Source: Bacteroidota bacterium
GTDB taxonomy: Bacteria > Bacteroidota > Bacteroidia > Bacteroidales > JAGONC01
Assembly (NCBI GenBank): GCA_026391695.1
Contig: JAPLDP010000020.1
Coordinates: forward strand, 1-61,360
Direction: 5' to 3'
Length of the DNA: 61,360 nucleotides
This document shows positions 1 to 61,360 of this stretch, piece after piece; position 1 is the first letter of the stretch, and the number at the start of each line of letters is the position of its first letter. Made by a program: the position numbers and the translations under genes. The notes under the pieces are model-generated. The model saw only the letters and a list, made by a program, of their open reading frames with translations. It was not told the origin of the DNA and searched no databases.

Positions 1-187
1 CTGAACAATGAATTTTGTCAAAACAAAAACTGCATCAATATCTTACAAATTATCCCAGCTTGCCTAATTTTTTGTATTCGTCCTGGAAATAGTATAGCTT
101 TTTATCCGAATTTTGGATTTATGAATTATTCAGGCTAAATACGGCACCCTGAATTTTATAAGAATGATCTTGAAATATCGGAGACAA

Positions 188-325
188 TTAAATCGGACAA
201 AACCAATCAAAATCCTTATCATCCTCTTTCGCCGATGCCATTTCGTCGCTTTTCCCTTTAACTAATTGCTCATAGTAGCCGAAAACTTCTGATTCAAAAT
301 CAGAAAGCGTTTTGCTGGTCTTCAT
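188..325 (-). CDS. small acidic hypothetical protein (45 aa)
   Basis: Reads from an ATG at 323-325 to a TAA at 188-190. The product begins MKTSKTLSDFESEVFGYYEQ and continues with an acidic, lysine-rich stretch ending in DWFCPI. It has no signal peptide or membrane segment, and I recognise no family. The coding-like composition amid AT-rich sequence is the only support. There is no SD, which is normal for Bacteroidetes. It could equally be the end of a decayed gene. Confidence 0.3.
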   Translation of the reverse strand: MKTSKTLSDFESEVFGYYEQLVKGKSDEMASAKEDDKDFDWFCPI

Positions 326-810
326 AACATATTTATTAGTGTTTCTATATTAAGAAAAGGTATAATGAAATTACGTGCCACAAATTCACGATCCTTTACG
401 ATTAATGCAATATATTATATTTCAGCTACTTCCCGATCCAAATCTTAGTCAAAGAAAGATAATATATTTTATCTATCCATTATATTTAATGGTTAGCTTT
501 AATAATAACGGCATTCATTTAAACTTATTTATTGTAATTTTGTTGCATAAAATAAAAAAAAATTTGGCAGACTTTTTACAATCTGATATAAAATTCAGCA
601 GGAAAGAAATTCTCAATGACCACCGGTTTGCCAGTGAAAGCCGTCAGGCCAGCCTGCTGGGAAAGTATCCGAAGATATTCTAATCACCTAAAATTTAGGA
701 AAGACAACAGAAAACCTTGGTATATAAATTGACCTATGCATGCCTTCTTTCAGGATTTTTATATTTTTGCAGGCATTATGTACAGCAAAACTGACCGCAG
801 GGGTGTGATA

Positions 811-855
811 ACATTGCGATCTTTGCGCAAGCCTTTGCGTACATTGCGGTATTAA
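811..855. repeat. TTTGCG short-period repeat, single arm
   Basis: TTTGCG/TTGCGG units recur about every 10 bp just upstream of the TPR gene. This matches the right arm of the longer inverted repeats at 20458-20580, 22484-22656 and 51766-51889. Only one arm is present here. Confidence 0.5.
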
Positions 856-891
856 ATAGTTTCAAAATCAGAACATTCAAACAATCACCCT

Positions 892-1869
892 ATGAAAAAC
901 ACAGTCATGAAATTAACTGGCACCTGTATTCTTTTTGCCGGCTTGTCGCTAACACTTTATAGCCAGAGTGCTGAAGAAATCATCAACCTTTATAATGAAG
1001 GTGCCAAAGTGGCCAATACCAATACAAAAGCTGCTGTTGACAGTTTTACAAAAGTCGTTGGCATGTGTAAACAGGTAAATGACACAGCAGCCGCTAAGGT
1101 ATGTCAGTTGGCGCAGACACAATTGCCTGCGTTGCAGTTCAAATATGCCTCCGAGCTCTATACATCTCAGAAACTTGACTCGGCCATTGCGAATTTCGAG
1201 AGAGCCCTGCAATTTTCCGAAACATACGGCGATGAGCAAACTAAAGGCAAAGCTATCGATAACCTTTCTAAACTTTATCTGTCGCTGGGTAATAGTTTCT
1301 ATAAAGCCGAGGATTTCGCCAATGCCACAATCAACCTCGATAAGGCCCTGTCATTTAATCCGAAATATGCTCGGGCATTTCTTACCAAAGGTATGATCTT
1401 CAAGAAACAGAATAATACCGAAGCTATGAAGGATGCCATGGATAAGGCCATTGCCTATGCTACAGAAACTGCAGATGAAAAAACAACCAATGCGGCTAAA
1501 AAGACTATGAAAGACTTTTATCTGGTCAAGGCCAATGATGCTGTAAAAGCTAAATCCTTTAAAACTACCTTGGACATGCTGGATATGTCGAAGGGATATG
1601 ACGACACCGACCCGAATCTTTACTACCTGTATGCTGTGGCTTATAATAATCTGTCGGAATGGGATAAAGCCATTGCCTCAGCACAGAAAGGCATAGAACT
1701 GGAAGCCAATACCAAGGAGGCCAGGGCTAAGTTCTATTTTGAACTGGGCAATGCCCAGCTGGGTAAGAATGATAAAACCGCTGCCTGTTCTGCCTATAAA
1801 AACGCAAAATTCGGAAGCTTTGTCGAACAGGCTAAATATCAGATCGAAACAGTTCTTAAATGTAACTAA
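892..1869 (+). CDS. secreted tetratricopeptide-repeat (TPR) protein
   Basis: A 325-residue protein with an N-terminal signal peptide (hydrophobic core LTGTCILFAGLSLTL, likely cleavage near YSQ-SAEE). The rest is all helical: at least four TPR-like helical pairs, for example around residues 80-115, 125-170 and 235-275, with the usual A/G and Y/F spacing. TPR proteins are scaffolds, and no catalytic motif is visible. It probably acts in the periplasm. A second ATG at codon 6 is possible, but the first gives a normal signal peptide. It is followed by two + strand genes at gaps of 30 and 2 bp, so it likely opens an operon. Its specific partner is unknown. Confidence 0.8.
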   Translation: MKNTVMKLTGTCILFAGLSLTLYSQSAEEIINLYNEGAKVANTNTKAAVDSFTKVVGMCKQVNDTAAAKVCQLAQTQLPALQFKYASELYTSQKLDSAIANFERALQFSETYGDEQTKGKAIDNLSKLYLSLGNSFYKAEDFANATINLDKALSFNPKYARAFLTKGMIFKKQNNTEAMKDAMDKAIAYATETADEKTTNAAKKTMKDFYLVKANDAVKAKSFKTTLDMLDMSKGYDDTDPNLYYLYAVAYNNLSEWDKAIASAQKGIELEANTKEARAKFYFELGNAQLGKNDKTAACSAYKNAKFGSFVEQAKYQIETVLKCN

Positions 1870-1899
1870 AGGATAAGATGTCCTTTCAAATTCATATAC

Positions 1900-2469
1900 A
1901 TGTACACCGTCGAACCATTTTATCTGTGGTGCAGCCTTTATGTGGCATCCGAAGATGAAAATTCACCGTTCTATGGCCGTGTCTATAATGAATTCGAATG
2001 TGTAAACACCATTTATAATTATTATATTCATCCCCAGTGGGATGATATTGGATCTCCAACACTCTATATTAAAATCCTCTTTGCTGATTATACCAGACAT
2101 TTCTGCGTTATAGAGCTTATGGGCGAATGGAACGATACACTCCATAATGACATTATGTACCTGAAAAGGAATATCATTGAACACCTTGAGTACGCTAAAA
2201 TCAATAAATTTATCCTCATCGGTGAAAATGTCCTGAATTTTCATTCTTCTGATGACTCGTATTACCAGGAATGGTTAGAGGATATCGAAGAAGGCTGGAT
2301 TGCCGCTGTGGGATTCCGCGATCACGTCATCAGGGAATTTTTTGATGCACGAATTGATTATTATATAGCCTTCAGTGATGAGCTGGACGACATCAACTGG
2401 CGGTCATTCAATCCGGTTCATTTATTTGAGAAGGTAGAAAGCCTGATGGTCAAACGACTGAATCCTTAA
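1900..2469 (+). CDS. conserved hypothetical protein (189 aa)
   Basis: A soluble acidic protein of 189 residues without signal peptide or membrane helix, rich in Tyr, Asp and Glu. The middle (residues about 65-110) alternates strands and helices, with a hydrophobic strand KFILIGENVL, which suggests an alpha/beta fold. I do not recognise the family; it looks like a Bacteroidetes-specific conserved protein. Its stop lies 2 bp before the acylphosphatase start, so the two are probably translated from one message. No function is assigned. Confidence 0.7.
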   Translation: MYTVEPFYLWCSLYVASEDENSPFYGRVYNEFECVNTIYNYYIHPQWDDIGSPTLYIKILFADYTRHFCVIELMGEWNDTLHNDIMYLKRNIIEHLEYAKINKFILIGENVLNFHSSDDSYYQEWLEDIEEGWIAAVGFRDHVIREFFDARIDYYIAFSDELDDINWRSFNPVHLFEKVESLMVKRLNP

Positions 2470-2471
2470 TT

Positions 2472-2741
2472 ATGACCAAATTACTTCATATCAGGATATA
2501 CGGAAGGGTACAAAATGTCGGATTCAGATATTCTGCCCGGCAGACTGCCCTGAAATATGGGATCAACGGTTACGCAAAGAATGAGCCGGATGGTTCGGTG
2601 ATCATTGTCGCAGAAGGAGAGGAAGACATGCTCGATAGGTTCGTGGAATGGTGCCGCAATGGACCCTCCTGGGCAATAGTAGACCAGGTTCTGGCCCATG
2701 AAGAGCCTGTTATGAATTATAAGTTTTTCGAGATTAAATGA
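2472..2741 (+). CDS. acyP: acylphosphatase
   Basis: Hydrolyses acyl phosphates to carboxylate and phosphate in the cytoplasm. At 89 residues it has the usual family length, with the signature GRVQNVGFRYS at residues 11-21. Arg19 is the phosphate-binding residue and Asn37 (in AKNEPDGS) the one that positions the catalytic water; both are present. The start follows the upstream stop by 2 bp. Its last 8 bp overlap the 3' end of the convergent mnmD gene. Assignment is secure at family level; the physiological substrate is unknown. Confidence 0.95.
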   Translation: MTKLLHIRIYGRVQNVGFRYSARQTALKYGINGYAKNEPDGSVIIVAEGEEDMLDRFVEWCRNGPSWAIVDQVLAHEEPVMNYKFFEIK

Positions 2742-3408
2742 TTTTTCTTGCCCGTGTCATCTCCTTTTTACCTGGTGCTCCCGGTAATTTTTCAATCTGA
2801 AAACCGGCACTTTTCATTGCTCTTCTCACAGAGCCACTGGCACAATAAGTGACAAGAATGCCACCAGCTCTCAAACATGAGAACAACTTGCTGAAGACCT
2901 CTTCTGTCCACATCCCAGGTTGCGCATGGGGCCCGAAAACATCAAAATATATGCAGTGAAACTCATTGTCGTTCAGATTGCCATCTAAAATTTCGCGTTG
3001 AATTTTAAGCAGTTCAAAATTATCACGGAACCTGGCCTTTTTATTCCATGGCAGGCGATGCAGCGATAAAAACCATTCCTCACCTGCGGTTTCCTGTATA
3101 ATACCTCCATAATTCAGCTTTGAACAGACCTCGTTATCAACAGGATCAGGTTCAAAAGCAGTATAAGAAATATTTAATCCACATTTTTCTGCTTCTATAC
3201 ACGACAGGAAAGCGTTTAAGCCGGTGCCGAAACCGACTTCCAAAATGGAAAGCGACTTTTCTACCTTTGATACAAAGAGCAATCCATTGTTGATATATAC
3301 ATGCATAGACTCAGCTATGGCGCCGAATTTTGAATGATAATGCTCATTCAGTGAAGGCACAAAAAGAGTGTGAGAACCGTCACCGGTGATGATCAGACGT
3401 GTTTCCAT
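2734..3408 (-). CDS. mnmD: tRNA 5-methylaminomethyl-2-thiouridine methyltransferase MnmD
   Basis: SAM-dependent methyltransferase for the last step of mnm5s2U formation at the tRNA wobble position. The 224-residue protein has the MnmD/DUF752 layout: an N-terminal substrate region (residues 1-45, with NEHYHSKFGAIAES), the SAM-binding loop LEVGFGTGLNAFL at about 56-68, and the downstream FDVFGPHAQPGMW motif. Many proteobacteria fuse this domain to an oxidase as MnmC; here it stands alone, as is usual in Bacteroidetes. It lies 9 bp after a lipoprotein gene on the same strand and ends convergently with acyP. Confidence 0.9.
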   Translation of the reverse strand: METRLIITGDGSHTLFVPSLNEHYHSKFGAIAESMHVYINNGLLFVSKVEKSLSILEVGFGTGLNAFLSCIEAEKCGLNISYTAFEPDPVDNEVCSKLNYGGIIQETAGEEWFLSLHRLPWNKKARFRDNFELLKIQREILDGNLNDNEFHCIYFDVFGPHAQPGMWTEEVFSKLFSCLRAGGILVTYCASGSVRRAMKSAGFQIEKLPGAPGKKEMTRARKII

Positions 3409-3417
3409 CCTAAATCA

Positions 3418-4716
3418 TTATTTGTTGTATAACAGATGGGCATTACGGATGGTATCAGCCATAGTAATAGTAGAGATAAGATCGGGCACAGGAAAACCAT
3501 ATATTTCGATTTGCAAACCATGCACAACATAGAGTTGACTGAATAGTCCATCAAACAGTAACGAACCGGCTGAAGAAGCATTCCCATATTGCAGGAGGCT
3601 ATTGTGGTCATATCTGTACCAGTATATCCCGTTTTCTGTTCCAATGATCACATTAGAATGATCAACAGCCACACTCGACATGATCATGCCATATGTAAAC
3701 GTATGCGGCTCCGATAAGTTATTCGTCGCAGTATTATAAAGCCTGATACATCCACCGGCTGAAGTATTGCCCACTACGTAGGCTTCATCGCTGTCTTTAT
3801 AATGAAAATTGATGACTTCGATACCGGACTGAACCTGCCCTTTCAGTACGCCGCTCACCAGGTAGTACGCCGACACCCAGCGCTTATAGCCTGATCTTTC
3901 AGCAATGTCGGCAAGAACAATATCATCATGCAGAAAAACACGTGCAGGTGACAGTACATCCGAAAATGGTGTGGCAAATTTAATCACCCCGCTTCCATCA
4001 TAGGCCCTGATGAAACCATTCCGGAAAGAAACGAAAACCAGGCTCTCATCCGAATATATATTCCTCTTTAAATGGAACGGAGGATTGATCATGGGCTCAA
4101 CAGACCATAGCGGAGCAAAACCGTCAAGATCATAAACCTGCATATTTATCGTATAATTACCCGAAAAATATAACTGCTGATGCCGTGAACTGATATCCGA
4201 AGCGGAATAATCACCCTGCACAGTATAAAGGTATTCCGCAGAAGTGCTGTTCTTTACTGAATAAATGTCAATGTCATCCTGCCTATCTGTCAGTATGATA
4301 ATCTTTTGCAATTCCATGGGTACTTCAGTGATATTCAGCCTGACATAACCATTAGCTGTATTCACGCCATCAAAAGCTGTGATCATCAGAAAGTACATCC
4401 CGCTTTCCAGATGAATATCGTTGATGATATACTGTTCATCGATCGTAAAACTTTTCGACTGCGGAAAATAGGAAAATCCATAAATGACCGGTGTGAGATG
4501 ATCGTTTACAAGTGCAACCTTAATGCTTTCAATAGCCGTTTCATCTGAAACCGACGCCAGCACATGAATAGTGTCAAAAACATTAAAATTACCATCACCG
4601 GAGGGTGACAAAATCGTAATTTCCGGATCAATAGTATCACTATTCTCTTTACAGGCAAAAAAAAGAGACATCAGGATAAAAAATATCAGAACTGATTCAA
4701 TGGAGCGGATATGCAT
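3418..4716 (-). CDS. putative surface or periplasmic lipoprotein, propeller-like
   Basis: A 432-residue protein with a lipoprotein signal peptide ending in SLFFAC (Cys22). An Ig-like segment follows (about 28-130, starting DPEITILSPSGDG). The rest, about 135-425, consists of repeated beta-strand blocks resembling a beta-propeller with quinoprotein-like or WD-like sequence. No catalytic residues are evident. It probably sits on the outer membrane. It is transcribed ahead of mnmD with a 9-bp gap and diverges from the exonuclease gene, so the 83-bp AT-rich gap at 4717-4799 should hold both promoters. Confidence 0.7.
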   Translation of the reverse strand: MHIRSIESVLIFFILMSLFFACKENSDTIDPEITILSPSGDGNFNVFDTIHVLASVSDETAIESIKVALVNDHLTPVIYGFSYFPQSKSFTIDEQYIINDIHLESGMYFLMITAFDGVNTANGYVRLNITEVPMELQKIIILTDRQDDIDIYSVKNSTSAEYLYTVQGDYSASDISSRHQQLYFSGNYTINMQVYDLDGFAPLWSVEPMINPPFHLKRNIYSDESLVFVSFRNGFIRAYDGSGVIKFATPFSDVLSPARVFLHDDIVLADIAERSGYKRWVSAYYLVSGVLKGQVQSGIEVINFHYKDSDEAYVVGNTSAGGCIRLYNTATNNLSEPHTFTYGMIMSSVAVDHSNVIIGTENGIYWYRYDHNSLLQYGNASSAGSLLFDGLFSQLYVVHGLQIEIYGFPVPDLISTITMADTIRNAHLLYNK

Positions 4717-4799
4717 CAGAAAAAAAATGATACAGTTGAGGTTTTTAGGCGATTATGATTAATTTTATAAATAAATAAAACAAGCACTAAATTACTATT

Positions 4800-5513
4800 A
4801 TGTTGAACAACGTTGTATTGGAAAATATCCTGATCATCGATATTGAAACGGTTCCCTGTTACCCTGAATATGACATGATGCCGGCCGGGCTTCAAAAACT
4901 ATGGGATCATAAGGCTGAATGGATCAGAAAAAAGGATGACGATACACCTGCTTCTCTTTATGAAAGGGCCGGAATTTATGCTGAATTTGGAAAGGTGGTA
5001 TGTATCTCGGCAGGATTTCTGAAAGGCCAGGAATTCCGGATCAAATCTTTTTATGGCGAGGAGGAAAAACCTGTTCTTGAAGAGTTCGCTACGCTCCTTA
5101 AAACCTATTTCAACAGGACCGATAAGCTATTATGTGCCCATAATGGTAAGGAATTTGACTTTCCGTTTCTGGCCAGGCGTATGATGATCAATGGATTGAG
5201 GATGCCTGAAATCCTGGATACATCAGGCCGCAAGCCTTGGGAGACAAGGCATCTGGATACCATGGAGTTATGGAAATTCGGTGACCATAAAAACTATGTG
5301 TCACTGGATCTGCTGACAGCGATTCTGGATATCCCAACCCCAAAGGATGACATTACAGGAGCCGACATATGCCGCATTTACTGGAAGGATCATGATTTGC
5401 CAAGAATCGTGAAGTATTGCCGGAAAGATGTCATCGCCGTTGCCCAGGTACTTATGCGGTTTAGAGAGGGAGAAGCAATACCGGATGACAAAATAATCTT
5501 TGTCGACAATTAA
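4800..5513 (+). CDS. PolB-like 3'-5' exonuclease (DEDDy family)
   Basis: Predicted to remove nucleotides from 3' ends of nucleic acid in the cytoplasm. The 237-residue protein carries the three exonuclease motifs: ExoI IDIETVP (Asp14, Glu16), ExoII in CAHNGKEFDFPFLARRM, and ExoIII YCRKDV near the C terminus. This matches the stand-alone family related to the proofreading domain of B-family polymerases (DNA_pol_B_exo2 type). It is a single-domain protein of normal length with no neighbouring polymerase. There is no SD at the start; the divergent AT-rich gap upstream likely carries the promoter. Confidence 0.85.
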   Translation: MLNNVVLENILIIDIETVPCYPEYDMMPAGLQKLWDHKAEWIRKKDDDTPASLYERAGIYAEFGKVVCISAGFLKGQEFRIKSFYGEEEKPVLEEFATLLKTYFNRTDKLLCAHNGKEFDFPFLARRMMINGLRMPEILDTSGRKPWETRHLDTMELWKFGDHKNYVSLDLLTAILDIPTPKDDITGADICRIYWKDHDLPRIVKYCRKDVIAVAQVLMRFREGEAIPDDKIIFVDN

Positions 5514-5590
5514 AATCCGGTTTTTCTGATTTAAACATCATATTTTTTCCATATTTGTTGTTCAAACCTCTTTTCCTTTTAAATCTTCTG

Positions 5591-5598
5591 TATATTTG
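5591..5598 (+). promoter_or_regulatory. Bacteroidetes-type -7 box for the FKBP gene
   Basis: TATATTTG fits the TAnnTTTG -7 consensus of the primary Bacteroidetes sigma factor. It lies 24 bp before the ATG at 5623. A clear -33 TTG box at normal spacing is not evident, so the call rests on the -7 box and its position. Confidence 0.45.
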
Positions 5599-5622
5599 CC
5601 GCTTCATTTTAAAATTTAACAC

Positions 5623-6333
5623 ATGAAAAAAATCACGATTCTAAGTCTGTCTATTCTTTTTGTAATGGCCTTCATGAGTGAAAGTTGCGCCCAGAAGAAA
5701 AAAGGCAAATCAGCAGCAATGAAAAACAGAAGCGACACCATTAGTTATATCATTGGAAGAGATATCGCTACCAAGCTGAAAACGTTTCCAACCGATTTTA
5801 ATGCAGAAATCATCTACCAGGCGATATTAGATGAATTTGAAGGCAAAGAACTATTATTTACACCAAAGGTGAGTGATTCGCTGATGGGTCTTTTCCAGCA
5901 GGAAATAATGGGAAAACAGCAAGCAGCAGAGCAGGAAAACCTCCAGAAAACAAAAGCAGCCAGCGCCGTGTTTCTGGCTGAAAATAAATCAAAAGAAGGT
6001 GTGATAGAATTACCCAGTGGCCTGCAATATAAAGTTATCACTCCCGGCCAGGGGAAAAATCCAGTCAAAACTGATTCCGTCACCGTTCATTACAAAGGTT
6101 CTCTCGTCGACGGCACCGTCTTCGATTCATCTTACGACCGCGGCCAGCCTATAACCTTCAAGCTTAATGCGGTCATTCCGGGATGGAGCGAAGGCGTACA
6201 GCTCATGAAACCCGGTGCAAAATATATCCTGTATGTTCCTCCACAAATGGGTTATGGTGATAATCCCGTGGGACCGATACCAGCTGGTTCGACTTTGATC
6301 TTTGAAGTAGAGTTACTTTCCATTAATAAATAG
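5623..6333 (+). CDS. FKBP-type peptidyl-prolyl cis-trans isomerase, exported
   Basis: Catalyses proline isomerisation during folding outside the cytoplasm. The 236-residue precursor has a signal peptide (residues 1-24; SESC-AQ could be a lipobox). The helical FKBP_N dimerisation region follows at about 35-110, then the FKBP domain at about 140-234 with VHYKGSLVDGTVFDSSYDRG, VIPGWSEGVQLM and the PPQMGYGD segment that forms the active pocket. This resembles FkpA or Mip. The following 80 bp are a palindromic heptad repeat. Confidence 0.92.
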   Translation: MKKITILSLSILFVMAFMSESCAQKKKGKSAAMKNRSDTISYIIGRDIATKLKTFPTDFNAEIIYQAILDEFEGKELLFTPKVSDSLMGLFQQEIMGKQQAAEQENLQKTKAASAVFLAENKSKEGVIELPSGLQYKVITPGQGKNPVKTDSVTVHYKGSLVDGTVFDSSYDRGQPITFKLNAVIPGWSEGVQLMKPGAKYILYVPPQMGYGDNPVGPIPAGSTLIFEVELLSINK

Positions 6334-6412
6334 TTGACAGTCAGCAGTCGGCAGTCGGCAGTAAAATTATTAATCCCCGACTGCCGACCGCCGACCGCCG
6401 ACCGCCACTCCC
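6334..6412. repeat. palindromic 7-bp repeat (CAGTCGG type)
   Basis: The left arm is repeated CAGTCGG units and the right arm is the reverse complement (CCGACCG units), around an AT-rich core. The array starts directly after the FKBP stop codon and ends 1 bp before the rdgB ATG. It would fold into a GC-rich hairpin at the rdgB translation start. Related arrays lie at 7020-7110, 12910-12957, 16999-17060, 20591-20690 and 22701-22728. Confidence 0.85.
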
Positions 6413-6413
6413 C

Positions 6414-7055
6414 ATGCTCACCCTTGTCTTCGCCACCAATAACAACTTTAAGGTAACAGAAGTCAGGAACCTGATTGAAGCCCATTTAAACAGGAAGGGT
6501 TTATCAGCGGCCATTGAAATCATCGGATTGGCTGATGCAGGCTGCCATGAGGAACTCCCCGAAACCAGCGATACCCTTGAGGATAATGCCTCACAGAAAG
6601 CATTCTTTGTTTATAGAAATTTTAGTAAAAATTGTTTTGCCGACGACACGGGTCTGGAAATTGAAGCACTGAATGGCAGGCCTGGCGTCCTTTCTGCAAG
6701 ATATGCCGGAGAAGATAAAAATTTTGAAAATAACATCCGGAAAGTGCTGCAGGAGTTGCATGATATTCCTGACCGAAGAGCCCGTTTCAGAACAGTCATA
6801 TCCCTGGTCATCGATGAAAAGGAAACACGCTTTGAAGGGATTGTCAATGGCCGCATCATCACATCACCGCGGGGTTCAATGGGTTTTGGCTATGACCCTG
6901 TCTTCCTGCCCGACGGATACGATAAAACCTTCGCTGAAATGACCCTGGAAGAAAAAAATAAAATCAGCCACAGGGCAATGGCGATAAGGAAGATGATTGA
7001 ATACCTGAATGAAAATATAGTCGGCAGTCGGCAGTCGGCGGTCAGCAGTCTTTGA
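6414..7055 (+). CDS. rdgB: non-canonical purine NTP pyrophosphatase (RdgB/HAM1)
   Basis: Hydrolyses ITP, dITP and XTP to monophosphates, keeping deaminated purines out of nucleic acids. The family motifs are FATNNNFKVTEV at residues 5-16, FADDTGLEIEALNG with the metal-binding Asp pair, GSMGFGYDPVF, and a final KISHRAMA segment. Natural members end soon after this; here the last dozen residues (VGSRQSAVSS-like) are read from the CAGTCGG repeat at 7020. The tail is therefore probably an accretion. There is no SD, and the start abuts a GC-rich palindrome. Confidence 0.93.
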   Translation: MLTLVFATNNNFKVTEVRNLIEAHLNRKGLSAAIEIIGLADAGCHEELPETSDTLEDNASQKAFFVYRNFSKNCFADDTGLEIEALNGRPGVLSARYAGEDKNFENNIRKVLQELHDIPDRRARFRTVISLVIDEKETRFEGIVNGRIITSPRGSMGFGYDPVFLPDGYDKTFAEMTLEEKNKISHRAMAIRKMIEYLNENIVGSRQSAVSSL

Positions 7056-7110
7056 AGTTACCGGCGACTGTCAACTGGTTACTGGCGACTGCCGACTGGT
7101 GACTGAAGAC
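7020..7110. repeat. palindromic 7-bp repeat joining two gene ends
   Basis: Inverted arms of CAGTCGG/ACTGCCG-type units lie between the convergent genes rdgB and ddl. Each arm is translated: the left provides the C-terminal tail of RdgB, the right the last residues of Ddl. The middle 23 bp hold both stop codons. Confidence 0.85.
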
Positions 7111-8092
7111 TTCTTCTCCAGAAAGCATCCTCAATCGCCATCGAATACACTTCCCTGAGTGTCATTCCCATTGTCCTGATCTGTTTGGGTACGATACTCG
7201 CTTCGGACAGGCCAGGGACGGTGTTCACCTCAAGAAAAAACAACCGTTCTCCACTGACAATATAATCAAACCTGACAATGCCACGGCAGCTTAATTCATG
7301 ATATAAATAAGCCGATATACGTTTACATTCCTTTTCTATCGGCTCTGTCACCCTGGCTGGGGTGATTTCATCAGCCATGCCTTCAGAATATTTTGCCTCA
7401 TAATCAAAAAATTCCTTTTTACTGACGATTTCCGTCAGGGGAAAGATGATATCTGCCCCTTTGAAATTGATCATCCCGCAGGTGATTTCAAATCCACTGA
7501 TGAAATTTTCAACGACGATCTCATGGTCTTCGCCGAAAGCTTTTTCGATGGCTGCAGGCAGTTCAGAAGCTTGTTCAACTTTTGTCACGCCAACGCTGGA
7601 ACCACCGTTATTGGGTTTAACAAAACAGGGTAAACCTACACTACGGAAAATATGATCAGCATCTATTGAATCAAAACGTGTTATAAAGATCGAATCGGCA
7701 GTATTCAAGCCAAGGCAACGGGCTATCCGGTTTGTGAAATATTTGTTGAATGTCACGGCTGACGTGGTCGTTCCGCAACTGGTATAAGGGATATCCAGCA
7801 AGTCAAAATAACCCTGCAGCTTGCCATCTTCACCGGGTGTACCATGGATAGCCATAAAAACAGCATCAAAAAATATTTTCTTCCCCTTTAGGATGACGCT
7901 GAAATCATTCCTGTCAACAGACGTTTCCTCTCCTCCGTCGCCGATATAAACCCACTTTGTCCTGTCGATATAAACCATGTAGACCTCATATTTCTCCAAG
8001 TCTATCTGATCTTTGACCACTCCGGCACTTTTCAGGGATATTTCCAGCTCACCGGAGTATCCACCTGTAACAAGGGCAATATTCTTCTTCAT
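7079..8092 (-). CDS. ddl: D-alanine--D-alanine ligase
   Basis: ATP-dependent ligation of two D-alanines for peptidoglycan precursors, in the cytoplasm. The 337-residue protein has the N-terminal KNIALVTGGYSGE motif and the ATP-grasp loop KPNNGGSSVGV. The C-terminal metal- and substrate-binding segment is FFLEVNTVPGLSEASIVPKQ. The true end is near IEDAFWRR; the following residues (LQSPVGSRQ) derive from the heptad repeat. It diverges from the PASTA gene. Linkage to PASTA and RluD-like genes is common in Bacteroidetes. Confidence 0.95.
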   Translation of the reverse strand: MKKNIALVTGGYSGELEISLKSAGVVKDQIDLEKYEVYMVYIDRTKWVYIGDGGEETSVDRNDFSVILKGKKIFFDAVFMAIHGTPGEDGKLQGYFDLLDIPYTSCGTTTSAVTFNKYFTNRIARCLGLNTADSIFITRFDSIDADHIFRSVGLPCFVKPNNGGSSVGVTKVEQASELPAAIEKAFGEDHEIVVENFISGFEITCGMINFKGADIIFPLTEIVSKKEFFDYEAKYSEGMADEITPARVTEPIEKECKRISAYLYHELSCRGIVRFDYIVSGERLFFLEVNTVPGLSEASIVPKQIRTMGMTLREVYSMAIEDAFWRRSLQSPVGSRQ

Positions 8093-8212
8093 CTGGCATC
8101 ACATGTTAGGCTCTCAAAAATAATATAAATGTAGCAAGAGGCAACACTATACAAATCAAAAATTAAAGATTAAAAAGCAAAAACATAAATTTAAAATCAA
8201 AAATATAAGCGC

Positions 8213-8236
8213 CAAGCTTGTAGCTTGCAGCTAATA
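8213..8236. repeat. AGCTTGT-type heptad repeat
   Basis: Three near-identical 7-bp units (AGCTTGT, AGCTTGC, AGCTAAT). A sister array on the opposite phase lies at 12512-12544 after rluD, so the two flank the PASTA-T9SS-rluD operon. Confidence 0.6.
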
Positions 8237-8272
8237 ATCAACCATCCAACAACGGAACTATGGAATAATGCG

Positions 8273-8280
8273 TATATTTG
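8273..8280 (+). promoter_or_regulatory. Bacteroidetes -7 box for PASTA-T9SS-rluD operon
   Basis: TATATTTG matches the TAnnTTTG box. Transcription would begin near 8287, giving a 5' leader of about 135 nt that contains the structured element at 8332-8380. No convincing -33 TTG is visible. Confidence 0.45.
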
Positions 8281-8331
8281 CCCGGGTATTACAATAAAAT
8301 CAGGTTTTTCAAGTTAAATAGTGCAAAGCCT

Positions 8332-8380
8332 GGAGGAGACTCACTCCCGACGGGGTTGACTAAAAAAAAGCCTCCGTGAG
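8332..8380 (+). ncRNA. candidate H-type pseudoknot in PASTA operon leader
   Basis: GGAGG (8332-8336) can pair with CCTCC (8371-8375), and CTCAC (8340-8344) with GTGAG (8376-8380). The strands are ordered 1-2-1'-2', which is the H-type pseudoknot order, and the two 3' strands are contiguous and could stack. The long loop has a small TCCC/GGGG hairpin and a run of eight A. A simple CCTC/GAGG hairpin at 8371-8381 is the competing fold. I match it to no known riboswitch class. Confidence 0.3.
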
Positions 8381-8421
8381 GGAAAGGTCATAAGCAGCAA
8401 ATTTATCTCGCGTTAATACAC

Positions 8422-9279
8422 ATGAGCTTCTGGCAATTTCTGAAAAGTAGGACATTTTTCAAGAACCTTGGATTGGTCATCCTGTTAACAGGTGTGCTGT
8501 TGTTCATCACTTTCAGGTTGCTGAAACTTTATACCCTTCATGGTGAAGTGATTACATTACCAAATTATTCCGGGCTGAATCTGGCTGATCTGAATTACGA
8601 TCCATCGCATAATGACCTTACTTTCATCGTCGTAGATTCTGTGTATGACGACACTAAAGAAAAAGGAAGCATTGTCATGCAGGATCCTCTTCCTGAATCG
8701 AAGGTTAAAAAAGGAAGGAAAATATATCTGACTGTGGTCGCTATGCTGCCCGAAATGGTCAGCATGCCTAATCTGCGTGAATTGTCACTGCGCCAAGCCG
8801 TGTCATTGCTACAGACCTATGGACTGAAAGCCGGCAACCTGCAGTTTGTACCCAGCCAATTCGAAAATGCCGTACTCGACCAGAAATATAACGGCATGAC
8901 CATTGAGCCTACTACCATGATCGAGAAAGGATCGAGCATAGAACTGCTGGTGGGCAAACGGGGATCAAAAGTACCTGTGCCCTGCCTGATAGGCTTCAAC
9001 GAAGCCGAGGCTCTTACAGCCATCAAACAGGCTTCACTGAATGTGGGCAACCTGCATTTTCTGGATGAACAAGACCAGATGCATTCCCGGATATACCAGC
9101 AGATGCCCTCATGCACCACAAACCTATTACTGGAAATGGGCACACCCGTTGAGATATGGTTCAGATCGGACAGGTATTTCAACTTTGATGAACTGATTAA
9201 ACTTTTCAGAAAAGACACACTGAGGGTGGATAGCATAAACCTGGATTATTTAAATAGTGTAAATGACAGCATAGATTAA
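8422..9279 (+). CDS. membrane-anchored PASTA-domain protein
   Basis: 285 residues: a short cytoplasmic start, one membrane helix (about 17-35, LGLVILLTGVLLFITF), then three PASTA domains at about 43-110, 112-180 and 182-255. PASTA domains bind muropeptides or beta-lactam-like ligands. There is no kinase or transpeptidase domain, so it may be a cell-wall-linked periplasmic binder. Proximity to ddl supports a peptidoglycan role. Its stop codon directly abuts the next ATG, so the T9SS gene is translationally coupled. Confidence 0.85.
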   Translation: MSFWQFLKSRTFFKNLGLVILLTGVLLFITFRLLKLYTLHGEVITLPNYSGLNLADLNYDPSHNDLTFIVVDSVYDDTKEKGSIVMQDPLPESKVKKGRKIYLTVVAMLPEMVSMPNLRELSLRQAVSLLQTYGLKAGNLQFVPSQFENAVLDQKYNGMTIEPTTMIEKGSSIELLVGKRGSKVPVPCLIGFNEAEALTAIKQASLNVGNLHFLDEQDQMHSRIYQQMPSCTTNLLLEMGTPVEIWFRSDRYFNFDELIKLFRKDTLRVDSINLDYLNSVNDSID

Positions 9280-11445
9280 ATGAGGAATTTCTTCATATTT
9301 TTTTCGCTTTTAATGTCGGTGTTTACTTTAGCTGCACAGGAGGTCATCACCGATTTGGAATATAATCCTTTGCTGCGTGCTTCGCAACAGCCTAAGAGTG
9401 CCGCTATACTGAAATCAGTCGATAATAACCTGTTCACTCCTGTTGTCCTGCCTTTTTTCGACGATTTCAGTTCAGAAGACATGTATCCTTCACAGCTGCG
9501 CTGGCTGGATAAATATGCCTTCATAAATGCCACGTATGCTATAAATCCTCCCAACATCGGAACAGCGACACTTGATGCCATCAATGAGAAGGGTGAGATC
9601 TATCCTGGCGTCATTCCCGGTCCTATGCCTTTCATTGCCGATTATCTGACTTCACGGCCTGTACGGCTTGATTCGGTCTTCGATCCTGTGCCGCATGCGA
9701 TGACTGTCGGAGATTCAGTGTACCTGAGCTTCTACTTCCAGCCACAGGGTCATGGTAATCCCCCTGAATCCACCGATTCACTGGTGCTTGAATTTGGCGT
9801 TTATACCGGCGACAGCGTCTTTGCTTATATGGACTCAATTACGGTGACCATTGAAAAGACCTATTATCCCAATGACACTATCCTGTTGCCATGCCCCTTG
9901 CCCGATGATTCAGTGTACGTTTCGGTAAATCCCTGGCTTCAGTTGCACAATGCACAGCTGATGCTCATTGCGGGTGATATTGTGACATTGCCCTGCGATT
10001 CAGTGTTTGAACCAAAAATTGAATGGGATCACATCTGGAGCACTCCGGGAATGGCACTGGATACCAACTTTTATAAAGAAGGATATCCTTTATCATACTT
10101 CCATCAGGTTATGATACCCATTACCGACAGTGCACGATATTTCAGCAAATACTTTGTCTTCCGTTTTAAAAATTATGTCAGCCTCGCCGATAATTCGCTG
10201 CCAAGCTGGCAAAGTAATGTCGACCACTGGAATATCGACTTTGTATACCTGGATATGAACCGTAAGTGGTCGGATACGACTTATTCCTTTCTGAGTTTTG
10301 TCGATGCCGCACCCGGCATGCTGCGGCGTTATGAAGCCATGCCATATAAACAATACATGAGTGATCCGATCACCGAGATGAAAGACTCTATCGATATCGT
10401 CATCACCAACCTCGATACCCTGAGCCATAATTCGACGTACAAGTATATCCTGTCGGATGAACATGGTGTACCGCTTGATTCATGCCTGCGGGGTAACTGG
10501 GATATCCCGCCCGTTTATACTGATGGGTATCTTGATTACATCAATTTCAGCAGGCCGCCTGTATGTTTTGGCTTCTACCCTGTAATTTATAATGCTGACA
10601 GTGCATCTTTTACAATTACCCACATCCTTTCCAGCGGCACCGGTTCCAGCGAAAACCTTGGCGACACCATACGTTTCCGGCAAAACTTTTATAATTATTA
10701 TGCCTATGACGATGGCTTACCCGAAGCAGGCTATGGGCTTACACCTGCCGGATCACTGCTGGCATACCGCTTTATCCTCAATAAACCCGACACTCTGCGT
10801 GCTGTCCAGATGTACTTCAACGAAACCCGCACAGGTGCTAACCAACAATATTTTTCATTGATGGTGTGGAATGATGACAATGGCCTCCCCGGCCAGGTCA
10901 TATACTCCAAAACAGGCCTCAAACCGCAATACTCCAAAAGCCTCAGCCAGTTTTACACCTATTACTGCGACTCTGTTGTGCCTGTCGTCGGCCCTTTTTA
11001 TGTTGGCTGGGCACAAACCACCAGCGACAACCTGAACATCGGCTTTGACCGTAACAGGCAGGCACAGGAAAATATCTTCTATAATGTCGCCGGTACTTGG
11101 ACAAAAAGCATCCAACAGGGATCACTGCTGATGCGTCCTCTCCTCGGTAAATCCATACATGACTACCCGGTTAACATACCTGTCAAAGCTGACCAGATTG
11201 CCATATACCCCAACCCGGCAAAATATACGGCCATTAACCTGATGCTGCCACCAGACATGGATGACCCCGCCCACTCTGACCAGTTCGACCTCCGGGTATA
11301 TAATATCATGGGACAATCGGTCTATAACGGACCCTTTGAGAAAGATTTCAATATCTCATCCTTTGATAATGGGATCTATATTCTCACAGTCAGGGATATG
11401 CAACGGAATAAATTTTGTACCGGCAAACTGATAATTTCCAGATAA
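9280..11445 (+). CDS. large secreted protein with T9SS sorting tail
   Basis: 721 residues with a signal peptide (about 1-19, ending TLAAQ), a long beta-rich body without recognisable catalytic motif, and a C-terminal type IX sorting domain from about 640. That domain shows IYPNPAKY, YNIMGQSVYNG and FDNGIYILTVRD, ending KLIISR. It is therefore likely exported through the T9SS and held on the surface or released. It starts immediately after the PASTA stop codon and is followed 22 bp later by the RluD-like gene. Function is unknown. Confidence 0.85.
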   Translation: MRNFFIFFSLLMSVFTLAAQEVITDLEYNPLLRASQQPKSAAILKSVDNNLFTPVVLPFFDDFSSEDMYPSQLRWLDKYAFINATYAINPPNIGTATLDAINEKGEIYPGVIPGPMPFIADYLTSRPVRLDSVFDPVPHAMTVGDSVYLSFYFQPQGHGNPPESTDSLVLEFGVYTGDSVFAYMDSITVTIEKTYYPNDTILLPCPLPDDSVYVSVNPWLQLHNAQLMLIAGDIVTLPCDSVFEPKIEWDHIWSTPGMALDTNFYKEGYPLSYFHQVMIPITDSARYFSKYFVFRFKNYVSLADNSLPSWQSNVDHWNIDFVYLDMNRKWSDTTYSFLSFVDAAPGMLRRYEAMPYKQYMSDPITEMKDSIDIVITNLDTLSHNSTYKYILSDEHGVPLDSCLRGNWDIPPVYTDGYLDYINFSRPPVCFGFYPVIYNADSASFTITHILSSGTGSSENLGDTIRFRQNFYNYYAYDDGLPEAGYGLTPAGSLLAYRFILNKPDTLRAVQMYFNETRTGANQQYFSLMVWNDDNGLPGQVIYSKTGLKPQYSKSLSQFYTYYCDSVVPVVGPFYVGWAQTTSDNLNIGFDRNRQAQENIFYNVAGTWTKSIQQGSLLMRPLLGKSIHDYPVNIPVKADQIAIYPNPAKYTAINLMLPPDMDDPAHSDQFDLRVYNIMGQSVYNGPFEKDFNISSFDNGIYILTVRDMQRNKFCTGKLIISR

Positions 11446-11467
11446 CGCAGTAACTTCATCATCCAAC

Positions 11468-12511
11468 ATGTCCTCAAGCATGGACGACATACCCGTTTTA
11501 TCAGACGACCAAAGTGAACTTTACGAACATTTCAGTTTCGCTGCCGATAAAGGGCAGGAACTCCTGCGCATCGACAAGTTCCTGATGCACCGTATCGAGA
11601 ACGTTTCACGCAATAAAATACAAACAGCCGCCAAGGCAGGGAATATCCTCGTCAACGGCAAACCTGCAAAATCCAGCTATAAGGTCAAACCCGGCGACCA
11701 CATCTCCATCGTGATGAGCTTCCCGCCAAAGGAAATTGAGATCATCCCCGAGAATATCCCATTAAACATTCTTTATGAAGATGACGATATTATTGTCATC
11801 AATAAAGCCGCAGGTATGGTTGTTCATCCGGCATACGGCAACTACACCGGTACGCTGGTGAATGCCCTCGTGTTTCACCTGCAGGTTGCTGCCGCCGCCA
11901 ATCCCGACATCGCTCCCCACCTCGTCCACCGCATCGATAAAAACACATCAGGACTATTACTGGTCGCCAAAAACGAACTGGCCCAATGGAAGCTGGCACG
12001 GGAATTTTTCAACCATACTATCCAGCGGCAATACATCGCCCTGGTATGGAGTGATATCAGGGAAGACGAAGGGACCATCACCGGCAACATAGGCCGTAAC
12101 GTCAGGGACAGGAAGATCATGGCGGTATTTCCCGAGGGAGACCATGGAAAACACGCAGTGACACATTACCGTGTCATCGAACGCTTTGGTTACACTACTC
12201 TTATCGAATGTGAACTCGAAACAGGTCGCACACACCAGATACGGGCACACATGAAATATGCCGGCCATCCCCTCTTCAACGACGATGCCTATGGCGGCGA
12301 CCATATCCTGAAAGGCACCACCTTCACAAAATATAAACAGTTTATCGACAACTGCTTCGACATCTGTCCCCGCCAGGCTTTGCATGCCCGTTCGCTGGGA
12401 TTCATTCACCCGTCAACAGGAGAGCGGCTGTTCTTCAACTCAGAGCTGCCGGAGGATATGAAGCTGCTGATTGGGAAGTGGAGGAGTTACACGGCAAATA
12501 AGGGTGATTAA
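11468..12511 (+). CDS. RluD-like large-subunit pseudouridine synthase
   Basis: Isomerises uridine to pseudouridine in structured RNA, probably 23S rRNA. The 347-residue protein has an S4 RNA-binding domain (about 35-95), the RluA-family catalytic motif HRIDKNTSGLLL with Asp157, and GRTHQIRAHM. RluD is the most likely subtype from the S4 domain and context, but RluC/RluA-type specificity cannot be excluded. It is the last gene of the PASTA operon. Confidence 0.9.
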   Translation: MSSSMDDIPVLSDDQSELYEHFSFAADKGQELLRIDKFLMHRIENVSRNKIQTAAKAGNILVNGKPAKSSYKVKPGDHISIVMSFPPKEIEIIPENIPLNILYEDDDIIVINKAAGMVVHPAYGNYTGTLVNALVFHLQVAAAANPDIAPHLVHRIDKNTSGLLLVAKNELAQWKLAREFFNHTIQRQYIALVWSDIREDEGTITGNIGRNVRDRKIMAVFPEGDHGKHAVTHYRVIERFGYTTLIECELETGRTHQIRAHMKYAGHPLFNDDAYGGDHILKGTTFTKYKQFIDNCFDICPRQALHARSLGFIHPSTGERLFFNSELPEDMKLLIGKWRSYTANKGD

Positions 12512-12544
12512 TAGCTTCAAGCTACAAGCTGCTAGCTTCTAGTT
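12512..12544. repeat. AGCTTCA-type heptad repeat after rluD
   Basis: AGCTTCA, AGCTACA, AGCTGCT, AGCTTCT in tandem, beginning directly after the rluD stop codon. Same family as 8213-8236. Confidence 0.6.
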
Positions 12545-12805
12545 TTGGGATTGGGATTATCACCTCCGTGCTTCCTCCGTGGTTAAAACAAGCCTCAACA
12601 CCCGCTGTAACTTCCATTTTTCCTGTCTGAAAACCCGGCCTGAAGTCCGGGGTAATTCAAATCACGAATTCTAACCCCAGGTACGCATTATTGTGATGAC
12701 CCATATTTTTAAAGTACCGGCAGTAGAAGTTTTGTAAATCGTTTTTAGATGTTATGGAATAAACCAACCATTAATTTTTCTATGAAAAAATGACTGTTTT
12801 CAGAA

Positions 12806-12822
12806 ATTCTCCGTAGGAGAAT
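12806..12822. terminator. perfect 7-bp hairpin, possible terminator
   Basis: ATTCTCC, loop GTA, then GGAGAAT, between convergent rluD and kinase genes. There is no U-rich tail in either direction, so factor-independent termination is uncertain. The CTCCGTAGGAG core may itself be a dispersed repeat. Confidence 0.35.
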
Positions 12823-12909
12823 CCCGTTTGTAAAAGAAAACGAAGGATAAGATATACAAAGCTCCGGCCGAGTGAAGCGACGTCCCACAGAGCTCAGCGA
12901 ATGCGGGAT

Positions 12910-12957
12910 CGGCAGTCACTTAGCATTGTCAACTGTCAATTGTCGATTGTCAATTGC
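12910..12957. repeat. CAATTGT heptad repeat at kinase 3' end
   Basis: Tandem GTCAACT/GTCAATT/GTCGATT units. The kinase stop codon (TGA) is formed inside the first unit, directly after the conserved LPVGN end of the ATPase domain. Confidence 0.75.
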
Positions 12958-15900
12958 CCACCGGAAGGGAGAACCAAAACGTCGCCCCTCCGTTAACTTT
13001 TCCTTCTGCCCCGATGCGGCCGCCATGGCGATGAATGATGCGCTGCACGATGGCCAGCCCAATCCCTGTGCCTTCAAATTCCTTCGCGCTATGTAGACGC
13101 TGGAACACGCCGAAAAGCTTGTCCGCGTATTGCATATCGAATCCCGCGCCGTTGTCACGTATAGAATAAGTGATCTCTTCTCCCTGGTCATCACTGTTCA
13201 CTTCGATCACTGCACGCTCCCTCCCGGAAGAAAACTTGATGGCGTTGCCGAGCAGGTTAATCCACACCTGCCGGATCAGCGTATTGTCCCCCACTGCCGG
13301 ACATAATGGGTGGATATGAAAATCGATCCGCTCCACTTCCTCCGGCTTCGTCAGCTCATCATAGACCGACTTCACCAATGCGTCCATATTGATTTGCGTA
13401 AATTGCATTTCTGTACGCCCCAGGCGCGAAAGCGCGAGGAGATCATCGATCAGCAGATTCATTCTTCCGATGCTCTCCTGTATAATTGAACATGCCCGTT
13501 TCCCCTCAGAATTCAGGTTTGGTTCATTCTCTTCCTGAAGGATGTGTGCAAATCCATCAATGGCACGCAGAGGAGCACGCAGATCGTGGGAAATTGAATA
13601 GGAAAAAGCCTCCAGCTCTTTATTGGCTGCTTCTAACTGGGCTGTGCGTTCTCTGACACGTTGTTCAAGCTCCGCATTCAGTTTTCTTATTTCCTCTTCC
13701 GCCCGCTTGCGCTCGGTGATGTCGCTAGCAATGCCAAATTCTCCAACGATTTTCCCTTCTTTAAACTGGGGCATGCTCGTGAACTCGCCGATTAAGTACT
13801 CACCTGATTTGGCAAGAATCCGCAGTTCATAAGGACGAGGGTACTCGCCTCTCAAGACTTGCTGAAACGTGTCTGTTGCAAGTTGCATATCCTCTGGATG
13901 AACAAGGGTCGCAAATGTCTTTCCTACCCATTCGTCTCTCGACCATCCAGTAATGGTCTCAAAAGCTGGATTTAGCGATGTGAACCTACCATCATCGGCG
14001 GCAAGTGTGTATATGACGTCTGGTACAGTCTCAACAATGGTACGATAGCGCTGCTCGCTCTGCTTTAGCTCTTCTTCCGCCCGCTTGCGCTCGGTGATGT
14101 CAATATCCATCTCGAGGATGAGAGGAGAACCATCGGTGTCTGTAAAGGGGAAGTCATATACGTCGATAACGCTGGCGCCATCCAAGGTTGTTACTTGCCA
14201 ATGATGAGGCTTTGCGGTTTTTAACACCCTGTATGTCTCGCAAAAATCACAGGGCTCTTTTTCCCCAAAACAATACTCATAGCAACGCCTCCCGTACGAC
14301 TCGCCAAATTTATCCCGGAAAGCGTGATTGGAAAAGGCGACATGATAATCCGGAGTCAGCAGGCATACCATTATCGGGATAGCTTCCAGTACATCATGTA
14401 ACCGTTGTCGTTCCGCTTTTATCGCTTCCTCCGCCCACTTGCGCTCGGTGATGTCGTCGATGATTCCATCATAATATTTCACATCACCCTGATTGTCTTT
14501 AACGGCCACCGCTGACACGGACCCGACAAAGAGACTTCCGTCTTTCTTTTTCAGCCACAATTCCTCGCCTCTGACAAATCCTTCTTTGAGCATTTTATCA
14601 TTAAACATATTCCTGTCTTCTGGATTTTGATACAGGTCGGAAACGTTTATAGCCAGGAATTCCTCTTTGTTTTTATACCCAAACATCCCAATGATGGCGG
14701 GATTGGCTTCAATGAATTTGCCTTCAGGTCCAACGGTATTCCTGTAAATTCCTAAGTTGATGTTTTCTGTCAAACCCCTGTATTTTTCCTCGCTTTTTCT
14801 CAAGGCTTCTTCCGCCCGCTTACGCTCAGTGATGTCGCGAAATACTCCCTGCAGAGTTTTCCTGCCTTGAAGATTAAGATGATTGGCTTTGATTTCCACT
14901 TCTCTGATGATGCCGGCACTTGTCACAACTTGCGTTTCCAAAGTATGACCTTCTTTATCGCCCAGGTGTTGCCTGAATGTGGGAGAGGTGGCCGTCTTGT
15001 CGTTATATGGTGGGTGCAATATCGTTTGAGATTGCCCGATCAATTCCGACCGCTCTCTGCCTACTATAGCCGCCAGAGCTTGGTTGCAATCAATGATGAG
15101 GCCAGTTTCCGCATCCGCCAGGCATATCCCGTCCAGGGATTCGTCAAACAGGGTTCTGTAACACACTTCGCTCGACCGCAGCATCTCTTCCGCCCGCTTA
15201 CGCTCGGTGATGTCCTCAACAGTGCCGTCATAATACAGAGTTTTTGCCTGCGAATCCCGGATAGCACGGGCGTTTTCTCTGACAAAAATTATGGTCCCAT
15301 CCTTTCGCTTCCAAGCGGATTCTAATCCCTTGACCTCGCCGTCCTTTTCGATAATTTCAATGAACTGCGTGCGAGGATAGGAAGGATCGAAGCCATTTTT
15401 CTCAAGGTTTCTGGTTGAGAGATCATCGTAAGATGAGTAACCGAGCATCCTGACCAGAGCAGGGTTGGCCAGATGAATACTGCCCTCCGGAGTCGTTCTG
15501 TAGAGACCGATGGTAGAATTCTCATACAAGGTACGGAACCGCTCCTCGCTCTCCTGCAGTGCCTCCTCCGCCCGCTTGCGCTCGGTGATATCGCGGGAAA
15601 TTCCACGGTAGCCACGCAACCTGCCATCAATGTCGAAAAAAGGGACACCGCTGGTTTCCAGCACAACAATTCGGCCGGCGTTATCAAAGTTGCTGGTTTC
15701 CATTCCTTTGAACGAGATCGGAGACTCCGATAATGTACGGAACATCTTAATAGCATGCTCTCTATCTTCGGGTATCATAAGGTCGAACGGCGTTCTCCCA
15801 ATCATATCCTCCGGCTTGTATCCCCAGAGTTCATTGATTTGCGGGCTGCAATAGGTGTAAACACCGTTGGCGTCCATTTCCCAGACAAAGTCATTTGTGG

Positions 15901-16885
15901 TTTCTGTCAGTGCTTGGAATTGTTTATGGCTTTCTGGCAGCGCCTCCTCCGCCAACTTGAGCTCGGTTATGTCGACGAAACTTTCGAGTAGATGTTTGCG
16001 ACCATCCAGCATGACAGAAGTCACTGTCTTGAGAATCGGTATCCTCTCGCCGTCGGCATTCAGTAACACGCGCTCTGAGTGGTCTACGCTCTGTCCAAGG
16101 TCGGTGATAGGACAATATCCCTTCTCTGCTGGGCAAATGTAATTATGGCACACAGAACCAATAATCTTTTCTTTGGGCACACCAACCATTTTGGCGGCAA
16201 CAGGATTGGCATCAACTATCATATGCGTTTCGGCATCAATCACAATGATCCCACTCGGTGTTGAGTCCAATACGGTCTTTAGATGCGTTTCGCTCTCCTT
16301 CAGCGCCTCCTCTGCCTGTTTGCGCTCGGTGATGTCGCTCATCGCGGCACGGCATACAGGCATGCCATCAGCAGCCAGCGCAGCAGTAGCCTCTATCCGC
16401 ACCCAGACAGGATTATCGTCAGGATGCTTCATCCGCAGTTCGCAAACTTGGGGTGAACCTGTCTTGAAGAGCTGTTTGCGGTAAAGGTAAAAGATATCCT
16501 GGTCATCCTTGAGGATGAACCGTGTGATCGGTTGTTTGACCAGCGCACCACTGGCTACGCCTAGCAGGGTCGCGGCGGTAATGTTAGCCTCAAGGATCAG
16601 CGCCTTTTCACTGAGCGTGCAATAGCCTACTGGTGCCAGATCGTACAGGTCAAAATAGCGTAAACGTGACGCTTCCAGTTCGACCTGCGCCCGCCGTAAC
16701 TCCTCGTTCTGCATCTCCAGCTCGATCTGATGCACCCGCAGCTCATGGAGAACCTGCCGTACATCCTCTGGCGATAATGCATCTGAACTTTCCGGTATCC
16801 GGGCAGCCTTTCCCTGGGCTATCTTTTCCGCCCGCTGGCGCAAATCGTCTGTCTGTTTGGTACCGGTTTTTTTTATTTTAGTCAT
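12950..16885 (-). CDS. soluble eight-PAS sensor histidine kinase
   Basis: 1311 residues without membrane segments. Order: Lys-rich start and coiled coil (about 1-75, with VHQIELEMQNEELRRAQ), eight PAS domains each closed by DITERK-type linkers (about 76-1060), HisKA with phospho-acceptor His1100 (SISHDLRAPLRAIDG), and HATPase (NLLGNAIKF, DNGAGF, GTGIGLAIV). Two PAS domains are Cys-rich (CHNYICPAEKGYCPI; CYEYCFGEKEPCDFCE). The start follows a GGGGGG SD. GC content is higher than in flanking genes and the kinase core is about 90% identical to that of the gene at 20667, suggesting import and duplication. The cognate receiver is not adjacent. Confidence 0.9.
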   Translation of the reverse strand: MTKIKKTGTKQTDDLRQRAEKIAQGKAARIPESSDALSPEDVRQVLHELRVHQIELEMQNEELRRAQVELEASRLRYFDLYDLAPVGYCTLSEKALILEANITAATLLGVASGALVKQPITRFILKDDQDIFYLYRKQLFKTGSPQVCELRMKHPDDNPVWVRIEATAALAADGMPVCRAAMSDITERKQAEEALKESETHLKTVLDSTPSGIIVIDAETHMIVDANPVAAKMVGVPKEKIIGSVCHNYICPAEKGYCPITDLGQSVDHSERVLLNADGERIPILKTVTSVMLDGRKHLLESFVDITELKLAEEALPESHKQFQALTETTNDFVWEMDANGVYTYCSPQINELWGYKPEDMIGRTPFDLMIPEDREHAIKMFRTLSESPISFKGMETSNFDNAGRIVVLETSGVPFFDIDGRLRGYRGISRDITERKRAEEALQESEERFRTLYENSTIGLYRTTPEGSIHLANPALVRMLGYSSYDDLSTRNLEKNGFDPSYPRTQFIEIIEKDGEVKGLESAWKRKDGTIIFVRENARAIRDSQAKTLYYDGTVEDITERKRAEEMLRSSEVCYRTLFDESLDGICLADAETGLIIDCNQALAAIVGRERSELIGQSQTILHPPYNDKTATSPTFRQHLGDKEGHTLETQVVTSAGIIREVEIKANHLNLQGRKTLQGVFRDITERKRAEEALRKSEEKYRGLTENINLGIYRNTVGPEGKFIEANPAIIGMFGYKNKEEFLAINVSDLYQNPEDRNMFNDKMLKEGFVRGEELWLKKKDGSLFVGSVSAVAVKDNQGDVKYYDGIIDDITERKWAEEAIKAERQRLHDVLEAIPIMVCLLTPDYHVAFSNHAFRDKFGESYGRRCYEYCFGEKEPCDFCETYRVLKTAKPHHWQVTTLDGASVIDVYDFPFTDTDGSPLILEMDIDITERKRAEEELKQSEQRYRTIVETVPDVIYTLAADDGRFTSLNPAFETITGWSRDEWVGKTFATLVHPEDMQLATDTFQQVLRGEYPRPYELRILAKSGEYLIGEFTSMPQFKEGKIVGEFGIASDITERKRAEEEIRKLNAELEQRVRERTAQLEAANKELEAFSYSISHDLRAPLRAIDGFAHILQEENEPNLNSEGKRACSIIQESIGRMNLLIDDLLALSRLGRTEMQFTQINMDALVKSVYDELTKPEEVERIDFHIHPLCPAVGDNTLIRQVWINLLGNAIKFSSGRERAVIEVNSDDQGEEITYSIRDNGAGFDMQYADKLFGVFQRLHSAKEFEGTGIGLAIVQRIIHRHGGRIGAEGKVNGGATFWFSLPVGN

Positions 16886-16911
16886 ATTATACCCCCCATT
16901 TTTTGAGTGCG

Positions 16912-16936
16912 AACGGGCAACTCTATCAATCCCGTT
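16912..16936 (-). promoter_or_regulatory. dyad AACGGG-N13-CCCGTT before kinase start
   Basis: The inverted repeat is centred about 40 bp upstream of the kinase ATG, just before the SD. The same dyad at 20158-20182 has GACGGG/CCCGTC, a compensated outer pair. It could be an operator or a leader hairpin. A third copy lies at 51303-51327. Confidence 0.4.
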
Positions 16937-16998
16937 TAACCGCGAGTGTGCAAAGCTATTTAATATACCGTATTAGCGCGACCTCCATCATTCTTATC

Positions 16999-17060
16999 AT
17001 TGTCAATTGTCAATTGTCAACTGCCGACTGCCGACTGTCAACTGTCAACTGTCAACTGCC
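16999..17060. repeat. heptad repeat at the end of the CheB-CheR gene
   Basis: About eight GTCAATT/GTCAACT/GCCGACT units. The CheB-CheR-PAS frame runs into it and stops within three codons. Confidence 0.8.
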
Positions 17061-20000
17061 CGTTCAGTGGTTGTGATGGCATACATTTCGCCGGCTTCAT
17101 TCACCAGCGCTGTGGCTGTCAGCAATACTTCCACAAGCCGGCCGTCTTTAGTGATCCGTTGTGTGTGGAAAGGCTCAAGAACCTTAGCCCGGCCCAGTTG
17201 CTGAATAACAGCCAGCTCATTCTCACGGTAGCTCTCCGGGATCCGGTCACGGATATTCATCGTCAATGCCTCGGCTTCACTCCATCCATACATACTTGTG
17301 GCCGCCGGATTCCAGGCCAAGATGCGACCGTTCAAATCCTGCACCGTAATGGCATCATGCGCGTCGCGTACCACCACAGCCAGGCGGCGCATGCTCTCCG
17401 ATTCCAGCAGCAATTCCCGGGCCTTTTTTATCTCCGTATTGTCAGCAAAGGTGATCACTGCACCCTCGATCACGTTGTCAAGGGTGCGGTAGGGCAGAAT
17501 GCGCATCATGTACCACATACCCGCCAATGTCTGCACTTCCAACTCTTTAGGAATCAGGCTTTTCAGCACATCCTGAACGTCCGCCCCCAAACGGTCATAG
17601 CCCACAAGGTTCGAAACAATGTGGGTTACAGGACGCCCTACATCGGTCAGGATCAGATTGATGATCGGCGTGACGACAGGAGTGAAACGTAGTATGCGAA
17701 GTTGATGGTCGACAAAGATAGTTCCGATGCCCGTGCCGGCCAGCAGGTTGTTCATATCGTTGTTGGCCCGCGACAAATCACTCACTTTGGTTTGCAGTTC
17801 AGTGTTTACCGTGGCCAGTTCCTCGTTTACCGATTGGAGTTCTTCCTTGGAAGTTTCCAATTCCTCGTTGGTGGATTGCAACTCCTCGTTGACGGACTGC
17901 ATCTCCTCATTGGAGGATTTGAGTTCTTCGTTGGAAGTCTCCAGTTCCTCGTTGGTGGTTTGGAGGTACTCCTCTTTGGCGCGCAGTTCCTGCTTCAACG
18001 CTTTAATGCGGGCGTCGGAATCCGTGGGATTCCCGATCATTCCGTCAACCGTTTCCATGGTAGCGGTCTTCGCGAACCGTTCCGGGTCCGCTGCCGGTAT
18101 ATCCTCGAAAACGACCAAAAACAAGGGTGGTGCGACACCGGACTGTGCCATGCCCGGCAGGACCGCGTCAGTACCCGCTGCCACCGGCTGTATCGTCAGA
18201 TTTACGGTGGTGAAGTTGCCATTGGTTTTTACCCGCAGCCCCTGGCATAGTACCGGCTTTCTGCCTGCGACAGCTTTCCGCAAGGCCGTGGTCATTTCAC
18301 GCCGCAACCCTTCACGGGCCATTTTCAGGATATTGTTAATTCCGGCCTCGCCCGGTGCCGGTTCCAGGTACGTCCCGGTGCGGCCATGGAGATAGAAAAT
18401 GTCGCCGCGTGCGTTGACGAGGGCGCCGACAGGGGCATATTCTTGCAGCAGCGCCTGTTCGACCAGTTCGCGCAGGGGAAACTTGCTCTCGCCGGGTGCC
18501 TTCCCAGTGGCCCGTGGAACAATAACTTCTTCTGTCAACGGCGGGAGAAACCTGCCCATGGCCGCGTGCAGTGCGCCGTGAACATCCTCTTTGCGATGAT
18601 ACAGCTTCCATTTGCGATCCATCATAGCATAAAATTCCGTAAACTGGCCTACAGTCTCGGAGGTGCCCAGGAAGAGAAAACCGCCTGGATTCAGTGCATA
18701 GTGGAACAGGGGAATGAGCTTCTTATGCAGTTCCCCGTCCATATAGATCAGGAGGTTGCGGCAACTGATCAAATCGAGTTTGGAAAAGGGCGGGTCTTTG
18801 ACCAGGTCCTGTTCGGAGAAGACCAGCATGTCGCGGATACTTTTATGGATGCAGAAGGCGCCGCCGTCAGACTCCTGGGTAAAAAAATGCGCCAGCCGTT
18901 CCGGCGAGATATCGGCGGCGATGTTTTCCGTATAGACACCGGCGCGGGCCGTGTCAAGAGCCTGCTTGTCAATGTCGGTGGCAAAGACCTGCACCTTGAA
19001 ACTCTGCTTCAGCGCCTCTATGTGCTCCTGTAGCAGGATTGCAATGGAATAGGCTTCCTCGCCCGTAGAACAGCCGGGCACCCACACACGCACAAATGCA
19101 CCCGAGTGTTTACCGGCAAAAAGACGCGGGATGACCTGCTTCTCGAGCGAGGCAAACGCCTCCAAATCACGGAAAAAACTGGTTACACCTATCAAAAGGT
19201 CACGAAAGAGCGCCTCCACTTCAGAAGGATTTTGCTGCAGATAAAGCACATACTTGTCAATATTTTCGATCTGGTTTACAGCCATACGCCTCTCGATGCG
19301 GCGGATGATGGTGTTTGGTTTGTAATGCGAAAAGTCGTGGCCGGTTTGGGCGCGCAGCAGGATGAAAGTCTTCTTCAAGGCGTTCTCGGCCTTGAGGACC
19401 GGTACGGTCATATACCGGGGTATCTTGCCGAATGCATGGGCCCCGTATGCAATGAGCTGGGCAGGCATCTCTGCCGGCGGCAGGATAAAGTCCACCAGAC
19501 CGGTGGCTATAGCGCTGCGTGGCATGCCGTCGAATTCCGTGGATTCGGGATTCTGTGCCATGACCATGCCACCCTCGCCCTTAACTGCCCGCACGCCCAA
19601 GGTACCATCGCTACCGGTACCAGAGAGGACGATGCAGATAGCCCGCTCACGTTGGTCCTGCGCCAGGGAGCGAAAGAAAAAGTCAATAGGCAGGCGCTGG
19701 CCGCGGGGTGCGGAGGGTTCCAGCAACTGCAGCGCGCCATTCAGAAAGGCCATGTCGTGGTTGGGCGGGATAATATAGGCGCAGTTGGGGCGCACCACCG
19801 TACCGTCCTCGACCTCGAAGACCTGCATCCGCGTATAGCGCTTGACCAGGTCGGTGAGGATGCTTTTGTGATCCGGGGCCAGATGTTGCACCAGGACAAA
19901 AGCCATACCTGGATCTGAGTCGGCCGGCAAAGCAGAAAAAAACGCCTCAAAAGCTGCCAATCCCCCGGCCGAGGCGCCGATGCCCACGATAGGAAAACCC

Positions 20001-20131
20001 GCATTCGTTGGCATATCCGCCTCTGCATCCAAAGCATGCTGAGCAGGGATAGATTTTGGCTCCTGATTATGCAGCATTGTCTCTGCCGGGTATTTCAATG
20101 GTCTAGTACCGGTTTTTTTTGTTTTGGTCAT
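17045..20131 (-). CDS. CheB-CheR-PAS fusion protein, lacking a kinase domain
   Basis: 1028 residues. CheB methylesterase (about 47-235) has the catalytic Ser in GIGASAGG, His in VQHLAPDH and Asp in SGTGSDG. CheR methyltransferase (about 255-500) has GVTSFFRD and WVPGCSTGEEAYS. A long NEEL/NEEM coiled coil follows (about 690-745), then two PAS-like domains. Fusions of this type commonly continue into a DITERK linker and a histidine kinase. Here the sequence stops after ITTTER, where the heptad repeat begins, so it is probably truncated. The SD (GGAGGA) is good. There is no chemoreceptor nearby, so a signalling rather than chemotaxis role is likely. Confidence 0.88.
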   Translation of the reverse strand: MTKTKKTGTRPLKYPAETMLHNQEPKSIPAQHALDAEADMPTNAGFPIVGIGASAGGLAAFEAFFSALPADSDPGMAFVLVQHLAPDHKSILTDLVKRYTRMQVFEVEDGTVVRPNCAYIIPPNHDMAFLNGALQLLEPSAPRGQRLPIDFFFRSLAQDQRERAICIVLSGTGSDGTLGVRAVKGEGGMVMAQNPESTEFDGMPRSAIATGLVDFILPPAEMPAQLIAYGAHAFGKIPRYMTVPVLKAENALKKTFILLRAQTGHDFSHYKPNTIIRRIERRMAVNQIENIDKYVLYLQQNPSEVEALFRDLLIGVTSFFRDLEAFASLEKQVIPRLFAGKHSGAFVRVWVPGCSTGEEAYSIAILLQEHIEALKQSFKVQVFATDIDKQALDTARAGVYTENIAADISPERLAHFFTQESDGGAFCIHKSIRDMLVFSEQDLVKDPPFSKLDLISCRNLLIYMDGELHKKLIPLFHYALNPGGFLFLGTSETVGQFTEFYAMMDRKWKLYHRKEDVHGALHAAMGRFLPPLTEEVIVPRATGKAPGESKFPLRELVEQALLQEYAPVGALVNARGDIFYLHGRTGTYLEPAPGEAGINNILKMAREGLRREMTTALRKAVAGRKPVLCQGLRVKTNGNFTTVNLTIQPVAAGTDAVLPGMAQSGVAPPLFLVVFEDIPAADPERFAKTATMETVDGMIGNPTDSDARIKALKQELRAKEEYLQTTNEELETSNEELKSSNEEMQSVNEELQSTNEELETSKEELQSVNEELATVNTELQTKVSDLSRANNDMNNLLAGTGIGTIFVDHQLRILRFTPVVTPIINLILTDVGRPVTHIVSNLVGYDRLGADVQDVLKSLIPKELEVQTLAGMWYMMRILPYRTLDNVIEGAVITFADNTEIKKARELLLESESMRRLAVVVRDAHDAITVQDLNGRILAWNPAATSMYGWSEAEALTMNIRDRIPESYRENELAVIQQLGRAKVLEPFHTQRITKDGRLVEVLLTATALVNEAGEMYAITTTERAVDS

Positions 20132-20157
20132 GTTACATCCTCCATTTTTCGCGTGCG

Positions 20158-20182
20158 GACGGGCAACCCTGTCAATCCCGTC
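20158..20182 (-). promoter_or_regulatory. dyad GACGGG-N13-CCCGTC before CheB-CheR start
   Basis: Sister of the dyad at 16912-16936. The outer base pair differs but stays complementary, consistent with selection for pairing. It sits about 40 bp before the ATG. Confidence 0.4.
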
Positions 20183-20457
20183 GAAACGTTCGGGTTCATC
20201 GATACTTTACTTCAGCTTCTCCCTGGCATACTTGCACGCGGTAAGGCCGAACGCCGGTTCAGGCACGCATCCGGTGTACACGCCTTAACCCTGCTTGCTG
20301 CCCAGTTGTTTTTAAATGAACGACATTTATTCAATACAAATATAGGCATTATTCTCTTTAAAAACAAGAATATTGTGTGGCAGGATATGTAACAATTACG
20401 CTAAATATCTAACTTGCTTTATTCATAAAGTTTATGCGTCTTAGTGGTTAAGTATTT

Positions 20458-20580
20458 TAACCGCTAAGAACGCTAAGTTATACGCAAAGTGCGCAAAGAC
20501 TTTTATCAGTGTTCGATGCTTTTTATCGCAATAAGAACTTTGCGTTCTCTGCGCCTCCTTTGCGAACTTTGCGGTTTATA
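20458..20580. repeat. long imperfect inverted repeat of CGCAAAG units
   Basis: The left arm is AACCGCTAAG/CGCTAAG/CGCAAAG units; the right arm is TTTGCG units at alternating 9 and 11 bp, ending in TTTGCGGTT. The arms are about 45 bp and surround an AT-rich loop. Related copies are at 22484-22656 and 51766-51889, always upstream of an MTK-type signalling gene. Confidence 0.75.
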
Positions 20581-20590
20581 CTTTTTTCAA

Positions 20591-20690
20591 TCAACAGTCG
20601 GCAGTCGCCAGTCATAAGTCGTAAGTCACTGGCCGCTTACCATTGTCAATTGTCAACTGCCGACTGTCAACTGCCGACTGTCGACTGATT
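20591..20690. repeat. palindromic heptad repeat at kinase 3' end
   Basis: CAGTCGG-type units form the left arm and GTCAACT/GCCGACT units the right arm. The right arm encodes the last six residues (QSTVGS) of the kinase at 20667. Confidence 0.8.
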
Positions 20691-22424
20691 GCCCACCGGA
20701 AGGGAGAACCAAAACGTCGCCCCTTCGTTAACTTCTCCCTCTGCCCACACGCGGCCGCCATGGCGATGAATAATGCGCTGCACGATGGCCAGGCCCACGC
20801 CTGTGCCTTCGAATTCCTTCGTACTGTGCAGGCGCTGGAACACGCCGAAAAGCTTATCCGCGTACTGCATATCGAATCCTGCGCCGTTGTCACGTATTGA
20901 ATAAATGATTTCGTCGCCGCGGTTATCACCTTTCACTTCGATCACTGCACGCTCCCTCCCGGAAGAAAACTTGATGGCGTTGCCGAGCAGGTTAATCCAC
21001 ACCTGCCGGATCAGCGCAAGGTCCCCCACTGCCGGATATAAAGATTCGAAGTGAAAATCGATCCGCTCCCGTTCCTCCGGCGTTGTCAGCTCATCATAGG
21101 CCGACTTCACCAATGCATCCATATTGATTTGCGAAAATTGTATCTCCGTGCGTCCCAGGCGCGAAAGCGCCAGAAGATCATCGATCAGCAGATTCATTCT
21201 CCCGATGCTCTCCTGTATGATGGAACAGGCCCGTTTACCCTCGGTGTCCAGGTTTGGTTCATAGTCCTCCTGAAGGATATGTGCAAATCCATCTATGGCC
21301 CTAAGAGGAGCACGTAGGTCGTGGGAGATAGAATAGGAAAAAGCCTCCAACTCTTTATTGGCTGTTTCTAACTGGGCTGTGCGTTCTCTGACACGCTGCT
21401 CAAGCTCGGAATTCAGCTTTCCTATTTCCTCTTCTGCCAGTTTGCGCTCGGTGATGTTCGTCAAACCACCATAAAGTATGAGAAGCCCTGGATTCTGTGG
21501 TTCCGAAAAACATTCAGCAGAGGAATGGATCCAAACCACGTCGCCGTTCTTGTGTCGGATGCGAAGCTCGCACGAACTCTTCCAACCCGGGGTCAGACCT
21601 ATGACATTTTCCTTAAAGAGAGCGATATCCTCCTCGACGACCAAGAAACTCCAACAGCCTTGCGCCTTGATCTCCTCGCTGGAGTAGCCGGTAATGCGGT
21701 CTGCCGCATCCGTCATCCAGTCAATCAAAAAACGGCCATCCTCCCCGGTGCGACAGGAATATGCAATATCCGAAGAAATCGCCGTGATACGTCGGAAACG
21801 CTCTTCACTCACCCTCAACGCTACCTCGGTCCGCTTGCGTTCGGTGATGTCGCTCAGCACGGCACGGTATACAGCCCTGCCGTCAACATCATGCGCAGCA
21901 GTAGCCTCTATCCGCACCCAGATAGGATTGTCGCCAGGACGCTTCATCCGCAGTTCGCATACCTGCGGCTCACCGGCTTGCCCTGAGCTTACAAAATGGG
22001 TCTCGAAGAGCTGTTTGCGGTAAAGGTAAAAGATATCCTGGTCTTCCTTGAAGATGAACCGTGTGATCGGCTGTTGTACCAGTGCACCCCGGGCCACGTC
22101 CAGTAGGGTCGCGGCGGTAATGTTAGCCTTAAGGATCAGCCCCTTTTCACTGAGCGTGCAATAGCCAACCGGCGCCAGATCGTACAGGTCAAAATAGCGT
22201 GTACGCGATGCTTCCAGTTCCGCCTGCGCCCGCCGTAACTCCTCGTTCTGCATCTCCAACTCGATCTGATGCACCCGCAGCTCATGGAGTACACGCCGTA
22301 CATCCTCTGGTGATAATGTTTCTAAACTTTCCGGTATCCGGGTAGCCTTTTCCAAGGCTATCTTTTCCGCCCGCCGGCGCAACTCGTCTGCCTGTTTGGT
22401 TCCGGTTTTTTTTGCTTTAGTCAT
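20667..22424 (-). CDS. two-PAS sensor histidine kinase
   Basis: 585 residues, soluble. It begins with the same Lys-rich start and EMQNEELRRAQ coiled coil as the kinase at 12950, then two PAS domains (about 80-200, 205-330), HisKA with His368 and HATPase. The HisKA-HATPase part is about 90% identical to that of the kinase at 12950. After LPVGN the frame reads six codons of heptad repeat. Unlike its sisters it has no SD: about 430 bp of the leader found upstream of the gene at 51276 appear deleted, with the junction just after ATTATA. The partner is unknown. Confidence 0.88.
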   Translation of the reverse strand: MTKAKKTGTKQADELRRRAEKIALEKATRIPESLETLSPEDVRRVLHELRVHQIELEMQNEELRRAQAELEASRTRYFDLYDLAPVGYCTLSEKGLILKANITAATLLDVARGALVQQPITRFIFKEDQDIFYLYRKQLFETHFVSSGQAGEPQVCELRMKRPGDNPIWVRIEATAAHDVDGRAVYRAVLSDITERKRTEVALRVSEERFRRITAISSDIAYSCRTGEDGRFLIDWMTDAADRITGYSSEEIKAQGCWSFLVVEEDIALFKENVIGLTPGWKSSCELRIRHKNGDVVWIHSSAECFSEPQNPGLLILYGGLTNITERKLAEEEIGKLNSELEQRVRERTAQLETANKELEAFSYSISHDLRAPLRAIDGFAHILQEDYEPNLDTEGKRACSIIQESIGRMNLLIDDLLALSRLGRTEIQFSQINMDALVKSAYDELTTPEERERIDFHFESLYPAVGDLALIRQVWINLLGNAIKFSSGRERAVIEVKGDNRGDEIIYSIRDNGAGFDMQYADKLFGVFQRLHSTKEFEGTGVGLAIVQRIIHRHGGRVWAEGEVNEGATFWFSLPVGNQSTVGS

Positions 22425-22483
22425 ATTATATTACACATTTAATGCTTAATAATGCGAATCAAGAGTTAAACCAATAAAAGTCA

Positions 22484-22656
22484 GGTTAACCGCAAAGTTC
22501 GCTAAGGTATACGCAAAGTACGCAAAGGCTTTTAAAAGTATTCAACGCTTTTTATCGCATTAACAACTTTGCGTTCTCTGCGCCTTCTTTGCAAACTATG
22601 CAGTTTATATTTTCTTTGCGCTCTTTGCGCCTTCTTTGCGAACTTTGCGGTTTATA
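22484..22656. repeat. CGCAAAG inverted repeat, copy 2
   Basis: AACCGCAAAG/CGCTAAG/CGCAAAG units on the left; two blocks of TTTGCG units on the right, so the right arm appears partly duplicated. The flanking sequence matches 51721-51790. Confidence 0.75.
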
Positions 22657-22700
22657 CTCCTTTCAATATACTGTATTGGCGCATCCTCTCTCATTCTTAC

Positions 22701-22728
22701 CATTGTCAACTGTCGATTGTCGATTGCC
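22701..22728. repeat. short GTCAACT/GTCGATT heptad array
   Basis: Four units abut the kinase stump at 22725, in the same arrangement as at the ends of the kinases at 12950 and 20667. Confidence 0.65.
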
Positions 22729-22822
22729 CACCGGAAGCGAGAACCAAAACGTCGCTCCTTCGTTTACTTTTCCCTCTGCCCAGACGCGGCCGCCGTGGCA
22801 ATGAATGATGCGTTGCACGATC
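22725..22822 (-). pseudogene. 3' stump of a histidine kinase
   Basis: On the - strand this reads [19 protein letters not shown] and ends FWFSLPVGN, the last 33 or so residues of the HATPase domain of the kinases at 12950 and 20667, followed by heptads. Homology stops abruptly at 22822, where sequence from the downstream end of the 22884 operon begins. The upstream part of the kinase is gone, so this is a deletion remnant. Confidence 0.85.
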
Positions 22823-22932
22823 GGGGCATCATTCACCTCCTATAACTTGAATAATTCATAAAAAATAGTTACATCAAATCTCCTCATTGCTTTTTATTTT
22901 CACGAATCGTAATCTCAAGCAGGGCATGACGC
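22823..22932. repeat. duplicated segment, copy 1 (end of 253-aa gene)
   Basis: About 85% identical to 29403-29517. It contains the last 16-18 codons of the gene at 22884, its stop, and about 55 bp downstream with a strong SD (AGGAGG) and ATGATG, the start of a lost next gene. Confidence 0.75.
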
Positions 22933-23645
22933 TTTTTGGCGTCCTGAATCAGGGAATCAGCGTTATCCTGGCCGATCGCAAAACAGGTCTTGATGGTTTC
23001 GCGGATTTGCATACCCTCCTGCAGGAGTTCTTTGGGCATCAAGCGCTCAAATTGTTCACGATATTTCCCTGTTAGCAAATCATCAATAGAGGCCCCTTTC
23101 AGCAATTGTCCCTTGCGGTTAATCCAGCCCATGTCAAGTAATTGGGTAATAAAAGACGGCACTTGTTTGCTTTTTAGAAAAGTCTGAAAATAATTCATCA
23201 CTTTGAGGGTGAACCGGCGGCGGATTTCCTTTACAATCAGCTTGACAATCAATTTATCAAGGTCATCGCTCAGTTTTTGATACTGGATTAAATCAATCTT
23301 CCCCTGTTGCGCCCGTTCAAGAACTTCGCTGGGAACAATGTGAATTGAAATTTCCATCATCTTTTGCCCTTCATCACTCAGCGCGTATTGAATATCCATG
23401 CTCAAGCCCTTCATCTCACGGATCAGTTTCCGCCTTTCTTCCGGTGAACAATCCGCCGATAGCCGCTCACCGTGCTTTTCCATGTCCAAAATCGACTTCA
23501 CCATGCCGGGAGCCAATTGCGGGGAAAAAAGATTTGCAACGCGATAAAGAGCAAGTAGTTTTTCCGTGGAAACTTTTTCCGCGTCAAGGTATAGCGGTGA
23601 AAACAGGATAGGGTTGGCGCGTAACAATGAAGGTTTCTGAAGCAT
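22884..23645 (-). CDS. unknown protein, last gene of CheD/kinase operon
   Basis: 253 residues, soluble and mostly helical, rich in Leu, Lys and Glu. I recognise no family. A basic, hydrophobic centre (about 130-160, LIVKLIVKEIRRRFTLKVM) and a helical C terminus are visible. It follows the 211-residue gene by 11 bp. Its 3' end recurs as a remnant at 29403-29517, downstream of the paralogue of that neighbour. The two genes therefore probably form a unit that was once duplicated. Confidence 0.6.
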   Translation of the reverse strand: MLQKPSLLRANPILFSPLYLDAEKVSTEKLLALYRVANLFSPQLAPGMVKSILDMEKHGERLSADCSPEERRKLIREMKGLSMDIQYALSDEGQKMMEISIHIVPSEVLERAQQGKIDLIQYQKLSDDLDKLIVKLIVKEIRRRFTLKVMNYFQTFLKSKQVPSFITQLLDMGWINRKGQLLKGASIDDLLTGKYREQFERLMPKELLQEGMQIRETIKTCFAIGQDNADSLIQDAKKRHALLEITIRENKKQ

Positions 23646-23656
23646 ATTTTTTTTCT

Positions 23657-24292
23657 TTAGGCGTTATAAATTGCTCCAATACTGCGGAATGGAAGGCGAT
23701 AAATAACATAAGAAACCAAAAAATCCTTTTCAAGCATTTTATCCAAACGGTGCATAACGCCCATAAAAACAATGGGCAATTCTCCTTTTTGAAGTGTGCT
23801 TGTAATGCGATTTAAGATGAATTCATCCCTCAATGTAAGTAGTTCCCTGCTTTTAGCCTGGTATTCTGCAATCGTCTCCTTCCGATCCTTATCAGAATTT
23901 TTCATCAGCAGTTTATTAAGCAGATCGTATTCCCGTATTAATAAATCTATGTTTTCCGTGCCCTCAAGTTTCGCCCTCTTCTGTATTAAATCTAAAATTA
24001 ACAAGAAATTAGGACTGCCACTCTCGGCAAGTCGCGTAACTATTTCCAATTCATTACCGCACACCGGCACACCATCCTGATAAATGCGTGTCTGATTCCA
24101 GGGTAAGTTTAGTCCTCCTATTTTGGCAGCAATTCCCTCCCACATTTCATCAACTGCCGACAGCTCCTTATCGATTTTTCCTCTTTTTATATCATTTTTT
24201 TCATTTCCATGCAGGATTGAAGCTGTGCGTCCTGAATCTTCCCGTGCATGCAGAATAGGCACATAAATAAGTCTTCTGAGATCTTTCATCAT
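23657..24292 (-). CDS. unknown conserved protein, paralogue of 29532 gene
   Basis: 211 residues. It shares with the 29532 product an N-terminal LIYVPI-H motif, a central IYQDG motif, a GSxN segment, an EYDxL segment and a C-terminal RDxFIxxRI plus GxxHxxxxxLxKD block. The invariant His and Asp positions and alternating hydrophobic strands suggest a folded, possibly catalytic alpha/beta domain, but no known family is recognised. It has an SD (GGAG) before ATGATG. It sits between the receiver and the 253-residue gene. Confidence 0.65.
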   Translation of the reverse strand: MMKDLRRLIYVPILHAREDSGRTASILHGNEKNDIKRGKIDKELSAVDEMWEGIAAKIGGLNLPWNQTRIYQDGVPVCGNELEIVTRLAESGSPNFLLILDLIQKRAKLEGTENIDLLIREYDLLNKLLMKNSDKDRKETIAEYQAKSRELLTLRDEFILNRITSTLQKGELPIVFMGVMHRLDKMLEKDFLVSYVIYRLPFRSIGAIYNA

Positions 24293-24306
24293 TTCTGCTC
24301 CTTTAT

Positions 24307-24684
24307 TTAAAGTTCAAGCGCCTTGCTGATTACGCTTACCAAATCTTCATTTTCAAAAGGCTTGCTTAAGTATTCGCTGACATTAAGGTCGGCCGCGTCC
24401 CTGATGGTATCAGGACATCCATATCCTGTCAGGATGACCACACGGACTTTGTCATCGTTTTTACGGATATTCCGCAAAGTCTCAATGCCATCCATTTCAG
24501 GCATGCGCAGGTCAAGTAGTATTAAATCCGGATTCTTCTGCTCATTAAGCAGAATGCCGTCGGAACCGTTGGAAGCACAGAAGACCTGATATCTTTCTTC
24601 TTCCAGCACGTCTTTCATCAGATCCAACAGTTCCGGTTCATCATCAATCATGAGTATTTTCCAATTCGCAAATTCTTTTTTCAT
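24307..24684 (-). CDS. single-domain CheY-like response regulator
   Basis: 125 residues, one receiver domain. The acidic pocket (Asp14/Asp15 in IDDEPE), phospho-acceptor Asp58 (LLDLRMPEMDG), Thr86 and Lys108 are all present. It has no output domain, so it acts by protein contact or in a relay. It lies 3 bp downstream of the kinase at 24688, its probable partner, and has an SD GGAGGAA. Confidence 0.93.
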   Translation of the reverse strand: MKKEFANWKILMIDDEPELLDLMKDVLEEERYQVFCASNGSDGILLNEQKNPDLILLDLRMPEMDGIETLRNIRKNDDKVRVVILTGYGCPDTIRDAADLNVSEYLSKPFENEDLVSVISKALEL

Positions 24685-24687
24685 ATT

Positions 24688-27600
24688 TTATTCCTCCAAT
24701 TTGTTAATAGTCTGATTTGTTTTCTCCTCTTTCAATTTATACGGCAACAGAATCGTAAATTTTGCGCCTTTCCCCTCGCCTTCGCTTTCAGCCGACATTT
24801 TGCCTCCGTGTGTTTCAATAATGCCAAGGCTGGTGGCAAGGCCTAGTCCGGTACCTTCGTCTTCTTTCCATCCGGAAATGAATGGCTGAAATAATTTTGT
24901 CATCTGTTCTTTGCTTATACCGATGCCAGTGTCATGAATTTCGATGCGTAGTTGGATTTCATTTTCCTTTTCAACAGTGATTGTCAGGTTGCCTTTTTCG
25001 CGCATAGCCTGCCGTGCATTGCGGATAAGATTAACAAAGACGGAGAGCAGAGCGACCTTGTTGCCGGTAATTTCAGTGTTGGTTGGCAAATTAAAATTCA
25101 ACGCCACCTCAATAGCGCTCATGTCATATTGATAATTTACATTATCAACTGCCTCCCGGATTAAATCGGGCAGATTAACGGCATCTTCTTTCTTACCGAT
25201 GGTTCTGCTATAGCTAAGCAGATTACTTAAAATGGTTTTGCATCGTCTGGCGCTCTGCAATACTGTTTCAAGCTGACCTTTATACGGCGACGGCTGTTCA
25301 TCAATCCGGCGAAGCATGAGTTGGGTTCTGCCGATAATGATCGCGAGGGGATTATTAATTTCATGAGCTACATCTGCCACGAGCCGCCCCATTACCGCCA
25401 GTTTTTCAGAGGTCAGCAATTTTCCCTGCATTTCTTTCTGAATTGAAATATCCACTATTATGGTACCCATATGCCTGAGGTTTCCCTCGACATCGCGGAT
25501 AGAGAATATTGTTTGAGCAACAGGAATGCTTGTGCCATCAATGCGTTTCAGTGTATGTTCACCATCCCATACTCCGTCCCTGATGGCGGTGGGGATCCAT
25601 TCATCAGTTACGTGTTTCAAGTTTGTTTGCTCAATAAAATCAGTGATGTTTTTGTCCAATATCTCATCAGGTTTAGTAGCCCCGAGCATTTTTATTCCGC
25701 CCGGATTTATATAGATGAGCTTTCCATTCATGTCAGCAAGCGCTACAAAACCATTATACGTTTCAATGATGGCTAATTGATCGAGGATTTTTCCCTCCGC
25801 TTCTCTTTCTTTAGTCAAATCGCGGAAGATAAGCACAACTCCGGTTACATTGAAATTCTGGTCAAATATCGGCGAAGCGCTATCGCCAATTGGGTGTTCG
25901 GTGCCATCACGGGCAATCAACAGGGTATGATTCGCCATTCCCACGACACTGCCTTCATTCAAGACACGAACTACAGGGTTATCAACCTTGCAGCGGGTCT
26001 CCTCATTGACAATGCAAAGCACATCTTCAAGTAGTTTGCCGTGCGCTTCCGACTCGCTCCACCCGGTCAGTTTCTCTGCAACCGGATTCATCATCAATAC
26101 GCAACCGTTGAGATTCAGTGATATAACTGCATCGCCAATGCTATAAAGCGTGGTTCTCATCTCCGACTCACTTAGGGCAAGCATATCCTGTATCCGCTTA
26201 CGTTCGGTGATGTCGGTGAAAAAACCCACATTGCACTTATGTCCTTCTATGACCACTGATATACCGCTGATGTTAGCGTAAAACAAGGTGCCGTCTTTAC
26301 GCAGGCACGGAAGGTCGGGCGCCAACGTCTTTTCGCCACGCGCTTGGGCCTCGAACTCGGCCAGCACGTGCTCCAACGACTCTTTTGGATGAATGTCCGC
26401 CACGCCCATCCCAATTAATTCTTCCTCAGTGTATCCAAACATCCGGCATATAGCCGGGTTGGCATAGCGGAATTGCTTCATTTGCAAGTCGGCCACGAGT
26501 ATTCCCTCTGCGGCGCCTGTGAACAGCGCCTTATACCTGGCTTCTGTTTCTCGCAGCGCATCTTCCGCCTGCTTGCGCTCGGTTATATCGATTGTATAAC
26601 CAGCAAGCAAATTTTTACCTTCATGAAAAATCGGGGATTTGATAGATGTATAATTACGACCATTTAAATTCTCTTCCAATTTAAGTATCTTACCAGAAGA
26701 AACTACTGCCCAGTCATCGGCTGTAATTTTTGCAGCAAATTCAGCGGGGAACAATTCATCCATAGTCTTGCCAACCATTTCGGAACCAAGAACACCAGTT
26801 AAGTCCACAAAATTTTCGCTAGCCATAATTACTCTGCTTTCATTAGGGGTCACTTCTTTAATGTAGGTATAAATTGGTGAATGCTTTATAAACGTTGAAA
26901 GTAACTTCTCGCTCTCCCGTAGTGCTTCTTCTGCCTGTTTGCGTTCGACAACCCTCCCCAATCTTTCGGCGATCGCATTGATCAGATTTCTCTCTTCCCT
27001 TAAGAACGGCCCTTCGTCCCTGATGGGTCGCTCTTCGAGGTAGCACAGCTCAATCATGCCGACAGGCTGTCCATCCACCTTAAGGTCGGCGGACTGCCGC
27101 CAGTCAGTTTTACGGAAATTTCCTGTTTGATATTGTCGCCCTTTAAAAATAATGCGGATGCAGGCGATTTCAGGATGGGCCCATGCATTCGGCATAACAT
27201 CAGCGCTGCCCTGTAATATCTTCTCCAGGCTGTCATCTTTCTCAATCAAGTCAGCGATGACGTAGAGGCAGTTCAATTCTTTGACACGTTCCCGCAATAC
27301 CTCTTCAGCCAGTTTGCGCCCTGTGATATCTTCAAAGCTTTCTATTCCACCAATTATATTATCATTTATATCTTTTAGGATATCTACATTTTTAGAAATA
27401 AAAATTCTTCTTCCTGATTTATGTATTATGGAACATTCTTTTGCATTGATAGGTTTTTGTGTTAGTGAATCGAAAAGCCCACATTTTGAACGGCAGGGTT
27501 CTTCAGCAAAAGCAGCGCATGATTTCCCGATCATTTCTTCCTGCGAAAAGCCTGTAATTTGTGTAGCCTTAATATTCCAGCTTGTAATCCGTTTTTCGTT

Positions 27601-27903
27601 ATCAACAGTGAATATAGCGCTTGGGGTTACTTTATATATTAATTCAGCAAATTCTTTTGATTCTTTCAATGCCTCCCCTTTTTTATCCATATCTTCCATA
27701 ATGTTCAGATAGGCATTCCTGGCCATCTCTAATTCTTCTTTGCTCTTCTGCAAATCCTCGATGATGTTCAGGCTCGCCTGCTGAGCCTCCTCCAAATCCT
27801 TTACCATTCTACGGACAGATTCGTCAGACCCGGCTGCCTGCCCCGGTTTAATCGGGGGTTGGGCAGGGATTATAGAGTTTCTATTCAATGACTCATTATT
27901 CAT
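24688..27903 (-). CDS. soluble multi-PAS/GAF histidine kinase
   Basis: 1071 residues from ATG 27903, which overlaps the cheD stop by 8 bp. An upstream in-frame ATG at 27960 would add 19 residues but lies deep inside cheD. Order: coiled coil (about 30-85), Cys-containing PAS (CAAFAEEPCRSKC), GAF-like domain (about 210-330), four PAS domains, HisKA (VADVAHEINNPLAII) and HATPase (NARQAM, DTGIGI, GTGLGLATS). There are no membrane helices, so it senses a cytoplasmic signal. The HisKA is of the NtrB-like HEINNPL type, unlike the kinases at 12950 and 20667. Partner: the receiver 3 bp downstream. Confidence 0.9.
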   Translation of the reverse strand: MNNESLNRNSIIPAQPPIKPGQAAGSDESVRRMVKDLEEAQQASLNIIEDLQKSKEELEMARNAYLNIMEDMDKKGEALKESKEFAELIYKVTPSAIFTVDNEKRITSWNIKATQITGFSQEEMIGKSCAAFAEEPCRSKCGLFDSLTQKPINAKECSIIHKSGRRIFISKNVDILKDINDNIIGGIESFEDITGRKLAEEVLRERVKELNCLYVIADLIEKDDSLEKILQGSADVMPNAWAHPEIACIRIIFKGRQYQTGNFRKTDWRQSADLKVDGQPVGMIELCYLEERPIRDEGPFLREERNLINAIAERLGRVVERKQAEEALRESEKLLSTFIKHSPIYTYIKEVTPNESRVIMASENFVDLTGVLGSEMVGKTMDELFPAEFAAKITADDWAVVSSGKILKLEENLNGRNYTSIKSPIFHEGKNLLAGYTIDITERKQAEDALRETEARYKALFTGAAEGILVADLQMKQFRYANPAICRMFGYTEEELIGMGVADIHPKESLEHVLAEFEAQARGEKTLAPDLPCLRKDGTLFYANISGISVVIEGHKCNVGFFTDITERKRIQDMLALSESEMRTTLYSIGDAVISLNLNGCVLMMNPVAEKLTGWSESEAHGKLLEDVLCIVNEETRCKVDNPVVRVLNEGSVVGMANHTLLIARDGTEHPIGDSASPIFDQNFNVTGVVLIFRDLTKEREAEGKILDQLAIIETYNGFVALADMNGKLIYINPGGIKMLGATKPDEILDKNITDFIEQTNLKHVTDEWIPTAIRDGVWDGEHTLKRIDGTSIPVAQTIFSIRDVEGNLRHMGTIIVDISIQKEMQGKLLTSEKLAVMGRLVADVAHEINNPLAIIIGRTQLMLRRIDEQPSPYKGQLETVLQSARRCKTILSNLLSYSRTIGKKEDAVNLPDLIREAVDNVNYQYDMSAIEVALNFNLPTNTEITGNKVALLSVFVNLIRNARQAMREKGNLTITVEKENEIQLRIEIHDTGIGISKEQMTKLFQPFISGWKEDEGTGLGLATSLGIIETHGGKMSAESEGEGKGAKFTILLPYKLKEEKTNQTINKLEE

Positions 27904-28378
27904 ATTGCAACAGCCTTTCTTCTTCATTTCCTTCGATATAAAATATACATCCTCTTTCAAGATTGAGAGAAACAGATCTCCTCTGGGTGCCCCCTAAAAC
28001 GCTAGCCCTTATTCTGATGCCTTTTTCTCCCAAAAGGTTAACCACCGACTTGATGTTGTCTTCACAAACAGTATCATCATTCCTTTGGAGCACATTTCCT
28101 CCCCCAACCAAGCATACCTCAAGATCATTCTTATTCACTCCCAGGCAAGCCATCTGGTCTATCATCGCATCTATGGCATCAGCCGCGTATCTTGTTCTGT
28201 GGGGATAGTCTTCTTTTGGTGACCTTCCCGGGAGCATAACGTGTACTATTGCACCTACCTTTTTCCCTGAATCATAGGCGGTAATGGCAATGCACGAACC
28301 GATCGCGTTCGCTCTCAAGACTGCATTTTCTCTGCCCGCCTTAACCTGCCCTGTTTCTACATCAATTACCTGATTCAT
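27896..28378 (-). CDS. cheD: CheD-type receptor glutamine deamidase
   Basis: 160 residues. CheD deamidates glutamines on chemoreceptors. The family motif GSCIAI (Cys29) and HVMLPG (His46) keep the normal 17-residue Cys-His spacing, and GGGNVL and GGTQRRSV follow. The Thr usually six residues before the Cys (third member of the triad in Thermotoga) appears to be Ala23, so activity may be altered. No methyl-accepting receptor is nearby. The upstream HAMP-coiled-coil protein is the only receptor-like candidate. It starts 6 bp after that gene and overlaps the kinase. Confidence 0.88.
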   Translation of the reverse strand: MNQVIDVETGQVKAGRENAVLRANAIGSCIAITAYDSGKKVGAIVHVMLPGRSPKEDYPHRTRYAADAIDAMIDQMACLGVNKNDLEVCLVGGGNVLQRNDDTVCEDNIKSVVNLLGEKGIRIRASVLGGTQRRSVSLNLERGCIFYIEGNEEERLLQYE

Positions 28379-28384
28379 CCCTTC

Positions 28385-28906
28385 TTATATTTCACCCTTT
28401 ATCTTTTTTGGTGCCTCATACTTCCAAGGCTGTCCTGATTTTTCAAGGAGAGAGTTTACCTCTCCCTTTAGTGCGATCATTTGCAGTTCCCTGCCCACCA
28501 TAAGTCTATTAGCCCGCTCCAAATCACCTACTTTACTCATTAATGCATCCTGTGAAGCCCGCAATCCCTGTTCTTTCGCCATTAACTGTTGGTTAGCAGC
28601 CCTTAGTTGTTGTTCTTTTGCTGTTAACTGTTGGTTAGCGGCAACCAGGTGTTGTTCGCTTGCTCTTAACTGCTGGTTGGCGGCTTTCAGTTGTTGTTCG
28701 CTTGCTCTTAGCTGCTGGTTTGCAGCTTGTATTTCCTCAGTCTTTTCCTTAATATCATCAATCATCATATTAAAACCTATAGCCAGTGAATCGATGTCAT
28801 CATTTTTGTCTGAAAGTTCAAGCTGAACAGAATAATCTCCTCTTGCTACTTTTATAACTGTCTCAATGATTTCATTTATACGGTCTTTTTCTAGTGTTTT
28901 ATCCAT
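28385..28906 (-). CDS. HAMP-like coiled-coil protein without membrane anchor
   Basis: 173 residues. A HAMP-like segment (about 8-55, IIETVIKVARGDYSVQLELSD... DSLAIGFNMM) is followed by a coiled coil built from four 14-residue repeats (about 60-120, consensus AANQQLRASEQQL) and an ALKGEVNSLLEKSG tail. There is no transmembrane helix. It resembles the signalling neck of a receptor or kinase made as a separate protein, and could be a target for the CheD encoded 6 bp downstream. Function is inferred only from context. Confidence 0.75.
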   Translation of the reverse strand: MDKTLEKDRINEIIETVIKVARGDYSVQLELSDKNDDIDSLAIGFNMMIDDIKEKTEEIQAANQQLRASEQQLKAANQQLRASEQHLVAANQQLTAKEQQLRAANQQLMAKEQGLRASQDALMSKVGDLERANRLMVGRELQMIALKGEVNSLLEKSGQPWKYEAPKKIKGEI

Positions 28907-28955
28907 ACATTTATCCTTTTTGAATTTTATCAGTTCTGATTATTGGTATTATTCC

Positions 28956-29360
28956 TTATTCCTTCAGCCAGGCCAGTGCTTCTTCCTTCGTCTTGAAAAA
29001 ACGCATATCTTTATTTTTAGAAATCCCCATAACAAATGACGCAATCACTCTTGCAACCGGATGCAATCCAAATAAAGCAATCTTTGCTGTTTTTTCGTGT
29101 TCACTCAATTCTTTCCATATCTTTCTTGCTTCCGGTGATTGTTTTCCTGCTTTGTTAACGTCTACAAGCAAACTTACTTTTCCTTCAACCATATTTATAA
29201 ATTTTAAATAAACCTTTTTACACGCAATTACTTTTTCCTCATCACATTCGCCAACATCGGTAAAATAAAGCATATCATCCTCACCAAGATACCATCTGCT
29301 TTCCCCTACCCAGAATTCTCTTTCGCTAATTTGTTTAACTTCTACTTGTTTTTGTTCCAT
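28956..29360 (-). CDS. STAS/SpoIIAA-like protein
   Basis: 134 residues. The C-terminal two thirds match the SpoIIAA-like/SEC14-type STAS fold of sensory operons (LLVDVNKAGKQSPEARKIW, IALFGLHPVARVIASF, and a final FFKTKEEALAWLKE). The N-terminal strands (WYLGEDDMLYFTDVG) replace the usual first strand. It probably binds a partner and may be switched by phosphorylation, though no canonical Ser of anti-anti-sigma factors is obvious. It has a perfect SD AGGAGG seven bases before the ATG. First gene of the CheD-kinase operon. Confidence 0.7.
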   Translation of the reverse strand: MEQKQVEVKQISEREFWVGESRWYLGEDDMLYFTDVGECDEEKVIACKKVYLKFINMVEGKVSLLVDVNKAGKQSPEARKIWKELSEHEKTAKIALFGLHPVARVIASFVMGISKNKDMRFFKTKEEALAWLKE

Positions 29361-29402
29361 TTTTTCCTCCTTTATTTTTTATTGTGACAAGGATTCTTCT
29401 TT

Positions 29403-29517
29403 GGGGTCATCATGCACCTCCATTAACTTGAGTAATTCCTAATAGAAAAATAGTTACATCAAATCTCCTCATTGCTTTTTTAATTTCCCGAATCGTAATC
29501 TAAAGCAAGCATGACGC
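29403..29517 (-). pseudogene. remnant tail of a second 253-aa-type gene
   Basis: About 85% identical to 22823-22932, which is the end of the 253-residue gene and its downstream SD-ATGATG. A single-base deletion breaks the frame. It sits directly after the 231-residue gene, just as the intact 253-residue gene follows the 211-residue paralogue. This is best explained by segmental duplication and loss of the rest of the gene. Confidence 0.7.
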
Positions 29518-29531
29518 ATACTTTTCCTGCA

Positions 29532-30215
29532 TCATTTTTTAATCATATATTGAGCAAGTTGTTCAAGTTGTAATGTTTTAATTTTAGAATCAGATTGCAT
29601 TGCTTTTTGATATTTTCGGATTTTTGCAATTTCCTTCAATTCGATCACAGTAATATCTTTGGGCAGTCTTTTCATGATATTGTGATAAGCCCCGATAAAA
29701 AGAATTCCGGTTTCGTTCTGGCCCAACGTTTCGGCTATCCTGCCGGCAATAAATTTATCCCTCCTGATTAAAAATATTGGTTTCAAAACTTTATACCTGA
29801 GCAGTAGAAAGAGTTTCTTAATATTGGTTCTTGATTTTAAGATAGATTGAAGTCCATCGTATTCATCTTTCACCATTTTGAAATCTTCAGTCTTGACAAG
29901 TATTGCTCCCCGATCGATAAGTTTTGAAACTATTTCAGAATTTTTGCTCCCCGATTTGATGCCTGCGTTAATAATTTTCATTGCCATTTCCCCGTCAACA
30001 AACATTCCATCCTGATATATTTTTATCCCCTTAATATATATATCAATGTTTTCAAAATAGGATTCAATTGCATCCCAATAGCCATTTACAGTATCGGTAT
30101 GCTTTTGCCATTTACTTTCTCCGAGTCCGGAAACACTTTTGCTCTTAAGTTCTTTCCCCAGAGAGCCCATGTCGGCGCTTGAATGAATGATGGGAACATA
30201 TATTAGGGTCCTCAT
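29532..30215 (-). CDS. unknown conserved protein, paralogue of 23657 gene
   Basis: 227 residues from the ATG at 30215, which overlaps the upstream stop as ATGA; a start at 30227 would add four residues. It starts MRTLIYVPIIHSSADMGSL and shares the IYQDG, GSKN, TED and FIGAYHN-KRLPKD blocks with the 211-residue gene. It has an extra C-terminal helix (about 195-227) and a basic insert around 140-155. Function is unknown; the duplicate arrangement implies a role in this sensory locus. Confidence 0.7.
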   Translation of the reverse strand: MRTLIYVPIIHSSADMGSLGKELKSKSVSGLGESKWQKHTDTVNGYWDAIESYFENIDIYIKGIKIYQDGMFVDGEMAMKIINAGIKSGSKNSEIVSKLIDRGAILVKTEDFKMVKDEYDGLQSILKSRTNIKKLFLLLRYKVLKPIFLIRRDKFIAGRIAETLGQNETGILFIGAYHNIMKRLPKDITVIELKEIAKIRKYQKAMQSDSKIKTLQLEQLAQYMIKK

Positions 30216-30484
30216 TGTGAAAGGCATTTAGCTTTGATTATCAATTCTGCTGTTTTTTTATGCAAATGCGCAATCATGCGGCAATATTTGCAATCTTGTT
30301 TTTGATCATCGTACTGCGGACAATCAATAAGGCAAGCCACCTTATCCGATAATTCTTCGGCATATTTTGCCTTGATGCAAACAGATGCTCCATGATTGAT
30401 TTTTTGTTTTATTACATTCATGGCAGTAAAACTATCCTGATGGATTTTACACTGAATCGCTGAAGTATCATTTTGATTGTACAT
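30212..30484 (-). CDS. small Cys-containing hypothetical protein
   Basis: 90 residues with seven Cys, including a CKYC pair (about 72-75) and a CLIDCPQYDDQKQDC stretch, and one His-rich helix. The spacing suggests metal or redox binding, but no family is recognised. It is translationally coupled (ATGA) to the next gene and lies only 30 bp after gvpK, linking the gas-vesicle and sensory blocks. Confidence 0.6.
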   Translation of the reverse strand: MYNQNDTSAIQCKIHQDSFTAMNVIKQKINHGASVCIKAKYAEELSDKVACLIDCPQYDDQKQDCKYCRMIAHLHKKTAELIIKAKCLSQ

Positions 30485-30514
30485 GTGGTTTTTATTAGTT
30501 TGTGAATAGGTTCT

Positions 30515-30859
30515 TTACATTAAATCGCCCAATGGACCGAGATTGATGTTTAAATCCCTGTCGGTGAGGTTAAAGTGTTTTTTCAGTTCTTCCATTTTCA
30601 TCTCCAGCTTCATGAGGGTTTCTCCCAATCGTTCGATTTCAGCTTCCGTTAATGATCCGCCGTCGACTCTTCGCATGGCCTGCTTTTCAACCAGTTTCCG
30701 GATGAGTTCCACCAGGGTGAGAACCAGTTTTGCCAGCCCTGAATCTGCATTGTCGGGGCTGAGCTTTAGCCTGGATTCTTCGTTGCTTGTCAGTTTTCCA
30801 ATCTCCTCCGAAAGTTCCTCAAGCGAACCCGAAGTAAATAGTATCTTATCTTCACTCAT
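30515..30859 (-). CDS. gvpK: gas vesicle protein GvpK
   Basis: 114 residues. GvpK is a small helical accessory protein needed for vesicle assembly. The family core is present: GLAKLVLTLVELIRKLVEKQAMRRVDGGSLTEAEIERLGETLMKLEMKM, with an N-terminal acidic extension and a short C-terminal tail LNINLGPLGDLM. It lies 8 bp after a gvpF/L gene. Last recognisable gas-vesicle gene of the locus. Confidence 0.9.
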   Translation of the reverse strand: MSEDKILFTSGSLEELSEEIGKLTSNEESRLKLSPDNADSGLAKLVLTLVELIRKLVEKQAMRRVDGGSLTEAEIERLGETLMKLEMKMEELKKHFNLTDRDLNINLGPLGDLM

Positions 30860-30867
30860 GGCTCATT

Positions 30868-31623
30868 TTACTTTACCGTGAAATCCACAAAATTGTACGG
30901 CGGCCAGGGGCCGGTCAACACAAAGTTAAGCCCGCTATAGTGGTCTTGTAAATCTTCAACCGCCTGTATCAATTCACCTTTCTTATCCTTTTCAAGTAAA
31001 AAAACCGCATCGATTATGGTTGTTGCGGTTGCCATTTTTTTGAATTTATTGACCGCGTTCAATCGGGCAAGGTATTCCGTGATCTCTGCAATAACCGAAT
31101 CAACATAGGTCAACAGCAATTCCTCAAGCCTGTGCTCTTTAAGTTTTTTATTCACGTAATCCACGTACACTGAATTTTTGATTTCCGGGGCAGGTTGGGC
31201 GGGTGTTTTGGTATCGGCCTCTGATTTTGCCCTCAGTTCTGCCTTTAATTTTTCGGAATCGCAGAAAACCTTTAGTCCGAATTCAACCTTGTTTTCAACT
31301 TTCAGAAGGTTGTGTTGAATTTTATTATAGTTTCTTTCGAGCATTTTTTTAATCGCGTCGGTTGATTCCATAAGGGAACCATATTGCATGGGAAGAAGCG
31401 TAAATTGTTGCGCCAGGTTTTCGATCACCCCGGCATACTCAATGGCATTTGTTTTATCTGCAATTAAATCAGCTCTTTTGATATCGCTGACTACTGCTGA
31501 AATTTCATCAAAGGAAACACCGTATAAGGCCGCCCCAGTAATACCCTTCATATCAACCAACAGCGTATTTAACTTTTCATGATTACTTTTTACGGATAAT
31601 ATGGCATAAATCATCTTATCCAT
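30868..31623 (-). CDS. gas vesicle protein GvpF/GvpL, paralogue 5
   Basis: 251 residues. GvpF/L proteins bind GvpA and act in nucleation. Seen here: N-terminal AILSVKSNHEKL strand, VIENLAQQFTLLPMQYGSLM, VEFGLKVFCDSE and the C-terminal LNFVLTGPWPPYNFVDF signature. The N-terminal domain is more divergent than in the sister copies (no IYGI motif). Two bp separate it from the GvpA-family gene upstream. Confidence 0.85.
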   Translation of the reverse strand: MDKMIYAILSVKSNHEKLNTLLVDMKGITGAALYGVSFDEISAVVSDIKRADLIADKTNAIEYAGVIENLAQQFTLLPMQYGSLMESTDAIKKMLERNYNKIQHNLLKVENKVEFGLKVFCDSEKLKAELRAKSEADTKTPAQPAPEIKNSVYVDYVNKKLKEHRLEELLLTYVDSVIAEITEYLARLNAVNKFKKMATATTIIDAVFLLEKDKKGELIQAVEDLQDHYSGLNFVLTGPWPPYNFVDFTVK

Positions 31624-31625
31624 GT

Positions 31626-31829
31626 CTATACAATTACTGAATTTCCGGACCTCAATTGCTCCATGGTTTCAACCGAGCTCAGCATTAATTTCACGCCCAC
31701 ATATACCAGGTCGATATCTGCTACAGAAATTACAATATCCCCGGTTAGTATTACTCCTTTGTTCAATACCCTGTCGAGTAATTCAAGGATGGTAATATCC
31801 TTAGATCTGTCAACTACATTTTCATACAT
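31626..31829 (-). CDS. GvpA-family minor gas vesicle protein (GvpJ/S type)
   Basis: 67 residues. It has the GvpA fold core ITILELLDRVLNKGVILTGDIVISVADIDLVYVGVKLMLSSVE but differs from the main GvpA in charge and C terminus, as minor GvpJ, M or S proteins do. These are thought to help form vesicle tips or nucleate. Its ATG overlaps the stop of the upstream gvpF/L gene (TAATG). Confidence 0.85.
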   Translation of the reverse strand: MYENVVDRSKDITILELLDRVLNKGVILTGDIVISVADIDLVYVGVKLMLSSVETMEQLRSGNSVIV

Positions 31830-32626
31830 TACTGTTTTTCTTTAATGGAGATAAAACTAAATGGCGGCCAGGGGCCGGTTGTTTCAATAATAAAGCCGGA
31901 ATTCCCATCCTTTTTTCTCAGTGTGTCAACTGTACCATTAAAATCAGCCACTTTGTTTTTACTTACAAGAAAGGTGGCATTGAGGATCATGGTATCCACT
32001 CTTCCGGTAAATTCCTTCGGGAGCAGGTTATTGAGGCAAGTTGATTCGCTTAGATTTTTAAAATCATTATAATATTTCTGTCCGTAGATCTTACAAAGCC
32101 GGTCCATTTCATTTTCGATCAGGTCGGTTTTTTTTCTTTTCAGAAGAAAAGCTTTTCCGGGCGAACTTGCCATGATCTGCTTTTCCAGCGCAGCGGCTTC
32201 CTCGCTCAATTCATCAATTTGTTCGCTCAGCGCTTTACGGTCGCAATAAATTTTCACCGCCCATTCTTCCTTCCCTTCGATATTATGGAGATTCTCGGTC
32301 AATGAATCGGAATAATCCTCTATAAATTTTTTCAAACTATCTTCAGATTGATAGATGGTGCCAAATTTAAATGGGATCACCGCACTGTTTTCCATGATCT
32401 TGCTTATGACATTGATGTGATCTCTTACGCTTGGTTCTACCCATGAAATATCTGATAAGTTTTTTTTCAGATTTTCCTCCGAAAAATCGCTTTCTGAAAC
32501 ATATTTTATGGTTGCATAAAAACCCGTGGCCTTAAGGTATTTCAAATCCCCGAACCCGGCAGCCTGACCGGGTTGGGGTAAATTACCTGTAATACAATAC
32601 ACGTATATTAAATCCTTTTTCATCAC
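31829..32626 (-). CDS. gas vesicle protein GvpF/GvpL, paralogue 4
   Basis: 265 residues. It shows N-terminal LIYVYCITG, the AVIPFKFGTIY segment, EEWAVKIYCD, and C-terminal IETTGPWPPFSFI. It is one of five GvpF/L paralogues here. An extra Lys-rich helix (about 140-170) precedes the second domain. It overlaps the minor GvpA-like gene by one base. Confidence 0.87.
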   Translation of the reverse strand: MMKKDLIYVYCITGNLPQPGQAAGFGDLKYLKATGFYATIKYVSESDFSEENLKKNLSDISWVEPSVRDHINVISKIMENSAVIPFKFGTIYQSEDSLKKFIEDYSDSLTENLHNIEGKEEWAVKIYCDRKALSEQIDELSEEAAALEKQIMASSPGKAFLLKRKKTDLIENEMDRLCKIYGQKYYNDFKNLSESTCLNNLLPKEFTGRVDTMILNATFLVSKNKVADFNGTVDTLRKKDGNSGFIIETTGPWPPFSFISIKEKQ

Positions 32627-32649
32627 TTGATAATGGCGACAATCATAAA

Positions 32650-32922
32650 TTACTGATTATTATTTCCCGTTTCTTCAAAAGATGTAATTCTTTGAAATGA
32701 TGTAATTTCAAGGTTATCATCCAGGTGTACCGAATAATAAAGCCGTACCTGTTTTGGTGGTAAATTCATTGACTTGAGGAATGAATCATCTTCATAAACT
32801 TCTGCCACGGCTTCCCAGATTTCGTTCACCTTTTCGAGTTTTATGACCGTTACTTCATAGCTGTTGATGCTCTCTTTAAGGAACTCTAAAACAGCGTTTT
32901 TTACTTCAATTATTTTACTCAT
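32650..32922 (-). CDS. gvpO: gas vesicle protein GvpO
   Basis: 90 residues with the GvpO pattern: N-terminal helix, then VNEIWEAVAEVYEDD, a YYSVHLDDNLEITSFQRI strand pair and a short tail. In haloarchaea GvpO influences gvp expression; its bacterial role is unclear. It is shorter at the N terminus than haloarchaeal GvpO. It lies between gvpG and a gvpF/L gene. Confidence 0.8.
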   Translation of the reverse strand: MSKIIEVKNAVLEFLKESINSYEVTVIKLEKVNEIWEAVAEVYEDDSFLKSMNLPPKQVRLYYSVHLDDNLEITSFQRITSFEETGNNNQ

Positions 32923-32967
32923 AAATCAATCTCCATTAATTATTGTTTAAAACTATTTTAACCTACC

Positions 32968-33204
32968 TTACTTGTTTTGTTTTTCTTCTCTGATATTTTC
33001 CAGTAATTTCAACAATTCATCTTCTCTTTTATCGTATTCTTCTTCATCAATTTCATCCATTTCAAACTTCAACTGCAATGCCATCAACCTTTCTTTAATG
33101 GCGCCTTCATCCGACATTTCTTTCTCGATCACCTCATTGATTTTTTTTCCGATGAAAATAACTCCTTTTAAAGGCGCAAGCAATATATCATCGATCAGAA
33201 ACAT
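32968..33204 (-). CDS. gvpG: gas vesicle protein GvpG
   Basis: 78 residues, with the typical hydrophobic start (LIDDILLAPLKGVIFIGKKI) followed by an acidic coiled-coil helix with EEYDKREDELLKLLENI. Length and arrangement match GvpG, an accessory assembly factor usually encoded beside gvpF. It starts one base after the upstream gvpF/L stop. Confidence 0.9.
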   Translation of the reverse strand: MFLIDDILLAPLKGVIFIGKKINEVIEKEMSDEGAIKERLMALQLKFEMDEIDEEEYDKREDELLKLLENIREEKQNK

Positions 33205-33205
33205 G

Positions 33206-33988
33206 TTAAACTCCTATCGTTTTGATGACCAGATTAACAAAATTGTAGGGGGGCAACGTCCCTACGTATTTGAACGTCATAAAGCGTCCATATTTTTTAT
33301 CCAAATCATCCACAGCCTTGTCAAACCTAGGTTCGGCGCTGTTTTTAATAAGGAATGCGGCGTTGAGTATCATCAGTTCTCCGTAGTTATTATTTATCTT
33401 CACATCGTCCGCAAGTGGATTTAAAACATCAAGAATAATATTTTTATAATTTTCCGTCTCCATTTTAAGCGCTTCGGCTACCATTTCGCCGATTTTCATG
33501 CGCTGGTAGTGGGTTTTATCCGCAGGCAGGTTCATCAGTTTTCCCCGCAGCGTCCTGATATCTTCGTATTTTTCCACGATGCTTTCGTACATCGGTGCTT
33601 CATGGGCAAGTACTTTGAGCCCCAATTCTTTTTTGCCCTCCATCTTACTAAGCAGGTCGTCGAATTTTTTATAATCCTTTTCGAGGATTCTCAGAATCCC
33701 GGCGTCGTCGTTATGTCCGGAGATGGTCGAAAAGCGAACCGGAAGAACTGTAAATTGTTTCATCACCTCTTCGAGCACGGTTTGATGAGCGATCATGTTT
33801 ACCCTTCGTGCTTCATATTGAATGATGGGCGAATTACTAACTATGGCGCTGATATCTTTAAAATTGATCCCAAAAACCCTGTCGGCGCGTTTTCCGATTC
33901 CTATCGGGCCATAGTCTATCGGGCCGGTATGCCTGATGATCCCATAAATGTATTTGCCTTCTTTCGGTATTTCCAGTTCGTTGCTCAT
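33206..33988 (-). CDS. gas vesicle protein GvpF/GvpL, paralogue 3
   Basis: 260 residues. It starts with KYIYGIIRHTG, and has QFTVLPVRFSTIS, ELGLKVLAHEAPM and the end FKYVGTLPPYNFVNL. This is a full-length two-domain copy with the ferredoxin-like N domain and helical C domain pattern. One base precedes gvpG. Confidence 0.9.
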   Translation of the reverse strand: MSNELEIPKEGKYIYGIIRHTGPIDYGPIGIGKRADRVFGINFKDISAIVSNSPIIQYEARRVNMIAHQTVLEEVMKQFTVLPVRFSTISGHNDDAGILRILEKDYKKFDDLLSKMEGKKELGLKVLAHEAPMYESIVEKYEDIRTLRGKLMNLPADKTHYQRMKIGEMVAEALKMETENYKNIILDVLNPLADDVKINNNYGELMILNAAFLIKNSAEPRFDKAVDDLDKKYGRFMTFKYVGTLPPYNFVNLVIKTIGV

Positions 33989-34011
33989 AAATGCCTTTCA
34001 GTCTGTTAGTT

Positions 34012-34785
34012 TTATAATTCCCATTTTTCAGGAAAAATTTTCAGGTCGATAAAATTAAAGATCGGCAATGGGGCTGTATATACAAAGTCGCTCCGATCCT
34101 GGTATCTGGCGCCAATGTCGGCCATGATGTTATCGAATTCGACCTCCCTCGCGCTGTTCACCAGAAAGGCTGTATTCATAAACATGGCGTCGTTGCTTTT
34201 TTTATTGTGTTTAAACTCGAACACCGATTTCCGGAAAGCATCGATTATTTTTTCGGCTTCATCCTCTTTCTTCTGAATTAATGCATGTTCGACCAATTTT
34301 CCGGCTTCATCAATTTTCGCGTTTTTCTTTTCCTTATCATCAAGTTTCTCTATTTCAGCTCTGATTTTTTGCAGTTCAGCATGCTCCTTGTCGATCTCTT
34401 TGTAAATCATTCCCATATTTTTCCAGGTGCCCCTTACATTGAACTCCACTTTATTTTCGAACTGTTTGAGCAATTCCATAAATTCGCTGTATCGCCGGTT
34501 GAGCAGGTTTCTTATCTCATCGGGAGTTGCCGCTATGGTACCAAACCTGATGGGAAGTACGCTTCTGTATTCCTTCATCACTTCTTCAATCACTTTCTGA
34601 TGAGTAAGAATATTTTCGGGATTAACCACAAACCTGCTGAGCGGATGATCGCTCACCACCATACATAATCCATCGAAACCGATGGTGGTGACAAGATCGC
34701 CGCGTCCGCCTATTCCTATCGGTCCCAAATTGAAGTCGTAATTCGAGGCAATGATGCAGTAAATATATTTTCCGTCTCTCTGCAT
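34012..34785 (-). CDS. gas vesicle protein GvpF/GvpL, paralogue 2
   Basis: 257 residues. KYIYCIIASNYDF at the N terminus, EYRSVLPIRFGTIA, VEFNVRGTWKNM and C-terminal FVYTAPLPIFNFIDL. The final motif has lost the usual GPxPPY. Its start lies one base after the stop of the J-domain fusion gene, implying coupled translation. Confidence 0.88.
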   Translation of the reverse strand: MQRDGKYIYCIIASNYDFNLGPIGIGGRGDLVTTIGFDGLCMVVSDHPLSRFVVNPENILTHQKVIEEVMKEYRSVLPIRFGTIAATPDEIRNLLNRRYSEFMELLKQFENKVEFNVRGTWKNMGMIYKEIDKEHAELQKIRAEIEKLDDKEKKNAKIDEAGKLVEHALIQKKEDEAEKIIDAFRKSVFEFKHNKKSNDAMFMNTAFLVNSAREVEFDNIMADIGARYQDRSDFVYTAPLPIFNFIDLKIFPEKWEL

Positions 34786-34786
34786 G

Positions 34787-35827
34787 CTATTCCTTTATTT
34801 TTACCAAAATTAAATTTTCGATTACTTTTTCTTTAGCTAAAGAGATGTTTTCCTCTTTCGAGGATTGCTTTACTGCCGCTGAATAATCAAGCAGTGTGTG
34901 ATAGGCATTATTGATTCTGTTGAAGTTTTCTTTGTCACCATGGTCCAGACATGCATCGGGATGGAATTCTTTTGCTTTTTCCAGGTATGCCTTTTTAATT
35001 TCATCTTCCGAAACTTCTTCTTTCAGGCCAAGCTCGTTCTTAGCCTGCTCCACCAGTCCGGGATTTAACTCTTTCACTTCGATGGTATAAAAACTATAAC
35101 ACGGCAGCGGACCTACCAATTTGAAATTCAGTGCACCCTCATATTCTTTATCAAGTTGGTCAATTGACTTTTCAAATATTTCATTATTGTTTCTTTTTAG
35201 AAGAAATGCCGTATTGGTAACCATCTGGTCATTCATCACCTCATGTGTTTTTATATCGAAGCTGAATGGTGACAATGAACTCAGGATTTTCTTTTCAACT
35301 TCATTTTTCTTTTCATCCAGTTTATCTTTTACCAATATCCCCACTTTAATTTGTTCAACTTGTGTAAGGAGGTCCCCTTTTTTAAGCATCTCATCTTTCA
35401 TCGCTTTAATTTCGGGATGGTCAGCTATATCTTTAAGGATTCCGGAAAAATCATTCCAGGTTACCACCAAATCAATTTCTGTCAGGTTTTCAATTTTTTT
35501 CAGAGTGTCGATAATTAAGTCATAGCCGTTTTCAAGTATTTTGGAAACCTCTTTTTTAGAGGTCACAATTGTTCCGAGCCGCATGGGGATGATCATAGAA
35601 AATCCTTTCCCCATGAGATTTTCAATAGCTTCCTGATGATGAACAAGAAGGTGTGCCAGCGATTCCCTATCAAAATAATCCAGGTGTGTACTCTCCCCTT
35701 CTGAAACGACGGCAGAAATGTTCTGAAAAGATATGGGATAAATCCCTGAATTATCCAAGGATCGAAATTGATCAGCACCGTAAAAATTCGGAATGATCCC
35801 ATATATGTATATTCCTTTTGCTGGCAT
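34787..35827 (-). CDS. GvpF/GvpL fused to a C-terminal J domain
   Basis: 346 residues. Residues about 5-255 are a normal GvpF/L (IYIYGIIPNFYG, MIIPMRLGTIV, FKLVGPLPCYSFYTIEV). Residues about 265-325 form a J domain with the essential HPD tripeptide (KEFHPDACLDHG) and the FNRINNAYHTLLD helix. J domains recruit Hsp70 (DnaK). The fusion suggests that GvpA clients are handed to DnaK. The 44-bp spacer before its start is made only of octad repeats. Confidence 0.92.
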   Translation of the reverse strand: MPAKGIYIYGIIPNFYGADQFRSLDNSGIYPISFQNISAVVSEGESTHLDYFDRESLAHLLVHHQEAIENLMGKGFSMIIPMRLGTIVTSKKEVSKILENGYDLIIDTLKKIENLTEIDLVVTWNDFSGILKDIADHPEIKAMKDEMLKKGDLLTQVEQIKVGILVKDKLDEKKNEVEKKILSSLSPFSFDIKTHEVMNDQMVTNTAFLLKRNNNEIFEKSIDQLDKEYEGALNFKLVGPLPCYSFYTIEVKELNPGLVEQAKNELGLKEEVSEDEIKKAYLEKAKEFHPDACLDHGDKENFNRINNAYHTLLDYSAAVKQSSKEENISLAKEKVIENLILVKIKE

Positions 35828-35871
35828 GGTTGATTAATTTATGGGTTTATGGGTTGATAGGTTAATGGGTT
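35828..35871. repeat. 8-bp repeat spacer filling stop-to-start gap
   Basis: On the - strand the whole gap from the cdc48 stop codon to the next ATG is TATCAACC/CATAAACC/AATCAACC-type octads. Same family as at 38032-38212. Confidence 0.75.
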
Positions 35872-38031
<2,160 letters not shown>

Positions 38032-38212
38032 TGCTTTGTGGTTTAGTGGTTGATAGGTTTATAGGTTGATAAGTTGATTAGTTTATATGTTAATTGGTTG
38101 ATTGGTTTCTGACAAATATCCTTTACCAGTTTTCTTGCCGTTTGCCAAACTTCCAGATTTTCAAATGAATATTTCATAAACCTTTCAACTTATCAACTTA
38201 TCAACGATCTAC
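38032..38212. repeat. inverted 8-bp repeats around a broken gene
   Basis: On the - strand, TTGATAAG units begin at the arsA stop (38182-38212). The four-helix-bundle remnant follows, then nine TATCAACC/TATAAACC/AATCAACC units running in register to the cdc48 ATG. The arsA stop codon itself lies in the first unit. Confidence 0.8.
38043..38177 (-). pseudogene. truncated four-helix-bundle (23S rRNA intervening sequence) protein
   Basis: The frame starts MKYSFENLEVWQTARKLVKD, the typical N terminus of the four-helix-bundle family encoded by intervening sequences of 23S rRNA and by dispersed copies in Bacteroidetes. After 23 residues it runs into octad repeats and is translated as [19 protein letters not shown] before a stop. 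Full members are about 110-130 residues, so more than three quarters is missing. It is embedded in the arsA-cdc48 spacer. Confidence 0.75.
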
Positions 38213-39145
38213 GCTAAAAAGACACATCCTCAGTAGATTCAATGCTTCCAGCCCTTTAATCTCTTCAGGAAACACCGGCACCGTTACCATATTTAAATCC
38301 TTAAAAGTATCGCCTATCTGCTGTATGTATTTCAGTTGACCAGCCTTTCTTCTTTTACAAAAATCACATCCTTCCGATACCATTACATTGTTCACGATGA
38401 TCTGCCGTGCAAATATTTCAGATCTGCTGAGGTCCGAAAGTAACCTGCCGGTTTCCATAATAGCCATCGACTCGGGGATACATACCGGTATAAATTCACA
38501 TTTGGTATTATCCCGTAACATATTTTCGATTCTTTTTACCGTTTTTTTCAAGCTCAGCAAAAAAGCATCCACCTCATCCTGCTGATAGGTGCCTGAAAAA
38601 CTGGTGATCATAAAGCGGTATTTCCACCTCATTCTGGCAGCAACCTTTATCCATTCATCCAATAATTTAGGAGATGAAATCAGTCGCAATGCATGCCCTG
38701 TTGGCGCCGTATCGACAATATATTTATCATATTCGCCCTCTTCTATAAAATCAATGATGGTTTTAAAGCTCATTACCTCATCGATACCGGGAATAGATAA
38801 AGCCAGCATCTCATCGATGTCTTCATTATCAAGATTTGTGGAAGTTTCAAGAAGCTTTTTCAGTACGTTTAGATGTTCTTTCTTAAACTCTGAAAGCGCT
38901 TTGTCGGCAACAATCTCAATAGCGGTTAAGTTTTCTGAGCCGGCAACTTCCTGAACTTTAAAGCCAATCTGTTGTTCGAGGCAATCCGACACGGAATGCG
39001 CCGGATCGGTGGATATGAGCAGGGTTTTGAAATTTTCAGACAACGCTAAGGCCGTGGCGATGGCACAACTGGTTTTTCCAACACCACCTTTCCCGCCGAA
39101 AATGATGAGTTTAAGGGCGTTGTTTTCTAAACCTGCCAGTGCCAT
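38201..39145 (-). CDS. ArsA/Get3-like ATPase of the gas-vesicle locus
   Basis: 314 residues from the ATG at 39145 (a GTG one codon earlier is possible). It has the deviant Walker A GGKGGVGKTSCA, the switch motif STDPAHSVSD, and a CDFCKRRKAGQL Cys-pair segment like that of Get3/ArsA. Get3 proteins shield and deliver hydrophobic membrane-inserting helices. Here a similar ATPase could shield GvpA-type proteins. No arsenic genes are nearby, so arsenite export is unlikely. It starts within a few bases of the gvpH stop. Confidence 0.88.
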   Translation of the reverse strand: MALAGLENNALKLIIFGGKGGVGKTSCAIATALALSENFKTLLISTDPAHSVSDCLEQQIGFKVQEVAGSENLTAIEIVADKALSEFKKEHLNVLKKLLETSTNLDNEDIDEMLALSIPGIDEVMSFKTIIDFIEEGEYDKYIVDTAPTGHALRLISSPKLLDEWIKVAARMRWKYRFMITSFSGTYQQDEVDAFLLSLKKTVKRIENMLRDNTKCEFIPVCIPESMAIMETGRLLSDLSRSEIFARQIIVNNVMVSEGCDFCKRRKAGQLKYIQQIGDTFKDLNMVTVPVFPEEIKGLEALNLLRMCLFSVDR

Positions 39146-39149
39146 CACA

Positions 39150-39674
39150 TTATTTTTTTATCCTGATCTCAAGGATTCCATTGGTGAATTTGTGTCGTAG
39201 ATTTTGCTTGCTGACTTTTACCGGGAGCAGCATTTCCTTTCGATAACTCCTGTTTTTACTTTTAGCTGAAACTTCAAGGATGTCTTCCTTCAGGTCGATT
39301 TTAAGGTCAGTTTCTTCAATACCCGGCATTTCGGCAATGATCACGATCTCATTCTTTTCATCAAAAATATCGGTAATAGGCTCTCTTTCTTCATCCACTT
39401 TAGGCCCTTCCGGAGTTTTTTTGATGTTACCGAAAGTCTCAACTTTTGGCGAACCTCCAACTGCCGTTGTGATGGTGAAGCCATAAACTCCTTTCATGCC
39501 TTTTTTGAGGTGATCAAGATTGATCTCGCCTTCCTTACTGATTCCACCACTTTCCTCGAGTTTTCCGGCAAGGTCAATTAATTTTTCGATGCCTTTGAAC
39601 AGGCCGCCAAGCCCGAAAAGGTCAAAATCAGCACTCTGATTTTTCCCATTACTTTTGTTTTCTTTTTCGTCCAT
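39150..39674 (-). CDS. gvpH: gas vesicle protein GvpH (Hsp20-like)
   Basis: 174 residues. An N-terminal region (FGLGGLFKGIEKLIDLAGKL) typical of GvpH is followed by an alpha-crystallin domain from about 100 (IVIIAEMPGIEETDLKIDL) and a C-terminal LEIRI motif (I/V-x-I anchor of small heat-shock proteins). Small heat-shock proteins hold unfolded clients. Next gene: arsA-like ATPase. Confidence 0.88.
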   Translation of the reverse strand: MDEKENKSNGKNQSADFDLFGLGGLFKGIEKLIDLAGKLEESGGISKEGEINLDHLKKGMKGVYGFTITTAVGGSPKVETFGNIKKTPEGPKVDEEREPITDIFDEKNEIVIIAEMPGIEETDLKIDLKEDILEVSAKSKNRSYRKEMLLPVKVSKQNLRHKFTNGILEIRIKK

Positions 39675-39795
39675 GTCTTATAGATTAAAGCATTAAATTA
39701 TTTTAAACCTTATTTCTTATCATTTAACTTAAAATCTTAATAATCCCATTTCGCCAAGCATTTAATCCTTTTAAATGACGGATAGGGCTTATAAC

Positions 39796-40329
39796 TTAAA
39801 AGTCACTTTTTGACGAATATAATTGATAATATAAATCAGCATTTTCCACTTTAATAATACCCCGGGCTATAAGTTCAGTATGTTGAGTATTTAATAAATC
39901 AGTTGCCTGCAAACCAGTCTCAGAACAAAATATCTGGATATAAGTATTTACATCATTTTCAGAACCAGGGGCATAAATATTAATAAAATCATTAATAGTA
40001 GTAGTTGAATCTGTCCAAACAGACCTCCCTGTTATCTTTAAATTCAGATCATGCAACAAAGCAGCATATCCTGCTTCTAACGTATTGAATACCCTAAATT
40101 CGCCGGTTTTAAAACATTTTAAATTTCCGGGATTATTATTAAGTAAAGTTAATGATTTATTATTTAAAGTATTAGACAAATCAGGGCTTATAATCTCAGG
40201 ATTTTCCAGTCTTAAAAGATCTGTTTCAAATTCTGATGATTTATTATCCATATTAATATTGTTTCCACTAGTTCGGGGTGTCCCATTCCATGTAAATAAA
40301 AATATCAGTATAAATAATAATCTGTTCAT
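39796..40329 (-). CDS. secreted lysozyme-like (virion-type) protein
   Basis: 177 residues with a signal peptide (about 1-22). Residues about 62-150 resemble the phage-structural peptidoglycan-hydrolase family: NNNPGNLK, FRVFNTLEAGYAALLHDL, TINDFINIYAPGSENDVNTYI. No canonical catalytic Glu of goose- or chicken-type lysozyme is obvious by eye. AT-rich codon use resembles local Bacteroidetes genes rather than the kinases. It lies between gvpJ and gvpH without extra promoter space, so it is likely co-transcribed. It may loosen the wall or be a passenger gene. Confidence 0.6.
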   Translation of the reverse strand: MNRLLFILIFLFTWNGTPRTSGNNINMDNKSSEFETDLLRLENPEIISPDLSNTLNNKSLTLLNNNPGNLKCFKTGEFRVFNTLEAGYAALLHDLNLKITGRSVWTDSTTTINDFINIYAPGSENDVNTYIQIFCSETGLQATDLLNTQHTELIARGIIKVENADLYYQLYSSKSDF

Positions 40330-40356
40330 GTTTTTATGATTATTCCATAATCATGA

Positions 40357-40656
40357 TTAAGCCGAATTAATTTTTGCTTCCAGTTGTTCAAGGCGCTTGT
40401 TTAGTACATCTTGTTTTTCGTTCAGTTCCTTCTCGCGTGCTTTCGTCGAGAGGTAGGTATCCTCCTGCCACCAATTGATGCCCATCTCCATGGCTTTGTC
40501 GACCGAAGCGATCAGCAGCCTGATTTTTATGGTCAGTAAATCAATATCAGCTATTTGTATCTTAATATCACCTGCAATAACGATCCCTTTGTCGAGCACT
40601 CTTTCGAGGATATCGGCGAGGCCGGTCGCTTGAATTGAATGAGTAGGTATAGCCAT
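40357..40656 (-). CDS. gvpJ: GvpA-family protein with coiled-coil tail (GvpJ type)
   Basis: 99 residues. The GvpA-like core (GLADILERVLDKGIVIAGDIKIQIADIDLLTIKIRLLIASVDKAMEMG) is followed by a charged coiled-coil extension (about 65-97) absent from the major GvpA. This layout is typical of GvpJ/GvpM minor proteins that set vesicle shape. It lies 21 bp after the 104-residue gene. Confidence 0.85.
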   Translation of the reverse strand: MAIPTHSIQATGLADILERVLDKGIVIAGDIKIQIADIDLLTIKIRLLIASVDKAMEMGINWWQEDTYLSTKAREKELNEKQDVLNKRLEQLEAKINSA

Positions 40657-40677
40657 AGTGTATTATTTTTTGTATAT

Positions 40678-40992
40678 TCAGTAGTCTATCGACAAAGTTT
40701 TAAATTCCGTTTTCTCCTCATCGCTATTCTTTTTCTTGAATTTTTTCTGTTTAGGATTCAGGACTTGTCCGGTTTTTTCTTCAAAAAACTCCTGAATATC
40801 CTTCAGCCGGCTTTGAATGATCTCAAGCCGCATAAGTATCCTTGACTGTTCATTGCGCAGTCTAGTTCTTTCCTTTTCAAACATGTATTGTTTGATGAAA
40901 TCGCAATCCTGCTTTTCAGGAAGAGCGCTTTTGCAGACGGCGCCCGATGTTTTCACACTGTGGAATCCTTTAATTGGAGGAACGTTTGGCAT
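40678..40992 (-). CDS. coiled-coil gas-vesicle accessory protein, possibly GvpV
   Basis: 104 residues, no signal peptide. The middle helix (about 35-75, EKERTRLRNEQSRILMRLEIIQSRLKDI) resembles the helix of GvpV proteins (EKxRLxxE...RLxxI), and the tail is Lys-rich. Two Cys precede it. Family membership is a guess from pattern, length and locus, since GvpV is poorly conserved. Confidence 0.5.
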   Translation of the reverse strand: MPNVPPIKGFHSVKTSGAVCKSALPEKQDCDFIKQYMFEKERTRLRNEQSRILMRLEIIQSRLKDIQEFFEEKTGQVLNPKQKKFKKKNSDEEKTEFKTLSIDY

Positions 40993-41033
40993 AATATTTT
41001 TTTATTGAGTGATTAAACCATTGTTTTAAGCTA

Positions 41034-41960
41034 TCAGCAATTTTGTTCGATCAGTTCATTAACAATTATTCTTACTTTTTCCTGATTGGTTTTTGAGCCA
41101 ACCCGGCTGGTTTCGGAAGTGAGAATGTCCTGGCAGATTAATCTAAACATTTCGTTATTTTTAGAAGGTGTTGAATTTAAAGTTGCCAGTGTTTTAGCAA
41201 TCATGATGGAACCGCGAATAGTCGGGTCAAATTCTGTTTTCCCCGATTCACGCAAACCCCTTACAATCTTCACAATTTTTTCAGCATCTTCCAGTGAAAG
41301 GTTAGATTTTGCCCTGGTAATCTGTAATTCGGTTTCATAGTCGAAATGGTCGAGGTCCATGGTCACCATCCTGTCGCGCAGGGCATCCTGGGTTCGGTTA
41401 ACGCCGGCATATTCCTCAGGGTTCGAAGTAAAGATGGCGTGAAAATCGGGATGCACTTTCATATAATAATCCTCTTCTTTTCCTGCTGAAGTGGTCATCA
41501 TTCTTTCCTGAAGGATGGGTAACAGGATGTTATTTGCTTCGGCGCGCGAGCGGGTAAATTCGTCATAAATAAGTGTGAAACCATTTTTAACAGCGATCGT
41601 TAAGCGATTGTTCACCCATTTCTTTTCCATGTCCTCCTCAAGTTTATGAACAGAATGGATAAACCTGTCGTCTAATTTTCTGAATCTATAACCCGATTCG
41701 CTGCCAACGAGATCGGAAGTTTTATACTCTGCATCGCCATGAATGACGACCACCGGCCTGCCAATTTTACTTGCCAGGTGCATGGCAATGGTTGTTTTTC
41801 CGGTTCCCGACGGACCCCTGAAATGCACAGGGAAACCTGCTTTTATATAATTAAGACCACGGTTAGTGATGCCTTTAATGTACTTTGTCTCAACAAAATT
41901 GGCCATTTGTTTTGGTTCAAGTACAGTATTTGTTTCATTGTTGCTTATTTTATTCTGCAT
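41034..41960 (-). CDS. gvpN: gas vesicle AAA+ ATPase GvpN
   Basis: 308 residues from the ATG at 41960; a longer frame to 42053 adds 31 residues inside the upstream gene and is unlikely. MoxR-type ATPase with Walker A GPSGTGKTTIA, Walker B FTLIYDEFTR, sensor IFTSNPEEYAGVNRTQDALRDRM. GvpN is conserved in nearly all gas-vesicle clusters and promotes vesicle enlargement. The start overlaps the 74-residue gene by 11 bp. Confidence 0.95.
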   Translation of the reverse strand: MQNKISNNETNTVLEPKQMANFVETKYIKGITNRGLNYIKAGFPVHFRGPSGTGKTTIAMHLASKIGRPVVVIHGDAEYKTSDLVGSESGYRFRKLDDRFIHSVHKLEEDMEKKWVNNRLTIAVKNGFTLIYDEFTRSRAEANNILLPILQERMMTTSAGKEEDYYMKVHPDFHAIFTSNPEEYAGVNRTQDALRDRMVTMDLDHFDYETELQITRAKSNLSLEDAEKIVKIVRGLRESGKTEFDPTIRGSIMIAKTLATLNSTPSKNNEMFRLICQDILTSETSRVGSKTNQEKVRIIVNELIEQNC

Positions 41961-42174
41961 AATTTTTTTCTTTATTATTTGAATAAAACTCCTGAAATTC
42001 AGTTTTGGGCAATTGTTCCATTGCATTTTTCCAGATGGTTCTGGCCTCTTCAATATCCTGTATTATCATTTCCCTTTTATTCACGAATTCTTCCTTGCGG
42101 GTGTGATGCTTCCCCATTGCTTCCAATCGTTTAAGCAAACCTTTCCTAATATTGTTTACGGCATTGTTCATCAT
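41950..42174 (-). CDS. small helical protein coupled to gvpN
   Basis: 74 residues, highly charged and predicted all-helical. It starts MMNNAVNNIRKGLLKRLEAM and ends NNKEKNYAE. No family is recognised. The 11-bp overlap with gvpN implies matched translation. A dedicated GvpN or GvpA partner is plausible but unproven. Confidence 0.6.
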   Translation of the reverse strand: MMNNAVNNIRKGLLKRLEAMGKHHTRKEEFVNKREMIIQDIEEARTIWKNAMEQLPKTEFQEFYSNNKEKNYAE

Positions 42175-42211
42175 AGCTTTACTCTTTTCTTATCTACTAA
42201 AAAAGAAAAAT

Positions 42212-42565
42212 CTAATACCCCAGAGTATAACCATAACCGGAAGAAGAATTACCCCAACCCTTATTGCTTTTCGTTTTGCCCTTGCAAAGTGGACAGGGAT
42301 AGCCATCGATTGATTTTCCTGTTCCCTTGCACTGGGTACAAACTGTATTGCTCTCCCAGGTATTACTTCCTTTCCCCTTGCATACCGGGCACGGGCTTCT
42401 GACTCCCAGCGGATTTTTACCTGTACCCGAACAATAAGCACAAACTACTGCAGGTTCCTCCACTTCAACCTGTCCTGTTTTTGAGCAAACCCGACAGCCC
42501 TCAGATGGATAATAGAAATCCTTCCCCGTTCCTTTACAATATGCACATGTGATTATTTTATTCAT
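42212..42565 (-). CDS. DnaJ-type zinc-finger protein, copy 2
   Basis: 117 residues with six CxxC pairs, several in the DnaJ form CxxCxGTG (CAYCKGTGK, CAYCSGTGK, CTQCKGTGK), enough for three zinc sites; DnaJ itself has four motifs and two sites. There is no J domain. The Gly/Ser/Tyr tail (about 100-117) is unique to this copy. It probably binds unfolded protein or assists disulfide/zinc chemistry for GvpA clients. Paralogue of the next gene upstream. Confidence 0.8.
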   Translation of the reverse strand: MNKIITCAYCKGTGKDFYYPSEGCRVCSKTGQVEVEEPAVVCAYCSGTGKNPLGVRSPCPVCKGKGSNTWESNTVCTQCKGTGKSIDGYPCPLCKGKTKSNKGWGNSSSGYGYTLGY

Positions 42566-42584
42566 GACCTATGTCGAATATGAA

Positions 42585-42899
42585 TTATGAATTGAATCCC
42601 GTGCCCTTGCAACGGGTACAGGGTAAGCCATCGCTTGCCTTTCCTGTTCCCTTGCACCGGTCACAAATAGTATCGCTCTCGCAGTAATTACTTCCTTTCC
42701 CCCGGCATACTATGCACGGGACTCTGGCTCCCAACGGATTTTTACCTGTGCCCGAACAAAAAACACAGGCTACTGCCGGTTCCTCCACTTCAACCTGTCC
42801 TGTTCCTAAGCAAACCTGACAGCCAGATATCGCAGAGAGTAAATCGTAGGGATCCTTTCCTGTTCCATTACAATACGCACATCCGATTTCTTTTGTCAT
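42585..42899 (-). CDS. DnaJ-type zinc-finger protein, copy 1
   Basis: 104 residues. The same six-pair arrangement (CAYCNGTGK, CQVCLGTGQ, CVFCSGTGK, CIVCRGKG, CDRCKGTGK, CTRCKGTG) as the 42212 gene, with which it shares about two thirds of residues. Tandem duplication is clear. With the GvpF-J fusion these proteins supply the separated halves of a DnaJ-like co-chaperone. Confidence 0.8.
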   Translation of the reverse strand: MTKEIGCAYCNGTGKDPYDLLSAISGCQVCLGTGQVEVEEPAVACVFCSGTGKNPLGARVPCIVCRGKGSNYCESDTICDRCKGTGKASDGLPCTRCKGTGFNS

Positions 42900-42934
42900 G
42901 ATTTTCTTTATTATAAAAGAACATCACTCATCTG

Positions 42935-44080
42935 TTATTTTTCCAGCTTGGGTTTTGGGTAGTAAAAGTTTTCAACCTTTAGTACTTTCCCATCATCCAA
43001 TAGCTGTTTAGCAACATACCCAATCTTCATCCGGGTTTCACCGAGAGGTTCTTCCATTTCCGAAATTCTTACACCCTTGGGATGCTTGCTGATATAATCC
43101 AGTACCTTTTCATCCAGTGTCATGGGCACTACTGGTATAGGTTTAGCTTGCACCGGGGTTTCCTTTACTACTTCAGCCGCGATTTCCTTCTTTACCTCTT
43201 TCTTTTCAGCCTTCTTAACTTCTGCCTTAGGCGGCGTAACGGCTGTTTTCCGTAATTGGGCAAGGATGTCCGACATCTTTTTCCACGCGGCTGATGCCCC
43301 TTCTCTGTCTTGTGCAAAATCGCCCAGCAATTCGGCAACGGCTTTTTTGAGGTTTTTTACATCATTACGTATCCCTTTCATTACTACATTGAATTCCTCA
43401 AACCTTTCTACTTCACCTTTTGCGATCATATCATGGGTGTATGAGAAAATCCTCAAAACCTCTTCGTTTATGCTTTTCATAAGGATACCAAATTCCTTAA
43501 GCCTTTCAACTTCGCTTTTTTCGAGCAAATCATGGGTGTATGTAAAAATCTCCGAAATTTCCTCGTTTATGCTTTTCATAAGGGCAACAAATTCTTTAAC
43601 CCTTTCGACTTCGCTCTTTGCAAGCAAATCATCGGTGTAGGTGAAAATCTCTGAAATCTTCTCGTTGATGCTTTTCATAAGGGCAACAAATTCCTTAAGC
43701 CTGGTTTTCTCGTCATTTTCAAGTCTTGATCTTAAGGCTGCTGTCATTTCCTTATGTTCTTTGATCATTTTTTTCATAAGAATATCAGCTTCCTTCAACC
43801 TGATTTTTTCGTCCTTGTCAAGGCCTGATCTTAAGGCTGCTGCCATATTCTTATGATCTCTGATCATTTCTTTCATAAGAATATCAGCTTCCTTCAACCG
43901 TTTTTGTTCGCCCTTGGCAAGGGATGCTCGTAAGGCTGCTGCCATATCCTGATGGTCCTTCTGGAATCCGTCGAGGGTTTTTTGCACTTCAATTACAAGC
44001 TCTTCATTTTCCTTGATCCGTTGTTTGAATGAAGCAAGTATCTCTTCACTCAAATTTTTCATTTCTGATGCTAATCCCAT
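42935..44080 (-). CDS. gvpC: GvpC-like shell protein with winged-helix-like C terminus
   Basis: 381 residues. Residues 46-243 are six consecutive 33-residue repeats, with a degenerate seventh at 13-45. The 33-residue period equals that of cyanobacterial GvpC, which clamps the vesicle ribs and stiffens them. Repeats 1-3 start M(A/T)AALR, repeats 4-6 IF(T/S)YT; all share a KEFxxLMKSI-like second half. After a linker (about 244-285) and an Ala/Lys/Val-rich hinge (about 285-320) comes a winged-helix-like domain (about 325-378, VLDYISKHPKGVRISEMEE). SD AGGAGA precedes the ATG. The C-terminal domain is unusual for GvpC. Confidence 0.85.
   Translation of the reverse strand: MGLASEMKNLSEEILASFKQRIKENEELVIEVQKTLDGFQKDHQDMAAALRASLAKGEQKRLKEADILMKEMIRDHKNMAAALRSGLDKDEKIRLKEADILMKKMIKEHKEMTAALRSRLENDEKTRLKEFVALMKSINEKISEIFTYTDDLLAKSEVERVKEFVALMKSINEEISEIFTYTHDLLEKSEVERLKEFGILMKSINEEVLRIFSYTHDMIAKGEVERFEEFNVVMKGIRNDVKNLKKAVAELLGDFAQDREGASAAWKKMSDILAQLRKTAVTPPKAEVKKAEKKEVKKEIAAEVVKETPVQAKPIPVVPMTLDEKVLDYISKHPKGVRISEMEEPLGETRMKIGYVAKQLLDDGKVLKVENFYYPKPKLEK
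43352..43945 (-). repeat. six 99-bp tandem repeats inside gvpC
   Basis: DNA encoding the six 33-residue repeats. The two halves differ (repeats 1-3 against 4-6), and neighbouring repeats within each half are most alike, suggesting stepwise expansion. Confidence 0.85.
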
Positions 44081-44122
44081 TTTTTTTATCTCCTATGTTT
44101 AATGAATATTTGGTTAACTGTG

Positions 44123-44731
44123 TTAGTTGATTTCTTTAATTATTTGATCTTTAACGGTTTTTATATCTTTTATCAGAATATGGCCTCCTTTTTCAAGCAA
44201 GTTTTCAAGGCATTCCATCATTCTGTTATGCATCTTTTGAAAATCCATAAATATCTTCATTACCGTTTCCTTTCTCATTTCCTGTTGTTTTGAGATTTGA
44301 GAAAGTTGCTCTTTTACAAGGGTAATTTTTTCACCGGCATTTTGCGCGGCAATATCTTTAAGATCCAGTATGGTTTTTTTTAACGATTGAGCCATTTCTT
44401 TCTGGGCTTCAATAAATGAGAGGAACTGATTTCCGGCTTCTTTTTCCTTTTCGTCGAGTGCGCTGAGAATGCCTGCCATCATCGTATTGTAATCTTTTTT
44501 ACGCAGGGAACCATTTTTTGCCAGGGTTTCGCAAAGCCTGGCATTTAAAATGTCTCTTTCCTTTTTAAGTTCGTTTAAGGAATTATGGACATTATCGAAA
44601 AGGAAGTGGGATGATTCCGTAATATCTTCTGATGATTGGAAGGCAGTCTGAATTTTTTGAATTCGGTCCTCGTAGGAAATTATGACATTTTCGAAAAAAC
44701 GATCCATATCCACTTTCGGGTCGGCCTTCAT
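44123..44731 (-). CDS. coiled-coil protein related to GvpC repeats
   Basis: 202 residues, entirely helical and soluble. A segment at about 75-95 (TLAKNGSLRKKDYNTMMAGIL) aligns with the GvpC repeat pattern (MIAKGEVERFEEFNVVMKGI) of the next gene, but only weak periodicity is seen elsewhere. It may be a degenerate second GvpC-type shell protein. It sits between gvpA and gvpC, downstream of a hairpin. Confidence 0.6.
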   Translation of the reverse strand: MKADPKVDMDRFFENVIISYEDRIQKIQTAFQSSEDITESSHFLFDNVHNSLNELKKERDILNARLCETLAKNGSLRKKDYNTMMAGILSALDEKEKEAGNQFLSFIEAQKEMAQSLKKTILDLKDIAAQNAGEKITLVKEQLSQISKQQEMRKETVMKIFMDFQKMHNRMMECLENLLEKGGHILIKDIKTVKDQIIKEIN

Positions 44732-44776
44732 AATTTAATGTATTTTTTTGTTTTTATTTGGTGAGAAAAAGCGAAA

Positions 44777-44814
44777 TTCCTGGTAAATCATGCTTTCGGG
44801 TTTAAAACCTGGAA
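44777..44814 (-). terminator. hairpin with U-rich tail just after gvpA
   Basis: On the - strand TTCCAGGT pairs with ACCAGGAA (one A-A mismatch) across a 22-nt loop, then TTTCGCTTTTT. Positioned 41 bp after the gvpA stop. A partial terminator here would give more gvpA than downstream mRNA, as expected for the major shell protein. Confidence 0.5.
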
Positions 44815-44854
44815 GGATGTTTTAGCAAGAATAACTGCTTCACTGCAAAATGCC

Positions 44855-45061
44855 TTATGCGGCTTTAGCAGTTAATCCGATTGCTTCTGCATACTTCAGG
44901 TATGTTTCAACAGAGGCAACAACTATCCTTGCTTCAATAGCAAGCAGTTCGATACCAACCAATGAAACTCTTACCCATGCATCAACTACGACACCTTTGT
45001 CGAGGATACGGTCGATCACCTCAACGAGGCTGGATGACCCGATGGTTTTTTCTACTGCCAT
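44855..45061 (-). CDS. gvpA: major gas vesicle structural protein GvpA
   Basis: 68 residues, the ribbed-wall protein of gas vesicles. It matches the strongly conserved family along its length: [51 protein letters not shown]. First gene of the gvp operon, with SD TAGGAG and a sigma54-type promoter about 80 bp upstream. It is separated from the next gene by a hairpin. Confidence 0.97.
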
Positions 45062-45141
45062 TTTTTTAATCTCCTATATTAGTTTATAAAAACCCGTACT
45101 TTACATTTGAGGGACGGTTTACCTCTTTGGCAGTACGGCCT

Positions 45142-45159
45142 TTGCAAGTCGTGTTCCGA
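45142..45159 (-). promoter_or_regulatory. sigma54-type promoter of gvpA
   Basis: On the - strand TCGGAACACGACTTGCA has GG and GC separated by 10 bp, the invariant sigma54 spacing, with a perfect TTGCA -12 element and a -24 GG flanked by partial matches. Predicted transcription start near 45132, about 71 nt before the ATG. Confidence 0.7.
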
Positions 45160-45297
45160 AAACAGTAAAAAATTTTTAAATTGAGAGTGAGCAGGATAAA
45201 GGGATGAATCAGAATATTTTACAAAACGATTTTTTTAAAAAAAGTTTTAGTATCGAAAGTGGCAATATCGCATCCAGACCGATTTTTTAGAAATAAA

Positions 45298-45311
45298 CGC
45301 ACACGTGTGCG
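45298..45311. promoter_or_regulatory. perfect 14-bp palindrome, likely activator site
   Basis: CGCACACGTGTGCG is fully symmetric and lies between the regulator stop (45320) and the gvpA promoter, about 170 bp upstream of the predicted transcription start. This is where enhancer sites for NtrC-family proteins usually lie. The regulator encoded next door is the best candidate to bind it. Confidence 0.6.
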
Positions 45312-45319
45312 GAAATAGG

Positions 45320-46756
45320 TCACTCTTCGCCTCTGTTAACGGTGATATCGTACTTTTTCATTTTCCGGATGAGGGCATCGCGGGATATTCCAAGAACATC
45401 AGCCGCTGCTTTTTGATTGAATCTGCAGCTTTTCAGTGCCTTTCGTATTAGTTCGATTTCATGGGTTTTCAAATTAATCGAACCTGCCATTTGATCCGTT
45501 GACGACGTCATTGGGGGCTTTACAGGGAAATCATTTATACTGAGTGAGTTGCCTTTGCAAAGAATAATGGCTCTTTCGGTCATGTTTTTCAGCTCCCTTA
45601 CATTTCCCGGAAAATCATATTTTTTCAACGAATCGAAAACCTCTCTCGAAATATGGGGATTCGGTTTATTTAATTTTATGGCAAAGTCTTCGGCAAAATG
45701 GATTAGCAGGGGCTCGATGTCTTCCGGCCTTTCCCTGAGCGGGGGAATGTGTATATGAAGGGTATTGATCCTGTGAAGAAGGTCAAGCCTGAATTTTTTT
45801 CCCTCTACCAGCTTATCGATATCATGATTCGTCGCCGAAATGATCCTGAAGTCGGTGTGAATCTGTCTGGTATCGCCAATCCTGGTAATCACTTTTTCTT
45901 CGCTGGCGCGTAAAATTTTTGCCTGTAGAGGCAAAGGCATATCTGCGATTTCGTCCAGAAATAAGGTGCCTCCGTTGCAAACTTCAAAGAAACCCATTTT
46001 ATCGTTGATGGCGCCGGTAAACGATCCTTTTTTATGGCCAAAAAACTCGCTTTCCAAAAGCGTCTCTGTAATGGCGCTGCTGTTTATGGCACAAAAAATA
46101 TTGTCTTTCCTCTGGCTTGAATAGTGAATAATTCTGGCAATGTTTTCTTTTCCGGTTCCACTTTCGCCCGTAATCAGTACATTGGCATCGGCGTATTTTG
46201 AGGCAGTAATGGCCGACTCGAATACCTCTCTGATCTGGGGGCTGATCCCGATAAACTGCCGGTCAATTTTTTCTTCGAGGCTTTTTGAGATCAGAGAGTT
46301 CTTTTCTTCCATCTGCTTCAACCTTCGGTGCATGTGAAGGTATTTTTGGGTACGCTCAATGGCGATCTGAATGTCCATGTGCCTGAAAGGTTTGCGCAGA
46401 TAATCGAATGCACCAAGTCGCATGGCTTTGATCACCGTTTCCATATCGCCATGCGCCGAAACAATAATAACCTCTATGCCAGGGTGTTGGATTTTCACCT
46501 CTTGTAAAATATCCAGGCCATTCATGCCGGGTAAACGCACATCAAGAATCAGGAGGTCAATTTCATGAGCGTTTAAAATTTTTAATCCTTCCTCCCCGGT
46601 ATTAGCCTCAAAAGCAGCAAATCCCATATTTTGAAGAAATTCATGCAGCTCTTCGGTGAACTGTTTTTCATCATCAATAACCAGGACTTTTAACATTCTC
46701 TCGATACTTGAAAACCTGGTTTCTGTTAACTTATTTTTGGCGGAATTATCATTCAT
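45320..46756 (-). CDS. NtrC-family sigma54-dependent response regulator
   Basis: 478 residues (a start at 46696 would give 458). Receiver (about 22-135) with Asp29/Asp30 and phospho-acceptor Asp72 (LILDVRLPGMNG); AAA+ core (about 168-395) with Walker A GESGTGKENIA and Walker B GGTLFLDEIA; C-terminal Fis-type helix-turn-helix (NQKAAADVLGISRDALIRKM). The sigma54-contact loop is GSFTGA instead of GAFTGA. It is 44 bp downstream of a large kinase and 258 bp before gvpA, so it is the probable gas-vesicle activator. Confidence 0.93.
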   Translation of the reverse strand: MNDNSAKNKLTETRFSSIERMLKVLVIDDEKQFTEELHEFLQNMGFAAFEANTGEEGLKILNAHEIDLLILDVRLPGMNGLDILQEVKIQHPGIEVIIVSAHGDMETVIKAMRLGAFDYLRKPFRHMDIQIAIERTQKYLHMHRRLKQMEEKNSLISKSLEEKIDRQFIGISPQIREVFESAITASKYADANVLITGESGTGKENIARIIHYSSQRKDNIFCAINSSAITETLLESEFFGHKKGSFTGAINDKMGFFEVCNGGTLFLDEIADMPLPLQAKILRASEEKVITRIGDTRQIHTDFRIISATNHDIDKLVEGKKFRLDLLHRINTLHIHIPPLRERPEDIEPLLIHFAEDFAIKLNKPNPHISREVFDSLKKYDFPGNVRELKNMTERAIILCKGNSLSINDFPVKPPMTSSTDQMAGSINLKTHEIELIRKALKSCRFNQKAAADVLGISRDALIRKMKKYDITVNRGEE

Positions 46757-46800
46757 CTTCTTGCTGAAATTGTTATTAGTTGAAAAAATTGAGGCAGTTT

Positions 46801-49800
46801 TTACTTTTTGTCAAGAATTGGTAAAGTAATTAAAATTTTTGTTCCCTTTAATACTTCGCTTTGTATTTCTATATTCCCTTTCATATCCTTAATTATTCCG
46901 AACGTAATCGAAAGTCCCAGGCCTGTGCCCATACCAGAATCTTTTGTTGAGTAAAACGGAAGCATAACATTATCGATATCTTCATCTTTTATCCCGATTC
47001 CATTATCTTCCACCTTAACTAAAATGTTTTGGTCGTCATTAAATGTCCCTATCTCGATAAACATCGGAAAATCTTCATGAAGATTTTTCTTTTTTTCTTC
47101 AAGGGCATCTTTAGCGTTAATGATCAAATTCAGTATCACCTGCTCAAACTTATACGTATTTCCGAGTACTGAAGGTATTTTTTTATCAAGATGAAGGACA
47201 AGATCAATTGCCTTATGACGGAGTTGTTGCGCAATCATTGATATGGCATTATTGATGCTATCGTTGATATTGAAGGATGAGATAATATAATCATCCTGAC
47301 TTCGGGAAAAGACCCTGATATGATCGATAATATTTCCGATCCTGAAAATATTTTCAAATATTTTTTCCGATTTTATCTGGAGGTAATTATTGCTGAGCGA
47401 ATTATTCTTTGAGGCCTCCAGTAATATATTATCAATAATTATTGAAATGGTGTTGAGTGGTTGGTTGATCTCATGGGCAATACCGGATGCCATTTCTCCA
47501 AGGCTTGTCATTCGATCGGCGTGGATCTGTTGTTTTTCGAGCTTCTTGCGTTGTGAAATGTCGCGGACGATGATCATGAATGACATTGGAGTGCCATCCG
47601 GCTCCTGAATTAAAGTTGTGCTGATTTCGCTTATAAAAAACGATTGGTTTTTCTTTTTAAGTGTAAGTTCTATGTTTTGTGCCAGTCCTTCATTCTGTGT
47701 TTTCTCAATTATTTCTCGTATTTTTATCAGAAGACCAGTTGGAACAAATCTTAAAAAATGTTTTCCTATCACATCGTTTCTGCTATCGGTACCATATAAT
47801 TCCAAACCAATTTCAGAAACATCGGTAATTCTTCCCTTCAGATCAGTTATTATAATGCCATCGGGTGATGCATTTAGCAGTGTTCTGTATTTCACTTCTG
47901 ATTTCTTTAATGCCTCTTCGGCATCTTTTCGTTTTGAAATATCCATTTCAAAAACAGCAAGGTATATAACATTCCCATCCTGCCCGAGTACCGGATATAC
48001 CGAATTCAGGAAAAAACGTCCCGAATGGTTATCTTCAAACCGGACTGGCTGGCCACTTTTCACTGACCGTTCGATCCACTGTCGCCAGTATTGTTTTACC
48101 TCCTTTGGGAGATAATTATAAATGTTGATGCCTGTTTGTATGCCGGGTATGATTGTGAAGCGTCTGCAGAATTCATCGTTAGCCGTGAGGATATTTCCTT
48201 TCTTATCAATCAGCAAAATAGCTTCCGTGGAAGCGTTCATAATTGCCATGATGTTTCTTTCGCTCTCGCGCAGCGCCTTCTCCGACCGTATCCGTTGAGT
48301 GATGTCAAAAAAGATTGTCGCAAATTGATTTGGCTTGGTTCGATAAGCAATCACCTCATAATACTTGTCAAATGTTTTTGAGTAATTTTCGTCATGAAGC
48401 GGTTTACCGGTCTTAACTACCTGTGCATATTTTTTAATCCAGGATTTTTCGGCTCCGGGTAAAATTTCAAGAAAAGTTTTGCCAATGACTTGTTCCCTTT
48501 TTAAACCTGTAAGCATCTCAAAACTTTCATTTAACTCCAGAAAACGATAATCGACCATTTCTCCTGAGTCATTAAAGATACCTTCATGCATTTCTAAAGC
48601 TACCTGCATTTTCGTAATCAGTGTCCTGTATTTCTCTTCGCTTTCCTGTAGCTCCTCCTCTATCTTCTTGCGCACGGTAATATCACCAGTGGTGCCAAAT
48701 CCGACAATATTTCCGTTATCTTCGGCATGGGCAGAACCCCTGGAAAGCGCCCAGATGATTGTGCCATCGGGCTTAACCAGGCGATATTCAGTATCTATCA
48801 TCTTTTGCCGTTCACGAAGTTCTGCAAAGAGCTTCTCCTTCACAGCAGCAATGTCATCAGGATGGACATAGGCAAAATATTTCTCAAAGTCAGTACCGAT
48901 AGTACCTGCAGGCAAACCAAGCAGGCGATCGGCAACCGGTGATATATAGGAACGAACGAACTGCCCCTGGGCATCTACCTCATAGCGCCAGACGATATCG
49001 GATATCATTGCGACTGTTTGTTCGTATAGCCTGTAACCGATTTGTATAGTATGCATGGACTGTTGCATTGCTTCTTCCGCCTGCTTGCGCTTGATGGCGT
49101 TTGCTACTTGGACAGAAACGTATTCCAATACCTGCTTTTCCCGCTCACCGTATGCTTTCGGATCGGAATAGTGCTGAAGAGCGATTACACCAATGGTCTT
49201 ATCTCCGGCTTTAAGAGGAACGCCAAGCCAGCACGATGATGGAACACCGACTATTTTTGCTTCTCCGCGGCGGTTCAGTTTTTTGCCAAGGGCCGCATCC
49301 CAAAGCAATGCGCGGCCTGTGTGAAGCACATACTCCGTTAAACCTTTGCCCGATTTTCTTGGCAGAGGCGGTTTGTCGATTTCGTCAACAAAATAAGGAA
49401 AGTATAACAAATTTTCTTTTTCATCATACAGAGCGACATAAAAATTCTCCGCAGGCATGAGGCCCTTGATGATCAGATGTACCGACTGGTATAGATCATC
49501 TAAACTTTTTGCCGTTTCTGGTGCGCGAGCGATTTCATAAATGGCACGCTCAAGAATTTCAGCCTGCCTGCGCTCGGTGATGTCATTGTAGATAGCGACT
49601 ATCTCACCAGTGGGCAATTTGAAAACCCAACTTTCTCGCCAGCTCCCGGGATCCTTCTCATCTTTGTAAATGTTCTCGGGGTAATACTCCGGTTTCCCGG
49701 TTTGCCACACTCTCTGGAATACTTCAAAGACTCCAAACGCTTTCACCCCGGGAAATGCCTCGGAAACACGCTCACCGAGGATGTCTTTCCTGCTGACTTT

Positions 49801-51276
49801 CTCTATCTTCTCCGCCGCGGGATTGAAATCCCTGAATATGAAATCCCCGCCGTTATCGATGGCTTCATACACAGCAACTCCGCTGCTCATTCGATTGAAG
49901 AGCTCCCGGAACCGCACCTCGCTCTGCTGTAACGCCTCCTCCACTCGCTTCCGTTCGGTGATGTCTATCGTCGCAAGAACCACGCCCTTGCTCGCCACTG
50001 GAAAGGGCGCCGCGCTGACGCTGGTCCAAATCGTCTGGCCGCTTTCGGTTATCACCCCGATTTCGACATCGTGAACGGGTTGCTGTTCCTGAAAAGCCCT
50101 TATGCTCGCATATTCCTCCGGAGGCATCGACGTCCCATCGGGGCGAATATATCGCCGGCTTTGATACTTGTCCTTGAGTAAATCGTCCCTCGAAATGGCC
50201 AATATCTTTTCGAGCGCCGGGTTCGCGTAAATCATTTTGCGGTTCTGATCCAAAAGAGAGACGCCGATCGGCAATTGATCGAACAGAACTCTGAGTTTTT
50301 CTTCGCTCTCCCGCAGCGCCTCCTCCGCCCGTTTATATTTATCAATATTCTGAAATGTCCCAGCAAGTTTTACTATTTTACCGCCGCTGTAAACGGCCTT
50401 TCCAAGCGACCGCACCCAAATCTTATCTTTGCTGCCTGAAGGAATGAAAAGGGATTCAAGATCGTAAGGTTCGCCCGTTTCCGCAGCTTTCTTCAATACT
50501 TCCTCTACAGCCGGCCTGGATTCGGGCGCATAGAAATTCAAAGCTTCTTCCAGCTTTGGCTTATATCCCGGCTCGACTCCGTGGATCCGACCGACCTCTT
50601 CCGTCCATAAGACCTCCTTGGTCGAGAGGTCAAGCTCCCAACCTCCGACTTTGGCCATTTCTCCGGTATCCCTTAAAAGCTGAGAACTTTTCTTCAGCGC
50701 TTCCTCCGCCAGCTTACGGTCGGTGATGTCGCTGAGAAAGTCCAGGGTGGCCGGCCTGCCTTGCCACTCTATCAAGATGGCATTGATCTCCACCCACCGG
50801 ATACTTCCATTTTTGGCCGTCAACCTGAACGAATATCTATATTGAGAAACATCGTCCTTGAACCGCCCCAGAAGGCGCTGTCCCATCATATCCCGGTCTT
50901 CAGGGTGAATGAATTCGGAAAAAGGTCTTGAAGTGAGTTCCTGCACCGAATAGCCGGTTATCTCACTTGTCATGCGATTGACGAACTTGAACATGCCGTC
51001 CTGGACAACGACGATGGCTTCGTTAGCGTTTTCCCCCATCGTGCGGTATCTCGCCTCGGGGGCTTTCAGCCCCTCCTGCGCACGTCGTAACTCCTCGTTC
51101 TGCATCTCCAGCTCAATCTGATGCACCCGCAGCTCGTGGAGCATCTGCCGGGTTTCTTCGGGCGACAGGGTCTGCATATCTTCCGACGACTGGGCCGCTT
51201 TTTCCCGGGCTATCTCTTCCGCCCGCCGGCGCAAATCGTCTGCCTGTTTGGTACCGGTTTTTTTTGTTTTAGTCAT
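46801..51276 (-). CDS. multi-PAS/GAF sensor kinase paired with the NtrC-type regulator
   Basis: 1491 residues from the ATG at 51276, which has SD GGAGGG; an upstream frame adding 64 residues is an extension through the leader. Order: shared Lys-rich start and EMQNEELRRAQ coiled coil, four PAS domains, GAF domain (about 590-765, ERAIYEIARAPETAKSL onward), further PAS domains, then NtrB-like HisKA (MASGIAHEINQPLNTISII) and HATPase (NLIINAKDAL, DNGIGI, GTGLGLSIT). There is no membrane helix. The N-terminal half resembles the 12.9-22.4 kb kinases and the catalytic half is of a different type and lower GC, so it looks like a domain-swapped chimera. Likely phosphorylates the regulator at 45320. Confidence 0.88.
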   Translation of the reverse strand: MTKTKKTGTKQADDLRRRAEEIAREKAAQSSEDMQTLSPEETRQMLHELRVHQIELEMQNEELRRAQEGLKAPEARYRTMGENANEAIVVVQDGMFKFVNRMTSEITGYSVQELTSRPFSEFIHPEDRDMMGQRLLGRFKDDVSQYRYSFRLTAKNGSIRWVEINAILIEWQGRPATLDFLSDITDRKLAEEALKKSSQLLRDTGEMAKVGGWELDLSTKEVLWTEEVGRIHGVEPGYKPKLEEALNFYAPESRPAVEEVLKKAAETGEPYDLESLFIPSGSKDKIWVRSLGKAVYSGGKIVKLAGTFQNIDKYKRAEEALRESEEKLRVLFDQLPIGVSLLDQNRKMIYANPALEKILAISRDDLLKDKYQSRRYIRPDGTSMPPEEYASIRAFQEQQPVHDVEIGVITESGQTIWTSVSAAPFPVASKGVVLATIDITERKRVEEALQQSEVRFRELFNRMSSGVAVYEAIDNGGDFIFRDFNPAAEKIEKVSRKDILGERVSEAFPGVKAFGVFEVFQRVWQTGKPEYYPENIYKDEKDPGSWRESWVFKLPTGEIVAIYNDITERRQAEILERAIYEIARAPETAKSLDDLYQSVHLIIKGLMPAENFYVALYDEKENLLYFPYFVDEIDKPPLPRKSGKGLTEYVLHTGRALLWDAALGKKLNRRGEAKIVGVPSSCWLGVPLKAGDKTIGVIALQHYSDPKAYGEREKQVLEYVSVQVANAIKRKQAEEAMQQSMHTIQIGYRLYEQTVAMISDIVWRYEVDAQGQFVRSYISPVADRLLGLPAGTIGTDFEKYFAYVHPDDIAAVKEKLFAELRERQKMIDTEYRLVKPDGTIIWALSRGSAHAEDNGNIVGFGTTGDITVRKKIEEELQESEEKYRTLITKMQVALEMHEGIFNDSGEMVDYRFLELNESFEMLTGLKREQVIGKTFLEILPGAEKSWIKKYAQVVKTGKPLHDENYSKTFDKYYEVIAYRTKPNQFATIFFDITQRIRSEKALRESERNIMAIMNASTEAILLIDKKGNILTANDEFCRRFTIIPGIQTGINIYNYLPKEVKQYWRQWIERSVKSGQPVRFEDNHSGRFFLNSVYPVLGQDGNVIYLAVFEMDISKRKDAEEALKKSEVKYRTLLNASPDGIIITDLKGRITDVSEIGLELYGTDSRNDVIGKHFLRFVPTGLLIKIREIIEKTQNEGLAQNIELTLKKKNQSFFISEISTTLIQEPDGTPMSFMIIVRDISQRKKLEKQQIHADRMTSLGEMASGIAHEINQPLNTISIIIDNILLEASKNNSLSNNYLQIKSEKIFENIFRIGNIIDHIRVFSRSQDDYIISSFNINDSINNAISMIAQQLRHKAIDLVLHLDKKIPSVLGNTYKFEQVILNLIINAKDALEEKKKNLHEDFPMFIEIGTFNDDQNILVKVEDNGIGIKDEDIDNVMLPFYSTKDSGMGTGLGLSITFGIIKDMKGNIEIQSEVLKGTKILITLPILDKK

Positions 51277-51302
51277 ATTATACCCTCCATTTTTCAAGTG
51301 CT

Positions 51303-51327
51303 GACGGGCAACCCTATCAATCCCGTT
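51303..51327 (-). promoter_or_regulatory. ACGGG-N13-CCCGT dyad before kinase start
   Basis: Third copy of the dyad seen at 16912 and 20158. Here the outermost pair is A-C on the - strand, so the arms are 5 bp. Confidence 0.4.
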
Positions 51328-51765
51328 GAAATGTTCGGGTTCATCGATATTTTGCTTCAGATCCTTTATGGTTTGCTTGTGCCTAGTGATGTTGAGCGCT
51401 GGTTCAAGCGCGCCAATGAGCTGACGAGGGCACTTTTGATGCGTGCAGTCCTGGGAAAACCAGAGCATTATGTATCAGGCCGGAGTTCCTGATTCCATTG
51501 CATCAATTCGTTCTGGTCAGGTTCTCCGGTTTTAATGATTTTCGTGGCTTTGCAATTACGGTAAGATATATTGTACCAGTTTTATGGAATCCGGTGTAAA
51601 ATACCTTAATCCTGCTTTCTGTTTCGTCGTTTTTTATGCATTTAATAACAAATATCCGAATAATTCTCAATAAAAGCAAGATAAATTTTTGTCTAGATAT
51701 GTAAATATTACATTGAATATTTAATGCTTAGTGCGGCGAATCAATTGCTAACACAGGAAAAAGTC

Positions 51766-51889
51766 GGTTTAACCGCAAAGGACGCAAAGGTATACGCCAA
51801 GTACGCAGATGCTTTTATGCGTACTTTGACCTTTTTGCCTTAAAAACTACTTTGCGTTCTCTGCGCCTTCTTTGCGAACTCTGCGGTTA
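51766..51889. repeat. CGCAAAG inverted repeat, copy 3
   Basis: AACCGCAAAG and CGCAAAG units on the left, TTTGCG/CTGCG units on the right ending in CTGCGGTTAA. The flanks match the region upstream of the kinase at 22424. Confidence 0.75.
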
Positions 51890-51917
51890 ATATCCTACTC
51901 TACACTGAGAGGGCTTT

Positions 51918-53384
51918 TCACTCCTTAATTATCTTCATTACCTCCACATTATTTCCGCTAATAAGCTTAACCAGATACATTCCCGATTTTAGCCTGCCAA
52001 TATCAATTCGGCTCACCGGATCGTTGATGATAGACTTCATTATCTCCTGACCATTCATTTCACTGATCGTTATGATGCTGTTGCCGGTCGCCTGTGACTG
52101 GATAATGATAAAATCGTGTGCCGGATTGGGATAGACATTGAAAAGGTCCACAGACCTGTCAGGGTCACCAATCCCGACAATGATCTCCTCACCGCATATA
52201 ATTTCATTCTTTTTGAAATAGATGATGCCGTACCAGTACCAATATCCGGTAGGAGGTGGATAGATAATGGAACTCTCGTCACTGTATAAGCCTAATCCAC
52301 AAACATATATGGTCTTTTCTTCTGGTGGTGGTCCCGGAATATCGTAGGAACCCCAGCAATTATCATCGTCACAATAAATCAGATATTCAGGGGTAATCGT
52401 ATAAGTCCAAAAATTCAGCCCGCAACAATCAGCTTTATACAATTTCTTAATCACCAGTTTATTGCTTTGATCGATATAATCAAAGGGAATTGATGCGAGG
52501 ACTTCATCCTTTTTGTATTTCAGGGTGATGGTATCACACAATTGAGCGCTGTCACCCACCTCAAAAGTAAATCTGGCAACCTTATAGATGATCGAATCCT
52601 GTGTATCGATACGATCAAGGAAAAGATGCTTGATATATCGGTGATAATTACACCACGGAGGTCCTTCTTCCATATCATATATATCACGGTATTGAATTTC
52701 ATCACCCGGCTGATGATCGTAAATCATTTCATTGGTGAGTCCTAATAATCCGGCATCAGGCGATACATTACCGATGAGATTGAGAGGCAGTAGAACCTCC
52801 GGGAACTCATCAATCCTGAAAAATTCAATCAAGCCCATTGCCTTTCCCACAATGATCCTTTTACCGTTCAATGCCGAATTGATGATATTGCCGGAGGCAT
52901 CGGTATGGGATATCCGGTAAAACTTTGCTGAGTCAGCAATATTCATGACCGTCGTCGTATCAATCCCTTCAAACACCATGAAAAACCCTTGCGATTCGTC
53001 CTGGTAAAAAAGTGATGAGTCACCGGGAAGAAGAGAAAAATTGAAGTGCAGGGTATCGCTTTGTGCAGTCAGGAATCTGTAACCTCCAATATTATCGCAG
53101 ATAACGTGTGAGCCTAACCATGAAGGTTTGCTTTGTTGGATGCACCATTCTGCTCCCCAAAACTCGCAACTGTCCGTTTCAATTTCATCGCCAAGACCGG
53201 TATAAATGAAATAGACAGAATCGGTTCCGACACTTTTAACTGAATCAAATGCCAGACTGAAAGTTGAATCTTCAGAAGGAAGGTCACCGTAAAGTTTTTT
53301 CGAATTTGCATTGAATAGTTTATAATTCTGGCTCATGGCCAAAATTGACAAAGTTGTAAGAATTATGGTTAATACATTTTTCAT
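51918..53384 (-). CDS. secreted protein with T9SS sorting tail
   Basis: 488 residues: signal peptide (about 1-19, ending AMSQ), a beta-rich body with scattered Cys and no recognised enzyme motif, and a type A sorting domain from about 415 (NVYPNPAHDFIII, DIGRLKSGMYLVKL, ending KIIKE). Exported to the surface by the type IX system. Its C-terminal end lies close to the CGCAAAG repeat of the kinase region. Function unknown. Confidence 0.85.
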   Translation of the reverse strand: MKNVLTIILTTLSILAMSQNYKLFNANSKKLYGDLPSEDSTFSLAFDSVKSVGTDSVYFIYTGLGDEIETDSCEFWGAEWCIQQSKPSWLGSHVICDNIGGYRFLTAQSDTLHFNFSLLPGDSSLFYQDESQGFFMVFEGIDTTTVMNIADSAKFYRISHTDASGNIINSALNGKRIIVGKAMGLIEFFRIDEFPEVLLPLNLIGNVSPDAGLLGLTNEMIYDHQPGDEIQYRDIYDMEEGPPWCNYHRYIKHLFLDRIDTQDSIIYKVARFTFEVGDSAQLCDTITLKYKKDEVLASIPFDYIDQSNKLVIKKLYKADCCGLNFWTYTITPEYLIYCDDDNCWGSYDIPGPPPEEKTIYVCGLGLYSDESSIIYPPPTGYWYWYGIIYFKKNEIICGEEIIVGIGDPDRSVDLFNVYPNPAHDFIIIQSQATGNSIITISEMNGQEIMKSIINDPVSRIDIGRLKSGMYLVKLISGNNVEVMKIIKE

Positions 53385-53420
53385 TCGATCTCTTTTGTTA
53401 AAACTATGGTATACAATCTA

Positions 53421-54101
53421 TTATTTTTTTGATAAAGTAAGAATATCCTTTACTTCAAGAATTTGCTTTTCATAACCTTTGGTTGCAGCATTAATCATGG
53501 CTATTCCTAATTCATTTAACGTGCAGATATACTTTGGCGCAAGTGTCTTCATCACTGGCACCAACCATCCGAAGTATTGGTAATAGCTTAACGTATTTTT
53601 TAAACCTTTTGTCGGTTGCAAAAATGCCGGGCGGAAATTATATACTTGCCTTAAAGGAAGTTTCATCAGATCATTTTCTGTTTTGCCTTTTACTCTGGCC
53701 CACATCATTCTTCCTTTTTCTGTAGTATCTGTCCCTGCACCTGAAATATAACAAAAAATCAAATCAGGATTAAGCTTGGAGAGCGTTTGAGCGACATGCA
53801 TAGTTAAAGTGTATGTCAACCGGTAAAATTCCGGTTCTTTCATTCCTTGTGACGATACTCCCAAACAAAAAAGACATGCGTTGTAATTTATCAGTTGGTT
53901 TTCAATTGGAGACAGGTCATAAAAATCGGCATGAACAATTTCCTTTAGTTTTAGATGTGTTATTCCGCATGTTCTTCTGTTAATTACTAATATCCGCTCA
54001 ACTTCGCTATGCTGTAAACATACATTTAATACTCCCTCTCCTACCATTCCTGTTGATCCGGTAAGAATTACCCTGATTTTTGAATTCTGTTGTTTGTCCA
54101 T
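53421..54101 (-). CDS. atypical short-chain dehydrogenase / NAD(P)-binding protein
   Basis: 226 residues, Rossmann fold with the glycine motif TGSTGMVGEG (about 14-23), a second strand VERILVINRR and YISGAGTD where the active-site region lies. A canonical YxxxK is not clear, so it belongs to the atypical (NmrA/epimerase-like) group and may bind NAD(P)H without oxidoreductase activity. Substrate unknown. Confidence 0.8.
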   Translation of the reverse strand: MDKQQNSKIRVILTGSTGMVGEGVLNVCLQHSEVERILVINRRTCGITHLKLKEIVHADFYDLSPIENQLINYNACLFCLGVSSQGMKEPEFYRLTYTLTMHVAQTLSKLNPDLIFCYISGAGTDTTEKGRMMWARVKGKTENDLMKLPLRQVYNFRPAFLQPTKGLKNTLSYYQYFGWLVPVMKTLAPKYICTLNELGIAMINAATKGYEKQILEVKDILTLSKK

Positions 54102-54193
54102 GGTATTTTCTGATATTTCACAATTTTCTGCCGGTTGCAGCTAACAGTTTACCAGTAGCATTCAGTTTGAACTATCTCACTCGATGAATTATA

Positions 54194-54751
54194 TTAATAA
54201 ATCCAAGGTATTAAACGATATATCCTTTTCATATAATCTAAATAATCCTCTCCGAATTGGGCTATCAATAGCCTTTCTTCAATTTTAATACGATTGAGCA
54301 TAGCAAACGTAACTAGAATTCCAATGATTATTAAACTTATCCAGTTATTCAGGGATATACCAAAACCAATGAATGACAATAAAGAACCCGAATATGACGG
54401 ATGACGAATGATCCTGTATACGCCGTCTTTCTTTATCTTATGATTGGCTCTGATTGTAACATCCACAGTAAAAAGTCTTCCCAATGACCAGATTGCAATA
54501 AATCTGAATACCATCCCAACGATTATTAGAAAAAGTCCAAAGAATGGTATGATTACTAAATTACTGATAGGAATATGGAAAAAGACAGAAAAAACAATTC
54601 CCAGGGAATTAGCGACACCTATCGTAATCCATATAATTCTCATTGAACCTTTATCCTGATCTTTTTTATCAGTATTACCTGAGCGCAACAATCTATTCAG
54701 TAATATCTCTGAAATAAGCCATACTGACCAAATTATTATAAAAATCACCAT
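54194..54751 (-). CDS. ICMT-like membrane methyltransferase
   Basis: 185 residues with about five membrane helices. The C-terminal part has the isoprenylcysteine carboxyl methyltransferase pattern (GVYRIIRHPSYSGSLL, then EERLLIAQFGEDYLDYMKRI), which binds SAM at the membrane face. Bacterial members methylate unknown lipid or protein substrates. It stands between a Rossmann protein and a lipoprotein gene. Confidence 0.85.
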   Translation of the reverse strand: MVIFIIIWSVWLISEILLNRLLRSGNTDKKDQDKGSMRIIWITIGVANSLGIVFSVFFHIPISNLVIIPFFGLFLIIVGMVFRFIAIWSLGRLFTVDVTIRANHKIKKDGVYRIIRHPSYSGSLLSFIGFGISLNNWISLIIIGILVTFAMLNRIKIEERLLIAQFGEDYLDYMKRIYRLIPWIY

Positions 54752-54818
54752 AGTGTCATGATTTTATCGGGTCAATGTTTTTCATTGCAGACAATGGTTT
54801 CAGGTATGGCAACAGTTG

Positions 54819-55481
54819 TTATTTTAATATCACACCCCATTCAGTCACGGTAAAGCCTTTTCTCTCAAATCCATTACCAATTTCAGGATCAGCCAATTTT
54901 ATGTTTGGCATATCATAATATCCTTTTATTAAATAAAATAACCGTAAAACATTATCCGGTTTTTTGGAAAAATTAAGCCTGATTACTTCGTTAATAATCA
55001 ACACATTTTGAGGATAAATCACATACCATTCAAAAATAGCCAACCGTGGTATCCAGTAATCAAGATAATCCGGAATTTCGCGGCCGCTAAAACCGTATTT
55101 AGTCATGTTCTCAGTGAAAAAGAATTCCAGATCAGCTTTTTTTACAAGCCATCCCTCATTTTGCTGCCAAACATCAGGTTGTATGCTTTCATAAAAGAGG
55201 TAATTATATGTATTATCAATTAGTCCATTTGTATCAACTGTAATATTCCAACCGGAACCATAATCGGGAAGTGAATTAATAATGTTCCCGCCAAGAGGAA
55301 AAATCAAACTGACACTTAACTGGATTTTCTCGTCAGGATATATATAAATATTCGGTTTCTTTAGAAGAGGACATGTATCATTTCCATCATCATCTGGGTC
55401 ACAACTTTGAAATGGAATGGTGAATACCAATAATATTCCGAGTAAGAATAATGGAAATCTAAAAAGTTCTATTGCTCTCAT
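54819..55481 (-). CDS. putative lipoprotein, unknown family
   Basis: 220 residues with lipoprotein signal ending IPFQSC (Cys27). A conserved-looking core (KPNIYIYPDEK, FPLGGNIINSLPDYGSGW, DNTYNYLFYES) suggests a specific beta-rich family that I cannot name. It probably faces the periplasm or surface. Confidence 0.7.
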   Translation of the reverse strand: MRAIELFRFPLFLLGILLVFTIPFQSCDPDDDGNDTCPLLKKPNIYIYPDEKIQLSVSLIFPLGGNIINSLPDYGSGWNITVDTNGLIDNTYNYLFYESIQPDVWQQNEGWLVKKADLEFFFTENMTKYGFSGREIPDYLDYWIPRLAIFEWYVIYPQNVLIINEVIRLNFSKKPDNVLRLFYLIKGYYDMPNIKLADPEIGNGFERKGFTVTEWGVILK

Positions 55482-55557
55482 TGTTCTTTAATTCTTGTTT
55501 AATCTTAGATGATCTTTAATGTTTTTTAAGTTGTGTTACAATTGGTACCCAACGCTT

Positions 55558-55661
55558 TGTTGTAGCAACAGTAAGGGAATTTGAAGTTTCTATCCACAGG
55601 TAAATTTTATTACGAAGGAAAACTTACCTGACCATCTAAAATCCTTATTATTGCTACAACA
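55558..55661. repeat. nested palindromic element
   Basis: Outer arms of 19 bp (TGTTGTAGCAACAGTAAGG and its complement, two mismatches) enclose inner arms of 12 bp (CAGGTAAATTTT, one mismatch). The element is about 104 bp with no coding capacity, resembling a small MITE or structured RNA. Between two lipoprotein genes. Confidence 0.7.
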
Positions 55662-55674
55662 TGAGGGCATAGTT

Positions 55675-57387
55675 TTATTCTTGATATGAATACATAAGTG
55701 GAGCACAACCAATATAGCTACTTGATGTAGCTGCAATATATGCTTTGTCTCCGATGATAAATATTGTTTTATATGAATCATATCCACTGGGACCTGGGTA
55801 CATCGAAGTTAAAATCCATTTATTATTAATAATATCATATTTATATAATTTTTCCCCAGAGTGCAATACATACCCCGTATTGTTAAGAGCAAAACCTATT
55901 GCATGTACACAATAATTTTGTTTCGAAAACGGATTGGTCGATTTTTCAATCCAACTATCATTTTGTTCATTATATTGCCATGTGAGGCCATAAGTTACGA
56001 CAAAAGCTTTACCATTACTGACAAAAGAAGAAGCAAAAGCATATTTAAAATTATCTGGGAAATCATTCAATCTTATATACTGTCCATTTTCCAAATTACA
56101 TTTCCAAACCTGGCCTTCATCTGTAACAATATATAATTGGTTATTCAGATTAAAAAATATAGCATTATAAAACTTAAACGGAATATCATTTTTTTTATTC
56201 CACGATTTATCATTAAAGTCGAATACCCATAACTCACTTAAAGATTGACCCGTATAATCGTATCCGCTTACTTTAAAAAGCTGTTCCGCTGTAATAATGT
56301 ACAAACTACCCTCATTTCTATCACCTGGAAATAGTGAGGAAGGAACTGAATTCCATTGGTTAGAGATAGGACTATACTCATAAAGTTCCTTTGTATTTAA
56401 TTCTAAGATATAGCCTTTTTCGTTAAAGGTAAATGCTTTATATGCCCAAGACCAGTCAAAAGGGGTGGCTTGTTTGCTTTCCCATGACTTTTCTATTAAA
56501 AACCTGTCTTTATAACTTGTTGTTTTCAGGCCGTTTACAAGTTTAATTGTCACTGATATATCAGACAACAAACTATTAGTCGGTGGAGGAACTATAATCT
56601 CAAGTTGAGTTTCAGAATAACTTACTATTTCAGCACTATTAGAATCAAAATAAACTGCAATGTTCGCTCCATTTTGAATTAAGTTTTTCCCTTCAATAGT
56701 AACAGATTCTCCAGAATTTCCTGATAATAAAGAAATAGAGTCAATTTGGGGACCTAATATTTTAAATTTAATATTTGATGTCACATCCTTGGAACCTACT
56801 TGAATTGATATATCAGCTTCACCAACATAACCCATAGGTGGCGTTATAAATGCAATTGAGTCGCCAGTTGAAAAAATCACCTCTGCCGGGATATGATTAA
56901 CAAATACTTTATTATTAGCTGAAATCTGGCTAAAATATTTACCGGTAAGTTTAATCAAAGTCCCATCGAAACCTTCCTTTGGGTTAAAATCCCCTATCAT
57001 TATTGATTCTGAGCCAAGACTGAGGAAAATTACTTTGTTCCCTAAAACCAAATTCCTAATTGTCTTTATATAAGCTCGACAACTATATGTAATACCCTGT
57101 TCTAAATCAGCCGAAATTCTTACTTTAAAATTGTCTAAACTTCCTTTATTGAAAAGACTATATTGATAATTGGTTTTCGTATCACTCCATATAAAACCAA
57201 AATCTGTAATTTCTTCTTGCCCGTAATCAAGTATTTCTGCTTCAAATGTTGCTCCTGAAGAATCAATATCCGTAACACTTTTTGTTATAACATATGGATA
57301 TTGTTTCGGTTGAATTTCTGCATCCTTCTTACAACCCATAAAACTGAACAGAAGTGATAATATCACAAAAACAAGAGAGTATTTCAT
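55675..57387 (-). CDS. lipoprotein with IPT/TIG domains and kelch-like repeats
   Basis: 570 residues: lipoprotein signal (FSFMGC, Cys19), a fibronectin-like segment (about 30-120), two IPT/TIG domains (about 128-210 and 212-300), then kelch-like beta-propeller blades (about 310-565). These domains bind polysaccharide or protein at the cell surface; no catalytic site is seen. It starts 2 bp after the beta-barrel gene, so the pair probably forms a surface complex. Confidence 0.8.
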   Translation of the reverse strand: MKYSLVFVILSLLFSFMGCKKDAEIQPKQYPYVITKSVTDIDSSGATFEAEILDYGQEEITDFGFIWSDTKTNYQYSLFNKGSLDNFKVRISADLEQGITYSCRAYIKTIRNLVLGNKVIFLSLGSESIMIGDFNPKEGFDGTLIKLTGKYFSQISANNKVFVNHIPAEVIFSTGDSIAFITPPMGYVGEADISIQVGSKDVTSNIKFKILGPQIDSISLLSGNSGESVTIEGKNLIQNGANIAVYFDSNSAEIVSYSETQLEIIVPPPTNSLLSDISVTIKLVNGLKTTSYKDRFLIEKSWESKQATPFDWSWAYKAFTFNEKGYILELNTKELYEYSPISNQWNSVPSSLFPGDRNEGSLYIITAEQLFKVSGYDYTGQSLSELWVFDFNDKSWNKKNDIPFKFYNAIFFNLNNQLYIVTDEGQVWKCNLENGQYIRLNDFPDNFKYAFASSFVSNGKAFVVTYGLTWQYNEQNDSWIEKSTNPFSKQNYCVHAIGFALNNTGYVLHSGEKLYKYDIINNKWILTSMYPGPSGYDSYKTIFIIGDKAYIAATSSSYIGCAPLMYSYQE

Positions 57388-57389
57388 AA

Positions 57390-58514
57390 TTAAAAGTTTA
57401 TTCCAGTAATAAAATGAATTTCAGAATTATTCAGCGAACCTGAATCTGATAATCCATAAAGTTTACTGTATCGCAGCTCAAAAAATAAAAAATTCTTATG
57501 ATTGAGTTTGCATTCGAGACCGCCTCCAATAGAATAACCAACTTGATTTCTATATATAAGTGATGTTTTCTTTAGGTCATCTATTTCTATAATGTTTTGG
57601 GTCATTGATGCCTCGTAAAGCGAATTATCATTTTTGAAGTTATATGCTAAGATTCCACCAGCATTTATAAATGGCCGATTTTTGTTTGATGGATACGCAT
57701 ACTTAATCAGTATCGGTAATTTCAAAGCTGATATATTTGCAACAAAATCAATGTCTTTGTTTTCAATTAACTTGTTATATGAAAATCCATGTCGAGAATA
57801 ATAAAGTTCTGCATGTAAAGAGAAATCGCTAACCAAGATTGGATTGTCAACAAATAAACCAATTGTAAATCCACCATCGTATTTAAAATCCAACTGATTT
57901 ATATATTCATTTTCAATGGCTGAGGAAGGAATCAGTTTTGTTGTTCCATAGCCTATTATTAGCCCATACTTAAAAAAGGGGAATGGTTTTAATTCACAGT
58001 TATTATACCTTGTAATTAAATTTGTTAATGACTTTTTATTATAATTGACAAGCTTTGCAGCATCTCTAACATTTGGACAATCAGAAGTTATGTGCTGCAA
58101 ATTACTTCTAAAGGTAATATCTCTTTTTTCTTTACGTTTAGGCAATTCAACAAATAGAATACTATCTTTTTCCAGAAAATATGTTTTATTCCTCTTTCCT
58201 TTATAATAATATAGAGTTGTATTACCCTTTTCCAAACGCTCTAAAAATACTCTTTGGACAGAATCGGATGTTTGAATATCTTTTGATAAGTATACGCGTC
58301 CATCTTTAAATCCATACTCTTTTACTTCATAGGGAGTATATCGAACTATCTGGTCACCCATTTTCATCATACAAAATCTTGAGTTTAATAAATCTCTGCC
58401 ATCAACCAAATTAACACCTACAGACATTAAACTATCTGTTGCATAATAATCATTTTGTCCACAGATTTCAATGGGAATTATGCATATAAATAGAAATATT
58501 ATTGTTATTCTCAT
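57390..58514 (-). CDS. outer-membrane beta-barrel protein
   Basis: 374 residues with signal peptide (about 1-19, ending ICGQ) and a C-terminal barrel of the PorT/outer-membrane-beta-barrel group: alternating strands from about 180 (FKYGLIIGYGTTK, GGFTIGLFVDNP, LHAELYYSRHGFSY) ending SEIHFITGINF with a terminal aromatic. The N-terminal half (about 25-150) is probably periplasmic. Operon partner: the IPT/kelch lipoprotein. Confidence 0.8.
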   Translation of the reverse strand: MRITIIFLFICIIPIEICGQNDYYATDSLMSVGVNLVDGRDLLNSRFCMMKMGDQIVRYTPYEVKEYGFKDGRVYLSKDIQTSDSVQRVFLERLEKGNTTLYYYKGKRNKTYFLEKDSILFVELPKRKEKRDITFRSNLQHITSDCPNVRDAAKLVNYNKKSLTNLITRYNNCELKPFPFFKYGLIIGYGTTKLIPSSAIENEYINQLDFKYDGGFTIGLFVDNPILVSDFSLHAELYYSRHGFSYNKLIENKDIDFVANISALKLPILIKYAYPSNKNRPFINAGGILAYNFKNDNSLYEASMTQNIIEIDDLKKTSLIYRNQVGYSIGGGLECKLNHKNFLFFELRYSKLYGLSDSGSLNNSEIHFITGINF

Positions 58515-58548
58515 CTGTTTTTAAAATTAGTTCAACGGTTTTGTGCAG

Positions 58549-58681
58549 ATGCCGGCCCGGATTATTGCCTGTTCAAATGGGCAAATAATTATTATTAAAT
58601 ATTAAGCATGAAGTACTAAGTATTTAATATTTAATGCTTCATACTTAATGCTTAATAATCAAAATAAATCCGTGCCGGCAT
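58549..58681. repeat. inverted repeat around AATGCTT heptads
   Basis: 15-bp arms ATGCCGGCCCGGATT and its complement (one mismatch) flank arrays of AATATTT/AATGCTT/CATACTT-type 7-bp units, themselves inverted. About 133 bp, no coding capacity. AATGCTT units also appear at 22440 and 51721 near kinase leaders. Confidence 0.7.
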
Positions 58682-58710
58682 TTGCTTGTTTGCTACAAGG
58701 CGTACAAAAT

Positions 58711-59601
58711 TCAATATATTATCATTTTCTTACAAACCATCTCAGAGTCGGTACTTATTTTATACAAATAATGACCCGGAGTCAATTCGTTTTTGTTCAA
58801 CTTATAACTATGCTGTCCGGGATAAAGATATCCATAATCAATGATTTTTATCAAGTCTCCTTTTAAATCGAATATTTCGAGCCTGGCATATGATTTCTTT
58901 GAGATGTAGAAACTTATTGTAGTATATTCAGTGAAGGGATTAGGATAATTTTGGTCGTGGACTATATATTGTTGAAATTGCGGAATATGAACTGAATGAG
59001 AAATGTTCCATAAATACTCGTATGTCACTACTAAATCTTGGGAAATACCCCAAGTACTCAAAAACTCAAAAATCGCGTAATCATAATAAGGGATCATAAA
59101 GTCCAGATTACTTTCAAAAATACTGTCATAACTTATCATTGCTATTTGCACTCCATCTCTATATATGCTTACCAATTTCAGACAATTTACTGTATCCCAG
59201 GGCAATGCCCGAAGTATAATATTTTCCGTACTGATTACCTCAAAATCTATATAAAGAAATGCCGAACAATATGCAACTTGAAGTGTATCACCTTCCGTAA
59301 CGGCTTCTATTACATAACCCGGAGGAATAGTATCAATAAAATCGCCCGTATCCACATATAAGTAATTTGAATCTAAAGAAGTGATTAGATTTTCATTTAA
59401 CCGCACTAATGTATCATTCCATGAAATATGTTTATAAATATTACATCCAAGTATCACATTATTATCATTTAAAGAATAAGCATCCCAGGATATTGTAACT
59501 CCTTGAGCGTCACCTCCAGCATGACAATAACAACTTTTGATTTGTGGAGAAGCATGCAGATAAAGGCAAACAAAAATTAAAGCGGTAAGAGATGTTTTCA
59601 T
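58711..59601 (-). CDS. secreted protein with T9SS sorting tail
   Basis: 296 residues from the ATG at 59601, which gives a clean signal peptide (MKTSLTALIFVCLYLHASPQ); an upstream frame to 59646 has no signal. The body is beta-rich with WDxY and DGVQIAM fibronectin-like strands; the sorting domain from about 222 shows NYPNPFTEYTTI and LEIFDLKGDLI. Surface-exposed or released; function unknown. Confidence 0.8.
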   Translation of the reverse strand: MKTSLTALIFVCLYLHASPQIKSCYCHAGGDAQGVTISWDAYSLNDNNVILGCNIYKHISWNDTLVRLNENLITSLDSNYLYVDTGDFIDTIPPGYVIEAVTEGDTLQVAYCSAFLYIDFEVISTENIILRALPWDTVNCLKLVSIYRDGVQIAMISYDSIFESNLDFMIPYYDYAIFEFLSTWGISQDLVVTYEYLWNISHSVHIPQFQQYIVHDQNYPNPFTEYTTISFYISKKSYARLEIFDLKGDLIKIIDYGYLYPGQHSYKLNKNELTPGHYLYKISTDSEMVCKKMIIY

Positions 59602-59633
59602 TTGATAAATTTTAAATATCCTTTTAGTGTTTG

Positions 59634-59742
59634 ATGGTATGACCATTAAGGGAGAGCGGGCTTGTTAACTTATCAAAGTGCACTAAAAGTGATGCGGGTG
59701 ATAACCTTCGAAAATCCCTACTATCCTTATTAGCTATACCAT
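59634..59742. repeat. imperfect palindromic element
   Basis: Arms of about 27 bp starting ATGGTAT, with roughly two thirds of bases complementary. The arm ends (TAAGG) resemble those of the element at 55558, so they may be related. Confidence 0.45.
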
Positions 59743-59755
59743 GTGTCAGCTGGTG

Positions 59756-60670
59756 TTAATTTTTAATTATTTTCCTCATTCCTAATATTTTATCCTGATA
59801 TTTTAGAGTCGCAATATATAATCCATTTGGAAGTCCTGTTAAGTCTATTTGAGTATTTGAGGTAAAATCTTTGGAAAATATAATTCCCCCGATTAAATCA
59901 CAAATTTCAATGGTTATGTTTTTTTCACTATTTACATTTATTTGAAATTGTCCGGTTGTAGGATTCGGAAATATTTCAAAAATTTTTTCCATGCTATTTT
60001 CATCGACACTTGTCCATGTATAAGTATACGTACAGGAATCTGCAATACCTGTAGAATAAAATCCCAGGTCCGAATCTTCATAACAGCGTAATCCTTCGGA
60101 ATAGTTCATATCACAATAAAGAAATGATTCAGGATACAGATTAAACAGGTAGCTGAAGTCGCCAATTTTTTCTACAATTTTCGAATTATAATAAAAATTG
60201 ATTCCAGGTATGTCATAAATTGCAGAATAGGTTACATAGAGAACTTTTAGTTGTTTTTCGTTTATGGTTATTAAATCAGTAGAATCGACTGTGATAAGAA
60301 TTGTATCAATTTCATCGTCCCAGTCTTTTATTCTGATTATCCAAGAGTTACCCTCTATTGCTTTAAAATCATAAAGTTTCTGAAATTCATTAAAATCGTT
60401 GTCCCAAAAATATACAGCGCTATCCTCAGAAAAAACATATTCGATATCCGGTCTGGTGCTACAATCAAGGTTTCTTGTTTTAACCAATTGGTGACAGGCT
60501 TTTCCCTGATACATAGTATCCATAACTGAAGTAATTTTCAGGAAATTCTTGTCTCCCGAAAAAGAAAATCCTTCAGTATAGTACCATTCTGCTCCAATTG
60601 GAGCAAAATCCTGAGCAATTAATCGCATTGAAATTTGGAGAATTATCGTCGACAAAAAAAGTATTTTCAT
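59756..60670 (-). CDS. secreted protein with T9SS sorting tail
   Basis: 304 residues: signal peptide (about 1-19, ending LIAQ), beta-rich body with WYYTEGF and three Cys in the middle third, and a sorting domain from about 232 (EIFPNPTTGQFQI, LTGLPNGLYIATLKY). No enzyme motif. One of four T9SS substrates in the window. Confidence 0.8.
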   Translation of the reverse strand: MKILFLSTIILQISMRLIAQDFAPIGAEWYYTEGFSFSGDKNFLKITSVMDTMYQGKACHQLVKTRNLDCSTRPDIEYVFSEDSAVYFWDNDFNEFQKLYDFKAIEGNSWIIRIKDWDDEIDTILITVDSTDLITINEKQLKVLYVTYSAIYDIPGINFYYNSKIVEKIGDFSYLFNLYPESFLYCDMNYSEGLRCYEDSDLGFYSTGIADSCTYTYTWTSVDENSMEKIFEIFPNPTTGQFQINVNSEKNITIEICDLIGGIIFSKDFTSNTQIDLTGLPNGLYIATLKYQDKILGMRKIIKN

Positions 60671-60715
60671 CTTTCGACAATTTTTAATTTTGAGTTCGCG
60701 GTTTCACGGTTTTAA

Positions 60716-60767
60716 TGCTAACGCCTTGAATAAACTGCGTTTTAATGCAGTTTATTTGGTGTTAGCA
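60716..60767. repeat. near-perfect hairpin element
   Basis: TGCTAACGCC pairs with GGTGTTAGCA (one G-T) and AATAAACTGC pairs perfectly with GCAGTTTATT, around an 8-nt loop. About 20 base pairs in 52 bp. Possible bidirectional terminator or very small dispersed palindrome. Confidence 0.65.
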
Positions 60768-60775
60768 AACGATTA

Positions 60776-61111
60776 TTACCCGAAAATATGATTCAATCCC
60801 ATAAATAGGTTTTGTTCTAATATGTCGTATTTGCCATCAGATAAAAACAGTTCTTTCACTTCTTTAAATAAACGACCTACTTCATCTTTTGAGTAACCAT
60901 ATTTTTCAAGAGTTAATCGTATTTTTTGAATGCTTTGATAATCGTTATCCTTATCGAATTCATCATGGATTCTTTCAAAACTATTTCCCTTAGTTTTTGA
61001 TTTAATAAAGTCTGTTTCTACTTTTGATTCTAAAAAATTTGCATTAGCGCAATAAATCAGTATGTAAACTTTTAATTCTTCTTTTGACCAGTTTGTATCA
61101 AATTCTTTCAT
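60776..61111 (-). CDS. small hypothetical protein, possibly TerB-like
   Basis: 111 residues, soluble, acidic and all-helical. The start KEELKVYILIYCANANFLESKVETDF resembles the first helices of TerB-like proteins that carry acidic metal-binding residues, but the match is by pattern only. AT-rich codons fit the local genes. No operon partner is visible. Confidence 0.55.
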   Translation of the reverse strand: MKEFDTNWSKEELKVYILIYCANANFLESKVETDFIKSKTKGNSFERIHDEFDKDNDYQSIQKIRLTLEKYGYSKDEVGRLFKEVKELFLSDGKYDILEQNLFMGLNHIFG

Positions 61112-61360
61112 TGTTTTATGTTTAACTTTTTTATAAAAATATTTCTTTTTTTCAATAAAAACAGGTAATTCTTACTAATATTAAGTAATTAAACGATTTT
61201 ACTAATGTGGGAATGTTTGCTAACTAAATAGGATTTAATCTGCAAATTACGAAAAAAATAAATATTAAAAACAGAAAGATAGTATTTGCAGATAAATCCG
61301 AGTTGAACGAAGCCGTCTGTAAATCAATAAGATCACCCATGTGAAAGCAATATTTTATAA

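Follow-up and report, generated by a model that had tools for sequence, protein, structure and literature searches.

CheD has been described as an enzyme that modifies chemoreceptors. Within the open-access full texts, which set the scope of our literature search, no bacterial CheD with a client beyond chemoreceptors or CheC was found among the matches listed. The CheD described here is encoded in a window of 61,360 nucleotides (the whole stretch of DNA that was analyzed). It belongs to the same family as the CheD proteins of chemotaxis in Thermotoga maritima and Bacillus subtilis, shares their fold (2F9Z), and aligns with them at the Cys and His of the catalytic triad. Unlike those proteins, it falls in a separate clade, resides in a genome without an MCP or CheW domain, has Ala at the third triad position, and has a soluble coil as its proposed client. 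That coil protein resembles methyl-accepting chemotaxis proteins in having a HAMP domain before a helix and heptad-phased repeats of the site [EQ][EQ]xx[ASTG][ASTG], but it differs from them in that it has no membrane helix, its genome contains no MCPsignal domain, and the coil mostly lacks the residue that opens the published consensus. On the comparisons that follow, we think it reasonably probable that these genes form a CheD module independent of receptors, in which a branch of CheD would bind, and probably deamidate, the coiled-coil linkers of soluble sensors.

The sequence-only reading had described five tightly packed genes, and when the open reading frames were read again, all five were found at the same places on the minus strand, with the same gaps of 49, 6, -8, and 3 bp (Table 1). 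The gene run is longer than those five, with two further genes beyond the receiver. The kinase start was taken as the ATG at 27903; a longer TTG frame begins at 27960. Promoter-like and terminator-like sites were fewer in the window than in shuffles and thus say nothing about operon limits. A counterpart of the module lies at locus L040, whose CheD is 83% identical to that of the window, making the two close relatives. There, the N-terminal ~340 residues of the kinase are conserved, the HAMP-coil protein is 90% identical outside a PAS domain inserted in L040, and the SpoIIAA-like protein is 65% identical over 111 aa. The last of these proteins exceeded both Pfam cutoffs (SpoIIAA-like, 31.8 bits against 25; DUF7793, 39.5 against 26), and none was recognized in clade CheD loci other than the window and L040.

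Table 1. Positions of the module genes and neighboring features in the window
Feature	Position	Strand	Basis or remark
CheB-CheR-PAS hybrid with Glu-Glu coil	17045..20131	-	Four relaxed sites in phase
Protein without Pfam match	22884..23645	-	Gap of 11 bp; prolongs gene run past X2
X2, no Pfam match	23657..24292	-	Gap of 14 bp; prolongs gene run past receiver
Single-domain receiver (CheY-like)	24307..24684	-	Pfam Response_reg, 104.5 bits
Soluble multi-PAS histidine kinase	24688..27903	-	Pfam PAS, HisKA, HATPase_c
CheD, separate clade; Cys29, His46, Ala23 (third triad position)	27896..28378	-	Pfam, tree, alignment
HAMP-coil protein, soluble, 173 aa; putative client of CheD	28385..28906	-	Pfam HAMP, AlphaFold
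C-terminal tail ...VGRELQMIALK... of HAMP-coil protein	28388..28540	-	Sequence matches
Gln-rich heptad coil, 62 residues	28547..28732	-	Inside HAMP-coil gene
SpoIIAA-like/DUF7793 (STAS-type) protein, 134 aa	28956..29360	-	Pfam, both cutoffs exceeded
X1, paralogue of X2	29532..30227	-	Upstream side; 171-bp gap to SpoIIAA-like gene
Gas-vesicle gene cluster	30515..45031	-	Upstream of module, same strand

The absence of a chemoreceptor and of CheW, first noted for the locus, held for the whole 97%-complete genome, in which a profile search returned 0 MCPsignal and 0 CheW domains and which has a single copy of CheD. CheA proteins carry a CheW domain, and the absence of CheA is read through that same CheW-domain search, with 0 matches in the genome. 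MCPsignal was also not found in any of the six clade genomes searched (this one and five others of 13), and it was present in both of the ordinary-CheD genomes searched. Nor is the locus likely to be a decayed chemotaxis cluster: the genome as a whole lacks MCPsignal and CheW, and its CheD falls in a clade apart.

The HAMP domain of the coil protein scored 29.2 bits against a Pfam cutoff of 25 (residues 9 to 53), and an AlphaFold model (pLDDT 86) placed helices at residues 2 to 21 and 37 to 157, the latter a 121-residue helix that carries (AANQQLRASEQQL)n. The highest 19-residue Kyte-Doolittle mean was 0.52, in agreement with the earlier description of a protein lacking a membrane helix; a missed membrane receptor is ruled out on this ground. 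The repeat reported earlier is also present, with AANQQL occurring four times, 42 bp apart; the coil contains seven in-phase Gln-x-Leu steps and four relaxed MCP-type modification sites. The repeat units differ from one another at synonymous sites, yet the first Gln pair is kept in all four, and this, together with the rarity of such coils, rules out a chance repeat as the origin. That the coil is more than chance also follows from its single match in the genome (at E <= 1e-5) and its recurrence with CheD elsewhere. The tail of the protein is more widely shared: it matched in 28 of the 395 phylum genomes, also ends other sensor proteins (it is C-terminal in 11 loci), and lies within kinases in further loci.

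In the CheD tree, the window protein was placed in a separate clade with support of 100/99, and the split was found in 100% of 200 bootstrap trees. The tree was built from 55 of 69 sequences; the 14 left out were 13 repeated genes or genomes and L009, which has an internal stop. Among the 13 clade members found, seven have a Gln coil close to CheD, encoded by the adjacent gene in every case but G723, in which CheD, PAS, Gln coil, and GAF share one 780-aa frame. In four others, all Chlorobium, the coil sits in an unlinked kinase encoded 39 to 84 kb from CheD or on another contig; one locus is cut off before its coil status could show, and in G482 the coil is absent from the 17.7 kb read around CheD. 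Outside the window, most clade genomes carry the coil as part of a PAS/GAF kinase or sensor. No Gln coil was found in 44 other CheD loci or in 29 loci with other PAS/tail sensors. Clade CheD occurs in 5 of the 395 phylum genomes; these five also contain runs of AANQQL, and they gave the only credible Gln-type coil matches in that set. Conserved linkage in other genomes was the test that the sequence-only reading had set for itself, and the adjacent or fused genes in 7/13 members bear it out. At the sequence level, the pairing of CheD with a Gln-rich coil across genomes is strongly supported: a distinct CheD clade with the catalytic Cys and His is kept with soluble sensors that bear a tandem Gln coil in the signaling helix.

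These counts also bear on whether the coil might be a mere common spacer helix, with CheD having some other client and the pairing reflecting an inherited gene cassette. Such an account fits the close kinship of the window with L040 and of the Chlorobium genomes with each other, the occurrence of AANQQL in 70 of the 395 phylum genomes (the 65 without clade CheD have single motifs), and the G482 CheD with no coil nearby. We nevertheless regard it as quite improbable because strong Gln coils are rare (five credible in 395 genomes), because the coil tracks clade CheD through fusion, split, different kinases, and the unlinked state, and because the window units have diverged at synonymous sites with the first Gln pair intact. 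The four related Chlorobium genomes and the related pair of window and L040 mean that independent events are few.

Some points of sampling define these numbers. In the clade search, neighbors were read for the best 20 matches, and further matches had E values of 4.6e-20 or weaker. A scan of named genomes with two strict peptide patterns gave 12 loci and is not a census; at least seven clade members are absent from those loci. L046, counted as an ordinary CheD locus, lies outside a recognizable che cluster and is without the catalytic His. Six peptide patterns found no relative in viral contigs, and a plasmid search gave three weak matches of ~31% identity.

The window CheD scored 69.2 bits in Pfam (cutoff, 25), and its model superimposed on T. 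maritima CheD (2f9z_C) with a Z score of 22.1 and 2.2 A over 154 residues; the whole-structure match list is a rescoring of the Foldseek matches only. NTAN1, CNF1, and BLF1 deamidases share the hydrolase fold class and, according to PMC7022378, the Cys and His, but they are far more distant (Z of 8 to 13 to the CheD model) and have other substrates. All 13 clade CheDs retain the catalytic Cys and His. At the third triad position, the other 12 members have Ser, T. maritima has Thr21, and the window protein has Ala, so its activity could be reduced. According to PMC7022378, this position varies across the wider family, a backbone carbonyl serves there in CNF1, and a Ser-to-Ala change in NTAN1 costs about 5-fold. 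The Ala would also suit a CheD that acts on the coil mainly by reversible binding, docking on the helix and stabilizing one signaling state, with the receiver or another partner competing for it. Both the window and Chlorobium L032 do have a receiver gene near CheD, and a B. subtilis CheD mutant with normal deamidase activity and weak binding fails like the null in proline taxis (PMC3513319). Set against this, conservation of Cys and His in 13/13 members, and of a hydroxyl-bearing third triad residue in 12/13, argues for selection on catalysis, and we consider action mainly by binding unlikely.

In the module that we favor, the coil would be the client of CheD, which would bind it and turn the Gln of its repeated Gln-Gln pairs into Glu. 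Such changes may alter how the helix is charged and packed and thereby shift the set point of the kinase, whether attached or a partner; we infer that CheD would in this way deamidate the coil and set sensor gain. In the window, control of the soluble PAS kinase and its receiver would fall to the stand-alone HAMP-coil protein, with the SpoIIAA-like protein as a putative partner, and the output may concern gas vesicles. If this is correct, a CheD clade for soluble sensors would bring covalent sensory adaptation into ordinary two-component signaling, with a proposed client defined down to its heptads.

The gas-vesicle cluster, absent from the earlier description, comprises genes for GvpK, five GvpF/L proteins, a Cdc48-like AAA protein, an ArsA-like protein, Hsp20, an AAA protein, and three GvpA proteins. 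The module lies directly downstream on the same strand, flanked by the paralogues X1 and X2 (31% identity over 190 aa), and the link between gas-vesicle genes and the module is seen only in the window. We consider it somewhat unlikely that the module serves this organism as a buoyancy control system acting on the gas vesicles, a reading that is compatible with the others. The gene order would fit it, as would the searches for GvpA, which were positive in four of six clade genomes and in none of six other genomes. However, clade genomes G064 and G094 yielded no GvpA, and no gas-vesicle genes were recognized by eye in clade loci L145 to L151; in a lake relative, the gas-vesicle contig ends short of the expected place of the module, so synteny cannot show there.

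Clade coils repeat a Gln-Gln-x-x-Ala-Ala/Ser site that resembles the sites edited in chemoreceptors. The relaxed pattern occurs at 3 to 10 sites per coil in heptad phase, and the full pattern, [ASTG][ASTG]xx[EQ][EQ]xx[ASTG][ASTG], at 0 to 2 (1 in the window); at most coil sites, the opening position of the published ten-residue consensus is not matched. The Chlorobium repeats contain neither Lys nor Arg. At least three in-phase relaxed sites were present in only 3 of 426 other frames of at least 200 aa (a redundant set), namely, one chemoreceptor-like protein in a che cluster and two CheR hybrids. CheB-CheR-PAS hybrids likewise have a long coil beside PAS domains, with in-phase sites at the same spacing, and they have a CheR domain in the same protein as the coil; their coils are of the Glu type with methyltransferase/esterase, whereas the module is of the Gln type with CheD. 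The occurrence of CheD beside or fused to Gln-coil sensors in receptor-free bacteria suggests that ordinary sensors may be tuned by chemotaxis-type editing. More broadly, and only tentatively, chemoreceptor-style covalent adaptation might operate without chemoreceptors, with the coiled-coil linkers of soluble PAS/GAF sensors being editable helices. A dedicated CheD, either adjacent or fused, would deamidate Gln-Gln coils, and fused CheR and CheB would methylate and demethylate Glu-Glu coils, respectively, which would give two-component sensors a molecular memory. The four Chlorobium genomes contain no CheR; methylation of a newly made Glu would thus be impossible in them, and editing would run in one direction only. 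The proposed action of CheD on the coil would also suggest why CheB-CheR-PAS hybrids bear in-phase Glu-Glu coils; the hybrid encoded in the window is only a possible functional relative.

The five genes of the minus-strand module (see the table) are separated by intergenic gaps of 49, 6, -8, and 3 bp, bearing out the tight packing described in the sequence-only reading, and the receiver is followed by two further genes without Pfam matches at gaps of 14 and 11 bp. The first of these, X2, shares 31% identity over 190 residues with X1, which lies 171 bp upstream of the module; no homologs of X1 or X2 were found among the other loci compared. The HAMP-coil protein (173 amino acids) was predicted to form a short helix (residues 2 to 21) and one long helix (residues 37 to 157), with a mean pLDDT of 86 from an alignment of two sequences, and no membrane helix was found in it, as had been claimed. 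Its tandem glutamine-rich heptad coil (Gln coil) reads IQAANQQLRASEQQLKAANQQLRASEQHLVAANQQLTAKEQQLRAANQQLMAKEQGLRASQD; the four units differ pairwise by 3 to 6 synonymous and 2 to 4 amino acid changes per 14 codons, with the first Gln pair kept in all four and the second in two. The C-terminal tail of this protein also ends sensor proteins that have no kinase domain after it (loci L053 to L056, L061, L063, L065, L074, L075, L080, and L081) and is internal in many Chlorobium-family kinases.

The window CheD matched 34 of 395 genomes of the phylum. After its own genome, the best matches were four genomes of one genus (E values of 1.8e-31 to 5.3e-31), three of them Chlorobium phaeovibrioides BrKhr17, Pelodictyon luteolum CIII, and Chlorobium sp. 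N1; the next were at 1.5e-16 and weaker. A scan of named genomes yielded a lake Bacteroidetes metagenome genome (G411; locus L040) with a CheD 83% identical to that of the window, and a CheD profile run against 364 genomes from the same order matched 94, of which nine scored high (1.6e-85 to 1.8e-34): the window, G411, G723, G606, G473, G625, G482, G495, and G449. In a tree of 55 CheDs, 12 rows of this clade fell on one side of a branch (support, 100/99; 100% of 200 bootstrap trees). Cys and His are present in all 13 clade CheDs identified; at the third triad position, the window has Ala and the other 12 have Ser. NTAN1 shares this fold class: there, replacing the corresponding Ser by Ala costs about 5-fold, and activity is abolished on loss of Cys or His (PMC7022378). 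The window CheD model aligned with Thermotoga maritima CheD at a Z score of 22.1 (2.2 Å over 154 residues). Among 11 ordinary-type CheD loci read gene by gene (L007, L036 to L039, L044 to L046, and L048 to L050), 10 lie among other che or flagellar genes, L046 being the exception.

The absence of a chemoreceptor and of CheW noted for the module extends to the whole genome (3.63 Mb, 97% complete, 95 contigs), which has one CheD, no MCPsignal or CheW domain, and two CheR domains, one of them in a CheB-CheR-PAS hybrid in the window. CheD had no match in the four family relatives searched. MCPsignal was found in 2 of 12 genomes searched, both with ordinary CheD, and in none of the six clade genomes among the 12 (the window's, the four Chlorobium-type genomes, and the lake relative, of unstated completeness).

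A linkage survey, as proposed with the sequence-only reading, found CheD and the Gln coil as neighbors or fused in 7 of the 13 clade genes. The coil is in a gene adjoining CheD in the window, L040, G606, G473, G625, and G495, and in G723 CheD, PAS, coil, and GAF form one 780-residue frame. Elsewhere in the clade, the coil lies at another place in the genome in four cases, is absent from the 17.7 kb read around CheD in one (G482), and is undecided in one (G449), where the locus is cut at a contig end. In 44 ordinary CheD loci (phylum search, 25; order profile search, 11; named-genome scan, 8), the coil was not seen; flanks were about 1.5 kb or less in 36 of these, and all seven positive coils lie within 1.5 kb of CheD by coordinates. 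The difference (7/13 versus 0/44) gives a Fisher P of 6e-6, kinship ignored. The 29 loci that carry other PAS/tail sensors likewise lacked the coil. A role of the coil as a generic spacer seems unlikely. Because the L040 HAMP protein has a PAS domain inserted between coil and tail, and its kinase keeps ~340 N-terminal residues but has a different C-terminal part, the CheD-coil pairing, judged from these sequences, survives rearrangement around it.

Across the phylum, a codon pattern for AANQQL matched 70 of the 395 genomes, but matches spaced 42 or 84 bp apart occurred only in the window's genome (G000) and the Chlorobium-type genomes G032, G064, G079, and G094, which are the five clade-CheD genomes of the set. 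With the 62-residue coil as protein query, seven genomes matched at an E value of 1e-5 or lower. Besides these five, they were G230, at 35% identity to a Glu-type coil in a CheR-domain protein, and G216, where the matching frame contains four stops. The chance of hitting the same five by luck is 1.3e-11, kinship ignored; since the four Chlorobium are relatives, the coincidence amounts to about two independent events. By hand count, the Chlorobium family contributes ~86 of the 395 genomes, and among these either feature occurs only in those four. The Chlorobium coil, (AANQQLQASEQQLM)n, lies after PAS and before GAF in soluble kinases whose genes are 39 to 84 kb away from CheD or on a different contig.

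Chemoreceptor modification sites follow [ASTG][ASTG]xx[EQ][EQ]xx[ASTG][ASTG] (PMC6829392). Each Gln coil holds 3 to 10 relaxed sites (the consensus minus its first residue) and 0 to 2 full matches, one in the window; outside the coil, the same proteins have no relaxed site except one in G094a. A comparison set of 426 other frames, each 200 amino acids or longer, contained only three with at least three relaxed sites in phase: one at L048, in a che cluster and chemoreceptor-like by look, and two CheR-bearing hybrids, one the window's own.

The simplest account of these patterns is that the coil is a client of clade CheD, which would deamidate its Gln pairs as CheD does in chemoreceptors. The pair variants QE (in G625) and EE (in G495) fit such deamidation. 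The main rival is that CheD only binds the coil, since in Bacillus subtilis binding appears to matter more than deamidase activity (PMC3513319). If CheD does deamidate the coil, the edit would be one-way in Chlorobium, because the four genomes yielded no CheR. Full-text searches of the open-access literature showed, among the papers listed, no bacterial CheD described with a nonchemotaxis client. The enzyme and chemistry are already known; what appears to be new is the clade, its proposed clients, and the lack of receptors.

Coordinates of features in the window and in compared loci
Sequence	Feature	Coordinates	Strand	Remarks
Window	CheB-CheR-PAS hybrid	17045-20131		Glu-Glu coil (TNEELETSN...); four relaxed sites in phase, Gln-coil spacing
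Window	X2	23657-24292	-	No Pfam match; far side of CheD module from gas-vesicle genes
Window	CheD module	29360-24307	-	In order (Pfam): SpoIIAA-like/DUF7793; soluble HAMP plus long coil; CheD; soluble multi-PAS histidine kinase; lone receiver
Window	Tail of HAMP-coil protein	28388-28540		GRE..M.ELK..INELL
Window	X1	29532-30227	-	No Pfam match; between CheD module and gas-vesicle genes
Window	Gas-vesicle cluster		-	Beyond X1, upstream of module, same strand; GvpK, five GvpF/L, Cdc48-like AAA, ArsA-like, Hsp20, three GvpA
Window	GvpL/GvpF protein	34787-35827		DnaJ domain, C-terminal side
Window; L115 (lake relative)	Gas-vesicle cluster, sigma-54 regulator, PAS kinase	35872-51468; 1-13542		Largely collinear
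L032 (G079)	Chlorobium clade CheD between GAF kinase and receiver	7141-10548		Preceded by exosortase-like and PEP-CTERM-like genes (by eye)
L046	CheD	9953-10480		Asn at catalytic His position; outside any recognizable che cluster
L149 (G482)	Clade CheD	9867-10358		Nearby membrane sensor kinase with Glu-type linkers

The output of the module in this organism, the only one in which the link was seen, may be gas vesicles. Four of the six clade genomes searched had GvpA, against none of six others; in Chlorobium, gas vesicles are not uncommon. The CheR protein of G230 (L121) has five relaxed MCP-type sites, and the Glu-Glu coils of CheR hybrids are possibly self-modified linkers.
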